Assembly: GCF_001028665.1 (NCBI RefSeq)
Contig: NZ_CP011503.1
Coordinates: forward strand, 3,472,001-3,536,000
From: Burkholderia pyrrocinia
Lineage (GTDB): Bacteria > Pseudomonadota > Gammaproteobacteria > Burkholderiales > Burkholderiaceae
DNA: 64,000 bases
Reading direction: 5' to 3'
In this document: in pieces, positions 1 through 64,000 of the stretch
Layout: each line of letters opens with the position of its first letter
Position numbering within the stretch: position 1 is the first letter of the stretch
Translations under genes and position numbers: made by a program
Notes under the pieces: generated by a model
Databases searched by the model: none
Told to the model about the DNA's origin: nothing
What the model saw: only the letters and a program-made list of their open reading frames with translations

Positions 1-25
1 TGTTCGAACCTTTTTTGTCCGCCAT
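1..25 (-). CDS. clpX: ClpX, ATP-dependent Clp protease ATPase subunit (first 8 codons only)
   Basis: Only the start of the gene lies in the window. The minus strand reads ATG at position 25 and translates to MADKKGSN, the characteristic ClpX N-terminus that precedes its zinc-binding domain. A GGAGG ribosome binding site lies about 10 bases upstream (36-40). The position just downstream of clpP on the same strand matches the usual tig-clpP-clpX order. ClpX is the AAA+ unfoldase that feeds substrates to ClpP. The identification rests on eight residues plus synteny. Confidence 0.85.
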
Positions 26-189
26 GAATGTAGAGCCTCCGGACAGGTAAATGACATGATACGCCGAATGCTCCGAACGCCGCGCCTAGGGCGCGACCGG
101 AGCCGGCCGGATGCGCTTGCCGCAGAGGCTCGGGGCGTGCGGAACATAGCAGGGGCGCCGCGCGAATCGGGGCGGCACCCCACTTAACT

Positions 190-843
190 TTACGGGCGCT
201 TCAGCAGCACCTGATCGATCAGCCCGTACGCCTTCGCGTCCTCGCTCGACATGAAGTTATCACGGTCGGTGTCGCGCGCGATGCGCTCGACGTCCTGGCC
301 CGTGTGCTGCGCAAGCAACTGGTTCAGCCGCTCCTTCAGGTAGAGGATTTCGCGCGCCTGGATCTCGATGTCGGATGCCTGGCCGCGTGCGCCGCCGAGC
401 GGCTGGTGAATCATCACGCGCGAGTTCGGCAGCGCGAAGCGCTTGCCCTTCGCACCCGACGCGAGCAGGAACGCGCCCATGCTGGCCGCGAGCCCCATGC
501 ACAGCGTCGACACGTCCGGCTTGATGAACTGCATCGTGTCGTAGATCGCCATGCCCGCCGACACCGAGCCACCCGGGCTGTTGATGTACAGGCTGATGTC
601 CTTGTCGGGATTCTCGCTCTCGAGGAACAGCAACTGCGCGACCACGAGGTTCGCGGTCTGGTCGTTCACTTCGCCGACCATGAACACCAGGCGCTCCTTC
701 AGGAGACGCGAATAGATATCGTACGAACGCTCGCCGCGGCCGCTCGTTTCGACGACGATCGGCACCAGCCCCAGTGCTTGCGCCTCGAAACCCTGCGGCG
801 CGTTCGAAGCAAGCATGTCCAGCAATTCAGCGCGAGTGATCAT
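190..843 (-). CDS. clpP: ClpP, ATP-dependent Clp protease proteolytic subunit
   Basis: A 217-residue cytoplasmic serine protease that assembles into a tetradecameric barrel and degrades proteins unfolded by ClpX or ClpA. The catalytic triad is visible: Ser121 in [10 protein letters not shown], His146 in MIHQPLGG and Asp195 in DTDRDNF. Spacing matches E. coli ClpP (Ser97, His122, Asp171 of the mature form). The N-terminus is about 20 residues longer than the mature E. coli protein, consistent with a short propeptide. The start ATG at 843 has AAGG upstream. The gene sits between tig, which has its own terminator, and clpX, so it probably has its own promoter in 844-929. Confidence 0.97.
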
Positions 844-929
844 TCAATGAACCTTGTTCGAATGGAAAATTGAACGGAGGGAAGCCGCCCGCTCAATCGC
901 CATATTAATGGCAACCGTGCGCTTGACGT

Positions 930-971
930 AAAAACGGCGTGCAGGCCGTCGCTCCGACAGCCGGCACGCCG
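930..971 (-). terminator. Rho-independent terminator after tig
   Basis: On the minus strand an 8-bp stem (CGGCGTGC at 935-942 with GCACGCCG at 964-971) is followed by a run of five T (930-934 read in reverse). It lies directly after the tig stop codon and separates tig from clpP transcription. Confidence 0.7.
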
Positions 972-983
972 CTAGAGCGACAC

Positions 984-2330
984 TTACGCTTGCGCCGATG
1001 CGCTCGCGAGTGCCTCGAAGCTCACTTCCTTGTCCGTCACCTTTGCCTTGCCCAGCACGAAATCGACGACGTTGCTTTCAACGACGAACGCTTCCATCTC
1101 GGCGAGGCGCTGCTGGTTGGAATAATACCAGCGGACCACTTCCTTCGGGTCTTCGTAGCTCTTCGCGAACTCGTCGACTTCCGCACGGATCTGTTCCGGC
1201 TTCGCTTCGAGGCTGTTCGACTTCACGAGCTCGGCCAGCACGAGGCCCAGCTTCACGCGACGCTCGGCCTGCTCGGCGAACATCTCGGCCGGGATCGGTG
1301 CGTCCTTCGCGTTCGGCACGCCGCGCTGCGCCAGATCCTGACGAGCCATTTCGACGAGACGTTGCTGGTCCTGCTCGATCAGCGCCTTCGGCACGTCGAG
1401 TTCGGAAATCTTCAGCAGCGCGTCCATCACCTGGTTCTTGACGATGGATTGCGTGCGGCGCTTCGCTTCGCGCTCGAGGTTTTCCTTGATCTCGCCGCGC
1501 ATCTTCGTGAGGTCGCCGTCTTCGATGCCGAGCGACTTCGCGAATTCGCCGTCGATTTCCGGCAGGTGCGGCCACTCGATCTTCTTCATCGTGACCGTGA
1601 ATTGCGCGGTCTTGCCCGCGACGTCGGCACCGTGGTAGTCGTCCGGGAACTTCAGGTCGAACGTGCGCGCTTCGCCGGCCTTCAGGCCCAGCGCCGCGGT
1701 TTCGAATTCCGGCAGCATGCGGCCTTCGCCGAGCACGAACGGGAAGTCTTCAGCGGTGCCGCCCTGGAACGCGACGTCGTCGATCTTGCCGACGAAGTCG
1801 ACCGTCACGCGGTCGCCGTTCTTGGCTGCGGTATCCGCGCCGCCGTCGCCATGGTCGCCGGCTTCGCCGCGTGCGTGGAAGTGCACGCGCTGCTTGCGCA
1901 GGATGTCCAGCGTGCGGTCGATTTCGGCGTCGCCGATCGACGTCGTCGAGCGCTCGACTTCAGCCGTCGCCAGATCGCCGATCTTCACTTCCGGGTAGAC
2001 CTCGAACGTCGCGTCGAACGCGTACGCATCTTCAGCCTGCTCCTGCTTCGGCTCGAAGCTCGGCTGGCCGGCAACGCGCAGGTTTTCCGCGCGGCTGATC
2101 GTGAAGAATTCCTGGCCGATCTTGTCGCTCAGCACTTCCGCCTCGACCTGACCCGCGTACTGTTGCGCGACCATCTTCAGCGGCACCTTGCCCGGGCGGA
2201 AACCCGGCATGCGCACGTTCTTCGCGAGTTTCTGGATACGGGCGTCGATTTCCTTCTGTACCGTGTCTTTCGGCAAAGAAATCGTCACGCGGCGTTCAAG
2301 CTTGCCGAGGTTCTCAACAACGTTAGCCAT
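984..2330 (-). CDS. tig: Trigger factor, ribosome-associated chaperone and prolyl isomerase
   Basis: A 448-residue protein starting [20 protein letters not shown]. The frame is open further upstream, but this ATG at 2330 gives the conserved N-terminus. It has the N-terminal ribosome-binding domain with the signature GFRPGKVP (about residues 43-50), a central FKBP-type PPIase domain ([14 protein letters not shown] with [15 protein letters not shown]) and the C-terminal helical chaperone domain. Trigger factor binds nascent chains at the ribosomal exit tunnel. Its place upstream of clpP-clpX is the standard order in proteobacteria. Confidence 0.97.
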
Positions 2331-2717
2331 GGCTTCAATCGTCCTAAAATTATTCGAGCGAATCGGGTTTTCCTTGCCGTGCCTGCCTGCGGCGCTACTG
2401 CGACACGCATACACGCCGCGCCGGAGCGCCACGCCATCCCTGCACGCGCCGGATGGCTAGCGCAAGCGGCTCGGAGCACGGCTTTGGCCGGAAGAATCGA
2501 CTATTCTAGCAAACAATTTTCCTCGCACCGCCAGTTCGGCTCGACGCGCATGCGTCCCCGCCGTGTCGGCAGCCCCTTGCACGGCGATGCGCGCGGATCG
2601 CCGCTATGCCGAACGCCGTATCCACCGCGGGCCCGCCATCCTGTAAGCTCCGATTGAGGGTGCGCCGTCGTCGCGCCCCATTAATTCTTCACACCAATCA
2701 CGCCTTCCGGAGACACC
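2331..2717. other. Divergent intergenic region between tig and glycerate kinase
   Basis: 387 bases without a supported gene. On the minus strand a -10-like TAGAAT (2503-2508) lies in the least GC-rich part and could belong to the tig promoter, although no good -35 is visible. A GGAGA ribosome binding site just before 2718 serves the glycerate kinase gene. Open frames crossing this region are extensions of neighbouring frames and have no independent support. Confidence 0.4.
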
Positions 2718-3863
2718 ATGCCGCAACACCCGTCCGCGCCTGTCGTCGTCATCGCGCCCGATTCGTTCAAAGGCTCGCTTTCCGCCGAGCAGGTCGCGGA
2801 CGCGATCGCCACCGGCATCCGCCGCGCCCGCCCCGACGCGGTCGTGCGCTGCTGCCCGATGGCCGACGGCGGCGAAGGTACGCTCGACGCGATGCTGGCA
2901 GGCGGCGGCACGCGGCGCTCGCTGCGGGTGGCCGGCGCGTCGCTCGCGGCACGCGACGCGGCGGTCGGCGTGATCGACGCGCGCACCGCGATCGTCGAGA
3001 CGGCCGAGATCGTCGGCATTACGGACCCGGTCGGCATGAGCGTGCCGGTCGACGCGCGCAGCACGCGCGGGATGGGCGAGGCGATCCGCGCGCTGCTCGA
3101 CGACGGCGTGCGCCGCTTCTTCGTCGCGCTCGGCGGCAGCAGCACCAACGACGCGGGCGCCGGGCTGCTCGCGGGCCTCGGCCTGCAATGCTTCGACGCG
3201 GGCGGCCAGCCGGTCGAACCCGTGCCGTCGCGGCTCGCCGACATCGCGCGCATCGACGCGTCGGGGCTCGACCCGCGCCTGAAGGAAACGGAATTCGTCG
3301 GCATGTCCGACGTCGACAACCCGCTGACGGGCGCGCACGGCGCGACCGCCGTGTTCGGCCCGCAAAAGGGCGTGACGCCCGCGCAGGTTGCGACCCTCGA
3401 CGCCGCGCTCGGCCATTTCGCCGACCTGCTCGAGGCCGCGCTCGACCGGCGCGCGCGCGACCTGCCCGGTGCCGGCGCCGCGGGCGGCCTCGGTTTCGCG
3501 CTGCACATGCTCGGCGCGCAGTTCGAAGCCGGGGCCGAAGTGGTCGCGCGGCAGGTCGGACTCGATGCGGCGCTCGCCGGCGCCGACTGGCTGATCACCG
3601 GCGAAGGCCGCTCCGACGTGCAGACGCTGCACGGCAAGGCGCCGTTCATCGCGTGCCGGCACGCGCAGACCGCCGGCGTGCCCGCGTCGCTGCTGTCCGG
3701 CACGGTCGACCCGGCCGCGCTGCCGCGCCTGTCCGAACATTTTTCCGGCTGCTTCTCGCCGGCTCCCGGGCCGATCACGCTCGACGTCGCGATCCGCGAC
3801 GCGGCGAACCTGCTCGCGAACGAAGCGGAGCAATTGACGCGCCTGAAATACGGCGCACACTGA
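2718..3863 (+). CDS. glxK: Glycerate kinase (GlxK/GarK family)
   Basis: 381 residues, the same length as E. coli GarK/GlxK. It phosphorylates glycerate to 2-phosphoglycerate (this family) using ATP and channels C2/C3 acids such as glyoxylate into glycolysis. Family hallmarks are the N-terminal APDSFKGSLSAEQVADAI, the GGSSTNDAGAGLLAGLG loop and ITGEGRSDVQTLHGKAP near the C-terminus. The ATG is preceded by GGAGA. A MarR-type regulator follows after 62 bases on the same strand and may be co-transcribed. Glyoxylate from the purine catabolic genes further along could ultimately feed it, but glyoxylate carboligase is not in this window, so that link is inference. Confidence 0.93.
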   Translation: MPQHPSAPVVVIAPDSFKGSLSAEQVADAIATGIRRARPDAVVRCCPMADGGEGTLDAMLAGGGTRRSLRVAGASLAARDAAVGVIDARTAIVETAEIVGITDPVGMSVPVDARSTRGMGEAIRALLDDGVRRFFVALGGSSTNDAGAGLLAGLGLQCFDAGGQPVEPVPSRLADIARIDASGLDPRLKETEFVGMSDVDNPLTGAHGATAVFGPQKGVTPAQVATLDAALGHFADLLEAALDRRARDLPGAGAAGGLGFALHMLGAQFEAGAEVVARQVGLDAALAGADWLITGEGRSDVQTLHGKAPFIACRHAQTAGVPASLLSGTVDPAALPRLSEHFSGCFSPAPGPITLDVAIRDAANLLANEAEQLTRLKYGAH

Positions 3864-3925
3864 CCGTTGACCCGAGCGCGCGATACAGGAACAATCGGGC
3901 CCGCCCTTTTTCTTCAGGATTCGAC

Positions 3926-4375
3926 ATGAAAGGCCGTCAAGCCGGGCTCGATCAGTATCTGACCTATCGCCTCCACGCGCTCACGAAGCGATCCGACCGC
4001 GGGATCGGCGAGGTGTACCGGCACAAGCTCGACATCTCGCTGCCCGAAGCGCGCGTGATCGCCGCCGTCGGCGCGTTCGGTCCGTTCTCGATCATGGATC
4101 TCGCGCGCCACACCAATCTCGACAAGAGCCAAGCGAGCCGCGCGGCCGAAGCGCTGCTGCGCCAGGGGCTGCTCGAGCGCAGCGCGAGCGACGAGGATGG
4201 CCGGATCGTGCTGATCGCGCTGACCGCCGACGGCCGCGCACTGCATCGCAAGATCATGCCGATCGTGCGCAAGTGGAACGACGGGTTGCTCGCGTGCCTG
4301 TCCGACAGCGAACGCCAGACGTTCGAGCGGCTGCTCGACAAGGTCGTCGCGCACGCCACCGAGCGGGACGACTGA
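3926..4375 (+). CDS. MarR-family transcriptional regulator
   Basis: 149 residues starting MKGRQAGLDQYLTYRLHALT. A winged helix-turn-helix is clear in FGPFSIMDLARHTNLDKSQASRAAEALLRQGLLER with the wing at ASDEDGRIVLIALTADGRAL, the MarR pattern. The frame is open far upstream through glxK, but the MarR fold begins at this ATG, with AGGA about 8 bases before it. It lies 62 bases after the glycerate kinase gene, so it may regulate that gene or its own transcript. The effector is unknown. Confidence 0.88.
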   Translation: MKGRQAGLDQYLTYRLHALTKRSDRGIGEVYRHKLDISLPEARVIAAVGAFGPFSIMDLARHTNLDKSQASRAAEALLRQGLLERSASDEDGRIVLIALTADGRALHRKIMPIVRKWNDGLLACLSDSERQTFERLLDKVVAHATERDD

Positions 4376-4445
4376 GCCGCGTGACGGGCTCGGCACCGCC
4401 AGACGGGCGAGCCCTGCTGCCAGCATTGATCCGACGAATTCGACA

Positions 4446-4488
4446 GGCCGCCCGGGTCGCGTAACCAGCGACCCGGGCGGCCCGTTTT
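4446..4488 (+). terminator. Strong rho-independent terminator after the MarR gene
   Basis: A perfect 15-bp GC-rich stem (4446-4460 with 4468-4482) and a 7-base loop are followed by CGTTTTTG. It lies 70 bases after the MarR stop and ends the glxK-marR transcript. Confidence 0.9.
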
Positions 4489-4567
4489 TGCATTGGGCAG
4501 CGGCACCCCGCAAGAATCGCGCTTTACCGCCTTACCGGCAACCGCGAATCCGCCAGTCACGCACGCG

Positions 4568-5566
4568 TTACAGCCCGCTGTTCGCCGCACGCTGGCGCAA
4601 TAGCCCGAGCACCGCGTCGCTATACGGGGTCGGCACGTCGAGCTTGCGCCCGAGCTCCGGAAACACGCCGAGGATCGGCCCGATCTCGAGCGAACGCCCC
4701 GCTTCGAAATCCTGCAGCATCGACGTCTTGAACGCACCGAGCTTGCGCGTGACCGCGATCCGCTCGGGCCCGCTCATCCCCGTCGTCAGGCCGAGCTTCG
4801 CGCCGATCGCGGCAGCCTCCTCCATCATCCGCAGCGCGAGTTCCTGCGTGAACGGATCGTCGAGCAACTGCTCGGCCGTCGACCCCGTCAGCGCGCTCAG
4901 CGGATTCATGTTCATGTTGCCCCACAGCTTCGTCCAGATCTCGGTCCGGATCGCGGGCGTCGACTCGACGTCGAAACCACCCGCCGCGAGCGCCGCGGCG
5001 AACCGCGCGGTGGCCGTGTCGAGCCGCGGATCGGGCGCACCCACGATCAGCCGGTTGCCGCGCCCGCGACGCACGATGCCCGGCCCGTCGGTGCTCGACG
5101 ACAGGTGCACGACGCAGCCGATCGCCTGCGCGGGCGGCAGCGCCGCCGACACCGCGCCGGCCGGATCGACCGCGTCGAGTGGCACGCCGTCGATCGGCCC
5201 TTCGAGCCCGTGCGTGAACCACCACGGCAGCCCGTTCATCGCCGCGACGATCACGGTGCCCGGCCCGACCAGCGGCGCAATGCGCGCGGCCAGCGCCGGC
5301 AGCGCCTGCGCCTTCAGCGCGATCACCACGTAGTCCTGCACGCCCAGCGCGGCCGCATCGTCGCTCGCGCGCACCGGCACCGACGATGTGACGCCCGCCT
5401 CGTCGATCACGCGCACGCCGTGCGCGTTCAGCGCGTCGAGCGTCGCGCCGCGTGCGTACGCGCTGACGGTCATGCCGGCCCGCGACAGCGCGGCCGCGAG
5501 CAATCCGCCGATCGCGCCGACACCGACCACCGCCGCGCGCACCGACCCTGAATTCGTGTCGTTCAT
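4568..5566 (-). CDS. 2-dehydropantoate 2-reductase (ketopantoate reductase) family protein
   Basis: A 332-residue NADPH-dependent oxidoreductase. The N-terminal Rossmann motif is VGVGAIGGLLAAALSRAG (residues 14-31), the conserved NG pair follows AAM (111-112), and the C-terminal domain has WTKLWGNMNMNPLSALTG with the presumed catalytic Lys213 and Asn217. True PanE reduces ketopantoate for pantothenate and CoA synthesis. Bacteria of this group often carry several paralogues, so the substrate cannot be fixed from sequence. The ATG at 5566 starts the natural Rossmann N-terminus. The gene lies alone between a terminator and the LuxR-type gene. Confidence 0.85.
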   Translation of the reverse strand: MNDTNSGSVRAAVVGVGAIGGLLAAALSRAGMTVSAYARGATLDALNAHGVRVIDEAGVTSSVPVRASDDAAALGVQDYVVIALKAQALPALAARIAPLVGPGTVIVAAMNGLPWWFTHGLEGPIDGVPLDAVDPAGAVSAALPPAQAIGCVVHLSSSTDGPGIVRRGRGNRLIVGAPDPRLDTATARFAAALAAGGFDVESTPAIRTEIWTKLWGNMNMNPLSALTGSTAEQLLDDPFTQELALRMMEEAAAIGAKLGLTTGMSGPERIAVTRKLGAFKTSMLQDFEAGRSLEIGPILGVFPELGRKLDVPTPYSDAVLGLLRQRAANSGL

Positions 5567-5666
5567 GATGGAATTCCGTCTCCTGGGAGCTGACGAGCAT
5601 AACGCTCAATGGTTGCGGACACAACCATCATGGCGGAAGCATGCCGGACGCCCGCGTTCGCGCGCT

Positions 5667-6812
5667 TCAGCGCGGCTCGCCGCCCGCTTCCACCGGTTCG
5701 TCGTCGGTCGCGCCGCCCGTCGCGCCGAGCACGCCCGCGATCTGGCTCTTGTCGTGCATGCCGAGCTTGCGGTACGCGCAGCGCAGGTAGTGGCGCACGG
5801 TCGTCGGCGAAATCGCCATCTGTTGCGCGACTTCCTTGTGCGAACGGCCAGCGCCGTAATAACGGATCGCGGCCAGTTCGCGCGGGCTCAACCGGTCGAG
5901 CAGCGAGCGCGGCCGCGCTTCGATCTGGAACAGCCCCGCGACAGGTACGCACTGGATGCGCAGCGCGTCGCCGACGAACGGCTGGCCCGACTGGCGCCGC
6001 AGGTGCGCGACGAGCGGCTCCGGCACACGCGTGCCGGCCCATGCCGGCCATTCGGCGCGCAGCACGTCGTCGAAACCGTGATCGGCGTGATGGAGCACGC
6101 CGAAGTTGTCGCACAGCGCACGTGCGGCCGGTGCGGCCGTATCGCCGCGCTCGCGCGTGAACTGCGCGGCGCGATTGATCGTGAGCGCTGCAGCGAGATG
6201 CGGAATCACTTCCTCGAAACGGCGCGCATCGTCGTCGCCGAACGGGCGATTCAGGCCCTGGCGATAGATCGACATGAACGTCGTCAGGCCGAAGCGACGA
6301 TCGAGCGTGCACACGCACATCAGTTGCGCGAGCCCGTACTTCACGCACCAGTCGCGAAACCGCGCATCGAGCCCGGGCTCGACGACCGACAGCCGCACCG
6401 CGCGTCCGTGTGCGCCGCGCAACGTGCGGTGCGCGAGCGGATCGCAGTCGCGTACGCGCTTCCAGTCGCTGAAGAACGCGTGCGGCAGGCGGTACAGGAA
6501 GCTGTTGTGCATCACGGGGCCGGTGGACGCGTGCGTCGCGACGCCGGTCCATGCGGCATCGAACGGGACGAGCGCCTGCAGCAGCGAAAAGAAGCGGTAT
6601 TCGAATTCGCCGATGCCGGACTGCGCGGCGACCGCGTACAGGTCGAGCAGCATCAGCCCGAGTTCGCGCTGCGATGCGTCGCCGCGCGCGACACCGCTGA
6701 AATCGGCGCGACGCGAAGGCAGCGGCGGCCACGCGAATTCGTCGAGCACGATGGCGGCCGGCACGTCGCGCAGCGCTTCGAGATCCTGCCCGGTATCCGT
6801 CGTGATCCTCAC
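5667..6812 (-). CDS. LuxR-type (C-terminal GerE HTH) transcriptional regulator
   Basis: About 381 residues. The C-terminal 65 residues form a LuxR/GerE helix-turn-helix: LSPRELAAIRYYGAGRSHKEVAQQMAISPTTVRHYLRCAYRKL. The roughly 300-residue N-terminal region has no recognisable autoinducer, receiver or ATPase motif and may be a sensor domain. I chose a GTG start at 6812 (protein begins V/M-RITTDTGQDLEAL) because AGGGGAG precedes it; upstream residues are low-complexity read-through. A perfect -10 hexamer TATAAT lies at 6865-6870 on this strand. The gene is divergent from the porin-MFS-HDAC genes and is the obvious candidate regulator for them. Confidence 0.85.
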   Translation of the reverse strand: MRITTDTGQDLEALRDVPAAIVLDEFAWPPLPSRRADFSGVARGDASQRELGLMLLDLYAVAAQSGIGEFEYRFFSLLQALVPFDAAWTGVATHASTGPVMHNSFLYRLPHAFFSDWKRVRDCDPLAHRTLRGAHGRAVRLSVVEPGLDARFRDWCVKYGLAQLMCVCTLDRRFGLTTFMSIYRQGLNRPFGDDDARRFEEVIPHLAAALTINRAAQFTRERGDTAAPAARALCDNFGVLHHADHGFDDVLRAEWPAWAGTRVPEPLVAHLRRQSGQPFVGDALRIQCVPVAGLFQIEARPRSLLDRLSPRELAAIRYYGAGRSHKEVAQQMAISPTTVRHYLRCAYRKLGMHDKSQIAGVLGATGGATDDEPVEAGGEPR

Positions 6813-7114
6813 CTTCCGCTCCCCTGCCCGACCGGGCCGCTGATGCGCGCAACGCAGTCCGCCGATTATAGCGAGCGGCTTTTTTGGCGGGCCACGGTGC
6901 CGGAACCGGCGGCAACCCCATCCATTTGAACGGTGCACGGTACGTTGCTGCTCCGCAGCACGCCGCGCTACGGCATCGCATCGCGTTCATGCCGCGCACC
7001 GCGGGTTTTCCGCACCGTTCATCTGTACGACTGTTCGAAGGTTTTCCCGCTGCGGACACTGCGTCGCGACAACACCAACGACAAACCGATGCAGGACGGT
7101 ATGGAGAACCCCAC
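6813..7114. other. Divergent promoter region, luxR-type gene and porin operon
   Basis: 302 bases. The minus strand carries a perfect TATAAT (6865-6870) about 50 bases before the GTG of the regulator gene, without a matching -35, which would suit an activated or autoregulated promoter. Near the other end GGAGA (7103-7107) is the ribosome binding site of the porin. A six-codon ATG frame at 7101 that overlaps the porin start is probably meaningless. No clear operator palindrome was found. Confidence 0.45.
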
Positions 7115-8158
7115 GTGACGAAACCCCGCTTCATCCGCACGGCCGCGGCCGCCGCGACGCTCGCCGTGTGCAGCGCCTCGCACGCGCAGTCGACCCTCAC
7201 GCTGTACGGCGCGCTCGACGCCGGCGTGCAATACCTGACGCACGCCGACGGGCGCCACTCGGCCGTGCAGTTGCAGAACTACGGCATCCTGCCGTCGCAG
7301 ATCGGGCTGAAGGGCAACGAGGATCTCGGCGGCGGCTGGCGTGCGCTGTTCAAGCTCGAACAGGGCCTCAACCTCAACGACGGCACCGCGACCGCGCCCG
7401 GCTACGCGTTCTTTCGCGGCGCGTACGTGGGCATCGCGGGGCCCGCCGGCACCGTCACGCTCGGCCGGCAGTTCAGCGTGCTGTTCGACAAGACGCTGTT
7501 CTACGACCCGCTCTGGTACGCGTCGTACAGCGGCCAGGGCGTGATCGTGCCGATGAACGCGAACTTCATCGACCACTCGGTCAAGTACCAGTCGCCGACG
7601 TTCGCCGGCTTCGACGTCGAGGCGCTCGCCGCGACGGCCGGCGTCGCCGGCAATACGCGCGCGGGACGCGTGCTCGAACTCGGCGGCCAGTACACGAGCA
7701 ACGGCCTGTCGGTCAGCGCGGTGCTGCATCAGGCGCACGGCGACGTGGCGGCGGCCGACGACGCGTCCGCACGCCGCCGCGAACTCGGCACGCTCGCCGC
7801 GCGCTATGCGTTCGCGACACTGCCGCTCACCGTCTACGCCGGCGTCGAACGCCTGACAGGCGACCTCGACGCGGCACGCACGATCGTCTGGGGCGGCGCG
7901 CGCTATCTGACGTCGAACGGAATCGGACTGAACGCAGGCGTCTACCACACCGACTCGCGCACGCCGGCGATCGGCCATCCGACGCTGTTCATCGCGAGCA
8001 CCACGTACGCGCTGTCGAAACGCACAGTCGCGTACGTGAACCTCGGCTATGCGCGCAACAGCGGCCAGAGTTCGCAGACCGTCTACGAATACGACCCGAC
8101 GCCGCTCGCCGGCGCGTCGCAGTTCGGCGCGATGGTCGGCATGTACCACCTGTTCTGA
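7115..8158 (+). CDS. Gram-negative general porin (outer membrane, OmpC/Burkholderia type)
   Basis: 347 residues from a GTG start preceded by GGAGA. The Sec signal peptide is TKPRFIRTAAAAATLAVCSASHAQ with cleavage after AHA. The mature protein begins QSTLTLYGALDAGVQY, the usual start of Burkholderiales trimeric porins. Further hallmarks are GLKGNEDLGGGWRALFKLE, the FFRGAYVGI strand, and an aromatic C-terminal Phe (GMYHLF) as the outer-membrane insertion signal. It is first in a same-strand run with an MFS transporter and an HDAC-family amidohydrolase, suggesting uptake of a shared substrate across the outer membrane. Confidence 0.92.
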   Translation: MTKPRFIRTAAAAATLAVCSASHAQSTLTLYGALDAGVQYLTHADGRHSAVQLQNYGILPSQIGLKGNEDLGGGWRALFKLEQGLNLNDGTATAPGYAFFRGAYVGIAGPAGTVTLGRQFSVLFDKTLFYDPLWYASYSGQGVIVPMNANFIDHSVKYQSPTFAGFDVEALAATAGVAGNTRAGRVLELGGQYTSNGLSVSAVLHQAHGDVAAADDASARRRELGTLAARYAFATLPLTVYAGVERLTGDLDAARTIVWGGARYLTSNGIGLNAGVYHTDSRTPAIGHPTLFIASTTYALSKRTVAYVNLGYARNSGQSSQTVYEYDPTPLAGASQFGAMVGMYHLF

Positions 8159-8179
8159 TTCCCCTGACGAGATTCCGCC

Positions 8180-9388
8180 ATGAAAACCCTGTCTCCGGAT
8201 GCCGCACTCTCGCCCGACGGCCACGCGCCGACGTTCGCGCGCTCGACACTCGTCGCACTCGTCGTGTTCGCGGCCATCACGCCGCTGCTGCTGCTCGTGG
8301 CGCCGGCCGTCGCCGGCCAGCTCGCGACGCAACTCGGGCTGTCCGCATCACAGATCGGCACTTATTTCTTCGTCGAACTCGGCGCGTTCAGTCTCGCGAC
8401 CGTGCCGTCATACCTGTGGCTCGGCCGTGTCGACGCGCGCCGCGTCGCCGCGTTCGCGATCACGCTGTTCGGCGCGGGCAACCTGCTGACCGCGCTGTGG
8501 ATGCCGGGTTTCGCCGCGTTGCTCGCGCTGCGCGCCGTCACCGCGCTCGGCGGCGGCTCGCTGATGGTGCTCTGCATGACGAGCGCGGCGACGAGCAGGA
8601 ACAGCGACCGCGTATACGGCCTCTGGGTCGTCGGCCAGTTGATCGCGGGCGCGATCGGCCTGTTCGTGCTGCCGCACGTGTTTGCCGCGTTCGGGTTGCG
8701 CGCGCTGTACATCGCGATCGCCGCGCTCGCGCTGCTCGCGGCACCGCTGTCGCGCGGCTTTCCGTCGTCGCTCGGCACGCGGGCGACGCCCGCGCACGCC
8801 GCGCGCGGCGCCGCAACGCAAACGCCGCGAAGCTTCGTCGTGCTCGCAATCGGCGCGGTGCTGACGTTCTATCTCGCGATCGGCAGCGTATGGACGTTCG
8901 CGAGCCGCTCGGCGGCCGAGGCCGGGCTCGATCCGCAGTCGACCGGCAACGTGCTCGCGATCGCGAGCGTGATGGGCATCGCCGGCGCGGCGCTCGCGTC
9001 GTGCGCCGGCGGCCGGCTCGCGCGGCGCGCGATGCTGGCCTCGGGTTACGCGCTGCTGGCGGCCTCGCTCGTCGCGCTCGCGGCGATGCGGCACGCGGGC
9101 GGCTACAGCGCAGCGATCTTCGCGTTCAAGTTCGCGTGGACCTTCGTGCTGCCGTTCATCCTCGCGACCGTCGCGCAGATCGACACGTCGGGCCGCCTCG
9201 TCGCGACGCTCAATTTCGTGATCGGCGCCGGCCTCGCGGCCGGCCCGCTACTGGCCGGGCTGATGCTCGACGCCGGCGGCACGATGCGCGCGCTGTTCGC
9301 GGCCGCGACGGCCGTCGCGATCGTTTCGTTCGCCGCGCTGCGCCATATCGATCGCCGCACGCGCCCTTCCGTTTCCTCCCAACCGTGA
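8180..9388 (+). CDS. MFS transporter
   Basis: 402 residues with about twelve hydrophobic segments spaced as in the major facilitator superfamily and the loop 2-3 region YLWLGRVDARRVAAFAITLFGAGN. It starts 21 bases after the porin stop and ends 16 bases before the HDAC-like gene, so the three are probably one operon. The substrate cannot be read from sequence; the neighbours suggest an acetylated amine or similar small molecule entering through the porin. It acts in the inner membrane. Confidence 0.85.
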   Translation: MKTLSPDAALSPDGHAPTFARSTLVALVVFAAITPLLLLVAPAVAGQLATQLGLSASQIGTYFFVELGAFSLATVPSYLWLGRVDARRVAAFAITLFGAGNLLTALWMPGFAALLALRAVTALGGGSLMVLCMTSAATSRNSDRVYGLWVVGQLIAGAIGLFVLPHVFAAFGLRALYIAIAALALLAAPLSRGFPSSLGTRATPAHAARGAATQTPRSFVVLAIGAVLTFYLAIGSVWTFASRSAAEAGLDPQSTGNVLAIASVMGIAGAALASCAGGRLARRAMLASGYALLAASLVALAAMRHAGGYSAAIFAFKFAWTFVLPFILATVAQIDTSGRLVATLNFVIGAGLAAGPLLAGLMLDAGGTMRALFAAATAVAIVSFAALRHIDRRTRPSVSSQP

Positions 9389-9404
9389 CAGGTCACGCAC
9401 ATCC

Positions 9405-10514
9405 ATGAATCGCACTGCCTTCTTCACCGACGAACGCACTTTCTGGCATACCGGCGGCACGCACGCGCTGTTCTTCCCGGTCGGCGGCTGGGTCCAACCG
9501 CCGTCGAGCGCGGGCTATGCAGAATCGCCCGATTCGAAACGCCGCTTCCTGTCGCTCGTGCAGGCGTCGGGCCTTGCCGCACAACTCGACCTGCGCGGCG
9601 CCGAGCCGGCCTCGACCGCCGACCTGCTGCGCATTCACCCGGCGCACTATCTCGACGCGTTCCGCGCACTCAGCGACGCGAACGGCGGCGACCTCGGCGA
9701 TCTCGCGCCGTTCGGCAAAGGTAGCTACGAGATCGCCGCGCTGTCGGCCGGCCTCGCGATCGCGGCGGTCGACATGGTCGTCGGCGAGCGCGCAGCCAAT
9801 GCGTTCTCACTGTCGCGGCCACCCGGCCATCACTGCCTGCGCGACCGCCCGATGGGCTTCTGCATGCTGGCGAACATCCCGATCGCGATCGAGGCCGCCC
9901 GCGCGAAACACGGCATCGAGCGCATCGCGGTGATCGACTGGGACGTGCATCACGGCAACGGCACGCAGTCGATCTACTACGACGATCCGGACACGCTGAC
10001 GATCTCGCTGCACCAGGACCGCTGCTTCCCGCCAGGCTACAGCGGCGCGGACGATCGCGGCGAAGGCGCGGGTGTCGGCGCGAACCTGAACGTGCCGCTG
10101 CTCGCGGGCAGCGGCGACGACGCGTATCGCTACGCGTTCGAGCGGATCGTACTGCCGGCGCTGGAGCGTTTCCGGCCCGAACTGATCGTCGTTGCGAGCG
10201 GCCTCGACGCGAGCGCGGTCGATCCGCTCGCGCGCATGCAACTGCATACCGACAGCTACCGGTTCATGACGCATGCGGTGAAGGATGCCGCGCAGCGCCA
10301 TTGCGGCGGGCGGCTCGTGATCGTTCACGAAGGCGGTTACTCGGAGGCGTACGTGCCGTTCTGCGGGCTCGCGATCGTCGAGGCGCTGGCCGGTATTCGC
10401 ACCGACGTCGCCGATCCGATGCTCGACCTCGCGATCGCACAGCAGCCGGGCGAGCGGTTCGTTGCGTTCCAGCGCGGACTGCTGGATGAACTGGCTGCGT
10501 CGTTCGGGTTGTAA
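9405..10514 (+). CDS. Histone-deacetylase-superfamily amidohydrolase (acetylpolyamine amidohydrolase-like)
   Basis: 369 residues of the arginase/deacetylase fold. It has the charge-relay histidines in RPPGHH (His142, His143) and zinc ligands Asp180 and His182 in DWDVHHGNGTQ. The third ligand is Asp268 in ASGLDAS, and the transition-state tyrosine sits in HEGGYS. All catalytic residues are present, so it should be an active Zn-dependent deacetylase. Bacterial members hydrolyse acetylated polyamines or other N-acyl amines. Its place after a porin and an MFS transporter suggests it deacetylates the imported compound. The exact substrate is inferred only. Confidence 0.88.
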   Translation: MNRTAFFTDERTFWHTGGTHALFFPVGGWVQPPSSAGYAESPDSKRRFLSLVQASGLAAQLDLRGAEPASTADLLRIHPAHYLDAFRALSDANGGDLGDLAPFGKGSYEIAALSAGLAIAAVDMVVGERAANAFSLSRPPGHHCLRDRPMGFCMLANIPIAIEAARAKHGIERIAVIDWDVHHGNGTQSIYYDDPDTLTISLHQDRCFPPGYSGADDRGEGAGVGANLNVPLLAGSGDDAYRYAFERIVLPALERFRPELIVVASGLDASAVDPLARMQLHTDSYRFMTHAVKDAAQRHCGGRLVIVHEGGYSEAYVPFCGLAIVEALAGIRTDVADPMLDLAIAQQPGERFVAFQRGLLDELAASFGL

Positions 10515-10625
10515 CGCGCGGGAATCAACGTGACGGGGCCGGCATGCGCCGGCCCTTGCGCGATCCGTGCGGATGGGGTTTCCTGTGCGTTTACCCCTGT
10601 TCCGGCCCGAGGCCGCACTCTTCCG

Positions 10626-10856
10626 ATGAAATCGTCCCCGCGCGATAACAACGAGAATGCCAAAACGCGCCGCCAGCCTTCGAAGCTGGTCCTGAACATC
10701 GCCGCCGTGACGGTCGGCCTCATCACGTTCGCGATCGGCGCGGCGTGGGTGATCTATAGCTGGATCGTCGATCGCGAAGCGCAGTATTTCGCGATCCCGC
10801 TGGTCTTCTCGGTGCCGGTGATCGTGGCGGTCGCGATCCGGAGCTTCTGGGAATAG
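10626..10856 (+). CDS. Small two-helix membrane protein, unknown function
   Basis: 76 residues starting MKSSPRDNNENAKTRRQPSK. A basic, hydrophilic N-terminus is followed by two hydrophobic segments, about residues 22-46 (LVLNIAAVTVGLITFAIGAAWVIYSW) and 55-71 (FAIPLVFSVPVIVAVAI). The ATG at 10626 is chosen because upstream residues look random. I do not recognise the family. It lies 111 bases after the amidohydrolase and before a terminator. Confidence 0.6.
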   Translation: MKSSPRDNNENAKTRRQPSKLVLNIAAVTVGLITFAIGAAWVIYSWIVDREAQYFAIPLVFSVPVIVAVAIRSFWE

Positions 10857-10873
10857 GCGCGCCTGAAACGACA

Positions 10874-10904
10874 AAGCGCCGCGGTCGGGCGACGCGCGGC
10901 GCTT
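10874..10904 (+). terminator. Hairpin terminator after the small membrane protein gene
   Basis: A 10-bp stem AAGCGCCGCG (10874-10883) with CGCGGCGCTT (10895-10904), followed by a weakly T-rich stretch. It could act in both directions, because the gene at 10961-11254 converges on it. Confidence 0.6.
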
Positions 10905-10960
10905 GTTATCCGGCTTGTTTCAGTCGAAGCGGCGATCCCTGCGGTTCGCTTGCGAGCCGG

Positions 10961-11254
10961 TCAAAGACCGGGGCGCGGGCACGGATTGGGGGCTGCGCCC
11001 TGATATCCGCCGGCGACGGCACCCAGTGCAGCGCCGGCCAGCGACGTGCCGAGCGCTTTCAGCACGGTTTCCGTCGACAACGGCTCACCGCTCGACATCA
11101 CCCGCCCCGAGTAGGCAGAGCACGCTGGCGACGCTGCAACCGTCTGCACGGGCTTCGCACTCCATGCGACGTTGTCGGCAGGCGTCGCGGCAAAAGCCGG
11201 CGCGGCCAGCATCAGCGCGAAAATGGAAATCGGCAAGCGTACGGTGCTCTTCAT
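10961..11254 (-). CDS. Small secreted or periplasmic protein with a glycine-zipper-like segment
   Basis: 97 residues. The signal peptide is MKSTVRLPISIFALMLAAPAFA with AFA cleavage. The mature part of about 75 residues has two internal Cys (ACSAY and NPCPRPG) and a small-residue stretch TSLAGAALGAVAGGYQGAA resembling a glycine-zipper membrane segment. It is convergent with the gene ending at 10856. I do not recognise a specific family. Confidence 0.65.
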   Translation of the reverse strand: MKSTVRLPISIFALMLAAPAFAATPADNVAWSAKPVQTVAASPACSAYSGRVMSSGEPLSTETVLKALGTSLAGAALGAVAGGYQGAAPNPCPRPGL

Positions 11255-11368
11255 CGGTGGCCCCTCGGTTTATGTGCTGCTTGTATGAATCGTGGTCACG
11301 ATATTACACGCGCCCGAATTTCCCGTGCGCTCGTACGGGCCCGCATGCCGGGAACGATGGCCATAAAC

Positions 11369-11405
11369 AAAAAAGCGCTGCGGTCAGCCGACCGGCAGCG
11401 CTTTT
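11369..11405 (-). terminator. Terminator after tRNA-Leu
   Basis: The 11-bp stem AAAAGCGCTGC (11371-11381) with GCAGCGCTTTT (11395-11405) has an inner three-pair extension and a T-rich tail on the minus strand. It lies 37 bases downstream of the tRNA. Confidence 0.75.
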
Positions 11406-11441
11406 CGGGAACGTCACCCTGACGGGTGCTTGTCCGACTTC

Positions 11442-11528
11442 TGGTGCGTGAGGCCGGACTCGAACCGGCACACCCTTGCGGGCGTCAGGACCTAAACCTG
11501 GTGCGTCTACCAATTTCGCCACTCACGC
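11442..11528 (-). tRNA. tRNA-Leu, anticodon UAG
   Basis: The minus strand reads GCGTGAG, paired with CTCACGC in the acceptor stem. The D-arm is GCGAAATTGGTAGACGC, the anticodon loop TTTAGGT has TAG in the centre, and a long class II variable arm (GACGCCCGCAAGGGTGT) and the T-arm GGTTCGAGTCC follow. The 3' CCA is encoded (the forward strand shows TGGT at 11442-11445). The 87-nt length and long variable arm fit leucine. It decodes CUA and other CUN codons. Confidence 0.96.
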
Positions 11529-11765
11529 GCATTTTCTGTCGCCTGACCGCGCGGCACGCAAGATGCGTTCTCCACGCGCCCGGAACGTCATGCCGGCCCG
11601 AAAACCGGCACGCCCGATCAGGCGAGCGCGAGATTCTACCCGATCCGTGCGGCCTTGTCTCGCCCTGCCGGCGCCCGTCGTGCAGCGGTGCTAGAATGCC
11701 GCGCTCGACGTTTCGGCACCGCGCCGCCGCGCGTCCCCCGAACCCGCCCCCACCCGATTCCGCCC

Positions 11766-12599
11766 GTGAACTTCGACGACTACTGTCAGCAAAAGGCCGC
11801 CCCCGCGGGCTCCAGCGTCTATTACGCGTTGCGTCAGGCGCCGCTCGCCACGCAGCCGCGCCTGACGGCGCTGTTCGCGCTGCGCCGCGAACTCGAGGAA
11901 ACCGTCAAGGAAACCAGCGACCCGACCATCGGACACACGAAGCTCGCGTGGTGGCACAAGGAACTCGCGGCACTGGCCGACGGGCAGCCGTCGCACCCCG
12001 TCACGAAGGCGCTCGCACAGCATCATCCGGCGATCGCCGCCGAAGCCGACACGTTGCGCACGCTCGTCAATGGCTACGGGATGGACCTCGAACAGGCGCG
12101 CTACCTCGACTTCGCGAACCTGCAGCGCTACATCGCGCAGGTCGGCAGCACGTTCGCTTCGCTGGTCGCGCGCGCCAGCGCCGCGAACCCGGCCGACCCG
12201 CAGCCGTGGGCCGCGGACGCCGGCCGCGCGCTGATGCTCGCGCAATTCGTGCAGGAACTCGGCAACGACGCGCGCCACGGCCGCATCTACCTGCCGATCG
12301 ACGAACTGCAGCGCTACAACGTGACCGCGGCCGATCTGCTGAACCGCCGCTACAGCCCGGCCTTCACCGAATTGCTGCAATTCCAGACGGCGCGTGCGCG
12401 CGAAGCGCTCGCGGCCGCCGACGCAGCGATCCCCGCATCCGAACGCCGCACGCAGCGCACGCTGCGCGCGCAGATCGCATTGGCCGGCGCGCTGCTCGAC
12501 GAAATCGGGCGCGACGGCTACCAGGTGCTGCACCAGCGCATCGCGCTGACGCCGATCCGCAAGCTGTGGATCGCGTGGCGCGCCGCACGCCGGCGCTGA
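11766..12599 (+). CDS. Squalene/phytoene synthase family protein with degraded Asp-rich motifs
   Basis: 277 residues from a GTG start (V/M-NFDDYCQQKAAPAGSS). The overall pattern matches HpnD/phytoene synthase proteins: the N-terminal SSVYYALR, TIGHTKLAWWHKELAAL, HPVTKAL, and the RHGRIYLPIDEL block. Both metal-binding motifs are altered. The first, normally DDxxDE-like after CRE, reads RELEETVKET (41-50). The second, normally RDVGED-like, reads QELGND (163-168). It may be a non-catalytic homologue, or an enzyme tolerant of Glu for Asp. No other hopanoid genes are nearby. It ends 10 bases before the convergent DUF1501 gene. Confidence 0.8.
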   Translation: MNFDDYCQQKAAPAGSSVYYALRQAPLATQPRLTALFALRRELEETVKETSDPTIGHTKLAWWHKELAALADGQPSHPVTKALAQHHPAIAAEADTLRTLVNGYGMDLEQARYLDFANLQRYIAQVGSTFASLVARASAANPADPQPWAADAGRALMLAQFVQELGNDARHGRIYLPIDELQRYNVTAADLLNRRYSPAFTELLQFQTARAREALAAADAAIPASERRTQRTLRAQIALAGALLDEIGRDGYQVLHQRIALTPIRKLWIAWRAARRR

Positions 12600-12609
12600 A
12601 CCCGACGCA

Positions 12610-13830
12610 TCACGCCTTCAACAGCGGCAGCGTGTCGAAGCGCTGCTGCAGCACGCGCGTCGCGTCGAGCCCCCACCACGGCCCCAGCACGGTCGCGTAA
12701 AGCTGGCGGAAATCGACCGCGACCGGCAGGTTGCCGTTGCCGTCGAGCCGCCCGAGCGCGGGCGGCGCCCCATACAGCCCGCCGGCCACACGGCCGCCCA
12801 TCACGAAATGCGGCGCGGCCGTCCCGTGATCGGTGCCGTTGCTCTGGTTCTCGCGCACGCGCCGCCCGAATTCCGCATACGTCATCACGAGCGTCTGGTT
12901 CCAGCGCCCGAGTTCGATCAGCGCGCCGCGCATCGCGCTCATCCCTTCCGCAAACTGCTTGAGCAGCGCGGCCTGCTGCCCCGGCTGGTTCTGGTGCGTG
13001 TCGAAGCCGTTGAGCGTCAGGCGCAGCACCGCGACGCCATCCTGCGCACCGGGCCCGGACGCTTCGCATGCGGCCAGCACCTGCATCGCGGTCTTCACCG
13101 ACGTGCCGAACGCGCCGGCCGGAAACGCCGTCCTGAATTCACGCATCCCGCCGCGCGGGCGCAGCCGGTCGGCCGCCTTCACGATGTCGTTCTCGACGTC
13201 GATGATGTGCGCGAGCGCCGGGTTCTGCTCGCGCAGCGACGACGGCTCGGCGAGCCGGGCCGCACGGATGAACTGTGCGGGATTGACGAGCGCGATCGCG
13301 CGCGCGCCGTTCGCGAGCGGCCCCATCTCGGCGCTGCCGAGCACGACGCCGTCCGCCGCGAAACCGGGCGGCACCGGTGCCTGCGCAAACGTGCGCGTGA
13401 GCCAGCCTTCGTGCAGGTACTGGTCCGAACGCGACGCGGTATCCCAGATCTCGATCGAACGGAAATGCGACAGGTTCGGCTGCGGATAGCCGACCCCCTG
13501 CACGACCGCGACCTGCCCGTCGCGCCACAGCGGCATCAGCGGCGCGAGCGACGGATGCAGCCCGGTGTGCGCGTCGAGCTGCAGCACCTGCTCGCGCTTG
13601 ATGCCGATGCTGCGCCGGAACTGGTAGTACAGCGGGTCCGCATACGGCACCACCGTGTTGAGGCCGTCGTTGCCGCCCTTCAGCTCGACGAGGATCAACA
13701 CGTTCGCGTACCCGGCCGCCGGTTGCCGGCCGGCCGGCGCCACCGATGCCGCCAGCGCGGGCGACTGCCACATCGACACGCCCGCAGCAGCCGCGGCACC
13801 CGTCAGCGTCAGAAAATCACGTCGGTTCAT
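12610..13830 (-). CDS. DUF1501 family protein (Tat-exported, sulfatase-like fold)
   Basis: 406 residues. The N-terminus MNRRDFLTLTGAAAAAGVSM is a twin-arginine-type signal (RRDFL), and DUF1501 features include LVVELKGGNDGLNTVVPY-like text (LILVELKGGNDGLNTVV), LHPSLAPLMPLW and THQNQPGQQAALLKQFAEG. DUF1501 proteins are annotated as exported and are related to alkaline-phosphatase/sulfatase folds; their role is unknown. The gene follows the DUF1800 gene on the same strand by 67 bases, the standard pairing. Start chosen by the Tat motif and AAGGA upstream. Confidence 0.9.
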   Translation of the reverse strand: MNRRDFLTLTGAAAAAGVSMWQSPALAASVAPAGRQPAAGYANVLILVELKGGNDGLNTVVPYADPLYYQFRRSIGIKREQVLQLDAHTGLHPSLAPLMPLWRDGQVAVVQGVGYPQPNLSHFRSIEIWDTASRSDQYLHEGWLTRTFAQAPVPPGFAADGVVLGSAEMGPLANGARAIALVNPAQFIRAARLAEPSSLREQNPALAHIIDVENDIVKAADRLRPRGGMREFRTAFPAGAFGTSVKTAMQVLAACEASGPGAQDGVAVLRLTLNGFDTHQNQPGQQAALLKQFAEGMSAMRGALIELGRWNQTLVMTYAEFGRRVRENQSNGTDHGTAAPHFVMGGRVAGGLYGAPPALGRLDGNGNLPVAVDFRQLYATVLGPWWGLDATRVLQQRFDTLPLLKA

Positions 13831-13897
13831 CGCGCATCCTTTGGTTCGCCGCCCGGCACCTTTGCCGCACCGGCGCTCCGATTCTTCGTCGTTTGCA

Positions 13898-15400
13898 TCA
13901 TTTCAGTTGATAGGCCGGATCCATCAGCAGCGCCTCGAGATACGCGCTGCCGGTCGAATCCGTGTCGATCGCCGCGACCGGCGACACCGGCAGCACCGCG
14001 TGCTGGAGCTGAAGCTCGGTCGACAATCCCGCGATCGCCTGCGGCCGTGCACGATATTGCGCAAGCCAGCGCTCGAGATCGAAACGCAGGCCGCCGCGTG
14101 CGGGCTTGGCCGGCGCGCCGCGCATGCCGGCGGCGGACGCCGCGTCGACCACCGGCATCGCGTGCGCACGCGCATTCGGCGGCGGCGCCATCGGTTGCGC
14201 CGGCGGCCGCATGCCGGCCGTCTCCGTCGCGCGGAACAGTTGCTCGACGAACTGCTTGCGCGCGAGCAGCGTGGTGCTGTTGATCCACAGCGCGCCGCCC
14301 GGCCAGCCCTTCACGTTCGGCGGATAGAACAGGTTCTGCCCGAGCGTGCGCACGGTGTTCGCGAGCATCTGCGGATCGCCGTACGCGACGTCGAACAGCC
14401 GCACCGACCCGACGACGAACTCGGCCGGCGACTTGATGAGCACGCCGCGGTTGCGCGGATCCCAGAACGCGTCGGTCGACCACAGCGCGGCGAGCGCCGC
14501 GCGAATGTCGTAGCCGCTCGCGCGAAACCGCTCGGCCACGAGATCGAGCGCGCCCGCGTCGGGCGTATCGGACACGAACTCGCGCCACAGCTTGCCGACG
14601 ATGAAGCGCGCGGTGCCGGGCCGCTTCAGCAGGATGTCGAGAAAGCCGTCGCCGTCGAACGGCCCCGTCTCGCCGAGAATCGTCTTGTCGCCCGCATCGT
14701 GCAGATCCGGCCGCACCTGGAAGCGCAGCGTATCGGGATCGATGGTCCAGCCCGTCATCGCGCGCGCGGCTTCCGCCACGTCGTACTGCGTGTAATGCCC
14801 TTCACCGAGCGTGAACAGCTCCATCACCTCGCGCGCGAAGTTCTCGTTCGGGCGCCCCTTGCGATTGCTCGCGCCGTCGAGATACTGCAGCATCGCCGGG
14901 TCCTTCGCGACCGCATGCAGCAGCGTGCCGAAGTTGCCGAGCGCCTCGCGGCGAAACAGCGCGTTCTGCGCGGCCATCGTTTGCGGATAAGGCACCTTGT
15001 CCTGCCCCGACGTGAAGTGCCCGTGCCAGAACAGCGTCATGCGTTCGGTCAGCGGCGACGGCGTCACGACCATCTCGTTGACCCACGCCGCGCGCAACGC
15101 ATCGTAGCGGCGATCGCGCTCGCGCTGCTCGTCGCGCCGCATGTCGGGTGTCAGCGCCTGGCGCTGCGCGCGCGTCGGCGGCAGCTCGGCGATCCAGTCG
15201 GGCCACGCCGTGACGGGTTCGCGGCGAACGTTGCCGAGCGTGTCGGCCACGACCTGCGCGCGCGTCATGCCGACGATGCGCGCGACGTCGGCGGGTGCGG
15301 GAGAGAAACCGGTGCGGCTCAGGAAAAACAGCGCATCGTCGGCGTCGAGCGCCGACTGCATTGCGGGCGACGGCGCCGGTGCGGCAGCGTTCGCTTTCAT
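13898..15400 (-). CDS. DUF1800 family protein
   Basis: About 500 residues. The family pattern is clear: ALFFLSRTGFSPAPADVARI, MTLFWHGHFTSGQDKV, NFAREVMELFTLGEGHYTQYDV and ARAMTGW, then GKLWREFVSDTP and NVKGWPGGALWINSTTLLARK. Two ATGs lie six bases apart (15406 and 15400); the second has GGGAG at better spacing. No clear signal peptide is seen. DUF1800 and DUF1501 genes occur as pairs in many bacteria and are thought to act together outside the cytoplasm, but the reaction is unknown. DUF1800 is upstream here, so the pair is one transcript. Confidence 0.9.
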   Translation of the reverse strand: MKANAAAPAPSPAMQSALDADDALFFLSRTGFSPAPADVARIVGMTRAQVVADTLGNVRREPVTAWPDWIAELPPTRAQRQALTPDMRRDEQRERDRRYDALRAAWVNEMVVTPSPLTERMTLFWHGHFTSGQDKVPYPQTMAAQNALFRREALGNFGTLLHAVAKDPAMLQYLDGASNRKGRPNENFAREVMELFTLGEGHYTQYDVAEAARAMTGWTIDPDTLRFQVRPDLHDAGDKTILGETGPFDGDGFLDILLKRPGTARFIVGKLWREFVSDTPDAGALDLVAERFRASGYDIRAALAALWSTDAFWDPRNRGVLIKSPAEFVVGSVRLFDVAYGDPQMLANTVRTLGQNLFYPPNVKGWPGGALWINSTTLLARKQFVEQLFRATETAGMRPPAQPMAPPPNARAHAMPVVDAASAAGMRGAPAKPARGGLRFDLERWLAQYRARPQAIAGLSTELQLQHAVLPVSPVAAIDTDSTGSAYLEALLMDPAYQLK

Positions 15401-15533
15401 CGTCATGGACTCCCGGAGCGCACCGGCGGTGCGGATGCCGGTACAACGGCAATCGGCAGGCGAAAGTTGACGGAAAAAGTGCTACGAATTTTTTCCGCGC
15501 GGGGTGTTCCGCGCAGGACGACGACGGCACGCT

Positions 15534-15812
15534 TCAGCGCTTGTACAACTCGCGAACGGCGTCTTCGATGTGCTGGCGCAAAATGTGGCGCTCCTCGGGC
15601 GTCATGTGCCCGTCGCGGCGGCGCTGTTCGAGATCGGGAGGCACGGCGGAACGGACCGTCACATCGGCGGCTCGGTCGGGCTGCGGCGCCTTGCCGCGCG
15701 GCAGCTTGCGCGACGGTGCGCCCTGCTCGGGGCGCTGCGCATACGAGAAGTTCGACGCATACGGACCGGCAAGCGCGATCGTCAGCATCAGTGCAATCCG
15801 GGCAGATCGCAT
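15534..15812 (-). CDS. Small exported protein of unknown function
   Basis: 92 residues starting MRSARIALMLTIALAGPYAS, a signal peptide ending near SYA. The mature part is basic and proline-rich (RKLPRGKAPQPDR), then a predicted amphipathic helix at the C-terminus (MTPEERHILRQHIEDAVRELYKR). The frame is open 32 codons further up, but the signal peptide fixes the start. I recognise no family; the C-terminal helix resembles short periplasmic proteins common in Burkholderia. It lies alone between the DUF1800 gene and the two-component system. Confidence 0.65.
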   Translation of the reverse strand: MRSARIALMLTIALAGPYASNFSYAQRPEQGAPSRKLPRGKAPQPDRAADVTVRSAVPPDLEQRRRDGHMTPEERHILRQHIEDAVRELYKR

Positions 15813-16070
15813 GACCGTCCTCGCTTCTTTGGTCGATTTGTTCCCTTCGTCACGCGGCAACCGGCTACCTCTGGTACTTGAAAAACCCTGCGGAATTCGG
15901 GTGTGCAAAGATGAAAGATGGAGTGCAGGGGAGTATCTACCGAATTTCGGCTTCGAGTAAAGGAATCTCTATAGCCTGCCTTTACTCGGCGCGACACTAC
16001 GGGTAAATTTTGTAACCGACTGTAACGCACGAAAATACGCGGCCGTGCGCCAATTCCCATTCGCGATAAG

Positions 16071-16805
16071 ATGCCGATCATGGAAACGAAAAACCCCTCC
16101 AAGATTCTCGTCGTCGACGACGACCCGCGCCTGCGCGATCTGCTGCGCCGCTATCTCGGCGAGCAGGGTTTCAACGTATATGTCGCGGAGAACGCGACGG
16201 CGATGAACAAGCTCTGGGTCCGCGAGCGTTTCGACCTGCTCGTGCTCGACCTGATGCTGCCGGGCGAAGACGGCCTGTCGATCTGCCGCCGCCTGCGCGG
16301 CAGCAACGACCGCACGCCGATCATCATGCTCACCGCAAAGGGCGAGGACGTCGATCGCATCGTCGGCCTCGAGATGGGCGCCGACGATTACCTGCCGAAG
16401 CCGTTCAACCCGCGCGAACTCGTCGCGCGCATTCATGCGGTGCTGCGCCGCCAGGCGCCGGCCGAACTGCCGGGCGCACCGTCGGAAACCACCGAGGTGT
16501 TCGAGTTCGGCGAGTTCTCGCTGAACCTCGCAACCCGCACGCTGACGAAGTCCGGCCAGGAAATTCCGCTGACGACCGGCGAATTCTCGGTGCTGAAGGT
16601 GTTCGCGCGCCATCCGCGCCAGCCGCTGTCGCGCGAGAAGCTGATGGAGCTCGCGCGCGGCCGTGAATACGAAGTGTTCGACCGCAGCCTCGACGTGCAG
16701 ATTTCGCGCCTGCGCAAGCTGATCGAACCGGATCCGGGCAGCCCGCGCTTCATCCAGACCGTCTGGGGCCTCGGCTACGTGTTCATCCCGGACGGCGCCG
16801 CCTGA
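16071..16805 (+). CDS. ompR: OmpR-family response regulator (OmpR/RisA type)
   Basis: 244 residues. The receiver domain has the acidic pocket VVDDDPRLRDLLRRYL, phosphoacceptor Asp60 in LLVLDLMLPGEDG, the conserved Thr in IIMLTAKGED and Lys in YLPKPFNPREL. The C-terminal winged helix is of OmpR type (LTTGEFSVLKVFARHPRQPLSREKLMELARG, ending IQTVWGLGYVFIPDGA). It is followed 39 bases on by its sensor kinase. Close relatives are E. coli OmpR and Bordetella RisA, which control porin and stress genes. A second ATG at 16080 is an alternative start. Confidence 0.93.
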   Translation: MPIMETKNPSKILVVDDDPRLRDLLRRYLGEQGFNVYVAENATAMNKLWVRERFDLLVLDLMLPGEDGLSICRRLRGSNDRTPIIMLTAKGEDVDRIVGLEMGADDYLPKPFNPRELVARIHAVLRRQAPAELPGAPSETTEVFEFGEFSLNLATRTLTKSGQEIPLTTGEFSVLKVFARHPRQPLSREKLMELARGREYEVFDRSLDVQISRLRKLIEPDPGSPRFIQTVWGLGYVFIPDGAA

Positions 16806-16844
16806 TTTTTTCTTTTCCGGTTTCGCCCGCCCACGGCCCGTCCC

Positions 16845-18206
16845 ATGCGTATTGACCGGCGCCTCCTGCAGCTCGCGTTCGGCGGGCTGTTCTGGCGCAC
16901 CTTCCTGCTGATCGCGCTGCTGATCTCGGTCAGTCTCGCCGCGTGGTTCCAGAGCTTTCGCGTGATCGAGCGCGAGCCGCGTGCGCAGCGCGTCGCGCTG
17001 CAGCTCGTCGCGGTCGTGAAGCTCACGCGCACCGCCCTGCTCTATTCCGATCCCGATCTGCGGCGCGCGCTGCTGCAGGATCTCGAGAGCAACGAGGGCG
17101 TGCGCGTTTACCCGCGCGAGAAAACCGACAAGTTCAAGCTGCAGCCCGACGAATCGCTGAACCGCCTGATCGAGCACGACATCCGCAGCCGCCTCGGCGA
17201 CGATACCGTGATCGCGCAGTCGGTCAACGACATTCCCGGCGTGTGGATCAGCTTCAAGATCGACGACGACGATTACTGGGTCGCGCTCGACCGCGACCAG
17301 CTCGACAACGTCACCGGCCTGCAGTGGGCCGGCTGGGGGCTGTTCGCGCTCGCGCTGTCGCTGTTCGGCTCCGCGTTCATCACGAGCCTCGTGAACCGGC
17401 CGTTCTCGCGGCTCGCGCTCGCCGCGCGCCAGGTCGGCTCGGGCCAGGCGCCCGAGCTGCTGCCCGAGCGCGGGATGGGCGTCGCGGCCGACACCAACCG
17501 CAGCTTCAACCAGATGGTGCGCGACCTCGAACAGCTCGAGGCCGACCGCGCGCTGATGCTCGCGGGCATCTCGCACGACCTGCGCACGCCGCTCGCGCGG
17601 CTGCGCCTCGAAACCGAGATGAGCCCGTCCGACCAGGCGACCAAGGACGCGATGGTCGACGACATCGAGCAGATGGACCGCATCATCGCGGCCTTCATCG
17701 ACTACGCGCGCCCGTCGCAGCGCAAGCCCGAGCCTGTCGACCTGTCGTCGATCGCGCAGGAAGTCGCCGCGCGCGCGTCGGGCGAGGACGGCGTCGAGAT
17801 CCGCACACGGCTTGCGCCGAGCGCGGTCATCGAAGCCGACGAGACCGACATGCGCCGCGTGATCGGCAACCTCGTCGAGAACGCGCGCAAGTACGGCCAG
17901 AGCAAACAGGACGGCATCTCGCGCATCACGCTCGAGACGCGCGTGTCGCACACGCGCGTCGAGCTGTCGGTGAGCGACGAAGGCCCCGGCATCCCCGAAG
18001 ATCAGTTGCCGCTCGTGATGCGGCCGTTCTATCGCGTCGACACCGCGCGCACCAAGGCGGACGGCACGGGCCTCGGGATGGCGATCGTGCTGCGGCTCGT
18101 CGGCCGCTATCGCGGCGCGCTGCGCCTGCGCAACCGCAACCCCGACGCGGGCCTCGAAGTCACCCTCGAATTCCCCGGCGCCGGCAAGGCGCGTGCGACT
18201 GCGTGA
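16845..18206 (+). CDS. envZ: EnvZ/RisS-type sensor histidine kinase
   Basis: 453 residues. Order: transmembrane helix about 16-36, periplasmic loop of about 120 residues with a hydrophilic sensor (YPREKTDKFKLQPDES), second helix about 163-185, HAMP (NRPFSRLALAARQVGSG), and H-box AGISHDLRTPLARLRLE with His244. The HATPase follows with the N-box NLVENARKYG, the G1 box SDEGPGIPE and the G2 box DGTGLGMAIV. It should phosphorylate the OmpR-type regulator encoded just upstream. The periplasmic loop is acidic near the second helix (DDDDYW). Named by relation to E. coli EnvZ and Bordetella RisS. Confidence 0.92.
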   Translation: MRIDRRLLQLAFGGLFWRTFLLIALLISVSLAAWFQSFRVIEREPRAQRVALQLVAVVKLTRTALLYSDPDLRRALLQDLESNEGVRVYPREKTDKFKLQPDESLNRLIEHDIRSRLGDDTVIAQSVNDIPGVWISFKIDDDDYWVALDRDQLDNVTGLQWAGWGLFALALSLFGSAFITSLVNRPFSRLALAARQVGSGQAPELLPERGMGVAADTNRSFNQMVRDLEQLEADRALMLAGISHDLRTPLARLRLETEMSPSDQATKDAMVDDIEQMDRIIAAFIDYARPSQRKPEPVDLSSIAQEVAARASGEDGVEIRTRLAPSAVIEADETDMRRVIGNLVENARKYGQSKQDGISRITLETRVSHTRVELSVSDEGPGIPEDQLPLVMRPFYRVDTARTKADGTGLGMAIVLRLVGRYRGALRLRNRNPDAGLEVTLEFPGAGKARATA

Positions 18207-18247
18207 CGCGCTCGCGCACGCCTCCTCCGCTTCACACTATCGATCCG

Positions 18248-18285
18248 GTTGACAAAAACTATGGGGATCGTTAGTCAAAATCTAT
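18248..18285 (+). promoter_or_regulatory. Candidate OxyR site upstream of ahpC
   Basis: Two tandem 15-base blocks approximate the OxyR half-site ATAGNTNNNANCTAT. GTTGACAAAAACTAT (18248-18262) matches 7 of 10 fixed positions and TTAGTCAAAATCTAT (18271-18285) matches 8 of 10. Both end in CTAT. Their spacing of 23 bases is one longer than the classical 22. The pair directly abuts the -35 candidate at 18285, the position expected for OxyR activation. OxyR control of ahpC is known in many proteobacteria; here it is inferred from sequence. Confidence 0.45.
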
Positions 18286-18313
18286 TGAAGCGCTTTACTA
18301 ATAGTGCTACAGT
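18285..18313 (+). promoter_or_regulatory. Candidate ahpC promoter
   Basis: TTGAAG (18285-18290), a 17-base spacer and TACAGT (18308-18313), each 4 of 6 matches to the sigma-70 consensus, lie about 80 bases before the ahpC ATG. An exact TTGACA at 18249-18254 with TAGTCA 17 bases on is an alternative but has the poorer -10. Confidence 0.4.
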
Positions 18314-18395
18314 CTCCCCCATGCTGTCACACCATCGTTGCAGCACCGAGGTAGCTTGACTCAGTCTTCTTCCCAACTCATACAGGAGTATCCGC

Positions 18396-18944
18396 ATGAA
18401 AACCGTGGGCGATAAACTCGAAGCTTTCACCGTCGTAGCCGCGAAGCCGGGCTTCAATCATCACGAGGAAAACGGCCAGTCGGCGTTCGAGACCGTCACC
18501 GAAGCGTCGTTCCCGGGCAAGTGGAAGATCATCTACTTCTATCCGAAGGATTTCACGTTCGTGTGCCCGACGGAAATCGTCGAGTTCGCGAAGCTCACGA
18601 AGCAGTTCGAAGAGCGCGACGCCATCCTGCTCGGCGGCAGCTCGGACAACGAATTCGTCAAGCTCGCATGGCGCCGTGAGCACAAGGACCTGGACAAGCT
18701 GAACCACTACGCGTTCGGCGACGTCAAGGGCGAGCTGATCGACCAGCTCGGCGTGCGCGACAAGGAAGCCGGCGTGGCCCTGCGTGCAACGTTCATCGTC
18801 GATCCGGACAACACGATCCAGCACGTTTCGGTGAACAACCTGAACGTCGGCCGCAGCCCGGCAGAAGTCCTGCGTATTCTGGACGGCCTGCAAACGGACG
18901 AACTGTGCCCGTGCAACCGTGCAGTCGGCGGCGCAACGCTGTAA
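18396..18944 (+). CDS. ahpC: Alkyl hydroperoxide reductase subunit C, 2-Cys peroxiredoxin
   Basis: 182 residues. It reduces hydrogen peroxide, organic hydroperoxides and peroxynitrite. The peroxidatic Cys57 lies in DFTFVCPTE, and resolving Cys171 and Cys173 lie in DELCPCNR at the C-terminus. That three-cysteine layout (compare Mycobacterium AhpC with Cys61, 174 and 176) marks the class recycled by AhpD rather than AhpF, in agreement with ahpD as the next gene. AGGAG lies upstream of the ATG. A terminator separates it from ahpD, so ahpC can be expressed in excess. Confidence 0.96.
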   Translation: MKTVGDKLEAFTVVAAKPGFNHHEENGQSAFETVTEASFPGKWKIIYFYPKDFTFVCPTEIVEFAKLTKQFEERDAILLGGSSDNEFVKLAWRREHKDLDKLNHYAFGDVKGELIDQLGVRDKEAGVALRATFIVDPDNTIQHVSVNNLNVGRSPAEVLRILDGLQTDELCPCNRAVGGATL

Positions 18945-18959
18945 GCGCATCGATGCACG

Positions 18960-18995
18960 AAGCCCGCAGCGCACTTGCTGCCTGCGGGCTTTTTT
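18960..18995 (+). terminator. Terminator or attenuator between ahpC and ahpD
   Basis: The 10-bp stem AAGCCCGCAG (18960-18969) with CTGCGGGCTT (18982-18991) ends in a run of six T. It lies 15 bases after the ahpC stop and 25 bases before ahpD. Read-through would set the ahpC to ahpD ratio. Confidence 0.85.
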
Positions 18996-19020
18996 AACGG
19001 CCAACCCATAGGAGATATCA

Positions 19021-19548
19021 ATGGAATTCATCGACTCGATTAAGGCACGCATCCCCGACTACGCGAAGGACATTCGCCTGAACCTCGACGGCACGATCTC
19101 TCGCTCGTCGCTCGAAGGCACCGACGCGGTCGGCGTCGCACTGGCGGCGGCGATCGCGGCGAAGAGCACGGTGCTCGTGAAGACGATCCGCGAAGCCGGC
19201 GTGCTGTCGCCCGAAGAGACGAACGCCGTGCTGACTGCGGCCGCGCTGATGGGGATGAACAACACCTGGTATCCGTATGTCGAGATGGCCGACGACGCCG
19301 ACCTGAAGACGCAGCGTGCCGAGCTGCGGATGGGCGCGTATGCGACGCACGGCGGCGTCGACAAGCGCAAGTTCGAGATGTACGCGCTCGCCGCGTCGAT
19401 CGTCGGCAAGTGCCACTTCTGCGTGAAGTCGCACTATGCGCTGCTGAAGAACGAGCAAGGGATGACCGTCACGCAACTGCGCGACGTCGGCCGCATCGCG
19501 TCGGTGATCAACGCCGCCGCGCAGGTGATCGCCGCCGAAGGCGAGTAA
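19021..19548 (+). CDS. ahpD: AhpD, alkylhydroperoxidase-like reductant of AhpC
   Basis: 175 residues of the carboxymuconolactone-decarboxylase/AhpD fold. The active site CHFCVKSH has Cys131, Cys134 and His138, with the relay Glu near residue 119 (KFEMYALAAS), matching Mycobacterium AhpD (Cys130, Cys133, His137, Glu118). It transfers electrons, in Mycobacterium from lipoylated dihydrolipoamide succinyltransferase, to oxidised AhpC. AGGAG lies 6-10 bases before the ATG. It is followed by its own terminator. Confidence 0.95.
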   Translation: MEFIDSIKARIPDYAKDIRLNLDGTISRSSLEGTDAVGVALAAAIAAKSTVLVKTIREAGVLSPEETNAVLTAAALMGMNNTWYPYVEMADDADLKTQRAELRMGAYATHGGVDKRKFEMYALAASIVGKCHFCVKSHYALLKNEQGMTVTQLRDVGRIASVINAAAQVIAAEGE

Positions 19549-19614
19549 ATGGCTGCATGAGCGGTTTCGCCGCGCGACCGGCAGCCATGCCGGAGCGGCC
19601 ATCGCTCCAAACGG

Positions 19615-19644
19615 AAATGCCACGCTGACGCGTGGCATTTTTCA
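19615..19644 (+). terminator. Terminator after ahpD
   Basis: The 11-bp stem AAATGCCACGC (19615-19625) with GCGTGGCATTT (19630-19640) has a 4-base loop and a TTC tail. It lies between convergent ahpD and ispF and may work in both directions. Confidence 0.75.
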
Positions 19645-19694
19645 TTTCCGCAGCACGGCGCGCGGAACGAACCGCGCGCCGCCACCGCCGGGCG

Positions 19695-20180
19695 TCAGCC
19701 GCCCTGCCTGACCAGCAGCGCGGCGGCCTGCGCCTCGATGCCCTCGCCGCGGCCGAGATAACCGAGCTTCTCGTTGGTCTTTGCCTTCACGTTCACGCGA
19801 TCGAGCGGCAGCCCGAGATCGGCCGCGATGTTCGCGCGCATCCCGTCGATATGCGGTGCGAGCTTCGGCGCCTGCGCGATCACGGTGCTGTCGACGTTCT
19901 GGATCGTGAAGCCGGCCGCCTGCACGCGGGCGGCACACTCGCGCAGCAGCACGCGGCTGTCCGCGCCCTTGAACGCCGCGTCGGTGTCGGAGAAATGGCG
20001 GCCGATGTCGCCGAGCGCCGCCGCGCCGAACAGCGCGTCGGTGATCGCGTGCAGCAGCACGTCCGCGTCCGAGTGGCCGAGCAGGCCGCGCTCGTACGGA
20101 ATCGTCACGCCGCCGATGATGAGGGGGCGCCCCGGGACGAGCTGGTGCACGTCGTAGCCTTGTCCGATTCTGAAATCCAT
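19695..20180 (-). CDS. ispF: 2-C-methyl-D-erythritol 2,4-cyclodiphosphate synthase
   Basis: 161 residues, the normal length. It makes MEcPP in the non-mevalonate isoprenoid pathway. The N-terminal [14 protein letters not shown] holds metal ligands Asp10 and His12, and [18 protein letters not shown] holds the third ligand His and the conserved [26 protein letters not shown] is the C-terminal signature. It lies 28 bases downstream of ispD on the same strand, so the two are co-transcribed. Confidence 0.96.
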
Positions 20181-20208
20181 GCGTGTTCCGATTGAGATGG
20201 GGTGAAAG

Positions 20209-20919
20209 TCAGGAAGCGTTCGCGGGGCGTGCGAGGATCGCTTCCGCGAGCGCGAAATCTTCCGGGTACGTGACCTTGAAGTTGCGCAGGCTGCCCTGCA
20301 CGACGCGCGGCGTATGGCCGGCCCATTCGATCGCGCTCGCTTCGTCGGTCAGGTCGTGCCCTTCGCGCTGCGCGCGCAGGATTGCCTCGCGCAGCATGCC
20401 GATGCGGAACATCTGCGGCGTCTGCGCCTGCCACAGCGCGTCGCGCGATTCGGTACGCGCGATCGCGTCGCCGCCGGCCGGCACGCGCTTGAGCGTATCG
20501 GCCACCGGCAGCGCGACGATGCCGCCGACCGGGTCGTCCTTCAGCGTCGCGACGAGCGTGCGGATCAGCTCCGGCGTGATGCCCGGGCGCGCGGCATCGT
20601 GCACCAGCACCCAGTCGTGGTCGGTCGCGCCGAATTCGGTCAGCTCGAGCAGCCCGTTCAGCACCGACGCCTGGCGCGAACCGCCGCCGCAGCGGCGCAC
20701 CGCGAAGCGCAGGCCCGCGAAGCGGCGCGCGTCGAAATGGGAATCGTCGGGCGCGAGGACGACAAGCGTCTGCGCGAATTCGCTGCACGCGTCGAACGCG
20801 GCGAGCGTGTAATGCAGGAGCGCGCGGCCGGCCAGCGTGCGATATTGCTTCGGCACGGCCGAACCGGAACGGCTGCCCGTGCCGGCGCAGGGAATCAGGG
20901 CGAAAAGTCGGGGAGTCAC
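20209..20919 (-). CDS. ispD: 2-C-methyl-D-erythritol 4-phosphate cytidylyltransferase
   Basis: 236 residues. It couples MEP with CTP. The nucleotide-binding P-loop is [20 protein letters not shown], followed by [15 protein letters not shown], and the C-terminal domain has [12 protein letters not shown]. It forms an operon with ispF and is divergent from mfd with a gap of about 100 bases, where both promoters must lie. Confidence 0.96.
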
Positions 20920-21026
20920 GAAAGGAAACGCCGGAAAGATGAAATCGAGAAGCGGATTTTATAATAGGTCTTTCGTCTCGACCGGCGCACCGCGATGCGC
21001 CCGTGCACGCCACCCCTGCCGTCCCT

Positions 21027-24000
21027 ATGCCAGATAACGATTCCAACCCGTCCGCCTCGCCCGTTGCCCGCGTCAAACCCGGCCAGCGTTTCGCCTTCGA
21101 CGGCGCGCACGGTTCCGCCGACGCGCTCGCCATCGCCCGTTATCTCGCCGACAACCGCCAGGACGTGCCGCTCCTCGCGGTGATCTGCGCGAACGCGGTC
21201 GACGCGCAGCGGCTCTCGCAGGAAATCCGCTACTTCTCGCCCGACGCGCGCGTGCGCCTGCTGCCGGACTGGGAAACGCTGCCGTACGACACGTTCTCGC
21301 CGCACCAGGACCTCGTGTCCGAGCGGCTCGCGACGCTGCACGACCTCGGCGAAGGCCGCTGCGACATCCTGCTCGTGCCCGCGACCACCGCGCTGTACCG
21401 GATGCCGCCCGCGTCGTTCATGGCCGCGTACACGTTCGCGTTCGCGCAGGGCGAACGGCTCGACGAGGCGAAGCTGAAGGCACAGCTCACGCTGGCCGGC
21501 TACGAGCATGTGAGCCAGGTCGTGCGCCCCGGCGAATACTGCGTGCGCGGTTCGCTGATCGACCTGTACCCGATGGGTTCGCCGCTGCCGTACCGGATCG
21601 ACCTGTTCGACGACCAGGTCGACTCGATCCGCGCATTCGACCCCGACACGCAGCGCAGCCTGTACCCGGTGCGCGACGTGCGGCTGCTGCCCGGCCGCGA
21701 GTTTCCGTTCGACGAAGCCGCGCGCACGGCCTTCCGCAGCCGCTGGCGCGAGACTTTCGAAGGCGATCCGAGCCGCGCGCCGATCTACAAGGACATCGGC
21801 AACGGCGTGCCGTCGGCCGGCATCGAGTATTACCTGCCGCTGTTCTTCGACGAAACGGCCACGCTGTTCCACTACCTGCCGCAGGACGCGCACCTCGTGT
21901 TCACCGGCGATCTCGAAGCCTCGATCCGCCGCTTCACGGCCGATACGAAGCAGCGCCACGCGTTCCTGTCGCACGATCGCGAGCGGCCGATCCTCGAGCC
22001 GCAGCGCCTGTTCCTGTCCGACGAGGATTTCTTCGCATTCGCGAAGCCGTTCGCACGCGTCGTGCTGCCCGCGCAACCGGCCGGCGGCTGGGCGACCGCG
22101 CTGCCCGAGCTCACCGTCGACCGGCATTCCGACGATCCGCTCGCGTCGCTGCGCACGTTCGTCGAATCGTCGGGCAAGCGCGTGCTGCTGACCGTCGAAT
22201 CGGCCGGCCGCCGCGAGACGATCCTGCAACTGCTCGCCGAGCATCACCTGCGCGCCGCGTCGAACGACCACTTCGCGGGCTGGCTCGCGAGCGACGAACG
22301 CTTCGCACTCGGCGTCGCGCCGCTGTCGAGCGGCTTCGCGGTGCCGGGCGAAGGTTATGCGATCGTCACCGAAACCGAGCTGTACGGCGCGCTCGGCCGC
22401 CGCGCGGGCCGCCGCCGGCAGGAACAGGCCAGCAACGTCGACGCAATGGTGCGCGACCTGTCGGAGCTGAAGGTCGGCGACCCGGTCGTCCACGCGCAGC
22501 ACGGCATCGGCCGCTACATGGGCCTCGTGTCGATGGATCTCGGCGAAGGCGAGACCGAATTCCTGCATCTCGAATACTCGGGCGACAGCAAGCTCTACGT
22601 ACCCGTCGCGCAATTGCACGTGATCTCGCGCTACAGCGGCGCCGATCCCGACAGCGCGCCGCTGCACGCGCTCGGCTCCGGCCAGTGGGAGCGCGCGAAG
22701 CGCAAGGCCGCGCAACAGATCCGCGATACGGCCGCCGAGCTGCTGAACCTGTACGCGCGCCGCGCGGCCCGCGAAGGCCATGCGTTCGCGCTCGACCCGC
22801 GCGACTACGTGAAATTCGCGGAAAGCTTCGGCTTCGAGGAGACGCCCGACCAGGCCGCGGCAATCGCGGCCGTGATCGGCGACATGACGAGCGGCAAGCC
22901 GATGGACCGCCTCGTGTGCGGCGACGTCGGGTTCGGCAAGACCGAGGTCGCGCTGCGCGCCGCGTTCATCGCGGTGATGGGCGGCAAGCAGGTCGCGCTG
23001 CTGTCGCCGACCACGCTGCTCGCCGAGCAGCACACGCAGACCTTCGTCGACCGCTTCGCGGACTGGCCGGTGCGGATCGTCGAGCTGTCGCGCTTCAAGA
23101 CCACGAAGGAAGTGAACACGGCGATCGCGCAGATCAACGAAGGCAGCGTCGACATCGTGATCGGCACGCACAAGCTGCTGTCGTCGGACGTGCAGTTCAA
23201 GCGCCTCGGCCTCGTGATCATCGACGAGGAGCACCGCTTCGGCGTGCGCCAGAAGGAAGCGCTGAAGGCGCTGCGCGCGGAAGTCGACGTGCTGACGCTC
23301 ACCGCGACGCCGATCCCGCGCACGCTCGGGATGGCGCTCGAAGGGCTGCGCGATTTCTCGGTGATCGCAACCGCGCCGCAAAAGCGGCTCGCGATCAAGA
23401 CCTTCGTGCGCCGCGAGGAGGAAAGCGTGATCCGCGAGGCGATGCTGCGCGAGCTGAAGCGCGGCGGCCAGGTGTATTTCCTGCACAACGAGGTCGAGAC
23501 GATCGAGAACCGCAAGGCGATGCTCGAGGAACTCGTGCCCGAGGCGCGCATCGTGATCGCGCACGGCCAGATGCACGAGCGCGAGCTCGAGCGCGTGATG
23601 CGCGATTTCGTCGCGCAGCGCGCGAACGTGCTGCTGTGCACGACCATCATCGAAACCGGCATCGACGTGCCGAGCGCGAACACGATCATCATGCACCGGT
23701 CGGACAAGTTCGGCCTCGCGCAGCTCCACCAGTTGCGCGGCCGCGTCGGCCGCTCGCATCATCAGGCCTATGCGTACCTGCTGGTCCACGATCCGCAGGC
23801 GCTGACCAAGCAGGCGCAGCGGCGGCTCGAGGCCATCCAGCAGATGGAGGAACTCGGCTCGGGCTTCTATCTCGCGATGCACGACCTCGAGATCCGCGGC
23901 ACCGGCGAGGTGCTCGGCGACAAGCAGTCGGGCGAGATCCACGAGATCGGCTTCCAGCTTTATACGGACATGCTGAACGACGCGGTGAAGGCGCTGAAGA

Positions 24001-24497
24001 ACGGCAAGGAGCCCGACCTCACCGCGCCGCTTGCCGCGACGACGGAAATCAACCTGCATGCGCCCGCGATCCTGCCGGCCGACTACTGCGCGGACGTGCA
24101 GGAGCGGCTGTCGCTGTACAAGCGTCTCGCGAACTGCGAGCACGGCGACGCGATCGACGGCATCCAGGAGGAACTGATCGACCGCTTCGGCAAGCTGCCG
24201 CCGCAGGCGCACGCACTCGTCGAGACGCACCGGCTGCGCATCGCCGCGAAGCCGCTCGGCATCGTGAAGATCGACGCGAGCGAGGCCGCGATCGGGCTGC
24301 AGTTCGAGCCGAATCCGCCGATCGATCCGATGCGGATCATCGACATGGTGCAGAAACACCGGCACATCAAGCTCGCGGGCCAGGACAAGCTGCGCATCGA
24401 AACGCGCTCGCCCGATCTCGCGATCCGCGTGTCGACGATCAAGGAAACGTTGCGCGCGCTCGCGCCGAAGCAGGGAGCGGCCGCCGCGGCGCGCTGA
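21027..24497 (+). CDS. mfd: Transcription-repair coupling factor Mfd
   Basis: 1156 residues from ATG at 21027 (MPDNDSNPSASPV); a GTG eight codons earlier is a less likely start. E. coli Mfd is 1148 residues. Order: UvrB-homology module (about 20-350, with LPDWETLPYDTFSPHQDLVSE), RNA polymerase interaction domain (GDPVVHAQHGIGRYMGL, about 485-500), superfamily 2 translocase with Walker A GDVGFGKTE (Lys638) and DEEH box (Asp733), the TRG motif region RGRVGRSHHQAYAYLL, and a C-terminal autoinhibitory domain. It removes stalled RNA polymerase and recruits UvrA. Confidence 0.97.
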   Translation: MPDNDSNPSASPVARVKPGQRFAFDGAHGSADALAIARYLADNRQDVPLLAVICANAVDAQRLSQEIRYFSPDARVRLLPDWETLPYDTFSPHQDLVSERLATLHDLGEGRCDILLVPATTALYRMPPASFMAAYTFAFAQGERLDEAKLKAQLTLAGYEHVSQVVRPGEYCVRGSLIDLYPMGSPLPYRIDLFDDQVDSIRAFDPDTQRSLYPVRDVRLLPGREFPFDEAARTAFRSRWRETFEGDPSRAPIYKDIGNGVPSAGIEYYLPLFFDETATLFHYLPQDAHLVFTGDLEASIRRFTADTKQRHAFLSHDRERPILEPQRLFLSDEDFFAFAKPFARVVLPAQPAGGWATALPELTVDRHSDDPLASLRTFVESSGKRVLLTVESAGRRETILQLLAEHHLRAASNDHFAGWLASDERFALGVAPLSSGFAVPGEGYAIVTETELYGALGRRAGRRRQEQASNVDAMVRDLSELKVGDPVVHAQHGIGRYMGLVSMDLGEGETEFLHLEYSGDSKLYVPVAQLHVISRYSGADPDSAPLHALGSGQWERAKRKAAQQIRDTAAELLNLYARRAAREGHAFALDPRDYVKFAESFGFEETPDQAAAIAAVIGDMTSGKPMDRLVCGDVGFGKTEVALRAAFIAVMGGKQVALLSPTTLLAEQHTQTFVDRFADWPVRIVELSRFKTTKEVNTAIAQINEGSVDIVIGTHKLLSSDVQFKRLGLVIIDEEHRFGVRQKEALKALRAEVDVLTLTATPIPRTLGMALEGLRDFSVIATAPQKRLAIKTFVRREEESVIREAMLRELKRGGQVYFLHNEVETIENRKAMLEELVPEARIVIAHGQMHERELERVMRDFVAQRANVLLCTTIIETGIDVPSANTIIMHRSDKFGLAQLHQLRGRVGRSHHQAYAYLLVHDPQALTKQAQRRLEAIQQMEELGSGFYLAMHDLEIRGTGEVLGDKQSGEIHEIGFQLYTDMLNDAVKALKNGKEPDLTAPLAATTEINLHAPAILPADYCADVQERLSLYKRLANCEHGDAIDGIQEELIDRFGKLPPQAHALVETHRLRIAAKPLGIVKIDASEAAIGLQFEPNPPIDPMRIIDMVQKHRHIKLAGQDKLRIETRSPDLAIRVSTIKETLRALAPKQGAAAAAR

Positions 24498-24590
24498 CGG
24501 GGCGGCGATGCTGCACCGCATCGCGCCCGGCGCAGGCGGGCCGACGCGTTTTTGAGTATGATTTTCCCATTCATCAGACGGAGTTTTGCC

Positions 24591-25811
24591 ATGTCCACTC
24601 TCGACGCGACGGCGCCGTCCGCCGCAACCCAAGGCGACGCATCGCTGGTCAGCCTGCCCTGGGTCAAGCAACTGGTGTCGATGGACACGACGAGCCGCGT
24701 GCCGAATCTCGGCCTGATCGAAACGGTGCGCGACGCGCTCGCCGCGCAAGGCATCGCGTCGACGATCACGCACGATCCGCGCGAAGGCTGGGCAAACCTG
24801 TTCGCGACGGTGCCCGCGCACGACGGCTCGACGAACGGAGGCATCGTGCTGTCGGGGCATACCGACGTCGTGCCGGTCGACGGCCAGCAATGGGACAGCA
24901 ACCCGTTCGCACCTGAAATCCGCGACGGCCGCCTGTACGGTCGCGGCACCTGCGACATGAAGGGTTTCATCGGCACAGCGCTCGCGCTATTGCCCGAGAT
25001 GCAGGCGTCGAAGCTCGCGAAGCCGATCCATTTCGCGCTGTCCTACGACGAGGAAATCGGCTGCGCGGGCGCGCCGCTGATGATCGCCGATCTCGTCAAG
25101 CGCGGCGTGCAACCGTCCGGCTGCATCGTCGGCGAGCCGACCAGCATGCGGCCGATCATCGCGCACAAGGGCATCAACGCGTACCGCTGCTGCGTGCGCG
25201 GCCACGCGGCGCATTCGTCGCTGACGCCGAAGGGGCTCAACGCGATCGAGTACGCGGCGCGCCTGATCTGCCACATCCGCGACATCGCCGAGCGCTTTCG
25301 CGCCGAAGGCCCGTTCGACGAGCTGTACGACGTGCCGTTCACGACCGCGCAGACGAGCACGATCCAGGGCGGCAACGCAATCAACACGGTGCCGGCCGAA
25401 TGCCGGTTCGACTTCGAGTTCCGCAACCTGCCGACGCTCGATCCCGAGCAGATCTTCACGCGCATCGAAGCGTATGCGCAGGAAACGCTGCTGCCGCAGA
25501 TGCTTCGCGAGCATCCGAATGCCGCGATCGAGTTCTCGAAGATCGCCGCGGCGCCCGGGCTCGACGCGACCGAACAGGCCGCGATCACGCAGCTCGTGCG
25601 CGCGCTGACGGCCGACCAGGACAAGCGCAAGGTCGCGTACGGCACCGAGGCCGGCCTGTTCGAACGCGCGGGCATCCCGAGCGTCGTGTGCGGGCCCGGC
25701 AACATCGAGCAGGCGCACAAGCCGAACGAATATGTCGAGCTCGCGCAGCTCGCCGGCTGCGAGCAGTTCCTGCGCAAGTTCATCCGCAGCATGTCGGTCG
25801 ACGCGCACTGA
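24591..25811 (+). CDS. argE: Acetylornithine deacetylase
   Basis: 406 residues from the ATG with ACGGAG upstream. M20 metallopeptidase family: LSGHTDVVPVDG gives zinc ligand His90 and Asp92; LYGRGTCDMKGF carries the bridging Asp, and SYDEEIGCAGAP the catalytic Glu and a ligand. CIVGEPTSMRPIIAHKG opens the dimerisation domain. The length and motifs match E. coli ArgE, which releases ornithine from N-acetylornithine in arginine synthesis. Other arg genes are not adjacent, so a relaxed-specificity M20 deacylase is possible. It is followed by a threonine-dehydratase-like gene after 60 bases. Confidence 0.88.
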   Translation: MSTLDATAPSAATQGDASLVSLPWVKQLVSMDTTSRVPNLGLIETVRDALAAQGIASTITHDPREGWANLFATVPAHDGSTNGGIVLSGHTDVVPVDGQQWDSNPFAPEIRDGRLYGRGTCDMKGFIGTALALLPEMQASKLAKPIHFALSYDEEIGCAGAPLMIADLVKRGVQPSGCIVGEPTSMRPIIAHKGINAYRCCVRGHAAHSSLTPKGLNAIEYAARLICHIRDIAERFRAEGPFDELYDVPFTTAQTSTIQGGNAINTVPAECRFDFEFRNLPTLDPEQIFTRIEAYAQETLLPQMLREHPNAAIEFSKIAAAPGLDATEQAAITQLVRALTADQDKRKVAYGTEAGLFERAGIPSVVCGPGNIEQAHKPNEYVELAQLAGCEQFLRKFIRSMSVDAH

Positions 25812-25871
25812 CTGCCTCCCGCCACGCCGGCCCGCGTGTGCGGGCCGGCCCACTCCGCCACCCGCCACGTC

Positions 25872-26891
25872 ATGTCGACTGACCAACAGGGCACTGCCCA
25901 TACGACGATCGACGGCGAGCCGATTCCGACGCTCGACGAAATCGCCGCGCAGCATTTCGCGTTGTCGCCCTGGGTCGCGCGCACGCCCGTGTTCGAACGC
26001 GCCGACCTGCCGTCCCTCGAGGGCACGCACGTCAACTTCAAGTTCGAACTGCTGCAGGTGAGCGGCAGCTTCAAGGCGCGCGGCGCATTCACGAACCTGC
26101 TCGCACTCGACGAGGCACGCAAGAATGCCGGCGTCACGTGCGTATCGGCCGGCAATCATGCGGCGGCCGTCGCGTATGCGGCGATGCGGCTCGGCAGCAG
26201 CGCGAAGGTGGTGATGTTCCATACCGCAAGCCCGACGCGCATCGCGCAGTGCAAACAGTACCGCGCGGAAGTCGTGCTCGCGGGCAGCGCATCGCAGGCG
26301 TTCGATCTCGTGCGGCGGATCGAGGCCGAGGAAGGCCGCTTCTTCATCCATCCGTTCAACGGCTATCACACGATCCTCGGCACCGCGACGCTCGGCTACG
26401 AATGGGCGACGCAGACGCCCGACCTCGACGCGGTGATCGTGCCGATCGGCGGCGGCGGGCTCGCGGCCGGCATGGCGACCGCGCTGCGGCTCGCGAATCC
26501 GCGCGTGCACGTGTACGGCGTGGAGCCGGAAGGCGCCGACGCGATGAGCCGCAGCTTCGCCGCGAATCACACGATCAAGATGAGCGCGATGCAGACGATC
26601 GCCGATTCGCTGATGGCACCGCATACCGAGGAATACAGCTACCAGCTGTGCCGGCGCCACGTCGACCGCATCGTCACCGTGTCCGACGACGCGCTGCGCG
26701 CCGCGATGCTGTTCCTGTTCTCGCACCTGAAGCTGTCGGTCGAACCGGCATGCGCCGCCGCACTCGCCGCGCTGCTCGGCCCGCTGCGCGAAACGCTGCA
26801 GGGCAAGCGCGTCGGCGTGCTGCTGTCGGGCACGAACACCGACCCCGGCACGCTCGGCATGCATCTCGCGCACGCGAAACTGCAGCACTGA
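25872..26891 (+). CDS. PLP-dependent threonine/serine dehydratase-like enzyme
   Basis: 339 residues from ATG 25872 (MSTDQQGTAHTT). The PLP lysine is Lys68 in LQVSGSFKARGA; the substrate loop SAGNHAAAVAYAA and the phosphate-binding tetraglycine IGGGGLAAGMA are both conserved. It lacks the C-terminal ACT-like regulatory domains of biosynthetic IlvA and is close in size to catabolic threonine dehydratase (TdcB) or serine/threonine racemase relatives. It would produce 2-oxobutyrate and ammonia from threonine. It may be cotranscribed with argE. The exact substrate is not settled by sequence. Confidence 0.85.
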   Translation: MSTDQQGTAHTTIDGEPIPTLDEIAAQHFALSPWVARTPVFERADLPSLEGTHVNFKFELLQVSGSFKARGAFTNLLALDEARKNAGVTCVSAGNHAAAVAYAAMRLGSSAKVVMFHTASPTRIAQCKQYRAEVVLAGSASQAFDLVRRIEAEEGRFFIHPFNGYHTILGTATLGYEWATQTPDLDAVIVPIGGGGLAAGMATALRLANPRVHVYGVEPEGADAMSRSFAANHTIKMSAMQTIADSLMAPHTEEYSYQLCRRHVDRIVTVSDDALRAAMLFLFSHLKLSVEPACAAALAALLGPLRETLQGKRVGVLLSGTNTDPGTLGMHLAHAKLQH

Positions 26892-27036
26892 CCGCGCGCC
26901 GGGCGCACGTGGACAAACCTAGGGTTATCCCCAGATTATGTTGACAGCCCTGTTGATAACCCGCCGGACAAGCACGCAAGTGGTTGAGCGCGCAGCGTTT
27001 TGCGCGCGCGAAGGTCGATCGACACGAATTGGGCAG

Positions 27037-27501
27037 ATGCGGCCGCCATGGGCTGCAATGTGGCGGCACCGCGCGCGGCCGTTGATCGCCGCCGTGGCAA
27101 TAGCGCTGCTCGCCGGTTGCGCGGCGCCGCCCTCGCCCGTCGTCAGCGCGCAGCCGGCCTGCACGCAGCCCGGCGAAAGCCGCATGCTGCAGGCCGACCT
27201 GCTGTTCGGGCGCGACATCGCGGGGCGCGGCCCCGTTACCGATGCGGAACGCGCCGCATTCCTCGCCGACACGGTCACGCCGCGTTTCCCCGACGGCCTC
27301 ACCTACTGGGACACGCACGGCCAGTGGCGCGACCGCGCGACCGGCGGGATCACACGCGAAGACAGCTTCGTGATCCGTATCGTTGCCGACGATACGCCCG
27401 ACACGCATGCGCGGCTCGCCGCGGTCCGGCAAGCGTACGTGCAGCGATTCCGGCAGCAATCGGTCGGCATGACGCTTGCGCCGACCTGCGCGTCGTTCTG
27501 A
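27037..27501 (+). CDS. DUF3574 family lipoprotein
   Basis: About 154 residues. The N-terminal WRHRARPLIAAVAIALLAGCAAPP is a lipoprotein signal with lipobox LLAGC. The soluble part contains ESRMLQADLLFGRDI, FPDGLTYWDTHGQWRD and the C-terminal QQSVGMTLAPTCASF, the pattern of DUF3574 proteins. ATGs at 27037 and 27058 both precede the signal; ribosome sites are weak at each. The protein should be anchored to a periplasm-facing membrane. Function unknown. It converges with the PBP1A gene, and the terminator at 27531-27559 lies between them. Confidence 0.75.
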   Translation: MRPPWAAMWRHRARPLIAAVAIALLAGCAAPPSPVVSAQPACTQPGESRMLQADLLFGRDIAGRGPVTDAERAAFLADTVTPRFPDGLTYWDTHGQWRDRATGGITREDSFVIRIVADDTPDTHARLAAVRQAYVQRFRQQSVGMTLAPTCASF

Positions 27502-27530
27502 TTCCGCTTTTCCCGCTGCCGGCACCGCGC

Positions 27531-27559
27531 AAAAAAAACGGGCGCCCGAAGGCGCCCGT
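27531..27559 (-). terminator. Terminator after the penicillin-binding protein 1A gene
   Basis: The 9-bp stem ACGGGCGCC (27538-27546) with GGCGCCCGT (27551-27559) has a 4-base loop. On the minus strand it is followed by eight T (27531-27538). Confidence 0.9.
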
Positions 27560-27585
27560 CGCATACCGGAACAGCAGCGTACCGC

Positions 27586-30111
27586 TTACTTGTTCTCGAA
27601 CATGTCCATGATCTGCTGCTTCTCCTGCGCCGTGACAGGCGGCGGCGCGAGCCCTGCCGCGCCGGCCGAGCCGAGTGCGTCGTTCGCGCTGATCGCATTC
27701 TCGGCCGGGTTGATGTCGACATTCGCGACGAAGCCGTTGCCCGGCGTGCGATCCGCATAGAACAGTTCGCCGTCGATCGAGGTCAGGCCGTCCGGCATCG
27801 GCATCTGCTGCTCCGGCACGCCGTTCAGCGCGGTGCGCATGTAGTTCACCCAGATCGGCAATGCGAGCTGCGCGCCGAATTCACGGCTGCCGAGGCTCTT
27901 CGGCTGGTCGAAGCCCATCCACGCGACCGCGACGAGCGACTGCTGGTAGCCGGCGAACCAGCCGTCCTTCGCGTCGTTCGTCGTACCCGTCTTGCCCTGC
28001 AGGTCGCTGCGGCCCAGTGCGTTGCTACCCGCGCCCGTGCCGGCCGTCGCGACCGAATGCAGCAGGCTGTTCATCACGTACGCGTTGCGGCCTTCGATCG
28101 TGCGCGGCGCCGTGCTGCCCGCGATCACCGGCTGCGACTTCTGCAGCGGCTGGCCGCGCGCGTCGTCGACTTCGGCGATCAGGTACGGATCGACCTTGTA
28201 GCCGCCGTTCGCGAACACCGCGTAGCCGGTCGCGAGCTGCAGCGGCGTCACGAGGCCCGCGCCGAGCGCCATCGGCAGGTACGGCGGCGTCTTCGCGGGA
28301 TCGAAGCCGAAGCGCTGCGTCACGTACTGCTGCGCATACTGCGTGCCGATCGATGCGAGGATCCGGATCGACACGAGGTTCTTCGAACGCTGCAGGCCGG
28401 TGCGCATCGTCATCGGGCCGTCCGGCTGGTCGTCGTCCTTCGGCTCCCACGCGGTACCGCCCGGCACGCTCGGCGGGAAGTACAGCGGCGCGTCGTTGAT
28501 CATCGTCGCCGGCCCCATGCCCTTGTCGAGCGACGCCGAATAGATGAACGGCTTGAACGACGAGCCCGGCTGCCGCCATGCCTGCGTCACGTGGTTGAAC
28601 TTGCTCTTGTTGAAGTCGAAGCCGCCGACGAGCGAGCGTATCGCGCCGTCCTGCGGCGCGATCGCGACGAGCGCGCCTTCGACCTGCGGCAACTGTACGA
28701 CCTGCCAACCCGTCTTGCCGTCCTTCAGCACGCGCACGATCGAGCCCGGCTTGATGCGCAGCGCGTCGTTCGCACGAGCCCCAAGCGCGGCCGACACGAA
28801 GCGCAGCCCGGCCGGGCCGATCGTCGTCGTCGCGCCGCCGACGAACTGCACCTCGACCGCGTTCGGCGAGGCCGACAGCACGACTGCCGACTGCAGGTCG
28901 CCGTTGTCCGGGTGATCGGCGAGCGCGTCGTCGATCGCCTCGTCGCGGTCGTCGCCGGCCGCGGGCAGGTTGATCGACGCTTCCGGCCCGCGATAGCCGT
29001 GGCGGCGCTCGTAGTCGAGAATGCCGCGACGCACGGCTTGGTACGCCGCTTCCTGGTCGGCCGAGTTGATCGTCGTCGTGACGGTCAGCCCGCGCGTATA
29101 GGTTTCGTCCTTGTACTGCTGGTACATCATCTGCCGCACCATCTCGGAGACGTACTCGCCGTGCACCGCGTACTGGTTGCCCGGCGTGCGCACGCGGAGC
29201 TCTTCCTTCACGGCCGCGTCGTACTGCGGCTGCGTGATGTAGCCGACCTCGAGCATGCGCTTCAGGATGTATTCCTGGCGCACCTTCGCGCGCTTCGGAT
29301 TGACGACCGGGTTATACGCGGACGGCGCCTTCGGCAGCCCCGCGAGCATCGCCGCTTCCGCGAGCGTGATGTCCTTCAGGTCCTTGCCGAAGTACACGCG
29401 CGCAGCGGCCGCGAAGCCGTACGAGCGCTGGCCGAGATAGATCTGGTTCATGTACAGCTCGAGGATCTGGTCCTTCGTCAGGGCCTTCTCGATCTTGTAC
29501 GCGAGCAGCATCTCGTAGATCTTGCGCGTGTAGGTCTTCTCGCTCGACAGGAAGAAGTTGCGCGCGACCTGCATCGTGATCGTGCTCGCGCCCTGGCGCG
29601 CACCGCCGTGCATCAGGTCGGCGACGCCCGCCCGCAGGATGCCGACGAAGTCGACGCCGCCGTGCTCGTAGAAGCGGTAGTCCTCGATCGCGAGCACGGC
29701 CTTCTTCATCACGTCGGGAATGTCCTGGAAGCGCACGAGGCTGCGGCGCTCCTCGCCGAACTCGCCGATCAGCACGTGATCGGCCGTGAACACGCGCAGC
29801 GGCACCTTCGGCTGGTAGTTGGTCAGCGCATCGAGCGACGGCAGTTGCGGCGCCATCACGACCAGCGCGTAGCCGACGATCAACGCGCCGACGATCGCCA
29901 GCGTGACGAACAGGCCGACGAACCACAGCGCGACGCGCGAGCCGAACGAGCGACGGCCCCCGCCGCCGCCGCTGCGCTGTGCGCGGCGGTCGTCGTTGCG
30001 ATGGTCGCGATCGTCGTCATCGGGGTAATAGGCTCCGGACGGCGAACGGCGCAGCGTGTAGTGGGGTTCGTTCCTGTCGGAAGGAGAAGGCGGTCGTTTG
30101 ATAATTGGCAT
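27586..30111 (-). CDS. mrcA: Penicillin-binding protein 1A, bifunctional glycosyltransferase/transpeptidase
   Basis: 841 residues from ATG 30111 (MPIIKRPPSPSDRN); the frame is open further upstream but the conserved protein starts here. A charged cytoplasmic tail with a DDDDRDHRNDDRR stretch precedes a transmembrane helix at about 59-87. The GT51 domain has AIEDYRFYEHGG with catalytic Glu143. The transpeptidase has SSFK with nucleophile Ser517 and the C-terminal KTGTTND motif. It polymerises and crosslinks peptidoglycan at the inner membrane. In related species mrcA is divergent from a type IV pilus-like gene set, but here pspA is the neighbour. Confidence 0.95.
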   Translation of the reverse strand: MPIIKRPPSPSDRNEPHYTLRRSPSGAYYPDDDDRDHRNDDRRAQRSGGGGGRRSFGSRVALWFVGLFVTLAIVGALIVGYALVVMAPQLPSLDALTNYQPKVPLRVFTADHVLIGEFGEERRSLVRFQDIPDVMKKAVLAIEDYRFYEHGGVDFVGILRAGVADLMHGGARQGASTITMQVARNFFLSSEKTYTRKIYEMLLAYKIEKALTKDQILELYMNQIYLGQRSYGFAAAARVYFGKDLKDITLAEAAMLAGLPKAPSAYNPVVNPKRAKVRQEYILKRMLEVGYITQPQYDAAVKEELRVRTPGNQYAVHGEYVSEMVRQMMYQQYKDETYTRGLTVTTTINSADQEAAYQAVRRGILDYERRHGYRGPEASINLPAAGDDRDEAIDDALADHPDNGDLQSAVVLSASPNAVEVQFVGGATTTIGPAGLRFVSAALGARANDALRIKPGSIVRVLKDGKTGWQVVQLPQVEGALVAIAPQDGAIRSLVGGFDFNKSKFNHVTQAWRQPGSSFKPFIYSASLDKGMGPATMINDAPLYFPPSVPGGTAWEPKDDDQPDGPMTMRTGLQRSKNLVSIRILASIGTQYAQQYVTQRFGFDPAKTPPYLPMALGAGLVTPLQLATGYAVFANGGYKVDPYLIAEVDDARGQPLQKSQPVIAGSTAPRTIEGRNAYVMNSLLHSVATAGTGAGSNALGRSDLQGKTGTTNDAKDGWFAGYQQSLVAVAWMGFDQPKSLGSREFGAQLALPIWVNYMRTALNGVPEQQMPMPDGLTSIDGELFYADRTPGNGFVANVDINPAENAISANDALGSAGAAGLAPPPVTAQEKQQIMDMFENK

Positions 30112-30553
30112 GTCGGAATGGCGGGCGTACGTGGCGCCCTCGGACGCATGCGGAAATGCAAGCGGATGGATCAGAGCGGGTGCATCGAGATGCACTGTCA
30201 CGTCGACAGACCCCGCCGCGCGGCGATCCGTTCCCGCGACGTGACAGCGCATTTTAATGAAATCGACCGGGTGACTTCGCGATTTTTTGTAAAAATCCCC
30301 GCAACGCCGTGATTTGCGGAACGTATTGTCGGCATCCTCGGCCTATCATGGACACGCAATATGGCGCGCGCGGCCGATTTTCTTTCAATCGCGAAAGGTT
30401 TGGCATCCTGATACGCAAGCCGCTTGAACTCCAGCGTTTAAGCCGTATTTAAGTGAACCGGTGGTGTAATATCCGCCGGCTCACGCGGGTCGCAACCGGC
30501 TCGCGGCGGGCACTGCCGCGGCCACGCGGCGCCTTTCAACCACGGAGGATTTC
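30112..30553. other. Divergent intergenic region between mrcA and pspA
   Basis: 442 bases, less GC-rich in its middle (about 30270-30440). No gene is supported. A -10-like TAATAT at 30467-30472 points toward pspA without a recognisable -35. GGCAT-containing stretches near 30330 and 30404 look superficially like sigma-54 -24 elements but lack GC at the right distance. GGAGG just before 30554 is the pspA ribosome binding site. Confidence 0.4.
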
Positions 30554-31234
30554 ATGTCGCTTTTCGACTCTGTTTCGCGCACGATCAAAGGCCTGCTGAA
30601 CGATGCTGCCGATTCGGTACAGGATCCGTCGCGCGACGCACGGCAGATCGTGCGGGAGCTCGACGACAGCATCGGCCGTGCCGAGAATTCGCTGATCGAG
30701 ATCGAGGCACAGGTCGCGACCCAGCGTAGCAAGCGCGATGCGGCCGACGACAAGGTGAAGAAGTACGAAGACGGCGCGAAGCGCGCGCTGCAGTCCGGCG
30801 ACGAAGCGCTCGCACGCGAGGCACTGGCCGCGCAGTCGAACGCGGAAGCGGAGCGCGACGCGCTCGCGGCCGAGCTGACGACGCTCGAACCGTCGGTCGA
30901 CAAGCTGAAGGGGCAGATCGCCGACATGCGTCAGCGCCGCAACGACCTGAACGCGCGCTCGAACATCCTGCAAGCCAAGCAGGAAATCGCGCAGGCGAAG
31001 GATGTCGCGGCCAGCGCCCTGGGCGGCATCGGCGGCAAGAACCTGTCCGAGGATTTCCAGAAGCTCGAGGACAAGGTCGCGCTGCAGAACGCACGCTCGG
31101 ACGCGCGCCTCAACTCGGCCGACGCGTCGAGCGGCAAGGCGCTCGACGACAAGCTCGCCGCGCTGAACAAGGGCCCGTCGGTCGAGGATCGCCTCGCCGC
31201 GCTGAAGAAGCAGCTCGACACGCCCGCGCAGTAA
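30554..31234 (+). CDS. pspA: PspA/IM30 (ESCRT-III-like) family protein
   Basis: 226 residues, almost entirely alpha-helical and charged, starting MSLFDSVSRTIKGLLNDAAD, then DPSRDARQIVRELDDSIGRAE with long coiled-coil heptads (QVATQRSKRDAADDKVKKYE and following). This is the PspA/Vipp1 pattern with an N-terminal amphipathic helix that binds stressed membrane. A strong GGAGG precedes the ATG. No pspF, pspB or pspC is nearby and no sigma-54 site was found, so regulation differs from the E. coli phage-shock operon. The next gene encodes a TPR membrane protein on the same strand. Confidence 0.87.
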   Translation: MSLFDSVSRTIKGLLNDAADSVQDPSRDARQIVRELDDSIGRAENSLIEIEAQVATQRSKRDAADDKVKKYEDGAKRALQSGDEALAREALAAQSNAEAERDALAAELTTLEPSVDKLKGQIADMRQRRNDLNARSNILQAKQEIAQAKDVAASALGGIGGKNLSEDFQKLEDKVALQNARSDARLNSADASSGKALDDKLAALNKGPSVEDRLAALKKQLDTPAQ

Positions 31235-31323
31235 CGGCAACCGCGGGCAACCGCGCCGCGGCCCGCCCGGGCGCGCGGCGCGAACCGATCGTCAGGAGAC
31301 GGGCGCCTGCGCCCGGTTCGACC

Positions 31324-32481
31324 ATGAAGAAATCTCTCGCCGCACTCGGCCTCTCGCTGATGTTGCTGTCGTCCGCCGCGTTTGCGGTACCGTCGCTGCA
31401 GCAGGTCGAGCAGTCGATCGCGCAGCGCAACTGGCAACAAGCCGACACGCAGCTGTCGCAAGTCATCGATGCCCATCCGAACAACGCGCACGCGCGCTAC
31501 CTGTATGCGCAGGTGCTGGACCGCGAAGGCCGCGCGTCCGACGCGCTCACGCAACTGCAGCGTGCGAAGTCGCTCGATCCGCAACTGCGCTTCACCGACG
31601 CGTCGCGCTTCGCGCAGACGGAGTCGCGCATTCGCGCCGACGCCGCGCGCATAAGCGGCAACACGCCGTCGGCCACGCAGGCCGGCACGCTGCAGTCGTC
31701 GCTCGCGCCCGCCGTGCCCGCCGAAAAACACGGCCCGTCGACCGGCATGTGGATCGGCCTCGGGCTGATCGTCGCGGTGATCGCGCTGGTGCTGCGCTGG
31801 ACGCTGCGGCGCGCACGCACGGCCGACAACAGCCGCGCCGACGACGAACGCCGCACGCAGCTCAAGCGGGCGACCGACGTGCTGAACGACATCCGTCCGC
31901 TGAAACTCGACGCGAAGCTGTCGACGGCGCCCGGCGCCGCGGCGCTCATGGGCGAACTCGAAGCGATCGAGACCGACGCGCGCACGCTCGTCGAGGCGTT
32001 GTCGAACGGCAAGAATCCGGTGCCGCCGTATCGCGTCGACGAACTCGAACAGCGTCATGCCAGCCTAAAGGCACGCGTCGAAGGCCGCCCCGATCCGGCC
32101 GCGCAACCCGCGCCGCCGGCGAACGGCAGCGGCTCCGTGTACGCGCAGGAAGCCGATCGCATGACGGGCGCGCAGGGCCAGCCGTATCCGCAACAGCCCT
32201 ACCCGCAACAGCAGCCGCCTGTCGTGATCCAGCAAGGCGGCGGCGGTTTCGGCGGCGGGATGGGCGGGCTGCTGACCGGCGTGCTGCTCGGCGAGGCGAT
32301 GTCGGGCGGCCGCGAACGCGTGGTCGAACGCGACGTGATCGTCGACGGCGAGCGACGCCGGCAGGAAACCGACCCGGGCTTCGACCTCGGTCGCGGCGAC
32401 GCGTCGAACTGGAGCGACGGCGGCAGCGGCAACGTCGATCTCGGCAGCAACGACGACGGCTGGACGGACGACAACACCTGA
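31324..32481 (+). CDS. Exported TPR-like protein with one membrane helix and Gly-rich C-terminus
   Basis: 385 residues. Signal peptide [24 protein letters not shown]-like repeats in about 25-105 ([43 protein letters not shown] in two halves); a transmembrane segment near 142-160 ([18 protein letters not shown]); a helical cytoplasmic region. Then follow a Pro/Gln-rich linker ([13 protein letters not shown]), a Gly-rich hydrophobic patch ([20 protein letters not shown]) and an acidic Asp/Ser/Gly tail. It starts 89 bases after pspA, so a functional link to membrane stress is plausible. I do not recognise a named family for the full protein. Confidence 0.7.
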
Positions 32482-32716
32482 CCTTGCGCGGCGCGTCGAT
32501 GCACGACGCGACGCGCTGCAACGCACGCCACGCTCCCCCCTGCATGACCGGCCGCGCCGACGCGCGGATTTGTCAATCATTTCAAGATGGACTACCGGCA
32601 ATGGGGAGCGTTCGCTATCATGCGGCCATCGGCGTGCCACCGACCCTCATTCGACGCAATGCATCCCTGCGCGTCGCGGCACGCCTCCCTTCGCCTCAAC
32701 CAGGAGAAAGCCGCTC

Positions 32717-33148
32717 ATGAGCATCATCAAGGAATTCAAGGAGTTCGCCGTCAAGGGCAACGTGATGGATCTCGCCGTCGGCGTGATCATCGGCGGCGCG
32801 TTCTCGAAGATCGTCGACTCGATCGTGAAAGATCTCATCATGCCGGTCATCGGCTTGCTGACCGGCGGTCTGGATTTCTCGAACAAGTTCGTTCTGCTCG
32901 GCACCATCCCCCCGACGTTCAAGGGTAATCCCGATTCGTTCAAGGACCTGCAGACCGCCGGCGTCGCCGCGTTCGGCTACGGCTCGTTCATCACGGTGGC
33001 GATCAATTTCGTGATCCTCGCGTTCATCATTTTCCTGATGGTGAAATTCATCAACAAGCTGCGCAAGCCGGACGAAGCCGCGCCGGCCGCGACGCCGGAA
33101 GACACCGTGCTGCTGCGCGAGATCCGCGATTCGCTCAAGCAGCGCTGA
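32717..33148 (+). CDS. mscL: Large-conductance mechanosensitive channel MscL
   Basis: 143 residues starting [20 protein letters not shown], the conserved S1 helix and TM1 start. TM1 is [17 protein letters not shown] and TM2 [24 protein letters not shown]; the periplasmic loop and the C-terminal bundle helix ([13 protein letters not shown]) are present. It forms a homopentameric osmotic safety valve in the inner membrane. AGGAGA lies upstream of the start. A terminator follows at once. Confidence 0.97.
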
Positions 33149-33486
33149 GCGCCGGGCGCCCCGCCTGCCAGGCCCGCCCCGTGCGGGCCTTTTTTATTGC
33201 GCGCGCCGTGCACCGCCCGCCGCATGCGGCCTATCTCACTTTTTTGTGACGCGCGAATGCACGTGCGGGGAAAGCAGGTCTATGATGGAGACTAAACGAC
33301 AGTACGGGCGCCAAGACGCTGGCTGTGTCGATCATGGCGAGCAGGTCGACGGGAGACATTGATCGTCGTACTGCACGAATGCAGCATTTTCGTGTGCTAT
33401 AAAGGATCGACATGCGGCGTACATAGCCGGGAGTGGGTCGCATGAAAGTGCCGCATTTCTTGCAATTGTTTTTGAGGCGAGTGTTT
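33149..33486. other. Intergenic region after mscL with an extended -10 promoter
   Basis: 338 bases. It holds the mscL terminator and, at 33395-33403, TGC followed by TATAAA, an extended -10 element pointing toward the gene at 33487; no good -35 is visible. No gene was found between. The composition drops to less GC-rich around 33370-33500. Confidence 0.45.
33170..33196 (+). terminator. Terminator after mscL
   Basis: The 8-bp stem AGGCCCGC (33170-33177) with GCGGGCCT (33183-33190) is followed by a six-T tail. Confidence 0.85.
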
Positions 33487-33933
33487 ATGTCCTTCCCGAA
33501 AAAACGTCGGCGTGCCCAACAGGATGGCCAGGAGTCATTCCTTGCGGTTTTGCGCCACTCGAAACCTTTCGCCCAGCTCGACACCAAGATTGCCCGCGCC
33601 CGTGCGCAGGACGAACCCGTCCTCTACGCGCATGTGCTGCCCGGCCTCGACGTGCTCCTGTGCAGCGTGCGCGGCGCACAGCCGCCCTATCCGGCCATCG
33701 CCGAGCTGCGCAAGCGCTGCATCGAATCGATCGCCAACGCGCTCGAGCAGCCGCTGGACGGCCTCGAAAACGGCGGGTACTGGTACGAAGCGAACGGCTT
33801 CGGCTTCCTGGTATTCGCGAGCCGGGCGCGCGCGCGCATCCTGCCCGAGTTTGGTGCAGGCACGAAAGCGAGCCTGCGCGGCGGGCTCGGTCGACAGAAC
33901 GCCGGCGACACGACACCACGCTCCCTCGGCTGA
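33487..33933 (+). CDS. Conserved-looking hypothetical protein, no family recognised
   Basis: 148 residues starting MSFPKKRRRAQQDGQESF, with a basic N-terminus. The rest is a soluble alpha/beta pattern (EPVLYAHVLPGLDVLLCSV, ELRKRCIESIANALEQPL, NGGYWYEANGFGFLVFASRARARI). There is one ATG upstream at 33442 with GGGAG, which would add a hydrophobic MKVPHFLQLFLRRVF; the chosen start has GAGG. No signal or membrane helix is present from 33487. An extended -10 at 33395-33403 could drive it. Function unknown. Confidence 0.6.
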   Translation: MSFPKKRRRAQQDGQESFLAVLRHSKPFAQLDTKIARARAQDEPVLYAHVLPGLDVLLCSVRGAQPPYPAIAELRKRCIESIANALEQPLDGLENGGYWYEANGFGFLVFASRARARILPEFGAGTKASLRGGLGRQNAGDTTPRSLG

Positions 33934-33948
33934 ACCGCCAGTCATTCG

Positions 33949-33972
33949 ATGGGCCGCCTCCGGGCGGCCCAT
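33949..33972. terminator. Hairpin between two convergent genes
   Basis: The 10-bp stem ATGGGCCGCC (33949-33958) with GGCGGCCCAT (33963-33972) and a 4-base loop lies between the hypothetical gene and the dehydrogenase gene. It has no clear T tract, so it could be a bidirectional or weak terminator. Confidence 0.45.
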
Positions 33973-33999
33973 CTGCCATTCATGCGCCCCGCGTTTACG

Positions 34000-34893
34000 T
34001 CACGCGGGCTGCTGACGCCCGTTGCCGGGCCGCACGATGTCGATGAACGCGGCGAAATCGGCGCCGGCGAGCCCCTGCGCGGCGCCGAGCCGCAACACCT
34101 GCTGCACGGTGGCCGACACGGGCATCACCGCGCCCGTGTCGCGCGCCGCGTCGGCGATCGCATCGACATCCTTCTGGAACGTGCCGAGTGCGCCGATCGG
34201 CGGATGGCCGCCCGACGTCATGCGCGGCACGAACGTCTGCAGCAGCACCGAATCGGCCCAGCCGCCGGCCAGCGCCTCGGCCAGGCGCGCGGCGTCGATG
34301 CCGCTCGCCTGCGCCAGGCCGACCGCCTCGGCGATCGCGGTCACCGTCGCGGTGACGATCGCCTGGTTGCACAGCTTCGCCGTCTGGCCCGCGCCCGCGT
34401 CGCCCATGTGCGTGATGCGCGACGCGTATGTGCCGATCAGCGGCCGCACCGCGTCGAGATCGGCCGCGCGGCCGCCGGCCATCACCGCGAGCGTGCCGGC
34501 CTGCGCGCCCGGCACGCCGCCCGACACCGGCGCATCGACCCAGCCGACGCCGAGCGCGGCCGCACGCGCCGCGTAGTCGCGCGTCGCGGCAGGCGGAATG
34601 CTCGAATGATCGACGATGCGCTGCAGGCGGCGCGAAGCCGCATCGCCGGAAAGCAGCCCGTGCTCGCCGAACACGACGTCGCCGACCGCGCGCCCGTCGA
34701 GCACGCACACGAATACCGTATCGACGCATTCAGCCAGCTCGCGCGGCGTGCCGACCACCTGCGCGCCGTCCTTCACGAGCGCCTCGGCCTTGTCGCGCGA
34801 GCGATTCCACACGCTGACCCGATGCCCGGCCGCCAGCAAATGACGAATCATCGGCGCGCCCATCAATCCCGGTCCGCAAAATCCGACTTCCAC
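34000..34893 (-). CDS. NAD(P)-dependent beta-hydroxyacid dehydrogenase (3-hydroxyisobutyrate/tartronate semialdehyde reductase family)
   Basis: 297 residues from a GTG start ([21 protein letters not shown]) with GAGGA upstream; no ATG fits. The N-terminal NAD(P) motif is [12 protein letters not shown] and the substrate signature [17 protein letters not shown] is conserved. The catalytic Lys lies in [13 protein letters not shown], and [10 protein letters not shown] is the C-terminal cofactor and substrate loop. GarR/GlxR members reduce tartronate semialdehyde to glycerate; others oxidise 3-hydroxyisobutyrate. Lying 1.5 kb from purine catabolic genes makes the first tempting, but it is transcribed alone and the substrate is not decided by sequence. 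Confidence 0.85.
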
Positions 34894-35028
34894 GATGTTC
34901 CTCGTCTCCGATATGGGTTGCACTTGCCGCTCATCATACCTATCACTCAAGAAGCCGGGCACGCGCGGCGCAGCTTCTGGACCGCGACCTGCACCGACGA
35001 TATATGTCGATATCCCAGGGAGCGCATC

Positions 35029-35238
35029 ATGAGCGACCACGTGTACAAGATGATCGAACTGACCGGTTCGTCGCAGCAATCGAGCGACGACGCCATCCGC
35101 AACGCGATCTCGAAAGCGGGCAAGACGCTGCACAACCTGCACTGGTTCCAGGTGACCGAAACGCGCGGCCACATCGAAGGCGACCAGGTCGTTCACTGGC
35201 AGGTCACGCTGAAGGTCGGCATGCGCATCGACGACTGA
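35029..35238 (+). CDS. Dodecin, flavin-binding/storage protein
   Basis: 69 residues: [20 protein letters not shown] at the start, then [24 protein letters not shown] and [12 protein letters not shown]. The size, the [11 protein letters not shown] strand, the LHWFQV segment with the flavin-stacking Trp, and the [17 protein letters not shown] hairpin are all dodecin hallmarks. Dodecins form dodecamers that buffer flavins. AGGGAG lies upstream of the ATG. Monocistronic. Confidence 0.95.
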
Positions 35239-35459
35239 CGCGCACGCCGCGTCACACGCCGCGCCGCGATCCGGATGCGCGCCATGCGCATCCGCGCGGC
35301 GCCGCACAACCCGCCTTCCACCCCGTTCAGGCCCCTTGTTCAGGCCCGGCCGGCGGGTGCCTGCGGGTATCCATCTCTTGACGCTGACTTTCGTTCATAT
35401 TAAAAACGATATACCCACAGTACCCCTCGATCAGCCCAGACATATAACCCGGAGAAATC

Positions 35460-36389
35460 ATGAGTCAGCAACGCGAGGCGATCGACACGTACCTCTTGCG
35501 CGTCTTGCACACCTTGTTGATGGAGCGCAGCGTCACGCGCGCGGCCGTCAAACTGAACCAGTCGCAACCGGCGATCAGCGCCGCGCTGCGGCGACTGCGC
35601 GACATCACCGGCGACCCGCTGCTGGTGCGAGGCAAATCCGGCATGGTGCCGACCGAATACGGGCTGCGTCTGCTCGAGCCCGTGCAGAACGCACTGCGTG
35701 AAATCGAGCGCATCAAGTTCCAGCAGCACAACTTCGACCCGGCCACGTCGATCCGCTGCTACCGGATCGGCTGCCCCGACTACCTGAACGTGCTGTTCGT
35801 GCCGACCGTCGTCGAGCGCTTCCGCCTGGCCGCGCCGAACGCGACGCTCGAGTTTCACTCGCTCGGCCCCGCGTTCGATTACGAACTCGCGCTGGAAGAC
35901 GGCAAGCTCGACATCGTCGTCGGCAACTGGCCCGAACCACCCGAGCAACTGCACCTGTCGAACCTGTTCGTCGACGAAATCGTCTGCCTGATGAGCAACA
36001 CGCACCCGTTCGCGAAGCGCGGCGGGCTCACGCTCGACCAGTACCTGAACGCGCCGCATCTCGCGCCGACGCCGTACTCGGTCGGCCAGCGCGGCGCGAT
36101 CGACGTGCATCTCGCGCGCGAACGGCTCAAGCGCCACGTGGTCGTCACGCTGCCGTACTTCAACCTCGCGCCGTACGTGCTCGTGAAGTCCGACCTGATC
36201 TTCACCACCACGCGCCTGTTCGCCGATCACTACGCGAAGTTCCTGCCGCTGTCGGTCGTGCCGGCGCCGCTCGACTTCCCGCCGATGCAGTACTACCAGC
36301 TGTGGCACGAGCGCTGCCACTACTCCGACGAAGTGCGCTGGCTGCGCAGCCTCGTCGCCGAAGCCACCCGCACGCTGATCGAGGCGTAA
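35460..36389 (+). CDS. LysR-family transcriptional regulator
   Basis: 309 residues. The N-terminal HTH is LLRVLHTLLMERSVTRAAVKLNQSQPAISAALRRLRDITGDPLLVRGKSGMVPT; the rest is a periplasmic-binding-type effector domain (IGCPDYLNVLFVPTVVERF, LDIVVGNWPEPPEQL). GGAG lies upstream of the ATG. It faces the 8-oxoguanine deaminase-like gene, so the two converge, and it lies at one edge of the purine cluster; regulation of those genes is plausible but unproven. The effector domain resembles NodD/LinR-type proteins in length. Confidence 0.9.
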   Translation: MSQQREAIDTYLLRVLHTLLMERSVTRAAVKLNQSQPAISAALRRLRDITGDPLLVRGKSGMVPTEYGLRLLEPVQNALREIERIKFQQHNFDPATSIRCYRIGCPDYLNVLFVPTVVERFRLAAPNATLEFHSLGPAFDYELALEDGKLDIVVGNWPEPPEQLHLSNLFVDEIVCLMSNTHPFAKRGGLTLDQYLNAPHLAPTPYSVGQRGAIDVHLARERLKRHVVVTLPYFNLAPYVLVKSDLIFTTTRLFADHYAKFLPLSVVPAPLDFPPMQYYQLWHERCHYSDEVRWLRSLVAEATRTLIEA

Positions 36390-36483
36390 CGGCACGCGCC
36401 GCCCGCGCCGTCGCGGCGCAACACGGCGACGGCCGGCGGCACGCCCGGCAAGGCGGCCGCCGACTCGCTTCTTCAGGCTTCGC

Positions 36484-37896
36484 TCAGCGCGATGCCTCGA
36501 CGAGCGCCTGCGCGAGCGCGTTATGGCGTTCGATGACGGGCGGCAGATCGAGCGTCGCCAGCCGCCCTTCCCGCACCACCACCTTCCCGTTCACCACCGT
36601 GTACGCCGTCTGCGACGGCGCGCAGAACACCAGCGCCGCAACAGGATCGTGCAGCGCGCCCGCGAACAGCGGCTGGCGCAGGTCGAACGCGGCGAAGTCC
36701 GCGGCCATGCCGGGCTTCAGCGCGCCGATATCGTCGCGGTTCAGCACCTTCGCGCCGCCGAGCGTCGCGATCTCGAGCGCTTCGCGCGCGGTCATCGCAT
36801 CGGGCCCGAAACCGACCCGCTGCAGCAGCAGCGCCTGCCGCACTTCCGCGACCATCTGCGCGCCGTCGTTCGACGCAGAGCCATCGACGCCGAGGCCGAC
36901 CGGCACGCCCGCGAGACGCATCTTCTTCACCGGCGCGATACCCGACGCGAGCCGCATGTTCGAGCACGGACAGTGCGCAACACCCGTGCCGGTGCGCGCG
37001 AACAAACCGATGCCCGCATCGTCGAGCTGCACGCAGTGCGCATGCCATACGTCGTGGCCGACCCAGCCGAGATCTTCCGCATATTCGGCGGGCGTCATCC
37101 CGAACTTCTCGCGGCTGTACGCGATGTCGTTGACGTTCTCCGCCAGGTGCGTGTGCAGCGACACGCCGTACTCGCGCGCGAGCACGGCGGCGTCGCGCAT
37201 CAGCTCGCGGCTCACCGAGAACGGCGAGCACGGCGCGACCACCACGCGCAGCATTGCGTAGCGGCCTTCGTCGTGATAGGACTCGATCAAGCGCTGCGTG
37301 TCGCGCAGGATGTCGGGTTCGCGTTCGACGACGGAATCGGGCGGCAGCCCGCCGTCGCGCTGGCCGACGCTCATCGCGCCGCGGCTCGCGTGGAAGCGCA
37401 TGCCGATCCGCTGCGCGGCGCCGATGCTGTCGTCGAGCCGGCTGCCGTTCGGGTAGATGTAAAGGTGGTCGCTCGACGTCGTGCAGCCCGACTGCAGCAG
37501 CTCGGCCATCGCGGTGAGCGTCGACACCTCGATCATCTCGGGCGTCAGGTGCGCCCAGATCCGGTACAGGTTCGTGAGCCAGCCGAACAGCTCGGCGTTC
37601 TGCGCGGCCGGCACCGCGCGCGTGAGGCTCTGGTACATGTGGTGGTGCGTGTTCACGAGCCCCGGGATCACGAGGTGGCCGCGCAGGTCGAGCACTTCGT
37701 CGGCCGTGTCGGGCAGCTCGGCGGTCGGGCCGACCGCGACGATCCGGTTGTCTTCGATATAGAGCCCTGCGTCGCGCAGCTCGCGGCGCGTGTCGTCCAT
37801 GGTCACGAGCACGTCGGCGTGCTTGACCAACAGGGTTTTCGGGCGGGATGGGGATGCGTTCGGCGCGCGTGCGCCGGCGTGCTGCTCGAGGTTCAT
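36484..37896 (-). CDS. 8-oxoguanine deaminase (amidohydrolase, ATZ/TRZ family)
   Basis: 470 residues from ATG 37896 (MNLEQHAGARAPN). Metal site: NTHHHMYQSLTRAVP carries the HxH, HTHLAEN the next His, AHCVQLDD and LGVDGSASND the final Asp. The PGLVNTHHHMYQ text, HLYIYPNGSRLDDS and RFHASRGAMSVG match bacterial 8-oxoguanine deaminases and close hydroxyatrazine-type relatives more than classical guanine deaminase. Deaminating 8-oxoguanine gives urate, the substrate of PuuD encoded 0.9 kb away. Guanine deaminase activity cannot be excluded. A 520-base region with two identical palindromes separates it from hiuH. Confidence 0.8.
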   Translation of the reverse strand: MNLEQHAGARAPNASPSRPKTLLVKHADVLVTMDDTRRELRDAGLYIEDNRIVAVGPTAELPDTADEVLDLRGHLVIPGLVNTHHHMYQSLTRAVPAAQNAELFGWLTNLYRIWAHLTPEMIEVSTLTAMAELLQSGCTTSSDHLYIYPNGSRLDDSIGAAQRIGMRFHASRGAMSVGQRDGGLPPDSVVEREPDILRDTQRLIESYHDEGRYAMLRVVVAPCSPFSVSRELMRDAAVLAREYGVSLHTHLAENVNDIAYSREKFGMTPAEYAEDLGWVGHDVWHAHCVQLDDAGIGLFARTGTGVAHCPCSNMRLASGIAPVKKMRLAGVPVGLGVDGSASNDGAQMVAEVRQALLLQRVGFGPDAMTAREALEIATLGGAKVLNRDDIGALKPGMAADFAAFDLRQPLFAGALHDPVAALVFCAPSQTAYTVVNGKVVVREGRLATLDLPPVIERHNALAQALVEASR

Positions 37897-37952
37897 GCGT
37901 TCTCCGCGTCGGTCTGCCCCCAGGGGCTGAATCCTGGGGGTGGTCACAAAGC

Positions 37953-37962
37953 CGTTCGAACG
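37953..37962. promoter_or_regulatory. Palindrome CGTTCGAACG, copy 1 (candidate operator)
   Basis: A perfect 10-bp palindrome 57 bases upstream of the deaminase start. An identical copy lies 41 bases further on, close to four helical turns. Paired spacing like this fits cooperative binding by a dimeric regulator. The binder is unknown, and the motif also occurs by chance in this GC-rich genome. Confidence 0.35.
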
Positions 37963-37993
37963 CTGATTCGCGGCACGCCCCGGTGCCTGCGTC

Positions 37994-38003
37994 CGTTCGA
38001 ACG
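37994..38003. promoter_or_regulatory. Palindrome CGTTCGAACG, copy 2 (candidate operator)
   Basis: Second copy of the same 10-bp palindrome, 41 bases from the first, in the same divergent region. Confidence 0.35.
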
Positions 38004-38416
38004 CCCTGGCCCGGTTACCCGGCGTGCTCGCCGTCTTCGGGGTACGCGCGGGCCACAGGCCGACGCGCACGGCGGGAGGATCGCCCAAGCACGCGCGGCA
38101 CACAATGCGCGATCCGGAATACCGCGCTTCACGGATTCGATATGGTACGCCGCGCGCGCTGGGTCCGTCCTGCCGCCGGAGGCCCGAAACGCCCGCTGGA
38201 AGCCCTGTCGGCGTGCCGTCGACAGCCGCTCATGCGCGGCGCATTATCTTTGATATCGCGCCCGTATTTGCTCGGGGAACCTTTTTACAATGCCTGCACG
38301 GCGCTCGCTTCACCTCGCCGACGGGTATGTAGCCACGTGACGTGGAGCCTCGATCCGCCGCACAGTCAATGGATCGAGTCGCCGCCGAACCTCGCATTCA
38401 TACAAGGACGCAACGA

Positions 38417-38770
38417 ATGGGAAAGCTCACTACCCACGTACTCGATACGGCGCACGGTCGTCCCGGCGCTGCACTCAAGGTGGACCTCTACGCGCTGGAC
38501 GGCGAATCGCGCCGCGCGATCAAGACCGTACTGACCAATAGCGACGGCCGCTGCGACGAACCCCTGCTCGAAGGCGCCGCGCTCGCCGCCGGCGAATACG
38601 AACTCGTGTTCCATGCCGGCGACTACTTCGCGTCGCTCGGCGTGAAGGTGCCCGAACCCCGTTTCGTCGACCGCGTCGTGCTGCGCTTCGGCATCGCCGA
38701 CACCGGCTCGCACTACCACGTGCCGCTGCTCGTGTCGCCGTGGTCGTACAGCACCTATCGCGGCAGCTGA
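38417..38770 (+). CDS. hiuH: 5-hydroxyisourate hydrolase (transthyretin-like)
   Basis: 117 residues: MGKLTTHVLDTAHGRPGA with the family-specific THVLD and catalytic His7, a central transthyretin beta-sandwich, and the C-terminal signature tetrapeptide YRGS that distinguishes hydrolases from transthyretin. It converts 5-hydroxyisourate, the product of urate oxidation, to OHCU. It is followed after 54 bases by puuD, which makes its substrate, and the two form an operon. Confidence 0.96.
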   Translation: MGKLTTHVLDTAHGRPGAALKVDLYALDGESRRAIKTVLTNSDGRCDEPLLEGAALAAGEYELVFHAGDYFASLGVKVPEPRFVDRVVLRFGIADTGSHYHVPLLVSPWSYSTYRGS

Positions 38771-38824
38771 CATACGCATCGGCGCCCACATCAAAGACAA
38801 ACGATCTGAGTCTGGAGGAGTTTC

Positions 38825-40018
38825 ATGGAAGGCTTCATCACCGACTGGCTGAACCTCGCGCTGCGATGGCTGCACGTCATCGTCGCCATTGCGTGGATCG
38901 GCGAGTCGTTCTATTTCGTCGCGCTCGACAACAGCCTGAAACCGCCGACCGACCCGAACCAGCGCAAGCGCGGTGTGTTCGGCGAACTGTGGCACGTCCA
39001 CGGCGGCGGTTTCTACAACATGCAGAAGTACACGGTCGCCCCGCCGGAAATGCCGGATGACCTGCACTGGTCGAAGTGGCCGTCGTACACGACCTGGCTG
39101 TCGGGCTTCTCGCTGTTCTTCGTGCTGTACCTGCTCGCGCCGAACACCTACCTGATCGACAAGAGCGTGCTCGACATGGGCCCGGTGGTCGCCGTCGCGT
39201 CCGCGCTCGGCTTCCTCGCCGCCGGCTGGATCGTCTACGACTCGCTGTGCCGCATCCTCGGCACCAACGACCGCGTGCTCGGCATCTGCGTCGGCCTCTA
39301 CGTCGTCGTCGCCGCGTACCTCGCGTGCCACATCTTCGCGGGCCGTGCCGCCTACCTGATCGTCGGCGCGATGCTCGCGACGATCATGTCGGCGAACGTG
39401 TTCTTCGTGATCATCCCCGGCCAGCGCAAGATGGTCGACAAGATGCTCAAGGGCGAAGAGCCGAACCCGATCTACGGCAAGCGCGGCAAGCAGCGCTCGG
39501 TGCACAACACGTACTTCACGCTGCCCGTCGTGTTCGCGATGCTGTCGAACCACTATGCGATGACGTACACGAACAAGTTCAACTGGGTCGTGCTCGTGCT
39601 GATCATGCTGGCCGGCGCGCTGATCCGTCAGTTCTTCGTGATGCGTCACCGCGGCAAGCAGCTGTGGTACCTGCCGATCGGCGGCGTCGCGCTGCTGGCC
39701 GGCGCGCTGGTGTGGACGACGCCGAAGCCGGTCGCACCGGAAGCGCAAGCCGCGAACGCGCCGAAGATCGTGATCAACGACATCATGCCGATCCTGCAGC
39801 AGCGCTGCGTCGAGTGCCACTCGTCGAAGCCGACGCTGATGGGCAGCGCACCCGCGGGCGTGATGTTCGACACGCCGGACGAAGTGTCGAAGAACGCGCA
39901 GCGTATCTACGAACAGGCCGTGCGCCTGAAGGCGATGCCGATCGGCAACGTCACGCACATGACCGACGACGAGCGGACGAAGCTCGCCGCCTGGTTCGAG
40001 GGTGGCGCGGTCAAGTAA
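38825..40018 (+). CDS. puuD: PuuD, membrane-bound urate hydroxylase with cytochrome c domain
   Basis: 397 residues. About eight hydrophobic segments fill residues 1-300, starting FITDWLNLALRWLHVIVAIAWIGESF and carrying several conserved His (RWLHVIV, WHVHGGGFYN, VHNTYFTLPVVF). The C-terminal domain has one haem c motif CVECH (Cys328, Cys331, His332). This is the PuuD architecture, an integral membrane urate oxidase that passes electrons to the respiratory chain through its cytochrome domain instead of making hydrogen peroxide. GGAGG lies before the ATG. A terminator follows. Confidence 0.95.
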   Translation: MEGFITDWLNLALRWLHVIVAIAWIGESFYFVALDNSLKPPTDPNQRKRGVFGELWHVHGGGFYNMQKYTVAPPEMPDDLHWSKWPSYTTWLSGFSLFFVLYLLAPNTYLIDKSVLDMGPVVAVASALGFLAAGWIVYDSLCRILGTNDRVLGICVGLYVVVAAYLACHIFAGRAAYLIVGAMLATIMSANVFFVIIPGQRKMVDKMLKGEEPNPIYGKRGKQRSVHNTYFTLPVVFAMLSNHYAMTYTNKFNWVVLVLIMLAGALIRQFFVMRHRGKQLWYLPIGGVALLAGALVWTTPKPVAPEAQAANAPKIVINDIMPILQQRCVECHSSKPTLMGSAPAGVMFDTPDEVSKNAQRIYEQAVRLKAMPIGNVTHMTDDERTKLAAWFEGGAVK

Positions 40019-40058
40019 GCCGTCGTGCGCCGGTTGCCGGCGCGATCCTCTCCGTTCG

Positions 40059-40086
40059 CGGGCCCGGTGACGGGCCCGTTTTTTTG
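40059..40086 (+). terminator. Terminator after puuD
   Basis: The 7-bp stem CGGGCCC (40059-40065) with GGGCCCG (40072-40078) is followed by eight T. Confidence 0.85.
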
Positions 40087-40108
40087 CCTGTTCCGAATGC
40101 GCCGCCCG

Positions 40109-40519
40109 CTAACTGCCCATCGCGTCGCGCTGGAGCGCGACGAGCGCATCGAGCGCGCGCGGGCCGTCGTCGAACGGCACGAAGATATGATCGTGGTACG
40201 CGGCGGCCATCACGTTGCAACTGATGCCGGCCGCACCGAGCGCCCGCGCGAATGCCGCGGTGAGGCCAACGGCCGCGAGATCGGAATGCACGGTCAGCGT
40301 GATCCACGCGGCGCGGAACAGCACGGGCCAGCCGCGACGTGAGGCCACCTCCTCGCGGACGACGACCGTCAGGCCTTCCGCTTCGCGGAACGTCGCAATC
40401 GTTTCGGATAACGATACGTCTGCATCGGTCGGCAGCGATACGAACGCGTACGCGCCCGGATGCAGCTCGGGTTGCATCGTGCGCAGCAGGATTGCGAGGT
40501 CGTTTTCAGGTTGGCTCAT
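40109..40519 (-). CDS. ACT-domain-containing protein
   Basis: 136 residues starting MSQPENDLAILLRTMQPELH. It looks like two ACT-like halves: PGAYAFVSLPTDADVSLSETIATFREAEGLTVVVRE and ITLTVHSDLAAVGLTAAFARALGAAGISCNVMAAAYHDHIFVPF, the pattern of stand-alone ACT proteins that probably bind a small ligand such as an amino acid. No enzyme domain is attached. The ATG at 40519 follows GGAG. It shares its strand with the LysR gene upstream (71-base gap) and may be cotranscribed with it. Confidence 0.8.
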   Translation of the reverse strand: MSQPENDLAILLRTMQPELHPGAYAFVSLPTDADVSLSETIATFREAEGLTVVVREEVASRRGWPVLFRAAWITLTVHSDLAAVGLTAAFARALGAAGISCNVMAAAYHDHIFVPFDDGPRALDALVALQRDAMGS

Positions 40520-40590
40520 CGGAGGAACACGCCCGGAACCGGACGTCGTGCGGTGGCGATGCGGGCACGATAGCACGCGCGGCGATGGCA

Positions 40591-41511
40591 CTACGCATCC
40601 ACCATTGCCACTTCGTCCGCGAGCCAGCCGCGCAACGCGACGATGCGCGGATCATCCTGCGTCCGCTCCGGATACACGACGTGATAGGCCACCTCGGGCG
40701 ACAGCGCGACGCTCACGTCGAACAGCCGCACGAGGCGTCCGTCCGCGAGATCGCGCGCGATCATGTGCGGCTCCGCGAGACCGACCGCCGCGCCGTCCGT
40801 CACGGCCTGCACGACGTGGCTCGAATCCGGAAACGCGACGCACCGGCTGTCGTCGAAACCATCGACGCCGGCCGCGGCCATCCATGCCGACCAGCGCGGC
40901 CAGATCATGCCGTCGACTTCGCAGTCCACATGGCAAAGCGTGTGGCGCAGCAAATCGCGCGGCTTGCGCAGCGGCGGCCCGGCCGACAGCAGCGCCGGGC
41001 TGCACACCGCGACGACCGACGTGCCGAACAGGCGCTGCGCGCACGCGCCGCGATAACGCCCGGTGCCGAAGCGGATCGCGACATCCACGTCGTCGTCATC
41101 GAAATCGCGCAACCGGTCGGTGATGTCGAACGTCAGTTCGAACGCCGGATGCGCGGCCCTGAAACGCGGCAGGCGCGGCAGCAGCCAGTGCGTCGCAAAG
41201 CGCGCGCCGACCGACACGCGAAGCTCCGTCTGTTCCCGCGCGGCGCGCCGCGCCCGTGCAGTCGCGCGCTGCAGGCCCGCCAGCGCATCGGCGGCCGCGC
41301 CGGCCAGCACGACGCCGGCCGGCGTCAGCCGGATGCTGCGGCTCGTGCGAATGAACAGCTCGATGCCGAGCTGCGCCTCGATTTCCTTGATCTGGTGGCT
41401 GACCGCCGCCGGCGTCAGCCCGACCTCGTCGGCCGCCCGCGAGAAATTCAGGTGCCGCGCCGCCGCATCGAACGTTCTCAGCGCGCGCGTACCGGGCCAC
41501 ATGCGTTCCAT
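40591..41511 (-). CDS. LysR-family regulator (GcvA-like)
   Basis: 306 residues. HTH at RTFDAAARHLNFSRAADEVGLTPAAVSHQIKEIEAQLGIELFIRTSRSIRLTPAG; effector domain with DVAIRFGTGRYRGACAQRLF, typical of GcvA-type regulators. The start MERMWPGTRALRTFDAAARHL is natural. It is divergent from the class IV aminotransferase with a gap of about 130 bases, so control of that gene is the simplest guess. Confidence 0.9.
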   Translation of the reverse strand: MERMWPGTRALRTFDAAARHLNFSRAADEVGLTPAAVSHQIKEIEAQLGIELFIRTSRSIRLTPAGVVLAGAAADALAGLQRATARARRAAREQTELRVSVGARFATHWLLPRLPRFRAAHPAFELTFDITDRLRDFDDDDVDVAIRFGTGRYRGACAQRLFGTSVVAVCSPALLSAGPPLRKPRDLLRHTLCHVDCEVDGMIWPRWSAWMAAAGVDGFDDSRCVAFPDSSHVVQAVTDGAAVGLAEPHMIARDLADGRLVRLFDVSVALSPEVAYHVVYPERTQDDPRIVALRGWLADEVAMVDA

Positions 41512-41645
41512 CGATCTTCAAAAATAATTTGATGACCGTTGCAAAACTACTCGTTTTTCAGCACGCCATCAATCGGCAAACAATAGGTTTTCTTGAAGAT
41601 GCCGCGAGCCGCCCCGTGCCCGAGGCCGAACCCGGAGATTCGCCG

Positions 41646-42461
41646 ATGACCGCTGCCCCTTTCCCGTCCGTCGCCCGGATCAACGGCGTGGCCGCCACGC
41701 AAGACGCGCTCGCCGCGCTGGCGTTCGCGGGCCATGCGCATTTCACCGCGATGCAGGTGCGCGACGGCTGCGTGCGCGGCCTCGACCTGCACCTCGCGCG
41801 GTTGCGCGATGCATCGAACGCGCTGTTCGGCCAGGCGTTGCCCGACGAGCGGATTCGCGCGTTCCTGCGCGCCGCGCTCGAGCGCGCACCGTCGGCGCTG
41901 TCGCTGACCGCAACCGTGCATGCGACGACGGGCGAATTCGTCGCGGCGCGCGACGACGAAGCACTCGACGTGCTGGTTCGTACCGCCGCGCCGTCGTCGG
42001 GGCCGGCCGGCCCGCTCGACCTCGCGCTTTTCGAATACGAGCGCGTGCTGCCCGACATCAAGCACGTCGGCGAAGTCGCGAAGACGCATTTCCTGCGCCG
42101 CGCGGTCGCGCAGGGTTTCGACGATGCGGCGTTCACCGATCGCCACGGGCGCATCAGCGAAGGCTCGATCTGGAACCTGGCGTTCTGGACCGGCGATGCA
42201 GTCATATGGCCGGTGGCCGGCATGCTCGGCGGCGTCACGATGCGCATCGTGCGCCGGCAACTGGCGCGCCTCGGCGTCGCGCAGCACGATCGCGAACTGA
42301 CGCCGGCCGATATTCCTTCGATGGCCGGCGCCATCGTGATGAATTCGTGGACGCCCGGTATCGCCGTGCGCCGGTTCGGCACGGCGACGCTGCCCGACTC
42401 GCCGTCGTTCGCCGCGCTGCTGCATCGCGCGTATGAGCAGGAGCCGCTCGTCGCCCTGTGA
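41646..42461 (+). CDS. Class IV aminotransferase family protein (BCAT/ADC lyase fold)
   Basis: 271 residues from ATG 41646 with GGAGA. PLP lysine in VLPDIKHVGEVAKTHFLRR (probably the Lys of VAKTHF), and the family GRISEGSIWNLAFW segment replaces the usual E-G-x-x-x-N loop. Fold class IV includes branched-chain aminotransferase, D-amino acid aminotransferase and aminodeoxychorismate lyase. Substrate not determined. It is divergent from the GcvA-like regulator and convergent with a RidA-family gene, whose enamine deaminase activity often accompanies PLP enzymes. Confidence 0.85.
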   Translation: MTAAPFPSVARINGVAATQDALAALAFAGHAHFTAMQVRDGCVRGLDLHLARLRDASNALFGQALPDERIRAFLRAALERAPSALSLTATVHATTGEFVAARDDEALDVLVRTAAPSSGPAGPLDLALFEYERVLPDIKHVGEVAKTHFLRRAVAQGFDDAAFTDRHGRISEGSIWNLAFWTGDAVIWPVAGMLGGVTMRIVRRQLARLGVAQHDRELTPADIPSMAGAIVMNSWTPGIAVRRFGTATLPDSPSFAALLHRAYEQEPLVAL

Positions 42462-42492
42462 CGTGCGCCGACACGAAACGCTGCCGGCCACC

Positions 42493-42897
42493 TCACCCGT
42501 CGACAGGCTCCGGCAGCCGCGCGATCGCCTTGATCTCGAACTGGAAGCCGTACAACCAGGTCACGCCGACGGCGGTCAGCGTCGGGTGCGGCGCGTCGCC
42601 CCAATACTCGGGGACGATCTCCCAGATCCGCTCGAACGTCGCTTCAGGGTCGACGAGGAACACCGTCACGTCGACGACATCGTCGAACGTGCAGCCGGCC
42701 GCACGCAGCACCGCGTTCAGGTTGTCGAACGCGCGGCGGACCTGCGCGCCCAGCTCCGGCTCGGGCGAACCGTCGTCGCGGCTGCCGACCTGCCCGGACA
42801 CGAACAGGAAGCCGTTCGAGCCCAGCGCCGGCGAATAGCGGTTGCGCTCATACAGCGCCCGGCGACCGGGCGGGAAAACTACGCTACGCTTTGCCAT
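42493..42897 (-). CDS. RidA family protein (YjgF/YER057c/UK114)
   Basis: 134 residues: YERNRYSPALGSNGFLFVSGQVG, DNLNAVLRAAGCTFDDVVDVTVFLVD and the closing strand VGVTWLYGFQFEIKAIARLP match the RidA fold of imine/enamine deaminases. The key arginine of active RidA, normally in a V-A-R-V-E-V-type strand near the end, is not evident here, so it may belong to a non-deaminating branch. It lies beside a PLP-type aminotransferase and before a divergent LysR gene. Confidence 0.85.
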   Translation of the reverse strand: MAKRSVVFPPGRRALYERNRYSPALGSNGFLFVSGQVGSRDDGSPEPELGAQVRRAFDNLNAVLRAAGCTFDDVVDVTVFLVDPEATFERIWEIVPEYWGDAPHPTLTAVGVTWLYGFQFEIKAIARLPEPVDG

Positions 42898-43048
42898 CCA
42901 ACACCTCCATCAGTCAGTGGGGCGAAGCCGCCCCTGCATCAACGATGAAGGCACTTTAAGGACCGTTGCCCGGCGGATAAACCGGCAACCCTGCCCAACA
43001 CTGTTTGTGCGGCCCAAACAATTCCCGACGACGCGGAGCCCCGACCCG

Positions 43049-44014
43049 ATGGATCGATTCGACGCAATGCAGGCGTTCGCCCGCGTAGTGGAAGCCGGCA
43101 GCTTCACGAAGGCGGCCGAGACGCTGCACATGAGCCGCACCACCGTCACGCAACTGGTGCAGCAGCTCGAAGCGCGGTTGCGCGTGAAGCTGTTCAACCG
43201 CACGACGCGCAAGGTCGTGGTCACGGCCGACGGCGCTGCGTACTACGAGCGCGTGGTGCGGCTGCTGGCCGACATGGACGATGCCGAAACGAGCCTGTCC
43301 GCCGCGTCCGCTTCGCCCCGCGGGCGGCTGCGCGTGGACGTGCCGAGCCCGTTCGCGCGCCTGATCCTGATCCCCGCGCTGCCTGCTTTCCATGCGCGCT
43401 ATCCGGACCTCCAGCTCGACATGGGCGTCAGCGACCGCGTGGTGGACGTGATCGGCGAGAGCGTCGACTGCGTCGTGCGCGGCGGCGAACCGGCCGACCG
43501 CTCGCTGGTCGCGCGCCGCGTCGGCGACCTGCGGCTCGGCGTGTACGCGTCGCCGGCCTATCTCGCGCGTGCCGGCACGCCGTCGCATCCGAACGAACTG
43601 GAAGACACGCATCACCGGATCGTCGGCTTCCTGTGGGCGCGTACCGGCAAGGCGCTGCCGTTTGCGATGGAATGCGACGGCGAGCGCGTCGACGTGCGCG
43701 GACGCTACGTGCTCGCCGTCGACGACGGCAATGCGTACCTCGAGGCCGGCCTCGCCGGGCTGGGCATTCTGTGGCTGCCCGACTACATGGCTGCCGCGCA
43801 TCGCGCGCGTGGCGAACTGGTGCCGCTGTTCGAAGCGTGGCAGCTCGAACCGATGCCGATGTACGTCGCGTTCCCGCCGAACCGGCACGTCAGCGCGAAG
43901 GTGCGCGTCTTCGTCGACTGGATCGCCGACCTGATGGCGCAGCATGCGCCGGTCGCGAACCGGCGTCGCGGCGGCAACGGTTCGCGCGACACGCGCAAGG
44001 CTGTGGCGACCTGA
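43049..44014 (+). CDS. LysR-family regulator (CrgA/AaeR type)
   Basis: 321 residues from ATG 43049 (MDRFDAMQAFARVVEAGSFTKAAETL). HTH SRTTVTQLVQQLEARLRVKLFNRTTRKVVVT; effector domain with GVSDRVVDVIGESVDCVVRGGEPADRSLVARRVG, typical for this LysR branch. It is divergent from the RidA gene and convergent with allA, with the allA terminator between. It probably controls the RidA gene or a distant target. Confidence 0.9.
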   Translation: MDRFDAMQAFARVVEAGSFTKAAETLHMSRTTVTQLVQQLEARLRVKLFNRTTRKVVVTADGAAYYERVVRLLADMDDAETSLSAASASPRGRLRVDVPSPFARLILIPALPAFHARYPDLQLDMGVSDRVVDVIGESVDCVVRGGEPADRSLVARRVGDLRLGVYASPAYLARAGTPSHPNELEDTHHRIVGFLWARTGKALPFAMECDGERVDVRGRYVLAVDDGNAYLEAGLAGLGILWLPDYMAAAHRARGELVPLFEAWQLEPMPMYVAFPPNRHVSAKVRVFVDWIADLMAQHAPVANRRRGGNGSRDTRKAVAT

Positions 44015-44028
44015 AACGCGCGACACAT

Positions 44029-44057
44029 AAAAAAAACCGCGCAAGTTGCGCGGGTTT
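44029..44057 (-). terminator. Terminator at the end of the allantoin operon
   Basis: On the minus strand an 11-base arm (AAACCCGCGCA) pairs with TGCGCGGTTT allowing one bulged base, followed by eight T (44029-44036). It lies 33 bases after the allA stop and ends the seven-gene minus-strand run. Confidence 0.75.
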
Positions 44058-44089
44058 CGACATGCGATGGCAGAAACGCCAGCGGCGAC

Positions 44090-44602
44090 TCAGGCCGTCA
44101 GCGTGTGCAGCGCCTCGTCGGTGAGCCACAGCGATTCCTGCAGGTCCTGCTCGTTGAGGTTCAGGCCATCCCCGCCGCGATCGACGACGATGAAGTCGCT
44201 GACGCCGCCGAGCGCGATCAGCGGGTGATGCCACACGCCCTTCGCATAGTTGACGCCCTGCCAGCCGCTCGTCACGAACGCGCGGATCTTCGCCGGATCG
44301 AGATCGCCGGCAGGCGCCACGACGACGAGATACGGCTGGTCGTTCAACGGCACGAATGCCTGGCTGCCGAGCGGGTGCCGCTCGAGCATCTTCACTTCGA
44401 ACGGCAGCGTGCGCGGCTGGCCGCGGAACAGGTTGACGAGCGTGCGGCCGTCTTCATCGGTCACGTCGACTTTCGCGAGATCGTGAAAGCGGATCGTCGT
44501 GCCGAGGTTGATCGGGATCTGCTTCGCTCCTTCCGTTTCGATCACGTCGCCGAACGGCGCGAACGCTTCCTTGGTCAGCGGTTCGATAACCAGCGTCTTC
44601 AT
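44090..44602 (-). CDS. allA: Ureidoglycolate lyase
   Basis: 170 residues: [20 protein letters not shown], then [26 protein letters not shown] and [24 protein letters not shown], the cupin-like AllA signature. It splits ureidoglycolate into glyoxylate and urea. It overlaps alc by four bases (ATGA), so the two are translationally coupled and it is the last gene of the operon. The enzyme gives urea, so a urease elsewhere would be needed to recover that nitrogen. Confidence 0.95.
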
Positions 44603-45612
44603 TTGTCGAGCGTCCCCCACAGGCGCAGGCGCGACACGCCGCCGTCCGGAATGATGTTCAGCCGCACGTGCGTGACGGGGCCGAGCGACGCGATGTCGGC
44701 TTCGAAGTAATGCTGCTTGTCCATCTGCAGCTTCTGTTCGCCGAGCAGCACCGGCCAGAACATCGACTGCGTGATCAGCGAGCTGTCGGTGCCGCCCGAC
44801 ACGTACGCAGCCTGGATCGAGCAGCGGTCCGGGTAGTTGCCCTTGAAGAACGCGGTATCGACTTCGATCTTGCGGATCACGCCCGGCTGCGCGAGCGCGA
44901 TGATCGCCCAGTCGTTGCCCGGTTCGCGGCGGCGGCGGGTTTCCCAGCCGTCGCCCATGTTCACGCCACGGCCCGGCAGCAGCAGGTTCGACGCGACGCC
45001 GAAGTGCTGGTTGTTCGCGGCCACGACATAACCGCCGTTTTCCATCGCCGCGAGATCGAACTGCTCGGTCGCGCTCGCGCCGGCCCAGTCGAGCTGCGGC
45101 TGGCCGTACACGCGCAGGCGCGCAATGCCGCCGTCCGGGTAGATGTTCACGCGCAGGTGTGTGAATGCGCGTGCGTCGCCCGCTTCGACGTAATGATGGC
45201 TGTTGCCCTGCAGCGTCGTCGACGGCACGATCTCGACCCACTCGGTCGCGTGCGTCGGCGCGCCGTCGGCCACGAAGGCGGCCTCGATCGATGCGGCCGG
45301 CGGGAAATTGCCGGTGAAGTGGCTCGTGTCGATGTCGAAGCCCTTGATCACGCCCGGGCGCGCGAGCTTGACGATGCACCAGTCGTAGCCCGTCGTGCGC
45401 TTGCGGCGCGTCTCCCAGCCGTCCATCCACTTGCCGTGGTCGTCGTACTTGCCGGGAATGAACACGGCCGGCTCGGGGTTCAGCATCCGGTCCTTCGGCG
45501 CGAAGAAATCGTCGCTGGCTTCGAGCGCCTGCGCACCGAGACGCGGGTCGGCAAGATTCACGTAGCGCCGCGTGAATTCGGGTGCGTTGGGGTCGAGAAG
45601 CGGAACAGCCAT
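44599..45612 (-). CDS. alc: Allantoicase
   Basis: 337 residues with two tandem allantoicase repeats, each with a jelly-roll pattern: [20 protein letters not shown] then [37 protein letters not shown] in the first, and [38 protein letters not shown] in the second. It hydrolyses allantoate to ureidoglycolate and urea. The ATG overlaps nothing upstream (62 bases from uraD), and the 3' end overlaps allA by ATGA. Confidence 0.95.
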
Positions 45613-45674
45613 GATGTTTCCTTGTTTCAGTGATGCGATCGGGCCGCTGCGGCGCAGCAGGCCGTAATGCGGTG

Positions 45675-46196
45675 TCAGGCGTCGATCAGGTCGTCGAGGC
45701 GGAAGCGCGCGATCCGGTAGATCTGGTCGAGACTCGCGCGCAGTTCCTCGGTGCGCGAATGATTCACGCGCGACTCGAAGTTCGCGATGATGCCGTGCCG
45801 GTCATAGCCGCGCACCGCGAGGATGAACGGGAAGCCGAACTTCTCGCGATACGTGCGGTTCAGCGTCAGCAGCTTGTCGAACTCTTCCTGCGTGCACTGG
45901 TCGAGGCCCGCGCCGCTCTGCTCGCGCGTCGACTCGGCCGTCAGCTCGCCGCGCACGGCGGCCTTGCCGGCCAGCTCCGGGTGAGCGTTGATCAGCGCGA
46001 GCTGGCGCACTTCGCCGCCCGTTTCCACCGCGCCCGACATCGTCTTGTGCAGCGCATCGATGCTCGCGAACGGCCGCTCGCCCGCGGCGACCTCGGCCAC
46101 CCACGGCGAATGTTCGAAGATCCCCGACAGCGCCGCGACGAATGCGCTCGGCGCCATCGTGTTCAGTTGATTCAACGTGTAACGCATCGCCTTCAT
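45675..46196 (-). CDS. uraD: OHCU decarboxylase (2-oxo-4-hydroxy-4-carboxy-5-ureidoimidazoline)
   Basis: 173 residues: [30 protein letters not shown], catalytic His72 in [57 protein letters not shown] and [19 protein letters not shown], all UraD features. It produces (S)-allantoin from OHCU. Its ATG overlaps the puuE stop by [12 protein letters not shown] three codons later is an alternative start. Confidence 0.96.
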
Positions 46197-47146
46197 GCTT
46201 TCCCTTCGTTTCGATGATTGGGCTGATACGGATGATGTTCACGCCAGTGACGCGCGATATCGACACGGCGCGTCACCCATACGCGATCGTGCTTCTCGAT
46301 GTGATCGAGGAAACGCTGCAGCCCGCGGAACCGGCCCGGCCGGCCGAGCAGTCGGCAGTGCATGCCGATCGACAGCATCTTCGGCGCCTCGTCGCCCTCT
46401 GCGTACAGCACGTCGAACGCGTCGCGCAGGTAGTCGAAGAAGTGATCGCCGGTGTTGAAGCCCTGCGGCGTCGCGAAGCGCATGTCGTTCGTGTCGAGCG
46501 TGTACGGGACGATCAGTTGCGGCGACGTGCCGCCGCCCGACACCCCGACGTCCATCCAGAACGGCAGGTCGTCGCCGTAGTTGTCGGAGTCGTACAGGAA
46601 GCCGCCGTATTCCGCGACCAGGCGGTGCGTATTGGGGCTGTCGCGGCCGGTATACCAGCCGAGCGGGCGCTCGCCCGTCACGCGCTCGATCGCTTCCATC
46701 CCGAGACGCATGTGCTCGGCCTCGAGTTCGGGCGTCATGCTCTGGTAGTGGATCCAGCGCCAACCGTGGCACGCGATCTCATGGCCGAGCTCGACGAACG
46801 CGCGCGCGAGCTCCGGATGACGCTCGATCGCCATGCCGACGCCGAATACCGTCAGCGGCATCCCGCGCTTCTCGAATTCGCGCAGGATGCGCCACACGCC
46901 GGCCCGCGAACCGTATTCGTAGATCGACTCCATGCTCATGTGGCGGTCCGGATACGCGGCCGCACCGACGATTTCGGACAGGAACTGCTCGGAGCCCGGA
47001 TCGCCGTGCAGCACGCAGTTCTCGCCGCCTTCTTCGTAGTTCAGCACGAATTGCACGGCGACGCGGGCGCGCCCCGGCCAGTTCGCCTGCACGGGATGGC
47101 GGCCGTAGCCGATCAGGTCGCGAGGATAGTTGGGATCGAGTGACAT
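46193..47146 (-). CDS. puuE: PuuE allantoinase (polysaccharide-deacetylase fold)
   Basis: 317 residues starting MSLDPNYPRDLIGYGRHPVQ, the usual allantoinase PuuE start. It is a NodB-type fold: VAVQFVLNYEEGGENCVLHGDPGSEQFLSE, ERHPELARAFVELGHEIACHGWRWIHYQ, and MHCRLLGRPGRFRGLQRFLDHIE near the end. Unlike the classical metal-dependent DHOase-type allantoinase, PuuE acts without the dinuclear site. It hydrolyses allantoin to allantoate. Coupled to uraD by a 4-base overlap. Confidence 0.95.
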   Translation of the reverse strand: MSLDPNYPRDLIGYGRHPVQANWPGRARVAVQFVLNYEEGGENCVLHGDPGSEQFLSEIVGAAAYPDRHMSMESIYEYGSRAGVWRILREFEKRGMPLTVFGVGMAIERHPELARAFVELGHEIACHGWRWIHYQSMTPELEAEHMRLGMEAIERVTGERPLGWYTGRDSPNTHRLVAEYGGFLYDSDNYGDDLPFWMDVGVSGGGTSPQLIVPYTLDTNDMRFATPQGFNTGDHFFDYLRDAFDVLYAEGDEAPKMLSIGMHCRLLGRPGRFRGLQRFLDHIEKHDRVWVTRRVDIARHWREHHPYQPNHRNEGKA

Positions 47147-47294
47147 GGTTCGAAGTACGGCGAAAGTTCGCTGAAATAATGGGTTCGCATCGACCGCGCG
47201 GGTGCCGCAGGCCGGCCGCGCGGGCCGATGCGATGACGGCCCAGTGTAGCGAAAACGTCCATACGCGCCCATACAGCGGCGCAGATAGTGCATG

Positions 47295-48086
47295 TCACAC
47301 GGTGTGTATGTGCGGTTGCGGCAAATTCGGGACCGGTTCCGCCGCATCCCCGTCCGGCGGGCTGAAGCGGGCGAATGCGCCGTCGTAGCGCTTCGGCAGC
47401 GGCCGCGCGTAGTCGCCGCGCTTCGCGGTCGCGAGGCGCAGCGCGACGAGCGCCTCGGCCCACTTGACGGCCGCCGTGACGCCCTCGACCACCGGCGCGC
47501 CGATCTGCTGCTCGATCTCGTGCGCGAACTCGGCCATTCCCGCGCAGCCGAGCACGATCGCGTCGGCGCCGTCCTCGTCGAGCGCGCGCCGGCATTCGTC
47601 GACGATGATCCGGCGCGCGGCCGACCCCGGCCGGTCGAGTTCGAGCACCGCGACGTCGGTCGCGCGCACGTTGCGGCAGAACCGCTTCATCCCGTAGCGT
47701 TCGGCCAGGTGCCACGCCATCCCGCAGGTGCGCGCGAGCGTCGTGACGACCGAGAAGCCCGGCGCGAGCACGCTCGCCGCATGCATCGCGGCCTCGGCGA
47801 TGCCGATCACCGGCCCGCGCGCGAGCTCGCGCGCCGCGTAGAGGCCCGGATCGCCGAAGCACGCGATCACGTACGCGTCGCAGCCGTCGCGCTCGCCCTG
47901 CGCGATCTCGGCGAGCAGCCCGGGCGTCGCGAGCGCCTCGTCGTAATACCCTTCGATCGACGGCGGCCCCATCGGCGGGCTCACCGCGACGATCTCCGTG
48001 CCCGCGGCCGCGACGTCGCGCGCGCAGCGACCCATCGCGTCGGTCATCCGCTGCGTCGTATTCGGATTGATCAGTCGGATCTTCAT
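47295..48086 (-). CDS. Asp/Glu/hydantoin racemase family, probable allantoin racemase
   Basis: 263 residues starting MKIRLINPNTTQRMTDAMG. The two catalytic cysteines are visible: Cys76 in AYVIACFGDPGL and Cys181 in IVLGCAGMAEF, as in hydantoin racemases and Klebsiella HpxA. In the middle of an allantoin operon, between the permease and allantoinase, interconversion of (R)- and (S)-allantoin is the most likely job. It lies 10 bases from the NCS1 gene and 148 bases from puuE. Confidence 0.85.
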   Translation of the reverse strand: MKIRLINPNTTQRMTDAMGRCARDVAAAGTEIVAVSPPMGPPSIEGYYDEALATPGLLAEIAQGERDGCDAYVIACFGDPGLYAARELARGPVIGIAEAAMHAASVLAPGFSVVTTLARTCGMAWHLAERYGMKRFCRNVRATDVAVLELDRPGSAARRIIVDECRRALDEDGADAIVLGCAGMAEFAHEIEQQIGAPVVEGVTAAVKWAEALVALRLATAKRGDYARPLPKRYDGAFARFSPPDGDAAEPVPNLPQPHIHTV

Positions 48087-48096
48087 CGCATGCTCC

Positions 48097-49581
48097 TCAC
48101 GCCTTCGCGCTCACGAGCAGCCGGTAGAACACGAAGCCAAGCCCCGCGCCGATGAACCACGAGAAGTTCGCGACGCCCTGCCAGCCCGGCACCATCACGC
48201 AAACGACCGCGATCACCGCGGCCGGCAGCAGCGCGGCGAGCGCACGACGATTCACGCCGCCCGTGTACCAGTACGTGCCGCTCTCCGACATCGTGTACAG
48301 GTCGTCGCGCACGAGCCGGCCGCGCTTGACGAGGTAGAAGTCGGCGATCAGCACGCCGTACAACGGGCCGATGAATGCACCGAGCACGTCGAGCGTGTAG
48401 TGGATCACGGCCGGGTTGTTGAACAGGTTCCACGGCGTGATGAAGATCGACGCGACGGCCGCGAGCATCCCGCCCGCGCGCCAGCTGATCAGCCGCGGCG
48501 CGACGTTCGAGAAGTCGAACGCAGGCGACACGAAGTTCGCGACGATGTTGATGCCGATCGTCGCGATCGTGAACGTCAGCGCGCCGAGGATCACCGCGGT
48601 CGGATGGTCGATGCGGCCGACCGTCTCGACCGGATCGGTGATGAGTTCGCCGAACACGGGCAAGGTCGCTGCCGTCGTGATCACCGTGACGAGCGAGAAC
48701 GCGAGGAAGTTGACGGGCAGCCCCCAGAAATTGCCGCGCTTCACGTCGCCGAACGAGCGGCAGTAGCGCGAGAAATCGCCGAAGTTCAGCATCGGCCCGG
48801 AGAAGTACGACACGACCAGCGACACGGCCGTGATCATCACCGGGATCACTTCCGCGCCGTGATACTTGACGCCGCCGAGGTTGAGGCCGATGTTGCGCCA
48901 GCCCGCGCGCCACACCATGTAGCCGGCGAGGATGAACATCACGACATAGACGGCCGGGCCCGCGAAGTCGATGAACTTCTTGATCGTCTCCATCCCGTTC
49001 CAGAACACGAACGCCTGCAGCACCCACAGCAGCATGAACCCGGCCCAGCCGACCGCCGACAGCCCGAGGAAGCCGTAGCGGTGGACGTCCGCGTACGGCA
49101 GCCATTGCGGGAAGAACTTCAGCACGACGATCACGAGCGCGCTCGACGCGAGATAGGTCTGGATGCCGTACCACGCGATCGCGATCAGCCCGCGGATCAC
49201 GGCCGGCACGTTCGCGCCGAGCACGCCGAACGTCGCGCGGCACGCGACCGGATACGGTACGCCGATCTGCTGGCTCGGCCGCGCGATCAGGTTGCACAGC
49301 AGGTTCACGATGCCGATCCCGACGATCAGCGCGATCAGCACCTGCCAGCTCGTCAGCCCGAGCGCGAACAGGCTGCCCGCGAATACGTAGCCGCCGACGC
49401 TGTGCACGTCCGACATCCAGAATGCGAAGATGTTGTACGAGCCCCATGTCTGATTCTTCAGGGGTGCCAAATCTTCGTTATACAGACGTTCGCTGTAACC
49501 GCCCGGCAGCGTCGGGTCGCCGCCCTCGCCGCCTTCTTCCGCCGGATAGGCGCTGTCGTGCGCCACACTGAACTGAGCCAT
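48097..49581 (-). CDS. NCS1-family transporter, probable allantoin permease
   Basis: 494 residues from ATG 49581 (MAQFSVAHDSAYPAEE). About twelve membrane segments; the NCS1 signature region is YNEDLAPLKNQTWGSYNIFAFWMSDVHSVGGYVFAGSLF, and RATFGVLGANVPAVIRGLIAIAWYGIQTYLAS follows. Members carry allantoin, uracil, hydantoin or cytosine with a cation. The adjacent racemase and allantoinase point to allantoin. It lies 149 bases after the GntR regulator and 10 bases before the racemase. Confidence 0.9.
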   Translation of the reverse strand: MAQFSVAHDSAYPAEEGGEGGDPTLPGGYSERLYNEDLAPLKNQTWGSYNIFAFWMSDVHSVGGYVFAGSLFALGLTSWQVLIALIVGIGIVNLLCNLIARPSQQIGVPYPVACRATFGVLGANVPAVIRGLIAIAWYGIQTYLASSALVIVVLKFFPQWLPYADVHRYGFLGLSAVGWAGFMLLWVLQAFVFWNGMETIKKFIDFAGPAVYVVMFILAGYMVWRAGWRNIGLNLGGVKYHGAEVIPVMITAVSLVVSYFSGPMLNFGDFSRYCRSFGDVKRGNFWGLPVNFLAFSLVTVITTAATLPVFGELITDPVETVGRIDHPTAVILGALTFTIATIGINIVANFVSPAFDFSNVAPRLISWRAGGMLAAVASIFITPWNLFNNPAVIHYTLDVLGAFIGPLYGVLIADFYLVKRGRLVRDDLYTMSESGTYWYTGGVNRRALAALLPAAVIAVVCVMVPGWQGVANFSWFIGAGLGFVFYRLLVSAKA

Positions 49582-49730
49582 GACTTCTCCTTGACGCGGC
49601 CGGGTGGCCGCTCCACCGTCATCGATATCGCTCCGGATCGTCGCCCGGAGTCGGACCAGCGGCCCGCGGCGAACGCCGCAGGCCTGCATTGCTCTCGTTC
49701 TGTGGCGCGCGGCCGGGTTCGCGTCGCCGC

Positions 49731-50435
49731 TCAGGCGCCGCCGAACACTTCGCGCAAATCGACCTGCCCTTGCGCGGGCCGGTCCAGCATCTTCAGTTCG
49801 ACATGCTGCAGGTGGTGCGCCATCAGCGTCACCGCCCGCTTCGGATCGCCCGCCTCCAGCGCGGCGAGGATCTCGTCGTGGTCGTCACACGAACACGGGC
49901 TGCGGCCGTGTGATTCGTACAGCGCCGACATCAGCGTCGAGCGTGCGACGAGCCCTTCGAGGCACTCGCTGAGCGTCGCATTGCCCATCAGCGTGGCGAG
50001 CGCCGTATGGAATTCGCCCGACAGGCGGATCCATGCCGCGAAGTCGTGCCGCTCGAACGCCTTGCGTTCCTTGTCGATCAGCGCGGCGACGCCCTTCAGC
50101 CGCTTCGCGCCGGGCCCGGCCGCGAGCCGCTCGACCACGGCGAGCTCGATGATCCGGCGCATCTCGAACACCTCGTGCACGTCCTGCAGCGTCGGGCTCG
50201 CGACGAACGCACCGCGGTTCGGTTCGAGTTCGACCAGCTTGTCGGTCGCGAGCTGCGCGAGCGCCTGGCGAATCGTCCCGCGCTTCACGCCGAACACGTC
50301 GCAGAGCTGCGCCTCCGTCAGCTTCGCGCCGGGCGCGAGCCGATGCTCGAGGATCGCCGTGCGGATCCGCTCGGCGATCGCTTCGGGACTGGCTGCACCG
50401 GACGGGTGGGAATCGGCCTCGTTCATGATCTGCAT
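49731..50435 (-). CDS. GntR-family regulator, FCD subfamily
   Basis: 234 residues. The N-terminal winged HTH is AIAERIRTAILEHRLAPGAKLTEAQLCDVFGVKRGTIRQALAQLATDKLVELEPNRGAFV; the all-helical FCD effector domain is VHEVFEMRRIIELAVVERL to HHLQHVELKML, with His residues for metal binding (SGEFHTAL, HHLQH). It heads the minus-strand allantoin run and probably represses it until a purine-derived ligand binds. An alternative start is MNEADS three codons later. Its promoter region holds operator-like sequences. Confidence 0.9.
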   Translation of the reverse strand: MQIMNEADSHPSGAASPEAIAERIRTAILEHRLAPGAKLTEAQLCDVFGVKRGTIRQALAQLATDKLVELEPNRGAFVASPTLQDVHEVFEMRRIIELAVVERLAAGPGAKRLKGVAALIDKERKAFERHDFAAWIRLSGEFHTALATLMGNATLSECLEGLVARSTLMSALYESHGRSPCSCDDHDEILAALEAGDPKRAVTLMAHHLQHVELKMLDRPAQGQVDLREVFGGA

Positions 50436-50449
50436 CGTGTGATGGTCCT

Positions 50450-50461
50450 CATCCTAGGATG
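50450..50461. promoter_or_regulatory. 12-bp palindrome CATCCTAGGATG upstream of gntR
   Basis: A perfect palindrome covering the candidate -10 of the gntR promoter. It could be an operator; a palindrome of this length is not common by chance in an intergenic region. Confidence 0.4.
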
Positions 50462-50478
50462 GACATAAAGATTGTCAA
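50451..50478 (-). promoter_or_regulatory. Candidate promoter of the gntR/allantoin operon
   Basis: Minus strand: TTGACA (50473-50478) with a 16-base spacer and TAGGAT (50451-50456). The -35 is an exact match and overlaps the GntR-type site at 50472-50481. The transcript start would be very close to the start codon. Confidence 0.4.
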
Positions 50479-50481
50479 CAA
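50472..50481. promoter_or_regulatory. GntR/FCD-type operator TTGTCAACAA, site 1
   Basis: TTGT-CA-ACAA is an inverted repeat with the short spacer expected for FCD-type GntR proteins. It overlaps the -35 of the gntR promoter, so binding would block transcription. Confidence 0.5.
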
Positions 50482-50614
50482 TTCTTTTCCGGAATTTCGC
50501 ACAATCGGCGTGCACGGGCGCGACCACAATCGGTGCAGGATGCGCGAAATCCATGCACACCAAGCCTATAAGCCATGACAGAGGCCGTCCTCGCCGTATA
50601 CCCTTTCGGACATT

Positions 50615-50624
50615 TTGTTGACAA
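50615..50624. promoter_or_regulatory. GntR/FCD-type operator TTGTTGACAA, site 2
   Basis: The same 10-base site on the other strand, 143 bases further upstream and flanked by AT-rich sequence. Two sites could allow looping between dimers. Confidence 0.45.
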
Positions 50625-50703
50625 TACTGGTGCAAAACCCGGTGACGATTCTGTCGGTGCCCGCCGAAATTTTTGACCGTTAGTTGCACAATTACATAAA
50701 GAA

Positions 50704-50724
50704 AAAGGCGGGAACCCCGCCTTT
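50704..50724 (-). terminator. Terminator after the LD-carboxypeptidase gene
   Basis: The 9-bp stem AAAGGCGGG (50704-50712) with CCCGCCTTT (50716-50724) and a 3-base loop has a T-rich tail on the minus strand. It lies 18 bases after the gene. Confidence 0.8.
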
Positions 50725-50742
50725 CGATCAACCGTGTCAGCT

Positions 50743-51681
50743 TCAGCCGAGGTGCGGATAGTCCGACAGCGTAAGCCGGAAACCGTGCGCATTCGCGACC
50801 AGCTGCGCGTGCGCGCCGAACGGCAGCGTCAGCAGGTCGGGCACGTGGCCGAACTGCAGCCCCGTGACGACCGGAATGCCGACCACCTCGCGCACCTGGT
50901 CGATCATCGCCTGCATGTCGTAGCCGTTGTCGTATTCGAACGGCCGCGCGCCGGTGAACTGTCCGAGCACGAGCGCCTGCTGGCGCGCGAGCAACCCCGA
51001 CAGGTGCAGTTGATAGATCATCCGCTCGATCCGGAACGGCTGTTCGTTGACGTCCTCGATGAACAGGATGCCGCCCTCGATGTCGGGCATGAACGGCGTG
51101 CCGATGAGCGACGTGAGGATCGCAAGGTTGCCGCCCCACAAGGTGCCCGTCACGTTCACGGTCTGCACCTGCGGCGCCTCGGCGATGATCGTCGTGCTCG
51201 ACTGCGTCAGCGTCTGCCAGAAGTGCTGCATCGTGAAATCGCTCGGCGTTTCCGCGCCGAAATCGGCGGACAGCATCGGGCCGCCGAACGTCTTGATGCG
51301 CGCCTTCGCGTACAGCGCGAGCTGGATCGCCGTGAAGTCGCTGTGGCCGACGAGCGCAACCGGCTGGTCGCGCAGCCTGCGCTCGAGCCCGCGATAGTCG
51401 AGCCCGTGCAGGATCCGCGCGGCACCGTAGCCGCCGCGCACCGCAAGCGCGATGTCCGGCAGCGGCCGCTCGGGATCGGCGAGACGGTTCAGGTCGCCTG
51501 CCCGCTCGCCGTCGGTGCCGCCGAAACGCTGGAAGCGCCGCTGCGTCGCTTCGATGTTCTCGATGCGTTGCTGCGCGGTGCTGAGGCGTTCGAGCGCGCG
51601 ATTGATCGCGTCGGGATCGTGCGGATAACCGGACGGCGCCAGCAGGCGAATGGTGTAGGACGCGGCGGGCTGAAAGGACAT
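50743..51681 (-). CDS. ldcA: Murein tetrapeptide LD-carboxypeptidase (S66 peptidase)
   Basis: 312 residues: VRGGYGAARILHGLDYRGLERRL followed by ALVGHSDFTAIQLALYAK with the nucleophile Ser114 (GHSD), then GTLWGGNLAILTSLIGTPFMPDIEGGILFIEDVNEQPFRIERMIYQL with the Glu-His relay region. S66 peptidases remove the terminal D-Ala from recycled murein tetrapeptides in the cytoplasm. No signal peptide is present, as expected. It lies 99 bases from tadA. Confidence 0.93.
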   Translation of the reverse strand: MSFQPAASYTIRLLAPSGYPHDPDAINRALERLSTAQQRIENIEATQRRFQRFGGTDGERAGDLNRLADPERPLPDIALAVRGGYGAARILHGLDYRGLERRLRDQPVALVGHSDFTAIQLALYAKARIKTFGGPMLSADFGAETPSDFTMQHFWQTLTQSSTTIIAEAPQVQTVNVTGTLWGGNLAILTSLIGTPFMPDIEGGILFIEDVNEQPFRIERMIYQLHLSGLLARQQALVLGQFTGARPFEYDNGYDMQAMIDQVREVVGIPVVTGLQFGHVPDLLTLPFGAHAQLVANAHGFRLTLSDYPHLG

Positions 51682-51780
51682 GGCGAAAGGTGTCGGGTCG
51701 TCAAACCTGCTTAGAGGGTCCGAACCGTCTTCGGTTCAGGGAACCGTGCGCGCCCGGAGCGACAGGCACGGCCGGCGCGA

Positions 51781-52775
<995 letters not shown>

Positions 52776-53054
52776 CAGTCAATTGGAACAATGCGGCAGG
52801 CCGAATTCTAGCAGGGTGACGCGGGTATGACAGGCCCTTCGAATATATGCTCGATATTGTGTTTTTTAGGGGCCGAATCGCGGCGCATACGTGCCGATCG
52901 GCGCCACTTGCCGCTCTGCTGCGCCGCAGCAGGCGGAGCGCCTTCCGGACACCGGCAAATACAAGCGGTGTCGGGCCCTGTTTTTATCTGCGATGACACA
53001 GGACGGGTGTCGCGAATCCGGTGAAACGGCAGGCGTCGATGTGCCGTTGCCGGA

Positions 53055-54266
53055 TCACGCGGCTAACGTTTCCGGCCGCGCTTTCGCAAACGGGCGGAAC
53101 ATCATCGCGATCAGAAACGCGCCGAGACCGATCGCGAACGAACCGATGTACAGCCGGCCGTAGCTGCCGAACGTATCGACGATCAGGCCGCCGGCAACCG
53201 GCCCCGCGGCCATCCCGAGGCTGCCGGCCATCGCGCAGCCGCCGATCACGGTGCCCATCATCCGCAGCGGGAAGTTCTCGCGCGCGAGCACCGAATACAG
53301 CGGCATCACGCCCGCATAGATGAAGCCGAACAGCGTCGCGACCGCGTAGAACCCGTCGAGCGTGCGCACGAAGTAGTAGCCGAGCGCGCCCAGCGCCTGC
53401 GCGAGCAGCCCGGCCACCAGCATCCGCTTCGCGCCGACGCGGTCGCCGAGGAGGCCGAACACGATCCGGCCGCCCATGCCCGCGAGCCCTTCGACGCTGT
53501 AGATCGACACCGCGACGATCAGCGGGATCCCGCACGTCACCGCGTAGCTGACCGTATGGAAGATCGGGCCCGAGTGGGTCGCGCAGCAGAAGAAATTGGT
53601 CAGCACCAGCACCATGAACTGCGGCGAGCGCAGCGCGTCCGCGACCGACATCGCCGCGGGCGCGCCGGCAGGCTGAGGCGCCGCGTGCGCGCGGTCGAGC
53701 GCGGGCGCCCTGCGCACCAGCAGCGACACCGGGATCATCACGACGGCCGCCAGTGCGGCGACGAGCAGCATCGACGTGCGCCAGTCATGCGTCGATACGA
53801 GCCACGCGGCCAGCGGCGACATCGTCATCGGCGCCATCCCCATGCCGGCCGACACGAGCGACACCGCCAGGCTGCGGTGCGTGTCGAACCAGCCCGTCAC
53901 GCACGCCATCATCGGCGCGAACACCGCGGCCGTCGCGCTGCCGACGGCAAGGCCGAAGGTCAGCTGGAACGCGAGCAGCGACGGCGCGCGGCTCGCCAGC
54001 GCGAGGCTCGCCGACAGCAGCACGGCGCCCGTCATGACGACCGCGCGCGCACCGATGCGGTCCGACAGGCTGCCCCACCCCATGCTCGCGAAGGCCATCG
54101 CGATGAAGCCGAGCGTCATCGCGCCGGAAATGCCGGTCATCGACCAGCCCGTGTCGCGCGCAATCGCGCGCAGGAACACCGGCAGCGAAAACATCGCGCC
54201 GATCGCGAGGCAGCCCATCAGGCCGCCCGCGGCGACGATCACCCAGCGGTATCGGGAATCCGGCAT
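53055..54266 (-). CDS. MFS transporter, divergent from the AprAB-like operon
   Basis: 403 residues from ATG 54266 (MPDSRYRWVIVAAGGLMGCLA) with AGGAGA upstream. Twelve hydrophobic segments; loop 2-3 SMGWGSLSDRIGARAVVMTG and the later GGRIVFGLLGDRVGAKRML are MFS motifs. Resembles the monocarboxylate/oxalate-formate branch. Divergent by 367 bases from the GntR-UTRA operon and so a candidate importer for its substrate. Ligand unknown. Confidence 0.85.
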   Translation of the reverse strand: MPDSRYRWVIVAAGGLMGCLAIGAMFSLPVFLRAIARDTGWSMTGISGAMTLGFIAMAFASMGWGSLSDRIGARAVVMTGAVLLSASLALASRAPSLLAFQLTFGLAVGSATAAVFAPMMACVTGWFDTHRSLAVSLVSAGMGMAPMTMSPLAAWLVSTHDWRTSMLLVAALAAVVMIPVSLLVRRAPALDRAHAAPQPAGAPAAMSVADALRSPQFMVLVLTNFFCCATHSGPIFHTVSYAVTCGIPLIVAVSIYSVEGLAGMGGRIVFGLLGDRVGAKRMLVAGLLAQALGALGYYFVRTLDGFYAVATLFGFIYAGVMPLYSVLARENFPLRMMGTVIGGCAMAGSLGMAAGPVAGGLIVDTFGSYGRLYIGSFAIGLGAFLIAMMFRPFAKARPETLAA

Positions 54267-54633
54267 TTGGCGTCTCCTGTCTCGTTTCGGCAATCCTCGG
54301 GAACCGCGCTACTGCGGCGCCGCACGGCGGCCTGCCCGGCTGCCGCATCAACGCTGTCGCAAGCCTGGTCGACATGGATACGACGGGCGACGCATCGGGA
54401 AATCGACATGCGCGCCGCACGCGCCGGCGAATTTTTTTGATTGTCGGCCAATCCGCGCGACTGGCAAGGAGCGGATCGTTCGAACACCGGACGCCGGACG
54501 CCGGATCGCCCGTTCTGCCCACTGCCTGCCTCCCCGCTTTTCCGGATTCGGAAAGTCGAAATCAGAAATGGTTGGTTTGGACACCCGATCGAGCCGGCTA
54601 CACTCGAACCATCTTGTCATAACAAGTTGACCG
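54267..54633. other. Divergent region between the MFS gene and the GntR-UTRA operon
   Basis: 367 bases with no supported gene. The end next to the GntR gene is less GC-rich (about 54540-54630) and carries the perfect inverted repeat CTTGT-cata-ACAAG at 54613-54626. AGGAGA near 54275 serves the MFS gene. A promoter is likely around 54570-54600, but no clear hexamer pair was found. Confidence 0.45.
54613..54626. promoter_or_regulatory. Candidate operator of the GntR-UTRA regulator
   Basis: CTTGT and ACAAG form a perfect inverted repeat with a 4-base spacer, ending 7 bases before the ATG of the regulator. Position and form suggest autoregulation of the whole operon. Confidence 0.5.
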
Positions 54634-55404
54634 ATGACCCCACCCAACGTCGTGCCGCTGTCGGCGGCCCCGCTCTACGTGCAGATCAAGGACACGCTGC
54701 GCGTGCGCATCCTCGACGGCACTTATGCGCCGCACAGCCGGATGCCGTCCGAGCACGAACTCTGCGCGATGTTCGACGTCAGCCGCATCACGGTGCGCCA
54801 GGCGCTCGGCGACCTGCAGAAGGAAGGCCTGCTGTTCAAGCTGCACGGCAAGGGCACGTTCGTGTCGAAGCCGAAGGCGTTCCAGAACGTGACGTCGCTG
54901 CAGGGGTTCGCCGAGGCGATGTCGACGATGGGCTACGAGATCGTCAACCAGTTGCGCAGCTTTCGCACCGTGAAGGCCGACCGCCATCTCGCGACGAAGC
55001 TGAACGTGCCGGAAGGCGCGCCGCTCGTCGAGATCCACCGCGTGCGGCTGCTGAACCGCGAGCCCGTGTCGCTCGAACAGACCTGGGTGCCCGAAGCGCT
55101 CGGCAAGCGCCTCGCGGGCGCCGATCTCGCGACCCGCGACATCTTCCTGATCCTCGAAAACGACTGCGGCATCCCGCTCGGTCATGCCGACGTGTCGATC
55201 GACGCGATCCTCGCCGACGACGAGATCGTCGATGCGCTGCACGTCGAGGAAAGCAGCCCCGTGCTGCGTATCGAGCGCCTCACGCACGACGCGTCGGGCA
55301 CGCCGATCGACTACGAATACCTCTACTTCCGCGGCGACGCCTTCCAGTACCGGTTGCGCATCGACCGGCAGAAGGCGCGCAAACCTGCAAGGAACTCGCG
55401 ATGA
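54634..55404 (+). CDS. GntR-family regulator, HutC/UTRA subfamily
   Basis: 256 residues. Winged HTH in PLYVQIKDTLRVRILDGTYAPHSRMPSEHELCAMFDVSRITVRQALGDLQKEGLLFKLHGKGTFV; a UTRA ligand domain follows (FAEAMSTMGYEIVNQLRSFRTVKADRHLATKLNVPEGAPLVEIHRVRLLNREPVSLEQTWVPEAL). The first gene of the operon; its stop overlaps the ATG of the flavoprotein gene (ATGA), so it is translationally coupled. UTRA domains bind small molecules, often degradation intermediates, so its ligand may identify the pathway. Confidence 0.92.
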   Translation: MTPPNVVPLSAAPLYVQIKDTLRVRILDGTYAPHSRMPSEHELCAMFDVSRITVRQALGDLQKEGLLFKLHGKGTFVSKPKAFQNVTSLQGFAEAMSTMGYEIVNQLRSFRTVKADRHLATKLNVPEGAPLVEIHRVRLLNREPVSLEQTWVPEALGKRLAGADLATRDIFLILENDCGIPLGHADVSIDAILADDEIVDALHVEESSPVLRIERLTHDASGTPIDYEYLYFRGDAFQYRLRIDRQKARKPARNSR

Positions 55405-57140
55405 ATACCCATGTGCACGAATACGACGTCGTCGTGGTCGGCGGCGGCACGGCCGGCCCGATGGCGGCGATCAAGGCGAAGGAACGCGACCCGTCCCTGC
55501 GCGTGCTGCTGCTCGAAAAAGCCCACGTGAAGCGCAGCGGCGCGATCTCGATGGGGATGGACGGGCTGAACAACGCGGTGATCCCCGGGCATGCGACGCC
55601 CGAGCAATACACGCGCGAGATCACGATCGCCAACGACGGCATCGTCGACCAGGAAGCCGTGCACGCGTATGCGACGCACAGCTTCGCGACGATCGAACAG
55701 CTCGACCGCTGGGGCGTGAAGTTCGAGAAGGACGGCACCGGCGACTACGCGGTGAAGAAGGTCCATCACATGGGCTCGTACGTGCTGCCGATGCCGGAAG
55801 GACACGACATCAAGAAAGTGCTGTACCGGCAACTGAAGCGCGCGCGCATCGCGATCACGAACCGGATCGTCGCGACGCGCGTGCTGACCGATGCGCACGG
55901 ACGTGCGAGCGGCGTGCTCGGCTTCGACTGCCGCACCGCGGCGTTCCACGTGATCCGCGCGAAGGCCGTGATTCTCTGCTGCGGCGCCGCAGGCCGGCTC
56001 GGGCTGCCGGCGTCGGGCTACCTGATGGGCACGTACGAGAACCCGACCAACGCAGGCGACGGCTATGCGATGGCCTATCACGCCGGCGCCGCGCTTGCGA
56101 ATCTCGAATGCTTCCAGATCAATCCGCTGATCAAGGACTACAACGGCCCCGCATGCGCGTACGTGACGGGCCCGCTCGGCGGCTTCACCGCGAACGGCAA
56201 GGGCGAGCGCTTCATCGAATGCGATTACTGGAGCGGCCAGATGATGTGGGAGTTCTACCAGGAACTGCAAAGCGGCAACGGCCCCGTGTTCCTGAAGCTC
56301 GACCATCTCGCGGAAGAAACGATCCGGACCATCGAGCAGATCCTGCACACGAACGAGCGGCCGAGCCGCGGCCGTTTCCATGCGGGGCGCGGGACCGACT
56401 ACCGACACCAGATGGTCGAGATGCACATCTCCGAGATCGGCTTCTGCAGCGGCCACAGCGCGTCGGGCGTGTACGTGAACGCCCGCGCGGAAACGACCGT
56501 GCAGGGACTCTACGCAGCCGGCGACATGGCGGCCGTCCCGCACAACTACATGCTCGGCGCGTTCACGTATGGCTGGTTCGCCGGACAGAACGCGGCCGAC
56601 TACGTGGCCGGCCGCGACCATGCACCGGTGGACGACGAACAGGTCGACGCCGAGCGCGCCCGCGTGCTCGCCCCGCTGTTTCGCGAGCGCGGCCTGGCGC
56701 CGGCGCAGGTCGAATACAAGCTGCGCCGCCTGGTGAACGACTACCTGCAACCGCCGAAGGTGACCCGCAAGATGGAAATCGGACTGCAACGTTTCGACGA
56801 TATTACGGAGGATATCGAAGAGATAAAGGCGAGCCATCCTCACGAACTGATGCGCGCGGCTGAAGTTCGAGCGATCCGCGACTGCGCCGAAATGGCCGCC
56901 CGCGCGTCGCTGTTTCGCACCGAGAGCCGCTGGGGGCTGTATCACCATCGCGTCGACTTTCCGCACCGCAACGACGCCGAATGGTTTTGTCACACCTGGC
57001 TGCGCAAGGATGCCGACGGCGCGATGCGCAGCGAGAAGCGGCCGGTCGAACCGTACATCGTGCCGCTTGCCGACGACGAACGCAGCGCCTACGCGCATCT
57101 GCGCATCCGCGAACCGGCCGCACTCTCGGCCGCCCTTTGA
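55401..57140 (+). CDS. AprA-like FAD flavoprotein (fumarate reductase/APS reductase superfamily)
   Basis: 579 residues. FAD motif YDVVVVGGGTAGPMAA (GGGTAG at 14-19), LLEKAHVKRSGAISMGMDGLNNAV as the isoalloxazine-contact region, and C-terminal GLYAAGDMAAVPHNYMLGAFTYGWFAGQNAADYV. Partner is an AprB-like ferredoxin. The catalytic Arg motif of succinate/fumarate enzymes (TEGCRGEGG) is missing; that site reads TGPLGGFTANGKGERFI, so the substrate is not succinate. True APS reductase is 600-650 residues and works with sat and Qmo, which are absent. Cytoplasmic two-subunit oxidoreductase of unknown substrate. Confidence 0.85.
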   Translation: MNTHVHEYDVVVVGGGTAGPMAAIKAKERDPSLRVLLLEKAHVKRSGAISMGMDGLNNAVIPGHATPEQYTREITIANDGIVDQEAVHAYATHSFATIEQLDRWGVKFEKDGTGDYAVKKVHHMGSYVLPMPEGHDIKKVLYRQLKRARIAITNRIVATRVLTDAHGRASGVLGFDCRTAAFHVIRAKAVILCCGAAGRLGLPASGYLMGTYENPTNAGDGYAMAYHAGAALANLECFQINPLIKDYNGPACAYVTGPLGGFTANGKGERFIECDYWSGQMMWEFYQELQSGNGPVFLKLDHLAEETIRTIEQILHTNERPSRGRFHAGRGTDYRHQMVEMHISEIGFCSGHSASGVYVNARAETTVQGLYAAGDMAAVPHNYMLGAFTYGWFAGQNAADYVAGRDHAPVDDEQVDAERARVLAPLFRERGLAPAQVEYKLRRLVNDYLQPPKVTRKMEIGLQRFDDITEDIEEIKASHPHELMRAAEVRAIRDCAEMAARASLFRTESRWGLYHHRVDFPHRNDAEWFCHTWLRKDADGAMRSEKRPVEPYIVPLADDERSAYAHLRIREPAALSAAL

Positions 57141-57151
57141 GGAGCCTTACC

Positions 57152-57397
57152 GTGCCCCATACCCCGCACGACATCTTCCAGCGCAGCAGCGCGCCCGTCA
57201 CGATCGACGAGGCACTGTGCATCGCCGACAAGGGCTGCACCGTCTGCGTCGACGTGTGCCCGCTCGACCTGCTCGCGATCGACGTGACCAAGGGCAAGGC
57301 CTACATGCAGTTCGACGAATGCTGGTACTGCATGCCGTGCGAACGCGATTGCCCGACCGGTGCGGTCAAGGTCGACATCCCTTACCTGCTGCGCTGA
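57152..57397 (+). CDS. AprB-like 2x[4Fe-4S] ferredoxin
   Basis: 81 residues from a GTG with GAGGAG upstream. Eight Cys: 23, 29, 32, 36 in CIADKGCTVCVDVC and 57, 60, 63, 67 in CWYCMPCERDC. The C-x5-C-x2-C-x3-C and C-x2-C-x2-C-x3-C spacing, together with CPLDLLAID, CWYCMPC and CPTGAVKVDIPYLL, matches the AprB ferredoxin domain. It lacks the long C-terminal AprB tail that wraps AprA. It would carry electrons to or from the flavoprotein encoded 11 bases upstream. Confidence 0.92.
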   Translation: MPHTPHDIFQRSSAPVTIDEALCIADKGCTVCVDVCPLDLLAIDVTKGKAYMQFDECWYCMPCERDCPTGAVKVDIPYLLR

Positions 57398-57555
57398 CCG
57401 GGCGCGCGGCCGATCTTCGTCGTGCCGCCCGCGCTGGCCGTGCATCGACGACGTGACGGCCGGTCGGCGCTCGCCAGGTTCGCGCCGCCATACCGCGCCG
57501 CCGATGCACCGCGTTCCGTGAGCAGCCGCCCTTTCATCGAACCGACCTTTTGCCC

Positions 57556-58557
57556 ATGACCGCTTTCTCTTCCACCTCCTCGCTGCCCGGCACGCACGAT
57601 CCGGATCTTGCCGCACTCGTCGCCCGCCTCGCTGCGCCCGATGCATCCGTGCGCCGTATTGCACTGCTCGAACTCGCCGATCTCGAGGAATCCGATCTCG
57701 TGCCCGCGTTCGTCGCGGCGCTGCGCGACGACCCGTCGGCCGACGTGCGCAGCGAGGCGGCCCGCGTCCTCGGCGAATGGGAACAGCCCGACGTCGTCGA
57801 CGCGCTGTGCGGCGCGCTGCTCGACCCGGACGACGGCGTGCGCGCCACTGCCGCGCAGAGCCTGTCCGAACTGAAGGACGCGGCATCGGGTACCGTGCTG
57901 TGCAGCTGGGCCGACCGGCCCGAGCCGTTCGTGCGCAGTGCCGTGCTGCGCGGGCTGCGCGAGTTGCGCGTCCCCGATGCGTTCGCGCCTGCACTGCATG
58001 CACTCGACGCCGACACCCCGGCCGTGCGCACCGAGGCGGCAGCCGTGCTCGGCTGGCTCAAGGATTCGCGCGCGCTGCCGCTACTCGCACGCATCGCAAC
58101 GGCCGACGCCGATGCGGACGTGCGCCGTATTGCGGTCGGTGCGATCGGGTTCGCGACACCCGGCGACACGACCGTCGTCACCGCATTGCTCGTGGCACTG
58201 CGCGACGCAGCATGGCAGGTCCGCGAGGAAGCGGCCGCAACACTCGGCAAGCTGCGCGTTGCGGACGCGCGCGCACCGCTCGTTGCCGCGCTCGACGACG
58301 ATTACTGGCAAGTGCGCTTGCGTGCCGTGCGCGCGCTCGGGCAGCTGCGCGATGCTACCGCGGCGCAGGCCGTCGTCGCGCTGCTCTCGCATGCGATCAG
58401 CAATCTGCGCAAGGAAGCCGCGCTTGCGCTCGGCGAATTGCGCGACCGCTCGACACTTCCCGCGCTGCACGACGCACTGGAGGATCGCGACCCCGAGGTG
58501 CGCAAGGCGGTGCGGATCGCGATCGGACAGATCGGGCTACTCGGGGAGAGGCAATGA
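57556..58557 (+). CDS. HEAT-repeat protein
   Basis: 333 residues of about nine HEAT-like repeats of 30 residues each, most with a D-x-VR/ADVRxEAA pattern (DASVRRIALLELADLEE, ADVRSEAARVLGEWEQ, AAVLGWLKDSRALPLLARIA, WQVREEAAATLGKL, WQVRLRAVRALGQL, LRKEAALALGELRD, PEVRKAVRIAIGQIG). Repeats of this type form a curved scaffold, as in phycobilisome lyases and PBS-lyase proteins. Its stop overlaps the DUF971 start (ATGA). Probably a chaperone or assembly scaffold for the redox pair, by inference from linkage. Confidence 0.9.
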   Translation: MTAFSSTSSLPGTHDPDLAALVARLAAPDASVRRIALLELADLEESDLVPAFVAALRDDPSADVRSEAARVLGEWEQPDVVDALCGALLDPDDGVRATAAQSLSELKDAASGTVLCSWADRPEPFVRSAVLRGLRELRVPDAFAPALHALDADTPAVRTEAAAVLGWLKDSRALPLLARIATADADADVRRIAVGAIGFATPGDTTVVTALLVALRDAAWQVREEAAATLGKLRVADARAPLVAALDDDYWQVRLRAVRALGQLRDATAAQAVVALLSHAISNLRKEAALALGELRDRSTLPALHDALEDRDPEVRKAVRIAIGQIGLLGERQ

Positions 58558-58895
58558 CGCCGCCGACCGAGATCGCGCTCGATTACGCGGCCCGTGCATT
58601 GACGCTGCGCTGGCCGGGCGGCGACATGCAGTGCATCGGTTACGCACGATTGCGCAGCGACTGCCCGTGTGCCGCATGCCGAAAGATCCGACTCGACGGA
58701 CACGTTGTCGACGCGATGCCGAACCTGACGCTGGACGGCTTGGAACCGGCCGGTTACGGCATCCGCCTGCTGTTCGGCGACGGTCATGCGCGCGGCATCT
58801 ATCCGTGGCCGTATCTGATGGAACTCGGCAAGCGCGAGACGGATGCGGACATCGCGGCGCATTGCATCTGCACATCTGGTGATCTCGCAGGCTGA
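58554..58895 (+). CDS. DUF971 (GBBH-like N-terminal) zinc-binding protein
   Basis: 113 residues: TEIALDYAARALTLRWPGGDMQCIGYARLRSDCPCAAC with Cys37, Cys39 and Cys42, and His78 in FGDGHARGIYPWPYL. This is the C-x-C-x2-C plus His zinc site of the gamma-butyrobetaine-hydroxylase-like N-terminal domain. Such domains also occur fused to Fe-S assembly ATPases, which suggests a role with the neighbouring Fe-S protein. Unusual extra C-terminal CIC. Last gene of the operon. Confidence 0.9.
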   Translation: MTPPTEIALDYAARALTLRWPGGDMQCIGYARLRSDCPCAACRKIRLDGHVVDAMPNLTLDGLEPAGYGIRLLFGDGHARGIYPWPYLMELGKRETDADIAAHCICTSGDLAG

Positions 58896-58934
58896 CCGTC
58901 GACGGGCCACCGTTGCATCGGGCACACCGCACCT

Positions 58935-59270
58935 CGATGCGCGCCGCCGACGTGTGCCCGAGAACGCCGCGATACCGCCGAAGAGACGACCGTCGACGTC
59001 GAAGCGCTGGACGCCTTTACCGCACTGGATGCCTTCGATTACGATGCCGACGGCGGCGTGCGCCAGCATTTCATCATGGTCGCGGTGCTGTGCAGACGGT
59101 TGCGCGGCACGCCCGCCGCCGGCGACGACGCGCTCGACGCGCGCTGGTTCGGCCTCGCCGAACTCGATCGCGACGACTTGCCGATGAGTGCGGGTGTCCG
59201 CGACGTCGCGCGACGGGCGATCGAACGGGCCGCGGGCCTTGGCAATGCGCAGCGTCCATCAACTACTTGA
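58935..59270 (+). pseudogene. Remnant of a Nudix hydrolase (N-terminus and first half of Nudix box missing)
   Basis: In frame with the DUF971 stop codon, the reading CARERRDTAEETT then VDVEALDAFTALDAFDYDAD and GGVRQHFIMVAVLC is the second half of a Nudix box followed by a Nudix C-terminus (DARWFGLAELDRDDLPMSAGV). No ATG or GTG precedes the Nudix box and the leading GG-x-E-x-G-E part is gone. The first start in frame (GTG 59058) falls after the box. The box itself is damaged (T for the final G). It is a decayed gene rather than a short one. Confidence 0.7.
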
Positions 59271-59367
59271 AACATCACCGTCGTTCCCGTGTCCGGTGCG
59301 GGCGGCCCGATCGGGGCCATGACGGTGTCGGCTACCCGCCGATCTCCGAACCACAACACGTCAAACC

Positions 59368-59832
59368 ATGATCAGAATTCGCAAGTCCACCGAGGCCGAC
59401 GGCACACGCGTGCTGGACATCTGGCGCGGCGCGGTCGATGCAACGCACCACTTCCTGAGCGACGACGACCGTCGCGCAATCGAAACCGAAGTCGTGGCGT
59501 TTCTGCCCGGCGCGCCGCTCGATCTCGCTGTCGATGATGACGACCGCGCGATCGGCTTCATGCTGCTCGACGGCAGTCACATGGAAGCGCTGTTCGTCGA
59601 TCCCGCTCACCATGGCGCGGACGTCGGGCGGCTGCTTGTGGAAGAAGCGATCAGGCGCCATCCCGACCTGTCGACCGACGTCAACGAGCAGAACGAAGCG
59701 GCGGCGGGATTCTATGAACGGCTCGGATTCGAGCGTTGCGGGCGATCGGCGCTCGATGGACAAGGGCGGGCATATCCGTTGATTCACCTGCGCTATCGCG
59801 CGGCACGGCCGTTCTCACCGGAACGCGCGTAA
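59368..59832 (+). CDS. GNAT-family N-acetyltransferase (YjaB-like)
   Basis: 154 residues: MIRIRKSTEADGTRVLDIWRGAVDATHHFLS, then IGFMLLDGSHMEALFVDPAHHGADVGRLLVEEAI as motif A (acetyl-CoA pyrophosphate loop) and DVNEQNEAAAGFYERLGFERCGRSALDGQGRAYPLIHL. This matches E. coli YjaB closely over the whole length. The acetyl-CoA loop reads HHGADVGRLL where Q/R-x-x-G-x-G/A is usual (compare YjaB RGCGVGRVL). Substrate unknown. Confidence 0.9.
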   Translation: MIRIRKSTEADGTRVLDIWRGAVDATHHFLSDDDRRAIETEVVAFLPGAPLDLAVDDDDRAIGFMLLDGSHMEALFVDPAHHGADVGRLLVEEAIRRHPDLSTDVNEQNEAAAGFYERLGFERCGRSALDGQGRAYPLIHLRYRAARPFSPERA

Positions 59833-59972
59833 CCTCGGCTCGAGCGATATCGGGCTGCCGTTCACGCCGCACGCATATCGACACTCGAACGCGGCCGGTT
59901 GATGCCGAATCCGCTCAACGCACGCGGCACGCGTCACGCGCACCGACGAGCAGCCGCGTCGCGTGTGACGCG

Positions 59973-60527
59973 TCATGCGCGACGCATCGGCAGCACGCGT
60001 TCGGCGATCGCGAAGGCGCTTTGCATGAAACCGTTGAACCGGTCGGCATCGCGCCGCAGCCCGGCCTGTTGTCCGCCGATCAGGCACAAATGCACGGCCT
60101 GCCCGACGATCTCGGCCTCGCCCGACGTGCGCACCAGCCGGCGCGACGTGTCGATTGCAAACGCGAGCCGCGTCGCGTCGACGCGCTGCTGGAATTCCGC
60201 GACCAGCGGATCGTGCAATGCCCATGCGCGAATCGCGATTTCACGCCCCGACCGTTTCTCGGCGGCAATGCGCAGATAGCGCGCCAACGTGTCGCCAGCA
60301 CCGTGGCCGTCCGCCGCATACGTGAGCATGCGCGTCGTGTAGTCGTCCTCCCACGCGCTCAGCAACGTCCGGACGAAGTCTTCGCGATTGCGGAAGTGGT
60401 GATAGAACGAACCGCGCGTCACGTTCAGCCGCCGCGCGAGATTCTCGGCCGAGATGCCCGCGTACCCTTCTCCATCGAGGGCATCGAAGCCCGCTGCAAT
60501 CCAGTCGTTTCGCGTCAGTGTGCTCAT
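59973..60527 (-). CDS. TetR-family transcriptional regulator
   Basis: 184 residues from ATG 60527 (MSTLTRNDWIAAGFDALDGEGYAGIS). HTH in SAENLARRLNVTRGSFYHHFRNREDFVRTLL, the TetR signature. An ATG four codons earlier (60539) falls inside a perfect operator palindrome, so the inner start is preferred. It is divergent from the DJ-1/PfpI gene, which it most likely represses along with itself. Confidence 0.9.
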   Translation of the reverse strand: MSTLTRNDWIAAGFDALDGEGYAGISAENLARRLNVTRGSFYHHFRNREDFVRTLLSAWEDDYTTRMLTYAADGHGAGDTLARYLRIAAEKRSGREIAIRAWALHDPLVAEFQQRVDATRLAFAIDTSRRLVRTSGEAEIVGQAVHLCLIGGQQAGLRRDADRFNGFMQSAFAIAERVLPMRRA

Positions 60528-60535
60528 CGTCATCG

Positions 60536-60554
60536 CCATACAGGCTGTGTATGG
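60536..60554. promoter_or_regulatory. TetR-type operator, 7-bp inverted repeat
   Basis: CCATACA (60536-60542), a 5-base spacer and TGTATGG (60548-60554) form a perfect inverted repeat right at the tetR start, in the 84-96 bp gap to the divergent DJ-1/PfpI gene. This is the size and placement of a TetR-family site. Confidence 0.65.
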
Positions 60555-60623
60555 TGCGGCATGGACAGATAGGCTGCGAACTCTATCACGGCCGCCGCCG
60601 CTTCCGGCAGCGTGCCACTACGC

Positions 60624-61289
60624 ATGGAGTCCGCCTTGAAAGACATCGCGCTCGTCGCATTCGACCGGTTCACCGACATCGACCTGTTCCTGATGTGGGA
60701 CATTCTCGGCCGCAACAACAGGGACTGGCGCGTCCGGATTCTGGGCGCGCAGTCGGCGCTGCATTCCGCACATGGCCTGGCCATCCCGACGCACGGCCCG
60801 CTCGCCGACGCCAGTCGCGCCGACGCGGTCCTGTTTTCGAGCGGCAAGGAAGGCGTACCGGCCGCGCTCGCCCATCCTGATTTCCTGCCATCGTTCGATC
60901 TCGATCCCGAACGCCAGCTTGTCGGATCGATCTGCGCCGGCGCCTTCATTCTCGAACGGCTCGGGCTGCTGCCCCAGCGCCGCGCCACGACGCATCCCGA
61001 AGCGCGGAAGGGATTGCAGGCACTCGAGTTGCAAGTGATGGACCAGCCGCTGGTGTGCCACGGCAACGTCGCGACCGCGGGGGGATGCCTTGCGTCGCTC
61101 TATCTGACGGGGTGGCTGGTGGAATCGCTGTTCGATGCGGACAAGCGGCGCGAGACGTTGCTGCCCGTGCTGCCTGCCGGGCAACGAGAGATTTACGACG
61201 ATCTGATCGAGTTCAGCATCAGGCAGGCTGCGGGACAAACCACGGGCCCGATCCGGATGGTTGAAGGCGAAAACGGGCTGGCGGCGTGA
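60624..61289 (+). CDS. DJ-1/PfpI family protein (class I amidotransferase-like fold)
   Basis: 221 residues from ATG 60624 (MESALKDIALVAFDRFTDID); a GTG at 60612 is an alternative. The nucleophile elbow is LVGSICAGAFILERLG with Cys104, and the His-containing loop is ATTHPEARKGLQ. No HTH domain follows, unlike AraC-fused GlxA. Members include isonitrile hydratase (InhA) and stress proteins; the text GWLVESLFDADKRRETLLPVLP fits the isonitrile hydratase-like branch. Divergent from the TetR gene. Confidence 0.85.
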   Translation: MESALKDIALVAFDRFTDIDLFLMWDILGRNNRDWRVRILGAQSALHSAHGLAIPTHGPLADASRADAVLFSSGKEGVPAALAHPDFLPSFDLDPERQLVGSICAGAFILERLGLLPQRRATTHPEARKGLQALELQVMDQPLVCHGNVATAGGCLASLYLTGWLVESLFDADKRRETLLPVLPAGQREIYDDLIEFSIRQAAGQTTGPIRMVEGENGLAA

Positions 61290-61523
61290 CCCACGGATCG
61301 ATGGGCTGCCGATAGTCGGCGACCAGCACCCTGTTGCATCGTCGTGCGTACTGCCGAGCCAACGGCGAATCGGAACAAATTCGCGGTCGATCCGGACCAT
61401 CGATCGGGTCGGCGTGTGCCGCACGGATGGTCGTTTCCCGGGCTGAACCAGCCTGTCGCGGGCCTGGAGATGCTAACCTCTCGGCCACTCTAACGACACC
61501 GCGTGAAGCAACAGGATTCGACC

Positions 61524-62141
61524 ATGCAAACCGTTGCGGTACTGGACTTCGAAACAACCGGACTTTCGCCGAACCTGGGCGACCGTGCGACCGAAATCGC
61601 CGTCATCCTCCTCCGCGACGGACAAGTCGTCGACCGCTTCCAGAGTCTGATGAATGCAGGCAGACGCATACCGTCGGATGTCGTCGCGCTGACCGGCATC
61701 ACGAACGAGATGATCGCATCGGCTCCCCCGGCGTCGAAAGTCATGAAGGACGCCGCGGCGTTCGTCGGCAAGCACGCGGTCGTCGCCCACAATGCCGGCT
61801 TCGACAAACGGTTCTGGCAGGCAGAACTCGGGCTTCTCGGCATGTCGGCCGAGCATGCCTTTGCCTGCACGATGCTCGTGGCACGACGCATTTACCCGGA
61901 CGCGCTGAGTCATCGCCTGTCGAGCCTCGCAGACATGCTGCGGTTGCCGAAATCGGGACGTGCGCACCGGGCGATGGTCGATGCCGAGATGGCCAGCCAT
62001 CTGTGGTGCCGGCTGCAGCAGGACATCGCGCGGACGTACGGACTGAATCGTATCGATCACGCGCTCATGACACGTGTGCAGGCCACGGCGAAGGCGAAAG
62101 TGCCGACGTACCTGCGTTCGCTCGTGGGCTCGCACGCGTGA
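61524..62141 (+). CDS. DEDDh 3'-5' exonuclease (DnaQ epsilon-like)
   Basis: 205 residues from ATG 61524 with AGGA. Exonuclease motif I VLDFETTGLSP (Asp8, Glu10), motif II VVAHNAGFDKRFW, motif III HRAMVDAEM, the full DEDDh set. Small free-standing DnaQ-like protein without a polymerase or BRCT partner. Its role is probably repair, RNA processing or small nucleic-acid turnover. Confidence 0.88.
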   Translation: MQTVAVLDFETTGLSPNLGDRATEIAVILLRDGQVVDRFQSLMNAGRRIPSDVVALTGITNEMIASAPPASKVMKDAAAFVGKHAVVAHNAGFDKRFWQAELGLLGMSAEHAFACTMLVARRIYPDALSHRLSSLADMLRLPKSGRAHRAMVDAEMASHLWCRLQQDIARTYGLNRIDHALMTRVQATAKAKVPTYLRSLVGSHA

Positions 62142-62184
62142 GAATTCGAGGCGCGATGGCGCTGACTTGCGCAATCCGTTAACG

Positions 62185-62219
62185 AAAAGCGGCTTGGCAA
62201 TCTGCCAGGCCGTTTTCTT
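62185..62219. terminator. Imperfect hairpin after the exonuclease gene
   Basis: AAAAGCGGCTTGGCA pairs imperfectly with TGCCAGGCCGTTTT. It lies between the exonuclease gene and the convergent gene at 62324, so it can end both. Confidence 0.6.
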
Positions 62220-62323
62220 GTCGCAACAGTCTTCCGGTTGATTCCGAACACAAGGCAACGGCGGGACGGCCATTTTGCGGCCGCCCACGACGCTGGCCGA
62301 CCGAGCGGCGACTTGTTTTCGTA

Positions 62324-62617
62324 CTATGCAAGACCGATAAGGAGCACTTTGAGCGTACCTCCGTGGCTGAGGTCTCCCAGATAGGCCACGACCTTCTGCT
62401 TCTGTCCAAGCGCTGTGAGCGCGTTTCCAATCTGGATCAGCAACGCCGTGTTCGAGGCATCCACTGCAAACGAATTCCCCCCCTCGTTATTGAGCATGAA
62501 AGGAAGGGTATCGTTCTTGTCCCAATAACCCAGCTGGATTGACTCAACCTCTACGCGCTTCAAACCGTCCGCCTGCTCCGCGAACTTCTGAAGTTCGCTG
62601 AAATTTTCGTTCGACAT
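62324..62617 (-). CDS. Unrecognised small protein in a less GC-rich patch
   Basis: 97 residues from ATG 62617 with GGAGA (GCAGGAGAAATTGAC then ATG): SNENFSELQKFAEQADGLKR, then SIQLGYWDKNDTLPFMLNNEGG, NTALLIQIGNALTALGQKQKVVAYLGDLSHGG. Soluble, alpha/beta in appearance. Lys- and Asn-rich and less GC-biased than its neighbours. The good ribosome site and the compact sequence make it a real gene, but I recognise no family. Its base use suggests horizontal origin. It lies 0.55 kb from the 3' end of guaA. Confidence 0.6.
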   Translation of the reverse strand: MSNENFSELQKFAEQADGLKRVEVESIQLGYWDKNDTLPFMLNNEGGNSFAVDASNTALLIQIGNALTALGQKQKVVAYLGDLSHGGTLKVLLIGLA

Positions 62618-63166
62618 GTCAATTTCTCCTGCAGTGAGTTGAAAAAAGCCGAAAACCAGGGTCATATAGTCCGAATCTGGCTTGCGCGAGTCACGCATCG
62701 ACAACGTTCATCACCATCTCCGCGGTGGCTTGGGTCAGCCATCCGCGAAGAGCCCTGCCGGGACGAAATTAGGTTGAGCACGCAAAGCAATCAATTACAC
62801 TCGATTACAGTCGCGGCGAAATGGGGGGTAGCAGCACGTCGCTTACCGACTGCTCCATCAAGCGGTCTCGCTATGCACGCGGACGCTGTTTCAAACCCGC
62901 ACCTTTTGCGCTGCAACTGATTGCCGGTACCGATTGGGTACGGCATGGTGCAGTCGATGAGCGGAGCGGAGCCGCTGGTTGAACGAGAGCGAAAATAAAG
63001 GCATCCGCGACGCGTCATTGCACACGAATGTCCCCGGTGTGTTCCAGTCGGCGAAACACGAAATCCGCGCGACGCGCCAGTCGGGCCAAAAAACAAAAAA
63101 GCCCGCTGTGAAGCGGGCTTAGATGTGTTCTGCTGCAAGGTCGTCCGGTACGTGCCGGACGTCCAA
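62618..63166. other. Gene-poor region between the small gene and guaA
   Basis: 549 bases, less GC-rich than average between about 62640 and 63000. It holds the guaA terminator at its end. A 53-codon ATG frame at 62821 on the plus strand and a longer minus-strand frame were considered and not accepted. No tRNA, integrase or direct repeat was recognised by eye. Confidence 0.45.
63094..63120 (-). terminator. Terminator after guaA
   Basis: The 9-bp stem AAGCCCGCT (63099-63107) with AGCGGGCTT (63112-63120) and a 4-base loop is followed on the minus strand by a T tract. Confidence 0.9.

Positions 63167-64000
<834 letters not shown>

Follow-up and report, generated by a model that had tools for sequence, protein, structure and literature searches.

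What does a soil bacterium do with an operon that joins a flavoprotein and a ferredoxin, both reminiscent of the two subunits of APS reductase (AprAB), to a HEAT-repeat protein, a DUF971 protein and a GntR-UTRA regulator? Such an operon lies in the 64,000-nucleotide stretch of the Burkholderia pyrrocinia genome analyzed here (the window). All five genes are on the + strand in open frames. They encode a GntR-UTRA transcriptional regulator (54634..55404; PF00392 and PF07702), a flavoprotein of the PRK08275 family that is the probable catalytic subunit (55401..57140; FAD_binding_2 and Succ_DH_flav_C), an AprB-like ferredoxin with a GTG start (57152..57397; Fer4_7, 4Fe-4S dicluster), a HEAT-repeat protein (57556..58557; PF13646, HEAT_2) and a DUF971 (GBBH-like_N) protein that is probably an Fe-S maturation factor (58554..58895; PF06155). 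The ferredoxin reads as having eight Cys for two [4Fe-4S] clusters, with a Trp in an ECWYC motif. The 158 bp gap between ferredoxin and HEAT genes (57398..57555) is the site of an SsuA-type ABC transporter (SBP, permease and ATPase) in most relatives. A divergent MFS transporter gene (53055..54266, − strand; PF07690) is a peripheral partner; used as bait, it found upstream matches in five other Burkholderia loci (L013, L072, L074, L076 and L084) and none upstream in L073. The open reading frame coordinates and Pfam domains bear out the layout given in a preliminary description of this DNA, namely five same-strand genes, two ATGA-overlapping pairs (GntR/flavoprotein and HEAT/DUF971), an intact ferredoxin Cys pattern and a divergent MFS gene, the last lying just beyond the start claimed for the locus, 54267.

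This five-gene set is a conserved module, and several phyla have operons much like it. For the main neighborhood count we took the best 80 genome loci by nearness to the flavoprotein; other counts draw on 108 loci. Among the 80, the ferredoxin is always present, a GntR gene lies upstream of the flavoprotein in 79, HEAT is found in 78 (the remaining two run off contig ends) and DUF971 in 66. A profile search across the whole stretch places DUF971 in 86/108 loci, and both HEAT and DUF971 accompany the redox pair in all of a hand-picked set of 15 wider proteobacterial stretches. The association expected of HEAT and DUF971 with the redox pair therefore recurs well outside this genome. Variants occur as well: the two actinobacterial loci seen each encode flavoprotein and HEAT as one fused protein, and three cyanobacterial plasmids carry a Mrp-type iron-sulfur carrier 3' of HEAT and no DUF971. 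Two of the cyanobacterial plasmids (L146 and L147) have a LysR-type gene. A scan of species genomes found at least 587 stretches that encode a relative; a scan of viral contigs found none. As the preliminary description had supposed, no paper describing the exact set was found among open-licence PMC papers.

Judged by its sequence, the flavoprotein is kin to the PAPS and APS reductases and not to succinate dehydrogenase or fumarate reductase (Sdh/Frd). It is a full member of NF006131 (PRK08275; 1146.5 bits, cut-off 587), and its best solved relative is the PAPS reductase of Methanothermococcus (8a8o_A, 278.5 bits with profile A1). The HEAT protein in turn matches positions 601–894 of the flavoprotein-HEAT fusion model PRK13800 (75.4 bits). 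We rejected an Sdh/Frd assignment on the curated sdhA_frdA score (167 bits, below the cut-off of 567.3) and on the absence of the fumarate/succinate motifs HPTG and HG.NRLG, both present in the genome's own SdhA; the succinate-type catalytic motif is thus missing, as had been noticed earlier. The phylogeny against AprA, Frd and Sdh that had been proposed places AprA and PAPS reductase (PAPSR) nearest, grouped on the side of the flavoprotein family against Sdh, NadB, Frd-like proteins and AsfA. In the best tree, from which rows L193 and L004 were left out, the AprA/PAPSR rows adjoin three cyanobacterial rows within the family. Of 200 bootstrap trees, 3% recover the family as a clade, its monophyly is not rejected (p-AU 0.194), and AsfA, PAPSR, NadB, Frd and SdhA all sit on long branches. 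A structure model built from 21 alignment rows at 74% identity or above reached a mean pLDDT of 52; it was too poor for a fold search, and no conclusion rests on it.

Kinship does not amount to membership. The flavoprotein scores 176.6 bits against the curated aprA model TIGR02061, below the cut-off of 641.75, and that model has no match anywhere in the genome at E 1e-40. Against PRK06854 (adenylyl-sulfate reductase subunit alpha) it scores 284.1 bits, below 557, where an Ilyobacter relative reaches 843.6. The pocket tells a similar story. Asn57 and His352, aligned with the Asn and His of AprA and PAPSR, are kept in 24/24 family members, as are Lys245, Asp246 and Glu345. The Arg common to AprA (four rows) and PAPSR (one row) is replaced by Leu in 24/24 family rows; it is Arg265 of A. 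fulgidus, counted on the printed alignment. The Trp-Tyr pair, reported as FAD-binding in the Methanothermococcus enzyme (MtPAPSR), is Tyr-Glu in all 24 members, and the Lys120-Arg121-Ser122 loop proposed for the 3'-phosphate (PMC10322725) is not kept, the family having HHxGxYVLPMPEG there in an alignment near 27% identity. The changes at Arg and Trp-Tyr mean that the flavoprotein passes for neither AprA nor PAPSR, and that its chemistry may differ from theirs. The label "AprA-like" thus holds for nearest kinship, by PDB match and tree, and fails for membership, by model scores and pocket residues. As specific candidates, AprA was rejected on the TIGR02061 score and the missing Arg, and an MtPAPSR-type enzyme on the PRK06854 score and the loop.

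The ferredoxin keeps closer to type. Its PDB matches include AprB and the PAPS reductase beta subunit, and the CW motif, in which the second cluster's first Cys is followed by Trp, occurs in 108/108 loci (a pattern search accounts for 103, reading by eye for 5), the Trp being aligned with that of D. gigas AprB. We nevertheless think it very improbable that the pair represents a novel form of assimilatory reductase for APS or PAPS: the closest solved relative is a PAPS reductase, but the flavoprotein falls below both curated models and carries other residues at the Arg position and in the nucleotide loop, neither ATP sulfurylase nor APS kinase is annotated alongside in the annotated plasmid loci read, and the genome encodes three PAPS_reduct-domain proteins. 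With these three proteins, sulfate assimilation can probably do without the operon.

One pointer to the substrate comes from a transporter that the window lacks. A three-gene ABC transporter lies between ferredoxin and HEAT in 52/78 loci, and an ABC transporter is nearby in 14 of the 15 hand-picked wider stretches. Burkholderia ambifaria (L074) carries it, and homology with the window breaks and resumes around about 3.2 kb. A close copy elsewhere in the window's genome was not found, the best-scoring of nine SBP matches being 30% identical (range 27–39%). For all five binding proteins tested the top NCBIfam model is an SsuA or aliphatic-sulfonate model; four fall below the SsuA cut-off, and the Nostoc protein lies above it. 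NMT1-type binding proteins also serve the uptake of nitrate and pyrimidine precursors, and a non-sulfur substrate, such as a nitrogen or carboxylate oxidant brought in by an NMT1-type transporter, would accord with the Pfam calls on two long binding proteins (mainly NMT1 and NMT1_2) and with the nitrate-type annotation of the Acinetobacter one. We think this improbable, given the SsuA/aliphatic-sulfonate models in 5/5 binding proteins, the sulfur genes that recur near some loci and the missing Frd/Sdh motifs.

A palindrome, CTTGTCATAACAAG (54613..54626, + strand), lies just 5' of the regulator gene and is probably the site of the GntR-UTRA protein. Its core, CTTGTYATRACAAG, is conserved upstream of the GntR gene in 72/85 loci, against 0.63 expected from shuffles, and the copy in the window is the single perfect match in its genome. 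With up to two mismatches allowed, the pattern has five matches genome-wide, against nine for the reversed control. A sigma-70 scan of the + strand before the GntR gene gave no promoter above threshold; by eye, TTGGAC-16-TACACT (54577-54604) can be read as a candidate promoter. Together, the import system in most relatives examined and the conserved operator 5' of the regulator support the earlier suggestion that the oxidoreductase acts on an imported compound.

Sulfur-related neighbors are found in a minority of loci. The YeiH exporter family is near the module in 8/108 loci from four genera and two phyla, and a pair of cyanobacterial plasmids has TauE/SafE. Family 2A encapsulin is near in 7/108 loci, LLM monooxygenase ORFs occur in 7/108 and Cys/Met-metabolism PLP enzymes in 5/108. 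A Family 2A encapsulin system is described as sulfur-starvation-induced in Synechococcus, and knock-outs of the encapsulin pair as free of a growth defect under sulfur starvation (PMC8049743). Of the 15 hand-picked stretches, 11 have an FNR-type reductase nearby and 6 have FdxA, the naming being confirmed in L163 and annotated in L009. By the same clustering, positions 44001-64000 of the window hold none of the four sulfur-neighbor families counted in the 108 loci. Exporters, encapsulins and ferredoxin reductases near some relatives suggest assimilatory release of sulfite from an imported organosulfur oxoanion. The reverse, in which toxic sulfite would be consumed by oxidation or by addition to an acceptor, could account for the sulfite/sulfate exporter families in two cyanobacterial plasmids and six alphaproteobacterium-type genome stretches. 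We regard it as quite improbable, since the commoner partners are import-type ABC transporters and, in some loci, ferredoxin reductases, and these suit an enzyme that reduces a compound taken up from outside. The LLM monooxygenase ORFs also allow another reading, in which flavoprotein and ferredoxin would form an AsfAB-like chain that feeds electrons to a separate sulfonate-cleaving oxygenase. This too is unlikely in our judgment: no LLM oxygenase was seen in the remaining 101 loci, a ferredoxin reductase and FdxA lie near the module in some, and the flavoprotein, which shares 23% identity with the probable AsfA, is kin to enzymes that reduce their substrate.

We consider the chances slightly better than even that the operon's product is a soluble alpha-beta oxidoreductase from the APS/PAPS-reductase clade, serving to scavenge sulfur from an organic sulfur oxoanion. 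This reading builds on the gene set, its conservation, its kinship, the changed pocket residues, the conserved operator and the sulfur neighbors of some relatives; the broader view of a soluble two-subunit oxidoreductase for an imported compound, put forward in the preliminary description, is supported by the transporter, operator and kinship evidence. In the mechanism that we infer, from substrate and direction to adduct chemistry, repression and the parts played by HEAT and DUF971, a sulfonate, sulfate ester, sulfamate or thiosulfonate would enter through the SsuA-type transporter in relatives, and through the MFS protein or a general SsuABC system in the window's strain. Electrons would pass from NADPH through ferredoxin reductase, FdxA and the two-cluster ferredoxin to FAD, and N5 of the reduced FAD would attack the sulfonyl sulfur and displace the organic moiety. 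The FAD-sulfite adduct would then yield sulfite, to be exported or passed to sulfite reductase. Because alkyl carbanions leave poorly, N5 attack can be imagined more readily for O-, N- or S-SO3 compounds than for simple alkylsulfonates. HEAT, docked on the flavoprotein, could be a scaffold or assembly factor, DUF971 could aid the loading of 4Fe-4S clusters, and GntR-UTRA would repress the operon at its CTTGTYATRACAAG operator until a ligand appears. A bolder version, possible but doubtful, is that the module is an oxygen-independent, ferredoxin-driven, flavin-based reductive desulfonase, using APS-reductase-type N5 chemistry to cut sulfite off organosulfur compounds. It would serve actinobacteria, cyanobacteria and aerobic bacteria of the soil, and would come with a dedicated transporter, a repressor and its operator, a factor for Fe-S maturation and a scaffold in the HEAT protein. 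The major forms of soil organic sulfur are said to be sulfate esters and sulfonates, and sulfonate sulfur release in soil is ascribed to a multi-component monooxygenase system (PMC4267179). If sulfite release here is reductive, it would be a second, widespread organosulfur route, now filed under "fumarate reductase", and the DUF971 and HEAT proteins would gain a testable role beside one enzyme.

Several known systems share parts of this plan. In NCBIfam, PRK13800 is the same kind of flavoprotein fused to HEAT, and the Frd/Sdh function in the names of PRK08275 and PRK13800 is unsupported for the window protein, which lacks the motifs. HCF101 has a C-terminal DUF971 (PMC5890173 and PMC11838916), and a Mrp-type protein of the HCF101/Mrp/ApbC carriers follows HEAT in the three cyanobacterial loci, whereas the window protein is DUF971 alone, without a P-loop NTPase. 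MtPAPSR (Methanothermococcus thermolithotrophicus, PDB 8A8O) likewise pairs a fumarate-reductase-family flavoprotein with a two-cluster ferredoxin subunit, and its Asn and His columns are kept; in contrast, the window protein is 27% identical to its Ilyobacter relative and differs at Arg, Trp-Tyr and the PAPS loop, and the accessible part of PMC10322725 does not mention HEAT, DUF971 or an SsuA transporter with it. Dissimilatory AprAB shares the two-subunit plan, the ferredoxin Trp and the side of the tree, but the window enzyme is far under the aprA cut-off and its substrate-site residues differ.

The Asf systems, AsfRABC of Pseudomonas putida S-313 (arylsulfonate desulfurization) and AsfAB of Cupriavidus metallidurans, likewise combine a flavoprotein, a small ferredoxin and sulfonate-type uptake in sulfur assimilation. 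Their regulator is the LysR-type AsfR (PMC4267179), against GntR-UTRA here, and no HEAT or DUF971 is among the ORFs listed beside the probable AsfA of strain CH34. Gene layout and genome led us to identify this reference (P0121) as Rmet_4334; its 23% identity to the window protein is measured over 418 positions, and in the tree it falls towards Sdh/Frd, at the end of a very long branch whose placement is unsure. Equating the flavoprotein with AsfA was rejected, since CH34 has no family member (E 1e-12 or better) beyond 26–29% identity and its probable AsfA is distant; C4:895685 of CH34 was also rejected as AsfA, because the protein is Frd-like and its Fe-S partner is of another kind. AsfAB is the closest described analogue of the module, with a flavoprotein of a different family.

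Five genes run together on the forward strand of this region and encode a GntR-UTRA regulator (54634–55404), a flavoprotein (55401–57140), a two-cluster ferredoxin (57152–57397), a HEAT protein (57556–58557) and a DUF971 protein (58554–58895). All five are open and complete. As given in the preliminary description, ATGA overlaps join the regulator to the flavoprotein gene and the HEAT to the DUF971 gene, and an MFS gene (53055–54266, reverse strand) diverges from the operon. The closest named proteins are from Burkholderia, at 94–97% identity; the genome comprises 7.96 Mb in four contigs.

The module is conserved. A scan of named genomes returned at least 587 stretches encoding a flavoprotein relative, and we examined the best 80, a sample biased toward close relatives (Pseudomonas, Burkholderiaceae, Acinetobacter and a small number of other taxa). 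The ferredoxin is present in 80/80, GntR in 79, HEAT in 78, with the remaining two (L045, L057) running off contig ends, and DUF971 in 66. Flavoprotein, ferredoxin, HEAT and DUF971 also occur in all 15 hand-picked wider Pseudomonadota stretches (13 from a 21-genome set and two from a Burkholderiaceae scan), along with ABC genes in 14, FNR in 11 and FdxA in 6, so the association of HEAT and DUF971 with the redox pair, proposed from the window alone, extends to both samples. Ferredoxin and HEAT are each found in all 12 plasmid-collection loci (in two of them HEAT is fused to the flavoprotein), DUF971 in four and Mrp in three. A profile search across each whole stretch detected DUF971 in 86 of 108 loci, window included, and not in the other 22, which include three cut by contig ends (L045, L057 and L106), three cyanobacteria, two actinobacteria, L008 (Acidithiobacillus), L011, and a set of betaproteobacterial loci, among them Caballeronia, Ralstonia and Cupriavidus.

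The distribution is patchy, with family matches in 21/398 Pseudomonadota genomes (E 1e-100) and 147/398 Burkholderiaceae genomes (E 1e-40; a few are fragments), the latter scan with matches in 42 of the 61 genomes listed for the genus to which the window belongs. Identity reaches at least 60% in 53 of 117 matching plasmid records, and the matches listed for 60 Cupriavidus genomes are either members (≥74%) or other flavoproteins (≤34%). One genome carries a second, 76%-identical copy (L163), with GntR, FNR, flavoprotein, ferredoxin, HEAT, FdxA, ABC and DUF971 in one run. In Nostoc (L005:13707–16888), an insert of two HAD hydrolases, a methyltransferase, a GNAT protein and a FosA-like VOC protein separates flavoprotein from ferredoxin.

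The fumarate reductase label carried by the flavoprotein is misleading. A nine-row profile compared with solved structures gives 278.5 bits for the Methanothermococcus PAPS reductase alpha subunit (8a8o), 202.9 for AprA and 135.2 for SdhA. The tree places 24 family and five AprA/PAPS reductase rows on one side and SdhA, NadB, Frd-like and AsfA rows on the other (support 95/99), although we are unsure of the branching order within the former. The preliminary term "AprA-like" is borne out for nearest kinship, not for membership. In an alignment of the 24 family rows with four AprA and an Ilyobacter PAPS reductase relative (window numbering), Asn57, His352, Glu345, Lys245 and Asp246 are identical in 24/24 family rows, whereas Leu243 replaces an Arg common to all five AprA/PAPS reductase rows and Tyr212-Glu213 replaces their Trp-Tyr. 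Counted on the printed alignments, Asn57, His352 and Leu243 correspond to A. fulgidus Asn74, His398 and Arg265, which we take to have catalytic or sulfite-binding roles. In PAPS reductase, Trp206 and Tyr207 are reported to bind FAD, whose N5 is proposed to attack sulfur (PMC10322725). The same source describes A. fulgidus Gln145 as conserved among APS reductases; at the corresponding loop, the family has its own HHxGxYVLPMPEG. The family thus has its scaffold, but not its pocket, in common with AprA/PAPS reductase.

In 108/108 loci the ferredoxin retains a Trp that falls in line with D. gigas AprB and is presumably the counterpart of PAPS reductase Trp42, proposed for electron transfer (PMC10322725). 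In Acidithiobacillus the gene after FdxA (L008:10574–14035) encodes a large FAD/NAD(P) oxidoreductase of GltD-like type, which may be another source of electrons. A model search of the window's genome gave no aprA match at E 1e-40; three PAPS_reduct-domain proteins are present. An Ilyobacter plasmid (L149:7378–12709) has a PAPS-reductase-like pair together with genes for APS kinase and sulfate adenylyltransferase, and so carries a bacterial equivalent of the pathway in Methanothermococcus.

Two lines of evidence connect HEAT and DUF971 with the enzyme. In Tsukamurella (L010; 893 aa, PRK13800 1568 bits) and Nonomuraea (L145; 938 aa), the only two actinobacterial loci in the set, flavoprotein and HEAT are a single polypeptide. 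The C-terminal part of PRK13800 is also matched by the window HEAT protein, but HEAT repeats readily match one another, so fusion and gene order outweigh this score. In three cyanobacterial plasmids HEAT is followed by a Mrp-type protein, which passes the cut-off of PF10609 but not those of the ApbC and MrpORP models, and plant HCF101, a Mrp-family 4Fe-4S carrier, is reported to end in a DUF971 domain (PMC5890173, PMC11838916); from the Mrp-type protein and HCF101 together we infer that DUF971 may be a cluster-loading helper.

The transporter is the movable part of the module. In relatives, an SsuA-like substrate-binding protein, permease and ATPase make up an ABC set, and all three genes lie between ferredoxin and HEAT in 52/78 loci. 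Of five binding proteins, the four long ones (447–488 aa) score below the SsuA cut-off and the one from Nostoc, at 342 aa, scores above it. The window has a 158-bp gap at this position; its match to B. ambifaria DNA (L074) runs to the ferredoxin end and resumes just before HEAT, with ∼3.2 kb absent. Mapped on a flavoprotein tree of 81 rows, the ABC state changes at least 12 times and DUF971 at least three. The window's genome holds no close copy of the L074 binding protein, since its nine matches are only 27–39% identical (30% for the best-scoring). Loss of the ABC genes is the simplest reading, though not proof, and the MFS gene may stand in for them. Two cyanobacterial plasmids (L146:9676–11676; L147:7379–9415, reverse strand) encode a divergent LysR that forms one protein with a substrate-binding domain of SsuA/NMT1-like type, an arrangement that would suit direct sensing of the ligand of the transporter.

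Upstream of the GntR gene, the core of CTTGTYATRACAAG occurs in 72/85 loci versus 0.63 expected from mononucleotide shuffles, and a stricter pattern in 40/80 versus 0.84. The outer C and outer G, outside the search pattern, are each kept in 72/76 matches. The core was not found there in 13/85 loci (L008, L010, L012, L033–L038, L053, L069, L081 and L145). The window's putative operator (54613–54626, forward strand) is the only perfect copy in its genome, which would fit a regulator of one operon. A second conserved block, GGTTGGTTT in Burkholderia and GGTATTTC in some Pseudomonas, lies ∼43 bp upstream (54570–54578) and in the same place in other loci; it may be a −35 region or bind an activator.

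In part of the loci the setting is sulfur. ORFs of the YeiH family (putative sulfate exporters) are present in eight of 108 stretches, from four genera and two phyla (three checked by Pfam, two by NCBIfam under cut-off, two so named in records), and TauE/SafE genes in two cyanobacterial plasmids (PF01925 in L147; no NCBIfam match in L146). Family 2A encapsulin ORFs occur in seven (L067, L073, L078, L092, L108, L110 and L112; four checked, one arrangement common to three) against ∼0.3 expected by chance if each 7-Mb genome has one encapsulin operon and each stretch spans 20 kb. In 6/7, ORFs for a cysteine desulfurase cargo and a serine acetyltransferase are clustered with the encapsulin. Sulfur starvation is reported to induce this encapsulin in Synechococcus, where knock-outs are described as having no growth defect (PMC8049743). 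A Cys/Met-metabolism PLP enzyme is found in five loci (L005 has one annotated O-acetylhomoserine sulfhydrylase) and an LLM monooxygenase in seven. None of the YeiH, encapsulin, Cys/Met PLP and LLM families was found in window positions 44001–64000, the part that was clustered.

Considered together, these data describe a real, widespread and uncharacterised module. In the mechanism we propose, an organosulfur oxoanion would be imported, the module would release sulfite from it for assimilation, and the DUF971 protein would help to load the enzyme's Fe-S clusters; we consider this mechanism, taken whole, about equally likely to be right or wrong.

The closest described system in role is AsfRABC, for which the original work is reportedly that of Vermeij in 1999. 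It comprises a flavoprotein-type reductase, a ferredoxin, a binding protein and a LysR regulator, and is reported as needed for arylsulfonate use (PMC4267179); AsfA and AsfB are reported in C. metallidurans (PMC2864759). As the probable AsfA we took the C. metallidurans flavoprotein next to an AprB-like ferredoxin at ∼928 kb of CHR2, a site that also has sulfonate-type ABC genes; in the 400 kb of CHR2 examined, just two ORFs show the AprB-like Cys pattern, of which this ferredoxin is the better. This probable AsfA is 23% identical to the window flavoprotein, and a search with it in the window's genome gave one weak match (E 4.6e-6) and no close relative. On both grounds, AsfAB and the module look like parallel systems.
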